From positions 1 to 15,917 of the forward strand of contig DUGD01000013.1 of the NCBI GenBank assembly GCA_013331575.1: DNA of 15,917 nt, written 5' to 3'. This DNA comes from Candidatus Woesearchaeota archaeon. GTDB lineage: Archaea; Nanobdellota; Nanobdellia; Woesearchaeales; UBA525. This document shows, piece after piece, positions 1 to 15,917 of the stretch; position 1 is the stretch's first letter; each line of letters starts with the position of its first letter. The translations under genes were made by a program, and so were the position numbers. Under the pieces are notes generated by a model. It searched no databases and had not been told where the DNA came from. It saw nothing but the letters and a program-made list of their open reading frames with translations.

Positions 1-2
1 TC

Positions 3-365
3 GTCGGCGGCATCGGCATCATGAACACGATGTACACTGCGGTGGTCGAGCGCACGCAGGAGATAGGCATCATGAAGGCCATCGGAGCGCGCAACGGTGA
101 TATCATGACCATGTTCCTGGTCGAATCCGGGATGCTCGGCCTTCTCGGCGGCGTCATAGGCGTCCTGCTGGGGATCGGCATCGCCAAAGCCGTCGAGATC
201 GTGGGCACGCTATGGATAGGCACGCCGTACCTCCGCGCGTGGTGGAGCTGGGAGCTCATCGCGGCAGCGCTTCTCTTCGCGTTCGTCGTCGGAGTGGTGT
301 CTGGAGCGCTTCCGGCGTGGCAAGCGAGCAAGCACAAGCCCGTTGAGAGCCTGCAGTACGAGTGA
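3..365 (+). CDS. MacB/FtsX-type ABC transporter permease, C-terminal part
   Basis: This is the 3' end of a gene that starts before the window; the frame is open from base 3. The visible ~120 residues match the C-terminal half of the FtsX/MacB permease domain. They begin with the family's GGIGIMN-type helix start, followed by the cytoplasmic ERTQEIGIMKAIGA signature that contacts the ATPase. Two further hydrophobic helices follow, roughly residues 40-60 and 80-100 of the fragment, and the end reads PAWQASKHKPVESLQYE, typical of MacB-like permeases. Such permeases work with a MacB-type ATPase in lipoprotein or peptide export and in cell-envelope tasks; no ATPase gene is visible here. The gene converges on the minus-strand regulator that ends at 565. 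The family call is firm; the substrate is unknown. Confidence 0.9.
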   Translation, partial: VGGIGIMNTMYTAVVERTQEIGIMKAIGARNGDIMTMFLVESGMLGLLGGVIGVLLGIGIAKAVEIVGTLWIGTPYLRAWWSWELIAAALLFAFVVGVVSGALPAWQASKHKPVESLQYE

Positions 366-434
366 GAGTTCTTTCGTTCAACACATCGCTGGAGGTGTAT
401 TCGTATATCGGGGCTGCCTTGGAGCATGTTCTGA

Positions 435-472
435 GGGGCGAGTGTGAATCAAAGATTCACCTCGCGAGCCCC
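435..472. repeat. Strong hairpin between convergent genes
   Basis: GGGG-CGAG-T-GTGAATC, loop AAA, GATTCAC-CTCG-(CGAG)-CCCC: 15 base pairs with one unpaired T on the left arm and a four-base bulge on the right arm. It sits in the 199-bp spacer between the ends of two convergent genes. A smaller hairpin, CGCGA/TCGCG, follows near 483-497. No T-run follows, so it is not a typical archaeal U-tract terminator. It may protect 3' ends or act as a bidirectional stop, which is inference. Confidence 0.6.
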
Positions 473-564
473 GAAACAATGCCGCGAACCGGTCGCGATG
501 CGTCCTCCGCAGCCCTCAGATGGAATAATTTATTGCGCTTAACGATAACTTTCTACGGAGAGAC

Positions 565-1497
565 TCACAGCACCATCGAGAGGTAAGGCTCGACCATCTC
601 GAAGATCGTCTGCACCTGGAGCACGAGGTAGTGCAGCACGATGGCGTCCTTGCGGCGCGCGCGCTCTATGCGCCGGTTCACGTCGTCCATCAGGCTCTTG
701 CGCAAGCGAGCGAGCGCGACGAGCGTCTTCTTGTCGAACTTGTAGAATAGATCGTAGTACATGCGCAGCATCTTGTTCGTCTGTTCGTAATACTGCAACG
801 TCTCCTTCGTGAGTTTTAGCCTCTTGTTCTCCGGCTGCAGCAGGTAGTCGAAGAGATACTTGTACTGGTCTGCGATGTGCTCGAGTTCCTCGATGATGTG
901 GTAGATGAACTGTATCTTCTTGTGGTCTCGGTAGCCTTGTTTCGAGAGGAGGCGCCGGCAGAACGTCGTGAGGCGGTTGTTGCTCTCTTCGAGGGCCTTG
1001 AGCCTATTGAGGTCTTCGAGGTCGTTGCCCTTGATGGCGACGAGCGAATCCTCGGCCATCGTGATCAGCAGCATGAAGGTCCTGCGCAGTATCGGCTCGA
1101 AGCCCTCTTCGAGCGTCCCCTCGATGTTCTTGACGAGGCAATGGTTCTTCCCTTGCTCCACGATCTCGAACGATGATATCTCATGGCGCAGCGCGTTCTG
1201 TATCGCCACCACGTTCTTCGGGTTGCCGTACGCAGCGTCGCTGAACGTCACCTTGAGCTCATCGTATCCTGCCTTGTAGAGCGCGGCGAACGTGCGCATG
1301 ATCATCGGCTCGAGATCATCGACATCGACAGATGTGGAGCTTATCGAGAAATCCTTGTGTGTCGTGACGAGGAGCGATCTGCCTTGCTCTTGCATATCGA
1401 GCTCGTCCCCTTTCGTGATGCGATAGCGTTTCGCCCAATCGGATGGGAGCGATACCATCAAGGTGGATGATCCCTGCTTGACGACCTTGCGTTTCAT
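565..1497 (-). CDS. PhoU-family regulator with N-terminal AbrB/SpoVT DNA-binding domain
   Basis: The product is 310 aa. Residues 1-46 form a swapped-hairpin AbrB/MazE/SpoVT-type domain (start MKRKVVKQGSSTLMVSLP, with a KGDELDM segment). The remaining ~260 residues are helical and charged, as in the PhoU domain. This fusion is common in archaea and is usually annotated as a phosphate uptake regulator. PhoU proteins respond to phosphate through the Pst transporter, but no pst genes are in view, so the regulated process is not shown here. I chose the ATG at 1497 because the AbrB domain begins there and a minus-strand TATA box lies 51-58 nt upstream; the longer open frame to 1872 runs through the promoter and into the next gene. 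A perfect palindrome in the divergent promoter is a plausible binding site for this protein. Confidence 0.85.
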   Translation of the reverse strand: MKRKVVKQGSSTLMVSLPSDWAKRYRITKGDELDMQEQGRSLLVTTHKDFSISSTSVDVDDLEPMIMRTFAALYKAGYDELKVTFSDAAYGNPKNVVAIQNALRHEISSFEIVEQGKNHCLVKNIEGTLEEGFEPILRRTFMLLITMAEDSLVAIKGNDLEDLNRLKALEESNNRLTTFCRRLLSKQGYRDHKKIQFIYHIIEELEHIADQYKYLFDYLLQPENKRLKLTKETLQYYEQTNKMLRMYYDLFYKFDKKTLVALARLRKSLMDDVNRRIERARRKDAIVLHYLVLQVQTIFEMVEPYLSMVL

Positions 1498-1547
1498 GGG
1501 CCTTTCCGGTTCTGTTCCTCTGTCTCCTCTTCCGCGGGCGTGCCTGA

Positions 1548-1555
1548 TATAAAAA
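1548..1555 (-). promoter_or_regulatory. TATA box for the PhoU-family gene
   Basis: The minus strand reads TTTTTATA. This would place a transcription start near 1525, giving a leader of roughly 25-30 nt before the ATG at 1497. The leader contains GGAAAGG as a weak ribosome-binding site. Confidence 0.55.
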
Positions 1556-1564
1556 CCTGTCGAA

Positions 1565-1594
1565 AGTATATACGTATATACTATTACGAGTAAT
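1565..1594. promoter_or_regulatory. Operator-like palindromes in a divergent promoter
   Basis: AGTATATACGTATATACT (1565-1582) is a perfect 18-bp palindrome. ATTAC-GA-GTAAT (1583-1594) follows directly. Both lie between the TATA box of the minus-strand regulator (1548-1555) and the likely TATA box of the plus-strand gene (1603-1611). The position suits a protein that controls both promoters. The adjacent AbrB-type regulator is the obvious candidate, by inference. Confidence 0.55.
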
Positions 1595-1602
1595 ATAAGA
1601 AC

Positions 1603-1611
1603 TAAATATAT
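1603..1611 (+). promoter_or_regulatory. Probable TATA box for the 330-aa protein gene
   Basis: TAAATATAT lies 59-67 nt before the chosen ATG (1670). A start of transcription near 1635 would leave a ~35-nt leader carrying the strong AAGGAGG ribosome-binding site at 1656-1662. Confidence 0.45.
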
Positions 1612-1669
1612 CTTCTGGCCTGCCGCTCCCAATCCTATGCCTGCGAGACGCAGGGAAGGAGGAATTGAA

Positions 1670-2662
1670 ATGGCAAACAACAAGGACATCATCAAAACGA
1701 CGACGGCGCAGAGCGTACCGGCATCGGACCTCGAAGCAGTTGTCGGGGGAAAAACCGCAGAGACAAAGACTCCGGATGCGAAACCGGCAGAGGATGAGAT
1801 AACCTTCTCGTGGAAACGCGTGGCGAAGCGCGGTCTCGAGAACATGAAGGACGACGTCGACCCGATATACAAGGGCGGGAAGATGGGCGTCTACGCGCTC
1901 CACGGCATTCCGACATGGCGCCGCGAGTATCTGGACGGCAAACTCGCGAACGAAGGCCACGGTTGGGCGAAGATCAGCGGCGCATTCGTCGTAGGAGCGT
2001 CCATGGTCGGCTACGCCACAGCGCTCACTGCCGCGACGGCCGTATTCGGACCTGCAGGCTATGCGGTGCTCGGCGTCCCGCTGGCGAGCCAAGGCGCATC
2101 GTACACACGCGAGGCGTTCCGCCGCGCACGGAAGACTGAATGGTCGAACGTCGTGATGACGCGCGTGAGCAAGGCGGTCACGAACGGCACGGGCGAGCAG
2201 TACGACTTGACCTGCGACCAGATGGTCGATATGGTGGCCCCTGCGATCATGCAGCAATATGGCGGACGATACGATACCGGTACGAATGCCGAGACCCGCG
2301 AGAAGGTCCGGGCGCAGGCGAAAGAGGGATTGATGCTCGTCGCTGGGAAGGTGCTCGACGGTCTCTTCGCCGATGACGAGATTGGCGCGAAGAACTACCG
2401 CATGTCGCGATCGCTCGTGACGGGACCGCGTGCCAAGAGCGAGATCGAGAACGGTTCGCGCCGCGGATGCTACGCTGACGACGACGCAAGCCTGCTCAGG
2501 ACGACGCGGGAAGCGCTCAGCGCAGGGCTCGAGACGTACGTCGCGAAGCAAGGAGGCACTGCCAACGTGGAGCTCTTCGGCAAGATGAGCGCCATATACG
2601 ATGTCAAGAGCGCGAAAGTCGCCGGTTATCAGGTAGATGCGAACAAGCTCTGGACGAAGTAG
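1670..2662 (+). CDS. Unrecognised 330-aa protein with a double-glycine-leader-like N-terminus and a hydrophobic segment
   Basis: I do not recognise this family. The ATG at 1670 is chosen because AAGGAGG (1656-1662) lies 7 nt upstream, one of the clearest ribosome-binding sites in the window; an upstream ATG at 1637 lacks one. Residues 19-27 read SDLEAVVGG, much like the end of a bacteriocin or Nif11-type double-glycine leader. A polar Thr/Lys/Pro/Glu stretch follows (28-45), then a mixed region. Residues ~104-140 are rich in Gly, Ala and Val and could form a membrane hairpin. The last ~190 residues look soluble and mixed-charge, with Cys near C210 and C270. The gene diverges from the PhoU-family gene and is followed after 5 nt by a 38-aa zinc-ribbon ORF. 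The coding nature is well supported; the function is unknown. Confidence 0.8.
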   Translation: MANNKDIIKTTTAQSVPASDLEAVVGGKTAETKTPDAKPAEDEITFSWKRVAKRGLENMKDDVDPIYKGGKMGVYALHGIPTWRREYLDGKLANEGHGWAKISGAFVVGASMVGYATALTAATAVFGPAGYAVLGVPLASQGASYTREAFRRARKTEWSNVVMTRVSKAVTNGTGEQYDLTCDQMVDMVAPAIMQQYGGRYDTGTNAETREKVRAQAKEGLMLVAGKVLDGLFADDEIGAKNYRMSRSLVTGPRAKSEIENGSRRGCYADDDASLLRTTREALSAGLETYVAKQGGTANVELFGKMSAIYDVKSAKVAGYQVDANKLWTK

Positions 2663-2667
2663 GTCCT

Positions 2668-2784
2668 ATGCATGCGGCGAGATTCGTGTGCGATGCATGC
2701 GGCAAGGAGCAGAATGTTGCGTGCAACCGCACCATCGTTGGCGGGAGAGCGCTCTGCAGCGATTGCGCAGGTAGCGTTCAATAG
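2668..2784 (+). CDS. Zinc-ribbon microprotein, 38 aa
   Basis: The short ORF starts 5 nt after the stop of the upstream gene and encodes 38 residues. They contain two knuckles, CDAC (residues 8-11) and CSDC (residues 30-33), separated by 18 residues, plus an extra Cys19. Paired CxxC knuckles at this spacing are typical of a single zinc-ribbon or treble-clef fold. The tight spacing suggests translation coupled to the 330-aa protein. A T-rich terminator follows directly. A longer frame over the same bases (2672-2857) shows no such pattern. The gene is probable rather than proven: the ORF is very short and I see no separate ribosome-binding site. Confidence 0.55.
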   Translation: MHAARFVCDACGKEQNVACNRTIVGGRALCSDCAGSVQ

Positions 2785-2792
2785 CGATATCC

Positions 2793-2807
2793 TTTTTTTA
2801 TTTTTTT
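2793..2807 (+). terminator. T-tract terminator after the 330-aa/microprotein operon
   Basis: Two runs of seven T separated by one A, 9 nt after the microprotein stop. U-tracts of this kind end transcription in archaea. Confidence 0.6.
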
Positions 2808-2810
2808 ACT

Positions 2811-2984
2811 TGAGTGATACCTCGTGCTTTAGCTCGAGGATGAACGCCTTGGAGTAAGTTCAGAAATCGTGCCGATTCATGCAGGCACGATTTCGTAAAA
2901 TCACGGAACGGAGTGAGTTAGATGCTCCGCGACTCTCGAGCTTTGCGAGGAGATACCCCGGCCTTTAGCCCAGGGTCATTCATT
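2811..2984 (+). repeat. Structured repeat element, copy 1
   Basis: This 174-nt unit is repeated at 14158-14323. The first 30 nt are identical between copies, as is a 33-nt block (2922-2954); the last 30 nt match at 24 positions. It holds (a) a left hairpin, CCTCG-T-GC, loop TTTA, GC-T-CGAGG; (b) a central 11-bp perfect hairpin (2863-2873 with 2884-2894); (c) a CTCG/CGAG hairpin near 2935-2949; and (d) a right hairpin with a CTTTAG apex (2956-2975). The two ends can pair (TGAGTGAT with GTCATTCA). Imperfect TTTA-loop hairpins near both ends resemble the ends of IS200/IS605-type elements, so this may be a non-autonomous mobile element. A structured RNA gene is the alternative. No transposase or TnpB gene is in the window. 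Confidence 0.85.
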
Positions 2985-3058
2985 TTTTTAACTGCTTCAC
3001 AACCCTATTACGTATCTACCTATTTTTCGATGATATTCATGCGACTGTGTTATTTCGC

Positions 3059-4015
3059 TTAACTGCCGTTCGCCGCCCGCTCTAGGCGGTCCATCACCGC
3101 AAGGCCTTTGCCGCGCTTAGGCACGGCGAGCGCGAGGATGCAATCCCCCTTTCTCTTGGTACGCAATGCTGCGAACAGATTGTGCGCCGCATCATCGACC
3201 GTCGATCCTAGATCGATGACGTCATATCCCTTGAATGCACTCTTGTGCTCCGAGAGGCACAAGATGATCGGCTGCGAGCATCGTTTCGCATAACGAACGA
3301 GCGAGGCAGCGTCATCGAAGATGTGTAGTGGCCTTTCGGGCGCGTAATGGCGGTACTTCATCCCGGGACTCGCAGGTCTCTTCGATGAAGAGGAAGCTTT
3401 CTTTATGCCGGGCAGTTCTCTGCGCAGTTCCTCGAGCGTTATCGCGCCGAGCCGAAGCACTGTCGGATTCCTGCCGCGCACATCGACAACCGTCGATTCG
3501 ACGCCGTGCAGTGTATGTCCGCCGTCAAGGATGGTGATGTCGGGGAAATCATCACGTACATGCGCCGCAGTCGTCGGGCTCGGACTGCCCGAGCGGTTCG
3601 CGCTCGGCGCGGCGATAGGGCATCCCGATTCCTTGATGAGCGCGAGCGCCATGGGGTGATCGGGGATACGCACCGCGACCGTCGGCAACCCCGCAGTTAC
3701 AATCATGGGGAGCAACGGCGAACGTTCGAAGAGGATGGTGAGCGGTCCGGGCCAGAATCTCGCCATCAACGCCCTTGCCGCAGGAGGTACTGACGCCGTG
3801 ATATCATCGAGCATGTCGATATCGGCGATATGCACGATGAGAGGATTGTCGGCGGGGCGCCCCTTGGCGGAGAATATCTTGCCCACGGCCGACGAATTGA
3901 GGGCGTTGGCGCCAAGGCCATAGATGGTCTCTGTCGGGAAAGCGACGATACCGCCATCCCGGATGATGCGTGCTGCACGCGCGATATCATCCTTAGTCGC
4001 TCCCCTTCGCGTCAT
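3059..4015 (-). CDS. sua5: Threonylcarbamoyl-AMP synthase Sua5
   Basis: Sua5 makes threonylcarbamoyl-AMP from threonine, bicarbonate and ATP. This is the first step of t6A37 formation on tRNAs reading ANN codons, completed by the Kae1/KEOPS complex. The product is 318 aa, the length of the two-domain Sua5 form rather than the shorter YrdC form. The YrdC domain (about 10-200) has GGIVAFPTETIYGLGANA near its start, the SAKGRPADNPL substrate-binding motif, the PSANRSGSPSPT segment and GVESTVVD. A linker with SPGMKYRHYAPE leads to the C-terminal Sua5 domain (about 230-318). The start codon overlaps the stop of the upstream membrane-protein gene by 4 nt, indicating a two-gene operon with coupled translation. 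The identity is clear. Confidence 0.96.
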   Translation of the reverse strand: MTRRGATKDDIARAARIIRDGGIVAFPTETIYGLGANALNSSAVGKIFSAKGRPADNPLIVHIADIDMLDDITASVPPAARALMARFWPGPLTILFERSPLLPMIVTAGLPTVAVRIPDHPMALALIKESGCPIAAPSANRSGSPSPTTAAHVRDDFPDITILDGGHTLHGVESTVVDVRGRNPTVLRLGAITLEELRRELPGIKKASSSSKRPASPGMKYRHYAPERPLHIFDDAASLVRYAKRCSQPIILCLSEHKSAFKGYDVIDLGSTVDDAAHNLFAALRTKRKGDCILALAVPKRGKGLAVMDRLERAANGS

Positions 4016-4902
4016 CGACGTCGTACCGATCTTCGGGCCGTTCCCTTCGCGCTTTGTACAACCTTAACCGGCGGCGTGACGGGAGTGCTAGTGGCGTCCT
4101 GTGCCAGCGAAGGTTCGATTTTTCGTTCCGCGGACGGCGCTTGAGTGTTGCCCTGCACATAATGCCGTACGCCGGATCTGTCGCTGAAGAATTTGAGCGT
4201 CTTGTTCAGCTTCAGCAGTTCCACGAGGCGGATGAGCCTGACTAATTTGGCGACGCGCAGGACTTGGTAGAATGGTATCGTCGCGATGATGTCGAGCCAT
4301 GATGTGCGCAAGAAACGCATGAACGAACCGGCACGGCGGTAGAGGACGATGAGATCGATGAAGAAGATGCTCGTTATGGCGATATCGAAGAAGAAGATAT
4401 AGCTATCCAGCTCTCGCATCGCGAAGAAGAGGTCGAGGAGCACGATGATGAAACTCGCGCTGACTGCGAGGAAGACGACGAAGTGCCATGCCTTCTCCGC
4501 GTCGGTATACGCTATCTGCTCGACTCTATCGACGACGTCCACCTCTTCCGCGACATCCGATTGGCTCCCGTACTCAGCTATTGCCCTCAGCGTTGTAGCA
4601 GCGAGCATCGAACCCACGAAGAGCGCTGACATCTTGAGGAATATCATGATGCTTTCGACGATCGGCGTCCCGCCGAGGAGCACCTGCGCGCACACTGCGA
4701 GCACGAGATACCCTGAGGCCGCGACGATGAAGTTGTACTGGTCGCCTTCGACGTTGAGTATCGCGGAGAAGACGCCGAGGAAGACCACTGCCGCCATGAT
4801 GCCGCCGAGCGCGAATCCGTCGAGCGGGAAGACTCCTGCGAACACCGCGAGGAGCGCGCCGGTGACAAAGAAATACGATCCAGTACGTTTGTAGATGTCC
4901 AT
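4012..4902 (-). CDS. Pore-less voltage-sensor-domain membrane protein
   Basis: The product is 296 aa from the ATG at 4902. A GTG at 4917 could add 5 residues, but GGTGA about 11 nt before the ATG and a TATA box at 4943-4952 favour 4902. Residues 8-105 hold about four hydrophobic helices that I do not recognise. Residues ~139-232 look like a voltage sensor. S1 is about 139-162. S2 is about 167-189, with Asp173 and Asp183. S3 contains SWLDIIATIPF. S4 has R216, K219, R222, R225, K231 and K234 at three-residue spacing, with Glu228 in the series. No S5, pore loop or S6 follows, only a ~60-residue polar tail rich in Pro, Ser and Arg. It may be a proton-channel-like or regulatory voltage sensor, but transport is not shown. 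It overlaps sua5 by 4 nt, so it is co-transcribed. Confidence 0.8.
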   Translation of the reverse strand: MDIYKRTGSYFFVTGALLAVFAGVFPLDGFALGGIMAAVVFLGVFSAILNVEGDQYNFIVAASGYLVLAVCAQVLLGGTPIVESIMIFLKMSALFVGSMLAATTLRAIAEYGSQSDVAEEVDVVDRVEQIAYTDAEKAWHFVVFLAVSASFIIVLLDLFFAMRELDSYIFFFDIAITSIFFIDLIVLYRRAGSFMRFLRTSWLDIIATIPFYQVLRVAKLVRLIRLVELLKLNKTLKFFSDRSGVRHYVQGNTQAPSAERKIEPSLAQDATSTPVTPPVKVVQSAKGTARRSVRRR

Positions 4903-4942
4903 GCAGTCCACACTCACCTATCGCGTCACCCCAGCAAGGGCG

Positions 4943-4952
4943 CTTTATATAG
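4943..4952. promoter_or_regulatory. TATA box usable in both directions
   Basis: CTTTATATAG. On the minus strand, TATAAAG would start transcription near 4922, giving a ~20-nt leader to the voltage-sensor gene. On the plus strand, TTTATATA would start it near 4975, just before the 12-bp closing stem of the structured region at 4988. Confidence 0.5.
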
Positions 4953-4987
4953 ATTACGAGGAGATGTAACTTTGCAGTTAAAGTTCG

Positions 4988-5163
4988 GCGGTCGCCAGCC
5001 TGAAGCGACGAGACACGCGAAAACCTATCGTCCGGGTGCTAAAGCGTCGCATCGAGTCGCGGACCGGCGACGTAGTCACTATCGTTCCTACGCCGGGATT
5101 TCTGAATCCTCGGTGCGGCGAGCGAATGCGAAGCCGCTATTGCCGACGGTCGCTGGCGACCGC
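4988..5163 (+). ncRNA. Candidate structured RNA, unknown family
   Basis: A perfect 12-bp long-range stem, GCGGTCGCCAGC (4988-4999) with GCTGGCGACCGC (5152-5163), closes a ~150-nt interior. Inside are GCGACG/CGTCGC (5004-5009 with 5045-5050), GTCGC/GCGAC, CCGG..CGTAG with CTACG.CCGG (about 5063-5096), GGATT-TCTG-AATCC (about 5097-5110) and GCGGC/GCCGC (about 5115-5136). The second and third hairpin arms partly compete. A small AACTTT/AAAGTT hairpin precedes it and a plus-strand TATA box lies ~35 nt upstream. The open frames here have no protein-like features. I looked for conserved SRP RNA, RNase P RNA and 5S rRNA segments and found none. Strand is assumed from the TATA box and the downstream gene; the structure itself is symmetric. 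Confidence 0.6.
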
Positions 5164-5169
5164 AAACAA

Positions 5170-5265
5170 ATCTTCGCGTAGCGCGCTGTGCAAGCATGAC
5201 GGTACATGCCGGAACGGAGTGAAATGGGTTTCTCGCGGCGTCCGCGAAAGGATGCTTGAGAAGAT
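5170..5265 (+). other. Second structured intergenic domain before the dus gene
   Basis: ATCTTC (5170-5175) pairs with GAAGAT (5260-5265), and CAAGCAT (5191-5197) with ATGCTTG (5252-5258), both perfect. Inside are a CGCG-TAG-CGCG hairpin (5175-5185) and TCGCGG-CGT-CCGCGA (5233-5247). The segment also holds GGAACGGAGTGA (5211-5222), a 12-mer found in two other spacers. It may be a separate RNA or the 3' domain of the structure that ends at 5163. It stops ~20 nt before the TATA-like TTTATC (5286-5291) of the dus gene, so it is less likely to be a leader of that gene. Confidence 0.5.
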
Positions 5266-5315
5266 GTCATGGTAAGAGAAGCAGATTTATCAAAGAGAAA
5301 ACATTCTCACGTGCC

Positions 5316-6284
5316 ATGACGCATAGATTCCCGAAGCTCGCGAGCCCTGCGATACTATCGCCCATGGCGGGCGTGACGGATGTTGCGTACCGGGCGCTGT
5401 GCAAACGCTACGGCGCGGGCCTCACCATCACCGAGTTCCTCTCTGCCGCGGCCATCGTGCGCGATAACGAGCGGACGCGCCGCATGCTGATCACCGATCC
5501 TATCGAGACTCCTGTCGGCGTGCAGCTCTTCGGCCAATCACAGGATGAGGTCGTACGCGCGGCGGAATTCGTGCAGGACAAATTCGACGTCATCGATATC
5601 AACTGCGGTTGTCCTGCATGGAAAGTCGTCCGTGTCGGCGCGGGCAGCGCGATGCTCGAGGAGCCGAAGAAGATTCATTCGTTCGTGGCTGCGCTTGCTG
5701 ACGCAGTTAAGGTACCGGTGACGGTCAAAATCCGCGCCGGCATCGATGACAAGTGCATCAACGCGGTAGAGGTTGCGCGTCTCGTCGAGGAGGCGGGTGC
5801 CGCGGCGGTCGCGATTCACGGCCGCACCCAATCGCAAGGGTACCGTGGCAAGGCCGACTGGAAGCTCATCGCGCGCGTCAAGGAAGCGGTCTCCATACCT
5901 GTCATCGGCAATGGCGATGTGTTCACGCCCGAGGACTTCGCCGCGCGAAAAGATGAGAGCGGTGTCGATTATATCATGGTGGCGCGCGGCGCCATCGGCA
6001 AGCCGTTCCTTTTCACGCAGATCAACGACAAGCTCAAGCGCGGGAGCTACAGGGTATTGACGAACGTGGAGCAGCTCGATCTCTTCGATGAGTATTACGC
6101 GCTCGCGCGCAAATACGACCTCTCGCTCTCCGCCGTCAAGATCCACGCGCAGTCATTCACGACAGGTCAGACTGGCGCGGGCAAGTTCCGAGCGAAGCTC
6201 GTCGGCATAAAGTCGTTCACGGAGCTCGAGACAGCGATGGGCGAGTACCGTGCTGTCGTCGAAAAGGGCGAACTGGTGCGGTGA
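5316..6284 (+). CDS. dus: tRNA-dihydrouridine synthase (Dus family)
   Basis: Dus enzymes reduce specific uridines of tRNA to dihydrouridine, using FMN and NADPH. The product is 322 aa from the ATG at 5316, a usual family length. The N-terminal TIM barrel begins with [26 protein letters not shown] carries the catalytic Cys99, followed by a VGAGSAML segment. [23 protein letters not shown] and [12 protein letters not shown] are the FMN- and substrate-binding motifs, and [13 protein letters not shown] matches the conserved end of the barrel. The last ~80 residues form the helical tRNA-binding domain. The reading frame is open further upstream to 5256, but that part lies in the structured spacer. 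TTTATC at 5286-5291 would give a nearly leaderless transcript. The exact uridine modified cannot be told from sequence. Confidence 0.95.
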
Positions 6285-6332
6285 ATTGATATCTGTCGAT
6301 ACGCCGCGCATACCTTGAGTGACGACGCATCA

Positions 6333-6341
6333 TTTTTATAT
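6333..6341 (+). promoter_or_regulatory. TATA box for the signal peptidase gene
   Basis: TTTTTATAT lies 22-30 nt before the ATG at 6363, so the message would be leaderless or nearly so. It lies inside a longer open frame from 6315, which argues against the upstream TTG start. Confidence 0.6.
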
Positions 6342-6362
6342 GCGACGTCCTGCGATGTTTCT

Positions 6363-7037
6363 ATGCACAATCTGTTGCTACGGCAGTCTACACGGAATGC
6401 TCTTATTGCGTTGGGCGGTGCTCTCGCATTGCTTTTCTGCGTAGCATTCTTGCTCGGACGTGCTAGCGACGCCCCGAACGCTGTCTGTATCGAGCAAAAA
6501 GAGGATTTACGCCTGCAACGAGAGGTTATCCTCGAGCTGGAGAATGAGAATATCCAGCTCCGGATAGCGAACCTGGCGCTCAGGAACAAAACCTTGACGC
6601 TCACGGAGAACATCTCGAGATTGAGTTCCTCGCTCGCGCACTATGAGTTGCGTTTTCCTCAGGTGACTTCTGAAGAGGTGCCCCATCCACAATCTCGTGT
6701 TGATCTGAGAGATGTGTTCGTAGGAGAACGTGAGGTGCTCATCAAAATACCCTTGGCGCAGGAAGGCATCGTAGCGGCGAGCAACTCGATGGACCCGGTG
6801 CTTGAGGAGAACAATATCGTGCTCGAAGTGACTCCGCAGAGCCCTGCAGAACTCTACATCGGCGACATCATTATCTACCAGAGCGGCGATTCCCGTGTCA
6901 TCCACCGGATCGTCGATATAGGATACGATGCTGAAGGGTGGTATGCTATCACGAAAGGCGACAATAATCCCTTGCCCGATCCCGCGAAGGTGAGGTTTGT
7001 GCAGGTGTTGGGTGTGGTCATAGGAATTATATACTAA
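6363..7037 (+). CDS. Signal peptidase I, archaeal/ER type (S26B), with coiled-coil spacer
   Basis: Signal peptidases cut signal peptides from exported proteins at the outer face of the membrane. The product is 224 aa. Residues 12-32 are a membrane anchor. Residues ~45-95 are Leu/Glu-rich and likely a coiled coil. The catalytic domain starts near 115. SNSMDP holds the catalytic Ser142; VIHRIVDIG supplies His181, which replaces the bacterial Lys as in archaeal and eukaryotic enzymes; TKGDNNPLPDP gives the conserved acidic residues Asp200 and Asp206; the protein ends VLGVVIGIIY. In usual Sec11-like enzymes the anchor lies only a few tens of residues before the Ser, while here ~110 residues separate them. 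A small exported Cys-rich protein follows. It could be the housekeeping enzyme or a dedicated one. Confidence 0.88.
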   Translation: MHNLLLRQSTRNALIALGGALALLFCVAFLLGRASDAPNAVCIEQKEDLRLQREVILELENENIQLRIANLALRNKTLTLTENISRLSSSLAHYELRFPQVTSEEVPHPQSRVDLRDVFVGEREVLIKIPLAQEGIVAASNSMDPVLEENNIVLEVTPQSPAELYIGDIIIYQSGDSRVIHRIVDIGYDAEGWYAITKGDNNPLPDPAKVRFVQVLGVVIGIIY

Positions 7038-7038
7038 A

Positions 7039-7047
7039 TTATATATT
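7039..7047 (+). promoter_or_regulatory. TATA box for the Cys-rich small protein gene
   Basis: TTATATATT follows directly on the signal peptidase stop and lies 64-72 nt before the ATG at 7111. This allows separate transcription with a leader of ~35-40 nt. Confidence 0.45.
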
Positions 7048-7110
7048 GGCATGCAGTATACATTAATGTTATACCCGCTGTGATGACGCGGCGCACAACG
7101 CAGTGAGAAC

Positions 7111-7362
7111 ATGGATACGACGCACATCAACAGATACACTTTGGCGTTCATAATCATCGTGGGAGGACTTCTCTACGCGGTACTCATGATCCCTGATGCC
7201 GAGTCTGATGACACGGTTGTGGCTGTCGCCGGCGACGCGACTATCTGTTGCGTGTTTAACTGGCACAACACGGAGAAAACGTGCGCCGCTGTAGATGGTC
7301 AGACTTGCGATGTGTGCCGGACTATCTGCGATGCGAAGGAGAATGCTCCTGACAATCCCTAG
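7111..7362 (+). CDS. Small exported or membrane-anchored Cys-rich protein, 83 aa
   Basis: I do not recognise this family. Residues 9-27 are a hydrophobic stretch (LAFIIIVGGLLYAVLMI) preceded by a short polar start with one Arg. It could be a signal peptide or an N-terminal anchor. The following ~55 residues hold six cysteines: a CC pair (46-47 region), one about 13 residues later, then a CxxC, and a last Cys four residues on. This suits either disulfides outside the cell or a small metal site. The gene lies 73 nt after the signal peptidase gene and has its own TATA-like box. The position suggests, but does not prove, that it is a substrate of that peptidase. The start ATG is the only good one; no strong ribosome-binding site is visible. 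Confidence 0.6.
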   Translation: MDTTHINRYTLAFIIIVGGLLYAVLMIPDAESDDTVVAVAGDATICCVFNWHNTEKTCAAVDGQTCDVCRTICDAKENAPDNP

Positions 7363-7387
7363 TGCGCAATCTTCCGTCCCTGCGTAT

Positions 7388-7681
7388 TCACGTCTTCTGT
7401 ATCGTTAGTTCGCGCAATCGCTCTTCGATTGTTCGGAGATATGTCTCTTTGTCGACGGTGCTATCCAGCGCATTCGCGAGTGTTGTATCCCTCACCGATT
7501 CGCGCACCCAAATCGCGAAATCATTCTTGTGATGGTCTTCGTTCACATGGTACTTGAAACTGTACTCGTTGCATCCCGAGAGATAATTCGCAAGTTCGAA
7601 AATATTCCTTATGACAACGCCATTGCACGTCCAGAACGCCTGAGCGGGCTCCACGTCCCCGAGTACAATCTGATCATTCAT
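7388..7681 (-). CDS. Small conserved-looking protein, possibly DUF5752-like
   Basis: The product is 97 aa from the ATG at 7681. A GTG at 7723 would add 14 residues, but the added part is unlike the rest and overlaps a TTAT-containing promoter-like stretch. The core reads FWTCNGVVIRNIFELANYL, then FKYHVNEDHHKNDFAIWV, then a helix ending RTIEERLREL. The pattern of an aromatic start, an N..EL helix, a F.YHV strand and ND(F)..WV recalls small archaeal domains annotated as DUF5752; I recall this from memory and could not check it. No function can be given. The gene shares orientation with the LOG-family gene 74 nt upstream and may be co-transcribed with it. It converges on the Cys-rich protein gene ending at 7362. 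Confidence 0.65.
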   Translation of the reverse strand: MNDQIVLGDVEPAQAFWTCNGVVIRNIFELANYLSGCNEYSFKYHVNEDHHKNDFAIWVRESVRDTTLANALDSTVDKETYLRTIEERLRELTIQKT

Positions 7682-7754
7682 GCAGCCCGTTACACCACCA
7701 CATTGAATAAGGTTTTTGACCACGAATGAGTGGTCTCGCCCCTCGCTTCACAGA

Positions 7755-8411
7755 TTATCCTTTCGTGTTCTTCTCGATGATCTTCACTATCTCTTCGACG
7801 TCGTCCACGAAGTAGAACATATCGAGATCCTTGGCGCCGTGCGTGAGGAGCTTTTGCTTGACCATCTCTTTCTTCGCCCATGCGAAAAGCCCTTTCCAAT
7901 AGCTCTTGTTCACCAGTATGAGCGGTACTTTATCGTCCATACCTGTCTGGATGAGCACGACGTACTCGAAAAGCTCGTTGAGCGTGCCGAAACCGCCCGG
8001 GTAGAAGATGAGTGCTTCGCTTTTCACCGCGAGGATGAACCTGCGCACGAAGAGGAATGAGTAGGAGCGTGTGTGCGTGTAGATACTACCATCCACCCTC
8101 TCTCCTTTGATCATCGATGCACGGATGCCGATGGAAGGCATGCCTGCCTTGTACGTGCCGGCGTTCGCCGCGTACATGATGCCAGGGCCTCCACCTGTGA
8201 CCATCGCGTACCCTTTCTTGCCAAGAGCGTACCCTGTCTTCTCCGCGTGCGTGTAGTATTTGCTGCCGGACGGCACCATGTGCGAGCCGAAGACCGAGAC
8301 TATCGGCTTGTCGATGCTGTCGAGCAGTTTGAGGCCATCATCGATCTCTTTTTTGGCCTCAGCGCTGGTCCATTGACGGTGCTTGAAATACTGCTTGTTT
8401 TTGCGGAGCAT
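7755..8411 (-). CDS. LOG-family protein (nucleotide phosphoribohydrolase-like)
   Basis: The LOG family (Rossmann fold, often misnamed lysine decarboxylase) includes enzymes that release the base from nucleoside 5'-monophosphates. The product is 218 aa from the ATG at 8411. It shows VSVFGSHMVPSGSKYY at the first strand, MVTGGGPGIMYAANAGTYKAG for phosphate binding, and the hallmark PGGFGTLNELFEYVVLIQTG carrying the catalytic-site Glu. The usual paired residues RSYSFLFVRRFILAVKSEALIFY lie in between. A TTG at 8429 could add six residues, but TATTAAAA at 8434-8441 lies 23-30 nt before the ATG, so a leaderless message from 8411 fits better. The substrate is not predictable; in prokaryotes these enzymes often act in nucleotide salvage. 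It diverges from a small membrane protein gene. Confidence 0.9.
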   Translation of the reverse strand: MLRKNKQYFKHRQWTSAEAKKEIDDGLKLLDSIDKPIVSVFGSHMVPSGSKYYTHAEKTGYALGKKGYAMVTGGGPGIMYAANAGTYKAGMPSIGIRASMIKGERVDGSIYTHTRSYSFLFVRRFILAVKSEALIFYPGGFGTLNELFEYVVLIQTGMDDKVPLILVNKSYWKGLFAWAKKEMVKQKLLTHGAKDLDMFYFVDDVEEIVKIIEKNTKG

Positions 8412-8433
8412 AAGTATTATCCAGTTCAAGGCG

Positions 8434-8475
8434 TTTTAATACCTTGTGGTTTGCCGCGGACAGATAATTTTATAT
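8434..8475. promoter_or_regulatory. Divergent pair of TATA boxes
   Basis: The minus-strand TATTAAAA (8434-8441) serves the LOG gene (ATG 8411). The plus-strand TTTTATAT (8468-8475) serves the small membrane protein gene (ATG 8499). Each lies 22-31 nt before its ATG, so both messages appear leaderless. Confidence 0.6.
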
Positions 8476-8498
8476 CGGATGATGATTCAAACTTCTGC

Positions 8499-8741
8499 AT
8501 GGTTGACATCACGTTCAATATTGGATTGCTCGGGATGGCACTCATCCTTATCGCGTTCGTGCTCAACGTGATAAAGCACGTCAAAGCGACGGACAGGTTG
8601 TACTTATGGCTCAACTGCGTCGGAAGCGCGCTCCTCATCATATACGCGGTATTGCTCTCATCCATTCCGTTCATGATCTTGAACATCGTCTGGACTGGGG
8701 CAGCCGTTTGGGGGATACTCTATCATGGCAAAAAAAGGTAG
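8499..8741 (+). CDS. Small three-helix membrane protein, CBU_0592-like
   Basis: The product is 80 aa. Three hydrophobic helices are visible: about 6-26 (FNIGLLGMALILIAFVLNV), about 36-55 (LYLWLNCVGSALLIIYAVLL) and about 58-76 (IPFMILNIVWTGAAVWGILY). The layout, with a helix, a short charged loop, LWLNCVG and a final ILNIVW.GAAVWG, fits the small membrane proteins annotated as CBU_0592 family. Their function is unknown to me. The ATG at 8499 follows a TATA box by 24-31 nt; a longer frame reaching back to 8073 is antisense to the LOG gene and is not real. Its last 17 nt overlap the next gene, so translation is probably coupled. Confidence 0.75.
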   Translation: MVDITFNIGLLGMALILIAFVLNVIKHVKATDRLYLWLNCVGSALLIIYAVLLSSIPFMILNIVWTGAAVWGILYHGKKR

Positions 8742-8979
8742 GTCTTGCGAATCGTGCGGTATGATGATGCTCGATCGCGCAGATTTCGCGCTGCAGAGCA
8801 TCAATAGTCGGTATTGCAGGTACTGCGTCGACAAGGACGGAATGCTCCAGACGCCTCAGGAGCGCAAAGAGCGACTCACGAAATTCCTGATGGAAGACGA
8901 GCGCCTGAGCGAGGATGTTGCGGAGAAGAAAGCGGTGGAGCAGATGCGGAAGATGCCCGCTTGGAAAGGGAAGATATAG
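8725..8979 (+). CDS. Zinc-ribbon domain protein, 84 aa
   Basis: Residues 8-11 (CESC) and 31-34 (CRYC) form two CxxC knuckles separated by ~20 residues, within a CESCGM...RYCRYCVDKDGML pattern. This matches the small putative zinc-ribbon domain (Pfam Zn_ribbon_2 type) often found in short archaeal and bacterial proteins. The C-terminal 45 residues are helical and charged (QERKERLTKFLMEDERLSE onward), ending MPAWKGKI. In this family the helical part often follows the ribbon. The gene begins inside the end of the membrane protein gene (17-nt overlap), so the two form an operon. Its partner and role are unknown. Confidence 0.8.
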   Translation: MAKKGRSCESCGMMMLDRADFALQSINSRYCRYCVDKDGMLQTPQERKERLTKFLMEDERLSEDVAEKKAVEQMRKMPAWKGKI

Positions 8980-8998
8980 AGATTCTGACATAATTATC

Positions 8999-9160
8999 GG
9001 ACGCCGCCTTGGCGGGGCTTTGAGGTTGGTGGGCGCAAAAACTCAATCGGTAATGTGCGCGCTAACCTTGTGGGCACTCTCGCCGCGGCGAAGCAACCAG
9101 ACAACAAGACGCAGTAGTTGACTACAGAAGTCGAACACTCCAGCCGCAGCACGAGGAGTT
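8999..9160. other. Spacer rich in inverted repeats, possible RNA
   Basis: This 240-nt spacer holds no credible gene. It contains AGGTT (9023-9027) with AACCT (9064-9068), nested around GCGCA (9033-9037) with TGCGC (9056-9060). TCGCCGCGGCGA is a perfect palindrome (9080-9091). A GTT.GACT/AGTC.AAC hairpin lies at 9117-9136 and an ACTCC/GGAGT hairpin at 9137-9159. The structure is less compact than those at 4988 and 9952. An A/T stretch at 8990-8998 could be a promoter. Confidence 0.35.
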
Positions 9161-9191
9161 CTTGACAGTGAAGTTGAGGTAACGATACCTA

Positions 9192-9197
9192 TTTATT
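9192..9197 (+). promoter_or_regulatory. TATA-like box for the 114-aa protein gene
   Basis: TTTATT lies 23-28 nt before the ATG at 9220, which suits a leaderless transcript. Confidence 0.45.
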
Positions 9198-9219
9198 CCG
9201 CGAGGGAGTCCCGAGTTGC

Positions 9220-9564
9220 ATGGTAACGCTCAACGCATCACTCAAGAACAACGCCCTTCCTCTCATTGAACGCGTCCGCATACTCGCTGACACGAGCAAG
9301 CAAATGGCGGACGATGGGCGGGCGATGAACATCGCAGGCTATGTCGATGCGGTAGACGCGCTCATCTCGTACCCGACACACTACGCGCCAGGTCTTTGCA
9401 ACAAGCGCGTCTCTTTCGATGAGGCGTTCGAAGCGAAGACATTGCAGAACCTCCGGGACGAGCTCCGATCGGGCGTGGCCAACGGCGACCAATTCTACAC
9501 CGAGATGGCTCATCCCGGCTTTGTACAGGTACTCGAGCGCTATTTCGTCGGCATAACCCGTTAA
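9220..9564 (+). CDS. Unrecognised 114-aa protein
   Basis: I do not recognise this protein. It is soluble and mostly helical by composition, with one Cys (in GLCNKRVSFDEAFEAKTL) and no membrane segment or signal peptide. The ATG at 9220 is supported by a TATA-like box 23-28 nt upstream. Codon choice (GC-rich third positions) matches the neighbours, which supports a real gene over chance. Antisense frames over the same bases run long but begin without promoters. It stands alone, with structured spacers on both sides and a tRNA gene about 200 nt downstream. Confidence 0.65.
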   Translation: MVTLNASLKNNALPLIERVRILADTSKQMADDGRAMNIAGYVDAVDALISYPTHYAPGLCNKRVSFDEAFEAKTLQNLRDELRSGVANGDQFYTEMAHPGFVQVLERYFVGITR

Positions 9565-9598
9565 TTCTTCGGTGTTGAACGTCTCGCTTCGCTCGCGG

Positions 9599-9683
9599 CC
9601 AGCGATGCGCCTCTTGGCGCATCCTGGCGTTCGACTCAACGTCCACGCTCCCGTTCGCTCCGTTTTCCTGGAGGTCGAACGCC
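9599..9683. repeat. Paired inverted repeats downstream of the 114-aa gene
   Basis: The first hairpin is CCAG-C-GATGCGCC, loop TCTT, GGCGCATC-CTGG (9599-9627). The second is GGCGTTCGAC (9626-9635) with GTCGAACGCC (9674-9683), a perfect 10-bp stem over a 38-nt interior. The arms share two bases. It may be a 3' structure of the upstream message or an independent element; no gene lies in 9565-9767. Confidence 0.5.
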
Positions 9684-9726
9684 TATTGGCTGGCCGGGCC
9701 GTTCAGCACCTTGCCGGGGCAGAATC

Positions 9727-9734
9727 TTTTTATA
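9727..9734 (+). promoter_or_regulatory. TATA box of the tRNA gene
   Basis: TTTTTATA lies 34-41 nt before the first base of the mature tRNA, as expected for an archaeal tRNA promoter with a short 5' leader for RNase P. Confidence 0.65.
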
Positions 9735-9767
9735 CCACGGGCGAGCACGCATCTGTAATCATCCTGG

Positions 9768-9877
9768 GAGCCCATAGCTTAGCCTGGTGGAGCGCCGGTC
9801 TTATATGACACCAGTCCGTTCGCGGATTGGAGCTCGAAGAGAGCCGGTGGTCGCGAGTTCAAATCTCGCTGGGCTCA
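9768..9877 (+). tRNA. tRNA-Ile with anticodon UAU, intron-containing
   Basis: A full cloverleaf can be drawn. The acceptor stem is GAGCCCA (9768-9774) with TGGGCTC (9870-9876), discriminator A9877. The D stem is GCTT/GAGC with a GG-containing loop. The anticodon stem is CCGGT (9795-9799) with GCCGG (9843-9847). The variable loop is five bases. The T stem is GCGAG/CTCGC around TTCAAAT. With the intron removed after position 37, the loop is CTTATAA, so the anticodon is TAT (9802-9804), followed by A37. Such a tRNA would read the Ile codon AUA directly. Most archaea read AUA with a CAU tRNA modified to agmatidine by TiaS. A37 next to U36 is also a site for t6A, made with Sua5, encoded ~6 kb away. 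CCA is not encoded. TATA box and T-run terminator flank it. Confidence 0.88.
9806..9841 (+). other. tRNA intron at position 37/38
   Basis: A 36-nt intron interrupts the anticodon loop. It carries an 8-bp hairpin, CCAGTCCG-TTCG-CGGATTGG (9811-9830). Near the splice sites CTT pairs with AAG and GA with TC, giving an approximate bulge-helix-bulge for the archaeal splicing endonuclease. One pair of the central helix (A9803 with G9836) is a mismatch, so the boundaries may be off by a base; the anticodon is the same in the likely alternatives. Confidence 0.7.
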
Positions 9878-9879
9878 TA

Positions 9880-9885
9880 TTTTTT
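9880..9885 (+). terminator. T-run terminator of the tRNA gene
   Basis: Six T beginning three bases after the discriminator base. Confidence 0.6.
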
Positions 9886-9951
9886 CTCATAATACCGCTC
9901 TAGATCGTGCCCATGTCCCGCCGGTTCTTAGGTTGATTGTTACTTTTTGTT

Positions 9952-10089
9952 TGTTGTGGCGGCGCATAGCATGACGGTGGTCCGTGGGCGACTGTCGTCG
10001 GCTGCGGCCAAATGACGACAGTCTGGATTGCGCCAAGGTTTGACTACGCAGTAGGCGAACCTAGGAACGAAGTGACTAAGGCCACAACA
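9952..10089 (+). ncRNA. Candidate structured RNA, cloverleaf-like, unknown family
   Basis: A perfect 9-bp closing stem, TGTTGTGGC (9952-9960) with GCCACAACA (10081-10089), is followed without a gap by GGCGC (9961-9965) with GCGCC (10030-10034). Inside the latter is a perfect 10-bp hairpin stem, GACTGTCGTC (9990-9999) with GACGACAGTC (10014-10023). Next comes a hairpin of GGTTTG-A-CTAC, loop GCA, GTAG-G-CGAACC (10037-10061), then a small stem whose loop holds GGAACGAAGTGA (10064-10075). The structure fills most of the 300-bp spacer between the tRNA and the foldase gene, where I see no protein gene. There is no clear TATA box of its own, so it may be transcribed with the tRNA or on the other strand. 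Strand is a guess. Confidence 0.55.
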
Positions 10090-10128
10090 TTGTTCTCTGT
10101 TTCCTAAGACTCTGCCCCTCCACAATAC

Positions 10129-10137
10129 TTATATATT
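10129..10137 (+). promoter_or_regulatory. TATA box for the foldase lipoprotein gene
   Basis: TTATATATT is placed for a start of transcription near 10160. The leader would carry GGGGTG at 10167-10172, 6 nt before the ATG at 10179. Confidence 0.6.
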
Positions 10138-10178
10138 GCATGCCATTCGATGCACCATTGCACTGGGGGGTGTATTAG

Positions 10179-11372
10179 ATGCGTCGGATACTGTTCGGAC
10201 TCGTTTTCATAGTCCTTTTTGTCATAGCCTGTTCTCCGCGGGAAGACACTATCAAGGAATCCCCCGCAGTCCGTCTGTTCACCGCCATCAACGGCGAAGT
10301 CGATTACACCGAGAAGGTGTTCTCCGGATCGGACGCAGTAGCATTCGCCGATCTCGTCAAGACCGAATGCCCCCAAGGCGTAGGCGATGAATTCGTAAGA
10401 GTCACGCTCGATGCGAGTTCCGCAACGCTAGTGCTCTACACATCGAAGGACGGCAAGACTGTGACGTGCAGCGTGCTTAAACCAAAAGAGCAGAGACGAG
10501 TCGTGGTCAAGACGCAAGATGAAGCTCCAAACGAAGATACTGCGTTCATGGTGAATGGCGGCGCCATCACAATCACGCAACTTCAGGCTGCTATCGATGC
10601 GCTACCGCAGAATGTCCCGCGCGACACTAACGCGATAGCGCTCGCCGCCAACCAACTCATCAATGACGAGCTCTTGCGCCAGGAAGCGGCGAAGATAGAG
10701 GTGGGCGCGGATGAGATCGCCGCGGCACGAGCGTCGGTGCTCTTGCAGGCGAATCTCACCGAGGAGACGCTTCCCGCCAGGCTGTCTGAGCGCGGTGTCT
10801 CAACTGAGGATTTCGAATCGCAGATACTCGCGCAGGCGAAACTCCAGGCGCTCCTCGATGCCCGGCTCTTGCTCCGCGAGATCAGCGTGACGGATGCTGA
10901 TGCGCAATCGTACTACATGGCGAATCCGACAGAATTCTTGCGATCAGAGCAAGCGGTGATGCGTCACATTTTCGTGAGCAACAACCGTTCGCAGGATCAG
11001 TTCGCCACAATCGCTCAGACCGTGCTTGCGCAGCTCAATGGCACGGATTTCTGCGAGCTTGTCGCTCGTTATAGCGATGATGCGCAGAGCAAGGACAATT
11101 GCGGCGTCTATGTTATCTCCCGCGGCGTCATCGATCCGAATCTGGAGCTTGCGAGCTTCAGCACTCCTGTGAACCAGACATCGGTCGTGAACACCGCTAG
11201 CGGCGTGCACTTCGTGCAATCGCTGCAAGTCGTCCCGGCACAGGTGGTCCCCTACACGCAGGTATCTGGACAATTGCAGAGCAGTCTGCGCAACACGTTG
11301 ATGCAGCAACGGTTGAGCTTGTACCTCGCTACGTTGCGTGCTAACGCAGATATCACGAGTTACCTCGGTTGA
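10179..11372 (+). CDS. SurA/PrsA-like lipoprotein foldase with parvulin PPIase domain
   Basis: The product is 397 aa. The N-terminus is a lipoprotein signal: basic start, hydrophobic core, and VIAC with Cys18 as the lipidation site. Residues ~25-110 form a domain I do not recognise, with one Cys pair candidate (ECP and TCS). A SurA-type N-terminal chaperone region follows (about 125-250), opening FMVNGGAITITQLQAAI and including NQLINDELLRQEAAK. The parvulin (PPIC) rotamase domain covers about 260-355: VMRHIFV opens it, then FCELVARYSDDAQSKDNCG, and it ends SGVHFVQSLQV. Such proteins help secreted proteins fold outside the membrane by proline isomerisation. The parvulin domain has two Cys (FCELV and DNCG) that could form a disulfide. 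A TATA box and GGGGTG ribosome-binding site support the start. Confidence 0.9.
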   Translation: MRRILFGLVFIVLFVIACSPREDTIKESPAVRLFTAINGEVDYTEKVFSGSDAVAFADLVKTECPQGVGDEFVRVTLDASSATLVLYTSKDGKTVTCSVLKPKEQRRVVVKTQDEAPNEDTAFMVNGGAITITQLQAAIDALPQNVPRDTNAIALAANQLINDELLRQEAAKIEVGADEIAAARASVLLQANLTEETLPARLSERGVSTEDFESQILAQAKLQALLDARLLLREISVTDADAQSYYMANPTEFLRSEQAVMRHIFVSNNRSQDQFATIAQTVLAQLNGTDFCELVARYSDDAQSKDNCGVYVISRGVIDPNLELASFSTPVNQTSVVNTASGVHFVQSLQVVPAQVVPYTQVSGQLQSSLRNTLMQQRLSLYLATLRANADITSYLG

Positions 11373-11380
11373 TAGAATAT

Positions 11381-11401
11381 CCTCTTTTCTTATACATTTT
11401 T
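11381..11401 (+). terminator. Pyrimidine-rich terminator after the foldase gene
   Basis: CCTCTTTTCTTATACATTTT begins 9 nt after the stop. T-rich tracts like this end transcription in archaea. The rest of the spacer to 11539 shows nothing I can name. Confidence 0.5.
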
Positions 11402-11539
11402 ATCGTCTCTCATCTTCCGTCTTGCTCCATCCTTTTCTAATCTATTGTCACCTAACGCGTTATTAACAAATGTTCTCTTCCGAAGCGTAGAAAGTTACGA
11501 GGGAAGTGTCTGGCAGGTTAGTAGATAGATGTGGCAGAC

Positions 11540-12712
11540 CTATTGTATCTCGTCCATTTCGACGATGAATGCATCGCTTGTGGGCCATTCGGTGATGATG
11601 GCGCACGTCGCTTCGGGGAAGCGTTGCTTGAGCGGTCTAGCTATCCCGTTCAGTGCTTCGGCGCCGAGCACGAGTCGCAGACGGTGCATATCCACAAGAC
11701 CTGCATCCGCCGGCATCCCTTGCTCGCGCAACCACATGAGGATTTCGCGCAGTCGTATTTCTTCGGCAAGGCGCTCCTCTGAAGCGATGGCTTTGAGCGT
11801 CTTCTTGTAGGAGAATTTTGGCGGGTAGCTCAGGTAGACCGCGCCGCGTGTGAGCAGTCCCTCGCTGTCTACGATGTCAAAAGGCTGCTTTTCGTTCTCG
11901 GCGCGGCGGATGACCCGGTTGCCCATCTGTACTCGATCCTTGAGTTTGGTCGTGCAGAAATGAACCGGTAGCTTATGTCGTTGCGCGTGGAGCATGAGTT
12001 TTCGCGCTGCCTCGCGGCTACCTTTGATCGCGTAGCTATCGCGCCGGACTATCTCGTAGCCTTTCTTATGGAACGTGTCGATGGTGAGCTCGGAGATCTC
12101 GAGCTCGTTGAGGTTGAGGAAGGTGATTATCTTCTCTGCAACTGCGTAGTCGATGAGGCGTTTCGTCTCATCCACCTTGTCCGGCAGCACCGGGATCTCC
12201 ATCCCGATCGTCCAGGGGTACGCGAGTGCGAGCTTCATGCGCGGCCAGAACTTCTCGCTCAAGAGTGATGGGTGGAACCGTATCTCATCAAGACCTGCCT
12301 CGTGAAGGCGCCGCATCGTGGTCTCGTTGACGAGGATGAGTGGCGTGTAGAGGTGGATGTGGAATCCCTTGCCGAACTCCTTCTTGAGCGCTTTGATGAA
12401 CTCGCAGGTGCGGTCTAGACGCGCGAGTGGATCGCCCCCAGTCACACCCGCTCCCGTCGCCCTGCTCGCTTTTGCCTCTTCTATCATCTGGGCTATCTGC
12501 TCTTCAGTGGTGCCGGAGAGTTCGCGTTCGTTCGCGCACGCGACATCTTTCATCTTCTTCTCCGGTGAGAGTGGGCAGAAGAAACAGCTTGCAGGGCAGA
12601 GACCGGTCATGAAGAGCACGAGCTTCTCGCCCTTGACGCAAGACTTGCAGCCCGGAGCGAGATCGCCCTGACATAGGCTGTAGTACGGCGTCTGCAGTAT
12701 CTTAAGCGGCAT
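11540..12712 (-). CDS. Radical SAM protein related to pyruvate-formate-lyase activases (COG2108-like)
   Basis: The product is 390 aa. The radical SAM motif C39-x3-C43-x2-C46 (CPASCFFC) binds the [4Fe-4S] cluster that splits S-adenosylmethionine. GAGVTGGDPLARLDRT is the SAM-binding GGE-type loop, here GGDP. Before it lie C14, C22 and C25 (C-x7-C-x2-C), which could bind another metal. The central barrel continues through FHIHLYTPLILVN, LDEIRFHPSLL and MEIPVLPDK. The last ~150 residues include a Cys in PVHFCTTKLKDRVQMGNRVIRR, a pattern I associate with the archaeal COG2108 group. The substrate is unknown. The ATG at 12712 has TTTAAAAA on the minus strand 22-29 nt upstream, so the message is probably leaderless. 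It converges on the foldase gene. Confidence 0.88.
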   Translation of the reverse strand: MPLKILQTPYYSLCQGDLAPGCKSCVKGEKLVLFMTGLCPASCFFCPLSPEKKMKDVACANERELSGTTEEQIAQMIEEAKASRATGAGVTGGDPLARLDRTCEFIKALKKEFGKGFHIHLYTPLILVNETTMRRLHEAGLDEIRFHPSLLSEKFWPRMKLALAYPWTIGMEIPVLPDKVDETKRLIDYAVAEKIITFLNLNELEISELTIDTFHKKGYEIVRRDSYAIKGSREAARKLMLHAQRHKLPVHFCTTKLKDRVQMGNRVIRRAENEKQPFDIVDSEGLLTRGAVYLSYPPKFSYKKTLKAIASEERLAEEIRLREILMWLREQGMPADAGLVDMHRLRLVLGAEALNGIARPLKQRFPEATCAIITEWPTSDAFIVEMDEIQ

Positions 12713-12733
12713 AGTCTTAGAACCGACGAGGAG

Positions 12734-12741
12734 TTTTTAAA
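12734..12741 (-). promoter_or_regulatory. TATA box for the radical SAM gene
   Basis: TTTAAAAA on the minus strand, 22-29 nt before the ATG at 12712. The remaining spacer to 12862 contains a GGAGT/ACTCC pair but nothing I can interpret. Confidence 0.5.
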
Positions 12742-12862
12742 CATTCTGGGGTGGGGTGCTGCGTTGGTGGAGTCCGGATTACTGTCTTTGTGTTTTTGCC
12801 TTCGCGCGGGCACTCCGATCATCAGGTGGTGGTTGTAGGAACCTTCCGCTTTTGTACCGCAG

Positions 12863-13459
12863 TCATCCGAATATATATTCCATCAAGCTTCCCACCGCTT
12901 CCGCGACGTTGAGGACTGCTGTACGAAGCCAATAGCTATCTTGTCTTGGTACGTATTCGCGATAGTATTCGCCGCGATATTCCTCTAGATTCCCCCCGAG
13001 TTCCTCTGTGGCGGTTGAAGCCAATATTTCGAGAGTGGCTCCTCTTGTCGCTTCGGTAATCCTTGTTATATGTGTCGCTGTCGGCATACGGTACTGTGGT
13101 GGCGTTGTTTGTCGCGAGGTGCTCATTACTGGGCTAAGATATTGACTCGCTGTCTTCTGCCATGTCTGTTCTATATGATTCTGCATTATTGGTCCGATTG
13201 TGGGAATCTGTCTGAATTGATCGTAGAACTCAAAACCGGAATCTACCATGTCATGCATAGCGTCATAAGCATCATTGATAGAGCTTGCGTACTGTGCATA
13301 CCACGTCCTATCGCGAGTTTCTCTTTCTAACAAGCGCATCTCTTCGAACGCATGTTCTATTCGTTGGTATTCGGGCCGAAACAGTACTTGTGTGTACCAT
13401 GGTGCGGCATCAAACCACCTTTCAGTCTCGTTTCTTGCCTGTATTATCAGTTCTAGCAT
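12863..13459 (-). CDS. Unrecognised 198-aa protein under divergent operator control
   Basis: I do not recognise this protein. It is rich in aromatic and charged residues and looks soluble and helical, with no signal peptide. The N-terminal half is full of Glu, Arg, Tyr and Trp (NETERWFDAAPWYTQVLF, EHAFEEMRLLERETRDRTW). A short Pro/Thr/Ser-rich linker lies near residues 110-130. The C-terminus ends with a weakly hydrophobic helix, LRTAVLNVAEAVGSLMEYIFG. There are no cysteines. The start at 13459 has GGTGA about 8 nt upstream. The gene diverges from a winged-helix regulator and shares with it a promoter bearing two matching operator sites, so it is probably that regulator's target. Base composition is more A/T-rich than the neighbours, hinting at later acquisition. 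Confidence 0.7.
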   Translation of the reverse strand: MLELIIQARNETERWFDAAPWYTQVLFRPEYQRIEHAFEEMRLLERETRDRTWYAQYASSINDAYDAMHDMVDSGFEFYDQFRQIPTIGPIMQNHIEQTWQKTASQYLSPVMSTSRQTTPPQYRMPTATHITRITEATRGATLEILASTATEELGGNLEEYRGEYYREYVPRQDSYWLRTAVLNVAEAVGSLMEYIFG

Positions 13460-13473
13460 GTTATCACCTAACT

Positions 13474-13540
13474 TTACCTTTAAGGTAATGGTAATGATTA
13501 TATATTTAAATAGTTTACCATCTTTACTTAAAAGGTAAAC
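13474..13540. promoter_or_regulatory. Symmetric divergent promoter with two operator sites
   Basis: TTACCTTTAAGGTAA (13474-13488) is a perfect palindrome with a single central base. TTACTTAAAAGGTAA (13524-13538) matches it at 12 of 15 positions. Their centres are 50 bp apart, with the palindromic A/T box TATTTAAATA (13503-13512) midway. Each site therefore overlaps the expected transcription start of one gene (about 13475 on the minus strand, about 13530 on the plus strand). GTTTACC (13513-13519) and GGTAAAC (13534-13540) add another inverted pair. This is the layout of a repressor that shuts off both promoters, most likely the winged-helix protein encoded at 13541. Confidence 0.7.
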
Positions 13541-14128
13541 ATGGTCGGTACGTTCGATAAAATCAATGCGACGCTGAATGAGCTAGTGCTCCAGGTCTTC
13601 TCTGGCGTCGATTATGTGAGTAAAATCTCTCTTGAAACAAGCAAATCGATTCCTGTTGTGCATCGCCAGCTCGAAGAATTGGTGAAGGCGAACATCCTTA
13701 CCCGGACGCGGCAAGGGAAGCGCGTGACTTACGGCGTGAACTGGTCGTGCATAGCCGATGTCATCAACAGTATTGTCCTGCTCGACATCTCTGATGTTCC
13801 CGGTGCAAAGCAGCTCTCAAAAGACCAAATGGTACTGGCAACAAAAGAATTTCTCGCTCACCCGCACACGCAGGAACTCATGCGCGCCTTTTTCTCATCG
13901 CAAAAGGCGAAGACTGGCGCAACGGGCAGAGCATTCAAGGAATCGATGCGTCAATTCCTGGATGTGTTTGGTATGCTCTCGCAGGAAGAGCGCGACCGCT
14001 TCGCGAAAAAAATTAACGCTTCAGCAGAGGTACGTGCTTTTCTTGAGCATTGCGCGAATCAGTACGTGCAACGGCAACGACGCGATCCGCGTTTTGTGCT
14101 TGTTGAGAGAATTAAGAACGAGCTCTAG
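13541..14128 (+). CDS. Winged-helix transcriptional regulator (ArsR-like)
   Basis: The product is 195 aa. Residues ~15-70 form a winged helix: a first helix in NELVLQVFSGVDYVSKIS, a recognition helix in SKSIPVVHRQLEELVKANIL, and a wing in TRTRQGKRVTYGVN. This is the ArsR/MarR-like pattern of archaeal regulators. The remaining ~120 residues are helical (KEFLAHPHTQELMRAFFSSQ, KESMRQFLDVFGMLSQEE) and could bind a ligand or mediate dimer contacts; I do not recognise this part. Single cysteines in the wing-following segment and in LEHCANQ do not form an obvious metal site. The gene starts directly at the edge of an operator-like repeat, so autoregulation is likely. It diverges from the 198-aa gene, its probable target. 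Repeat copy 2 begins 29 nt after its stop. Confidence 0.82.
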   Translation: MVGTFDKINATLNELVLQVFSGVDYVSKISLETSKSIPVVHRQLEELVKANILTRTRQGKRVTYGVNWSCIADVINSIVLLDISDVPGAKQLSKDQMVLATKEFLAHPHTQELMRAFFSSQKAKTGATGRAFKESMRQFLDVFGMLSQEERDRFAKKINASAEVRAFLEHCANQYVQRQRRDPRFVLVERIKNEL

Positions 14129-14157
14129 TTCACGAAGATCAATGTCTTGTCATTAAA

Positions 14158-14323
14158 TGAGTGATACCTCGTGCTTTAGCTCGAGGAGAGTCGCCTTGGA
14201 GTCTGTCAGGCGCGAGAGGTGCCGGAGGCCTCGCGCGCCGTAACCTCTGCGTGAGCATAAATGCTCCGCGACTCTCGAGCTTTGCGAGGAGATGCCCTGG
14301 GCTTTAGTCCGGGGTTATTCATT
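14158..14323 (+). repeat. Structured repeat element, copy 2
   Basis: This is the second copy of the unit at 2811-2984, in the same orientation and again just downstream of a plus-strand gene. The left 30 nt and the 33-nt block at 14261-14293 are identical to copy 1. GCCTTGGAGT (14193-14202) is also shared, at the same distance from the left block. The central hairpin, GGCGCGAGAGG (14209-14219) with CCTCGCGCGCC (14229-14239), pairs at 10 of 11 positions but has no sequence relation to the copy 1 hairpin. In the right hairpin, five of the six differences from copy 1 fall at three paired positions. They turn two mismatches (C/C and C/A) into G-T wobbles and an A-T pair into G-T. GAGAGTCGC near the left also pairs with GCGACTCTC (14268-14276). 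Confidence 0.85.
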
Positions 14324-14360
14324 ATTGCTATTTTTGCTATTTAGTATTGGTGCTGTCTCT

Positions 14361-15629
14361 TCATCTCTTCTTCTCATTTTTGCGCTTCGCCATTCCCATT
14401 ATGATAGCAACTATGATGACTGTGGCGAGGAATGCTCCAGCGTAGAGCGGGTAGTGGTTGGGCGCAGGGCCTGTTATGTCGATGGCTGCCGATTCCGTGA
14501 ACGTGTAGATATTCTCATCGCCTTCGCTGCTATCCCCTTTCGCTCTGATGATGACATTGAGCCTGTGGAGTTTCGCTTCGGCATCGTCGCTCGCCTCGAT
14601 GGTGAATATCGCCGTGCCGGTCTCTCCCGGGCGGAGCTGCCCGAGGTAATCGGAGCGCACGTCCATCTCGAACGGTTGACTGCTCTGCTTGAGGATGCGC
14701 ACGTCGACCGCATCGGCGGTCTCCTCGCCTTGGTTCTTGACCGTGACGCGCATCGTTATCGTGCCGCCGGCAGTGCCTTCGCCTTCGCTTTCCGTTATGA
14801 TGATATCGGGTCGTTTCTTAACGACGAATGGGAATGCGCCGTTACTGATGTATTCGTTATTATCGGTATCCTGATAGGTCAACGTATACGCTATGTTGTA
14901 GAGCCCTGCTTTGATGGTGCGGTCGGTGTCGATGTAGAGCTGCACCGGGCGCTCTTGTCCTGCGCCTATGCTTCCCAGGCTGAGGTCGTTGTTGTTCGTG
15001 TAGCTGCTGCTCAGGCCGTCTGGGTAGTCGAGCTTGATGCGCACGTTCTTCGCGGTCTTCTCGCCGGTGTTCGTGATGGTGGTGGTCAGGAGTATATTCT
15101 TGTCGCCGCTGCGCACTTTCTCCGGATTGCTCACGACGTTCGCGATGCTGAGCGCGATGCCTTGTTTTTTCACAGGCATGGTGAATCGTAGGTATTGCTC
15201 GCTCTCTGTAGGGTTCCCGTTGTGCATCCATTGGCCGGTGAGCCTGAATCCATAGCTTCCTGCCGGGGCATTATCATTCACTTTGACTCGGAAGCGCTTG
15301 TTGAAGTATCCGCCGCGCGTGATGATCCCTTGCAAGTCCTGTCCTTCTGCGTCCTCTAAAGATGTGTATTCTCTGCTTATTGTGTCATCTTGCTCGAGCG
15401 TTATCTTGAATCGGTATGCGGGGTCGCCAAGGTGCGATTGTGCTGTGACGATGCCCGTCTCGTGGAACTGTGCGACGATGTCTACTGTGTCGCCGCTCGA
15501 GATGATCGCGGGGTCGAATTGGATGCTGTCGAGCATGAGCTCTGCGTGGGCTGATGGTGTGATTATCGCGATGATTGCCAGTATGGTTGCGATCATGATC
15601 GCGGCATTGGTTGTTGTGGTCTCTCGCAT
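14361..15629 (-). CDS. Secreted, membrane-anchored protein with CARDB-like repeats (COG1361-like)
   Basis: The product is 422 aa from the ATG at 15629. Residues 1-29 form a signal peptide (hydrophobic IMIATILAIIAIITPSAHA, then Glu). Three beta-sandwich modules follow: about 30-145 (starts LMLDSIQFDPAIISSGDTV), about 150-265 (VSNPEKVRSGDKNILLTTTI with NTGEKTAKNVRIKLDYP) and about 270-385 (RPDIIITESEGEGTAGGTIT with NQGEETADAVDVRI and LGQLRPGETGTAIFTI). The N.G...A..V pattern is typical of CARDB and archaeal S-layer-associated domains. A membrane helix near 395-415 and a basic tail (KRKNEKKR) anchor it, so the bulk faces outside. An open frame continues to 15866, but the signal peptide and GAGGCG about 8 nt upstream fix the start. 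It follows a thioredoxin gene with an 88-nt gap. Binding partner unknown. Confidence 0.88.
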   Translation of the reverse strand: MRETTTTNAAIMIATILAIIAIITPSAHAELMLDSIQFDPAIISSGDTVDIVAQFHETGIVTAQSHLGDPAYRFKITLEQDDTISREYTSLEDAEGQDLQGIITRGGYFNKRFRVKVNDNAPAGSYGFRLTGQWMHNGNPTESEQYLRFTMPVKKQGIALSIANVVSNPEKVRSGDKNILLTTTITNTGEKTAKNVRIKLDYPDGLSSSYTNNNDLSLGSIGAGQERPVQLYIDTDRTIKAGLYNIAYTLTYQDTDNNEYISNGAFPFVVKKRPDIIITESEGEGTAGGTITMRVTVKNQGEETADAVDVRILKQSSQPFEMDVRSDYLGQLRPGETGTAIFTIEASDDAEAKLHRLNVIIRAKGDSSEGDENIYTFTESAAIDITGPAPNHYPLYAGAFLATVIIVAIIMGMAKRKNEKKR

Positions 15630-15717
15630 GGTGTTCGCCTCGGAGTTGTGATGATGTTGCTTGTGTTTGCGTTGGTGGTGTTTCTTGTGGGTGGTGTCTT
15701 TTTTTGTCGTGGCCGTT

Positions 15718-15917
15718 TTATTGTTTGAATGCCGCGTTGATCTTCGCATCGAGTGTCCGTTTGTCTGCGTATCCGACGTGGCGGCCGATCTCCTGGCCGT
15801 CTTTGAAGAAGATGATTGTGGGGATGCCGCGCACCGCCATCGCGCCTGCAATATCGTTGTTCTCATCGACGTTCACTTTCGCGAACACGGTGCCTTTGTG
15901 CTCTTTGCCTGTCTCTT
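15718..15917 (-). CDS. trxA: Thioredoxin, C-terminal part
   Basis: The gene's 5' end lies beyond the right edge. The visible 65 residues match the second half of thioredoxin: FAKVNVDENNDIAGAMAVRG (third strand and following helix), then IPTIIFFKDGQEIGRHVGY with the cis-proline Pro of GIPT that packs against the active site, and a last helix ADKRTLDAKINAAFKQ. The CxxC active site would be about 30 residues upstream, outside the window, so I cannot confirm it. Thioredoxins reduce disulfides in the cytoplasm. The surface-protein gene downstream shares the strand, and the short gap allows co-transcription. Confidence 0.88.
   Translation of the reverse strand, partial: ETGKEHKGTVFAKVNVDENNDIAGAMAVRGIPTIIFFKDGQEIGRHVGYADKRTLDAKINAAFKQ

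Follow-up and report, generated by a model that had tools for sequence, protein, structure and literature searches.

Introduction

Several systems of short, folded repeats are described that resemble, in part, the elements analyzed here. In Haloquadratum walsbyi, PATEs are presented as relatives of IS605-type elements that contain no transposase, carry near-terminal palindromes and are not accompanied by a target duplication, and SMR-A as a unit of ~110 bp with inverted ends, also lacking a target duplication and present in up to 54 copies; SMR-A sits inside PATE/IS605 palindromes, and its mobilisation is given as unknown (PMC3119063). For the extragenic palindromes REP/BIME, transposases of the IS200/IS605 type (RAYT) are the proposed movers, and the palindromy of REPs, which have a GT(A/G)G head, is kept through complementary changes (PMC2817692); REPs measure 20–40 bp (PMC3733652). 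Repetitive and double hairpin elements occur between genes and within some genes of fungal and sponge mitochondria, and their number differs between closely related Allomyces species (PMC2800124). Template-switch mutations, which create and correct hairpins, are described for RNA genes (PMC8794818). These summaries follow the parts of each paper used here, and on that basis the nearest published parallel to our locus is, by analogy, PATE plus SMR-A in Haloquadratum.

We analyzed a 15,917-nucleotide stretch from a Candidatus Woesearchaeota archaeon (hereafter, the window; source genome G000). In this study, we argue, with a probability of roughly two in three, that two copies of an element in the window are transposase-less, IS200/IS605-derived (PATE-like) elements carrying a folded core, with movement by a Y1 transposase in trans, exchange of central arms and upkeep of the stems at the DNA level.

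Results

Two elements and a third core in the window

The features of the window are as follows.

2802..2984, + strand: copy 1, apparently a whole PATE-like element, plus left flank TTTTTTA (consensus there TTYATTA)
2820..2839, + strand: left-end hairpin of copy 1, CCTCGTGCTTTAGCTCGAGG, with a plan shared by the corresponding end of the G051 Y1 element
2846..2930, + strand: type A core of copy 1, GCCTTGGAG...CTCCGC, matching that of copy L002 in every position
2863..2894, + strand: copy 1 central arm (P3), 11/11 pairs, loop GATTCATGCA
2901..2916, + strand: copy 1 second inner hairpin (P4)
2955..2984, + strand: right end of copy 1, a CTTTAG-loop hairpin followed by the terminal TTCATT
14149..14323, + strand: copy 2, apparently a whole PATE-like element, plus left flank GTCATTA
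14167..14186, + strand: copy 2 left-end hairpin
14193..14269, + strand: copy 2 core, type B
14209..14239, + strand: copy 2 central arm, 10/11 pairs
14294..14323, + strand: right end of copy 2, a CTTTAG-loop hairpin followed by the terminal TTCATT
416..510, + strand: third core, type D; no IS200-type ends seen

A sequence-only reading had reported that copies 1 and 2 share an identical 30-nt left block, a 33-nt right block and GCCTTGGAGT, and all three were recovered. The central arms that it described, GAAATCGTGCC/GGCACGATTTC at 2863–2873/2884–2894 in copy 1 and GGCGCGAGAGG/CCTCGCGCGCC at 14209–14219/14229–14239 in copy 2, pair as stated above and occupy corresponding positions, and the differences between the right hairpins also agree with its account. 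The third core, whose basal stem is GGGGCT/AGCCCT (410–415/511–516), was absent from it.

The core of copy 1 has the same sequence as that of L002, and the parts next to it belong to another type; its basal stem is broken, since ATGAAC on the left and GACTC on the right barely pair. Copy 1 thus reads as a mosaic of two other copies, and its 'swapped' arm would be explained by recombination between copies. Both the mosaic character and the broken stem had previously been missed.

Terminal hairpins and a Y1 transposase in relatives

Both copies carry a CTTTAG-loop hairpin near each end, and TTCATT closes the right end. In a related genome (G051), a Y1_Tnp gene (110.7 bits) lies between ends of the same plan: the left end, read by eye, consists of TTCATTAC...GATACC and a CTTTAG-loop hairpin, and the right end of GATACC, a CTTTAG-loop hairpin and TTCATT. 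Partial Y1 matches lie directly before a right end of this kind in two other relatives (G006 and G008). These genes and ends support an IS200/IS605-like non-autonomous element, one of two models proposed from the sequence, for which a search for TnpA/TnpB genes with the same end hairpins had been suggested. The window copies share two features with PATEs, namely subterminal imperfect hairpins resembling those of a Y1 element (both ends in G051, the right end in G006 and G008) and a length of ~170 nt with no transposase inside, and accordingly look transposase-less and PATE-like. As in the PATEs of that partial account, fused copies consisting of the termini only also occur here (L039).

The source genome, in an assembly that is 74.6% complete, gave 0 matches for the Y1 gene, a point against the explanation preferred here in that recent movement is no more than a possibility, and 0 for TnpB (PF07282), whose presence would be expected of a TnpB omega-RNA carrier. 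In the examined stretches of this genome, 33 places were found where a core follows a left end, although four of these left ends (L045, L069, L091 and L104) are weak, with 3–5 mismatches and poor context; a right end, called by a loose pattern, is present at 27 of the 33. The flanks of 31 left ends yielded the loose consensus TTYATTA, in which the last two positions are T in 30/31 and A in 23/31, and the fourth is A in only 14/31.

The core as a separate repeat

A search for further copies of the conserved blocks in the same genome had also been proposed, and it returned dozens of additional cores with paired central arms; the refuting outcome named there, a lack of such copies or unpaired centres, was not observed. 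The pattern GCCTTGGRN{60,90}CYCCGC gave 79 matches, at least two of which (C68:15362 and C76:34093) are unlike the core family, compared with 0 for the reversed pattern as a control. A BLAST search of the source genome with copy 1 gave 65 matches (E ≤ 10); several of these are fragments of a single copy, and the last ten have E of at least 0.26, eight of them being the central hairpin against its own reverse strand. A chance likeness of two palindromes with common flanks is refuted by the pattern control, together with four of five structure measures whose observed values exceed those of all 500 shuffles; as nothing was found in its favour, we give it next to no probability.

The cores are units of 75–105 nt with many arm types. 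A left end was detectable in ~25/79 pattern matches and not in ~54/79, a tally that misses degenerate ends such as that of L013. These results support the view that the core is a second, independent intergenic repeat carried inside the PATE-like element; the two models that had been set out as alternatives, a non-autonomous element and a structured family, are each partly right, one element carrying the other. SMR-A resembles the cores in size, inverted ends and copy number, a likeness at the level of description. However, SMR-A is described, in the part of PMC3119063 used here, as strongly preferring PATE/IS605 palindromes, which is not the case for the cores, given the ~54/79 above.

The distribution of the core is patchy (9/279 genomes). 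No exact match to the type-A core pattern was found in viral contigs, and no core-mobilising enzyme was found in the families searched (Y1 and TnpB).

Covariation of the stems and the nature of the pairs

The core folds into a three-way junction with an asymmetric three-base CTT bulge. Its stems showed 393 two-sided and 24 one-sided changes, whereas 130 two-sided changes were obtained after shuffling, and 86.9% of 1479 cells were paired compared with 61.7% in shuffled data. At the same slot in two species (L167/L058), four adjacent P3 pairs have all changed and are all still paired. The loop sequences are conserved across genera. Maintenance of palindromy through complementary changes is also a property of REP/BIME; unlike the REPs of the partial accounts cited above, however, the cores are three-way junctions of 75–105 nt, lack the GT(A/G)G head and have no Y1 match in G000.

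Strong covariation, conserved loops and a three-way-junction fold would be expected if the core were a structured non-coding RNA present in many copies, or a 3'UTR element, kept by selection on the RNA fold and picked up in some copies by the IS200-type element. P3 contains 6 G-T and 2 A-C among 459 cells, which leans the same way. In the first seven basal pairs of 112/113 cores, however, we counted 659 Watson–Crick, 25 G-T, 31 A-C and 69 other pairs, so that G-T does not outnumber A-C, despite a collection filter that let G-T through, but no A-C, at the first two pairs of a core. This lack of excess leans towards maintenance at the DNA level, without proving it.

The cores of G169 suggest a 3'UTR-like placement, with the upstream gene in sense orientation for 10 and antisense for 3 (10/13 sense-downstream), but the overall strand bias is absent (41 versus 31, P = 0.29), and a 3'UTR element was set aside with G169 as an exception. 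TATA-like motifs appeared in 13/87 and 11/87 cases in the two nearest upstream intervals compared with 0, 3 and 1 in three farther ones, an excess that may merely reflect intergenic versus coding DNA; they do not peak at any single distance, and a promoter belonging to the cores was rejected on this ground. At gathering scores, the only Rfam match of the window was a tRNA, and three core-bearing loci gave nothing at E up to 1. Considering also the patchy distribution, we regard an RNA as rather unlikely. A structured family with a swappable arm, as earlier proposed, was thus upheld as a family by the pattern matches and covariation but not as RNA, and selection on structure was upheld in part, given that the arm of copy 1 seemingly arrived through recombination. 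A bulge-helix-bulge intron and a K-turn were also considered and were set aside by eye.

The core could alternatively be a folded single-stranded recombination site similar to integron attC, with its ends as contact boxes, the CTT bulge setting the strand and variable arms being tolerated. A variable centre between conserved ends, the asymmetric bulge and nearly wobble-free stems are consistent with such a site. The attC boxes are RYYYAAC/GTTRRRY; these were not seen in the cores by eye, and the copies are scattered rather than arranged in cassette arrays. We consider this explanation very improbable.

Nested inserts and presence or absence of copies

Some cores carry twin-hairpin inserts of ~50 nt, some of them nested, in which a short word is often repeated and inverted between the hairpins. 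The rule a-H1-a'-H2-a with three-letter words held in 30/41 cases, significantly more than in 500 shuffles (mean 10.5, maximum 19); with four letters the count of 6 was borderline (mean 1.5, maximum 6), and with five letters the rule was absent. These counts take neighbouring pairs in nested arrays more than once. A purine-rich 5' arm was dropped as an orientation mark for the inserts, because the reverse complement keeps the purine arm. In contrast to the mitochondrial double hairpins, as partially described in PMC2800124, the twin hairpins enter other folded repeats, adding ~50 nt, and the repeated and inverted word sets them further apart. Nor does the partial PATE/SMR-A description in PMC3119063 mention nested twin hairpins, stems that covary or types of arm.

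One G006 core is missing at the corresponding gene junction of G008 and, going by match coordinates, of G004. The coordinates hint at a duplicated flank of 27 bp in this case, but alignment makes this unconvincing. At a locus common to G006 and G008 the same core is retained, a persistence that also speaks for an RNA, so the core is not simply restless. A search for empty sites of both window copies in six relatives recovered no orthologous gene pair, and for another G006 copy, one flank only was recovered in four genomes. An empty palindrome as a possible target of the core, its arms then becoming the basal stem, was sought in the examined loci and gave 293 matches to an over-loose pattern, of which the first 20 were chance or overlaps.

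Discussion

In the PATE-like explanation that we prefer, a Y1 transposase acting in trans would recognise both CTTTAG-loop hairpins on single-stranded DNA and transfer the element to positions adjoining TTYATTA-like words. Differences among central arms would reflect the many arm types of the family, which copies may exchange by recombination through their conserved ends, and the core itself may be a small palindromic mobile repeat spread by a separate, putative enzyme. The stems probably stay paired mainly by recopying of one arm from the other, through template switching or conversion; alternatively, the folded DNA strand might be the working form. Template switching predicts perfect stems and compensatory changes of several bases in one event, although the part of PMC8794818 used here concerns RNA genes and we propose the process for a dispersed repeat. 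The conservation of loops across genera implies some function that lies beyond the reach of this explanation.

A broader possibility, which we advance tentatively and hold to be doubtful, is a DNA-level system of palindromic mobile repeats in an archaeal order, in which folded cassettes nest, twin hairpins within cores and cores within IS200-type ends. Stem turnover would be nearly free because DNA recopying restores pairing, and the loops would then be the only conserved contacts. As empty counterparts of the inserts are visible within one genome, the insertion rule could be derived by comparison.

Covariation is commonly read as strong evidence for a functional RNA. If the above is true, this palindromic-repeat system would be a natural example of strong covariation with no RNA involved. 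Hundreds of two-sided changes with no basal wobble excess may provide a test case for distinguishing RNA selection from DNA-level arm correction, and a layered repeat system would be added to this group of uncultured archaea.

Elements with IS200/IS605-type ends

The sequence-only reading had described two copies of about 170 nt whose ends are identical but whose 11-bp hairpins, at a corresponding place, are unrelated, a description borne out when we re-checked the sequence. In each copy, IS200/IS605-type ends surround a core, a separate folded repeat that occurs with several arm types. The features concerned are as follows.

Features of the window
2802-2984: copy 1, element with IS200/IS605-type ends
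2846-2930: core of copy 1, type A
14149-14323: copy 2, element with IS200/IS605-type ends
14193-14269: core of copy 2, type B
416-510: third core (type D), lacking IS200-type ends
9768-9877: tRNA gene, 110 nt, matched by Rfam

The core at 416-510 was absent from the sequence-only reading. ARAGORN did not find a tRNA at 9768-9877, and the 110-nt length suggests an intron in this gene.

That reading had also proposed searching for further copies and for TnpA/TnpB genes with the same end hairpins. Copy 1 had 65 matches within its own genome (G000), and many of the copies there carry both ends. The left-end hairpin has a CTTTAG or CTTCAG loop; the right-end hairpin has a CTTTAG loop followed by TTCATT, and its stem varies on both sides among copies (CCGCGG, CCCCGCC, CCCCGGG). 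In the G000 stretches examined, the left end is followed by the core at 33 places, 27 of which also had the right end as judged by a loose pattern, and a loose TTYATTA consensus lay upstream of 31 left ends. Assembly gaps (NN) lie inside the elements at loci L003, L032, L044, L045 and L048, and a contig end lies inside L018; because these copies are interrupted, the number of copies may be underestimated. At locus L039 (585-630), the left hairpin is joined to the right end with nothing between, resembling the terminal-only PATEs of Haloquadratum.

Matches to Y1_Tnp, the IS200/IS605-type transposase family, were found in 3 of the 17 genomes searched. The gene in the related genome G051 (110.7 bits, no internal stop) lies between ends of like plan, TTCATTAC...GATACC-hairpin on the left (read by eye) and GATACC-hairpin-TTCATT on the right. 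Shorter matches stand directly before a right end of the same kind in G006, from the same archaeal family as the window, and in G008, where the match has one stop. Neither Y1_Tnp nor the TnpB zinc-ribbon family had a match in the G000 assembly (1.63 Mb, 99 contigs, 74.6% complete). By their sequence, elements of the window type bear the marks of transposase-less IS200/IS605 derivatives. Such derivatives are called PATEs in Haloquadratum (PMC3119063), and PATE-like ends are already known.

A folded core with its own distribution

The inner unit, GCCTTGGAG...CTCCGC, was also found without IS200-type ends, and several arm types have common core ends. The core pattern matched in 69 of 287 genomes of the order, the window's own included; many of these had just one or two matches, not above the control level. 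A clear excess was seen in G000 (79 against 0 for the reversed control, about 25 of them with a detectable left end), G006 (42, control 4), G038 (22), G169 (20), G003 (17, control 2) and G008 (15, control 2). A covariance model built from 51 cores, run with no more than 14 scored candidates in each genome, matched 9 of 279 genomes sampled from the phylum (own included); all nine belong to this order. Several cores of G038 (L148-L158) and G169 (L137, L138, L146) lie, as judged by eye, within a further outer inverted repeat, common to the copies within a genome and distinct from the IS200-type ends.

For type A, we aligned 51 of 55 cores, leaving out four near-duplicates. The fold consists of the basal stem, P1, with at most 10 pairs, then GC, the CTT bulge, GGAG/CTCC, a central arm (P3) with loop GATTCATGCA, and a second inner hairpin (P4). 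Pairing on this structure reached 86.9% of 1479 cells, compared with 61.7% when shuffled. Changes on both sides occurred at 24 of 29 pairs (393 two-sided and 24 one-sided cells), and the covariation score was 0.644, compared with 0.166 for shuffled alignments and at most 0.130 for slid structures. The measure of further pair types did not exceed shuffles, 50 of 500 of which attained it. P4 was weak (69.6% paired); RNAalifold omits it together with the GGAG/CTCC pairing and offers local TGG/CCA pairing in their stead.

No Rfam family matched the core. In the open-access literature searched, the arrangement closest to a core inside PATE-like ends is the repeat SMR-A within PATEs. SMR-A prefers PATEs, a preference not seen for the cores here, and we do not claim SMR-A membership.

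Probable core insertion and exchange of arms

At L170, a G006 core lies within an intergenic stretch wholly absent from G008. By coordinates only, the flanking matches are 6 bp apart in G004 compared with 245 in G006, and the corresponding stretch of G007 is shorter by 237 bp. Insertion in G006 is the simpler reading of this presence and absence. Among the loci examined in G038 and G169, part of their copies, no convincing neighbour genes were common to both (one 28.6% match).

Copy 1 is identical to L002 from just inside the left-hairpin loop through CTCCGCG, its outer parts match the L005/L007 type (GAGTGATACC on the left, the following 26 nt on the right), and its right-end stem matches neither exactly. 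Copy 1 thus reads as a mosaic of other copies, a make-up that would explain why its basal stem hardly pairs. The arm of copy 1 therefore seems to have been acquired through recombination between copies.

The same core at the same place in G006 and G008 (L167, L058) has its first 21 nt identical, and four adjacent P3 pairs are all changed and all still paired. Such changes could stem from template switching (PMC8794818) or from conversion with another copy as donor. At another slot, the genes nearby in G000 and G002 are orthologous and identically ordered, and the two genomes have cores of different types there; cores of G006 and G008 adjoin the same gene in opposite orientation.

Twin hairpins

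Filled copies were compared with empty ones in thirteen cases, revealing inserts of 48-54 nt (the 54 being about 3 too high, as its anchors differ in length), each made up of two adjacent short hairpins; at L036, inserts are nested within inserts. A loose rule found 45 twin hairpins in 544 kb (overlaps counted twice, other genomes included), compared with 0 in 120 shuffled loci, and 11 of the 45 had no GCCTTGG nearby; a stricter rule found 41. In 30 of these 41, a word of three letters or more precedes the first hairpin and is found again, inverted between the hairpins and in direct orientation behind the second (mean of the null 10.5, at most 19; borderline at four letters). By script, a direct duplication of 2-4 nt was present in 6 of the 13 comparisons and absent in 7. 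No hairpin pair was noticed in common between unrelated sites. At L162 (2130-2510, G104), five twin hairpins occupy about 370 nt within a larger nested fold, with no GCCTTGG core near. Neither the core family nor archaeal nested twin hairpins were found in the open-access literature searched.

Maintenance of the core as RNA or DNA

Selection on RNA folding predicts that G-U is retained far better than A-C. Basal pairs 1-7 in 112 of 113 cores (one omitted for a short flank; related copies, one overlapping pair at L034 and a few with N included) gave 659 Watson-Crick, 25 G-T, 31 A-C and 69 other combinations. For the first two pairs, the filter used in collecting cores let G-T through and excluded A-C, a bias against the observed lack of G-T excess. 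P3 of the 51 aligned rows gave 448 Watson-Crick, 6 G-T, 2 A-C and 3 other. In a small control of five tRNAs from the loci examined, where A-C cannot appear, 10 of 106 bracketed pairs were G-T.

For cores lacking a detectable left end, the gene upstream was sense in 41 cases and antisense in 31 (P = 0.29), showing no preference of strand overall, though in G169 the numbers were 10 and 3. TATA-like motifs numbered 13/87 and 11/87 in the two nearest upstream windows, compared with 0, 3 and 1 in windows farther upstream, where coding sequence starts. Taken together, we read these observations as leaning, short of proof, toward maintenance of the core at the DNA level.
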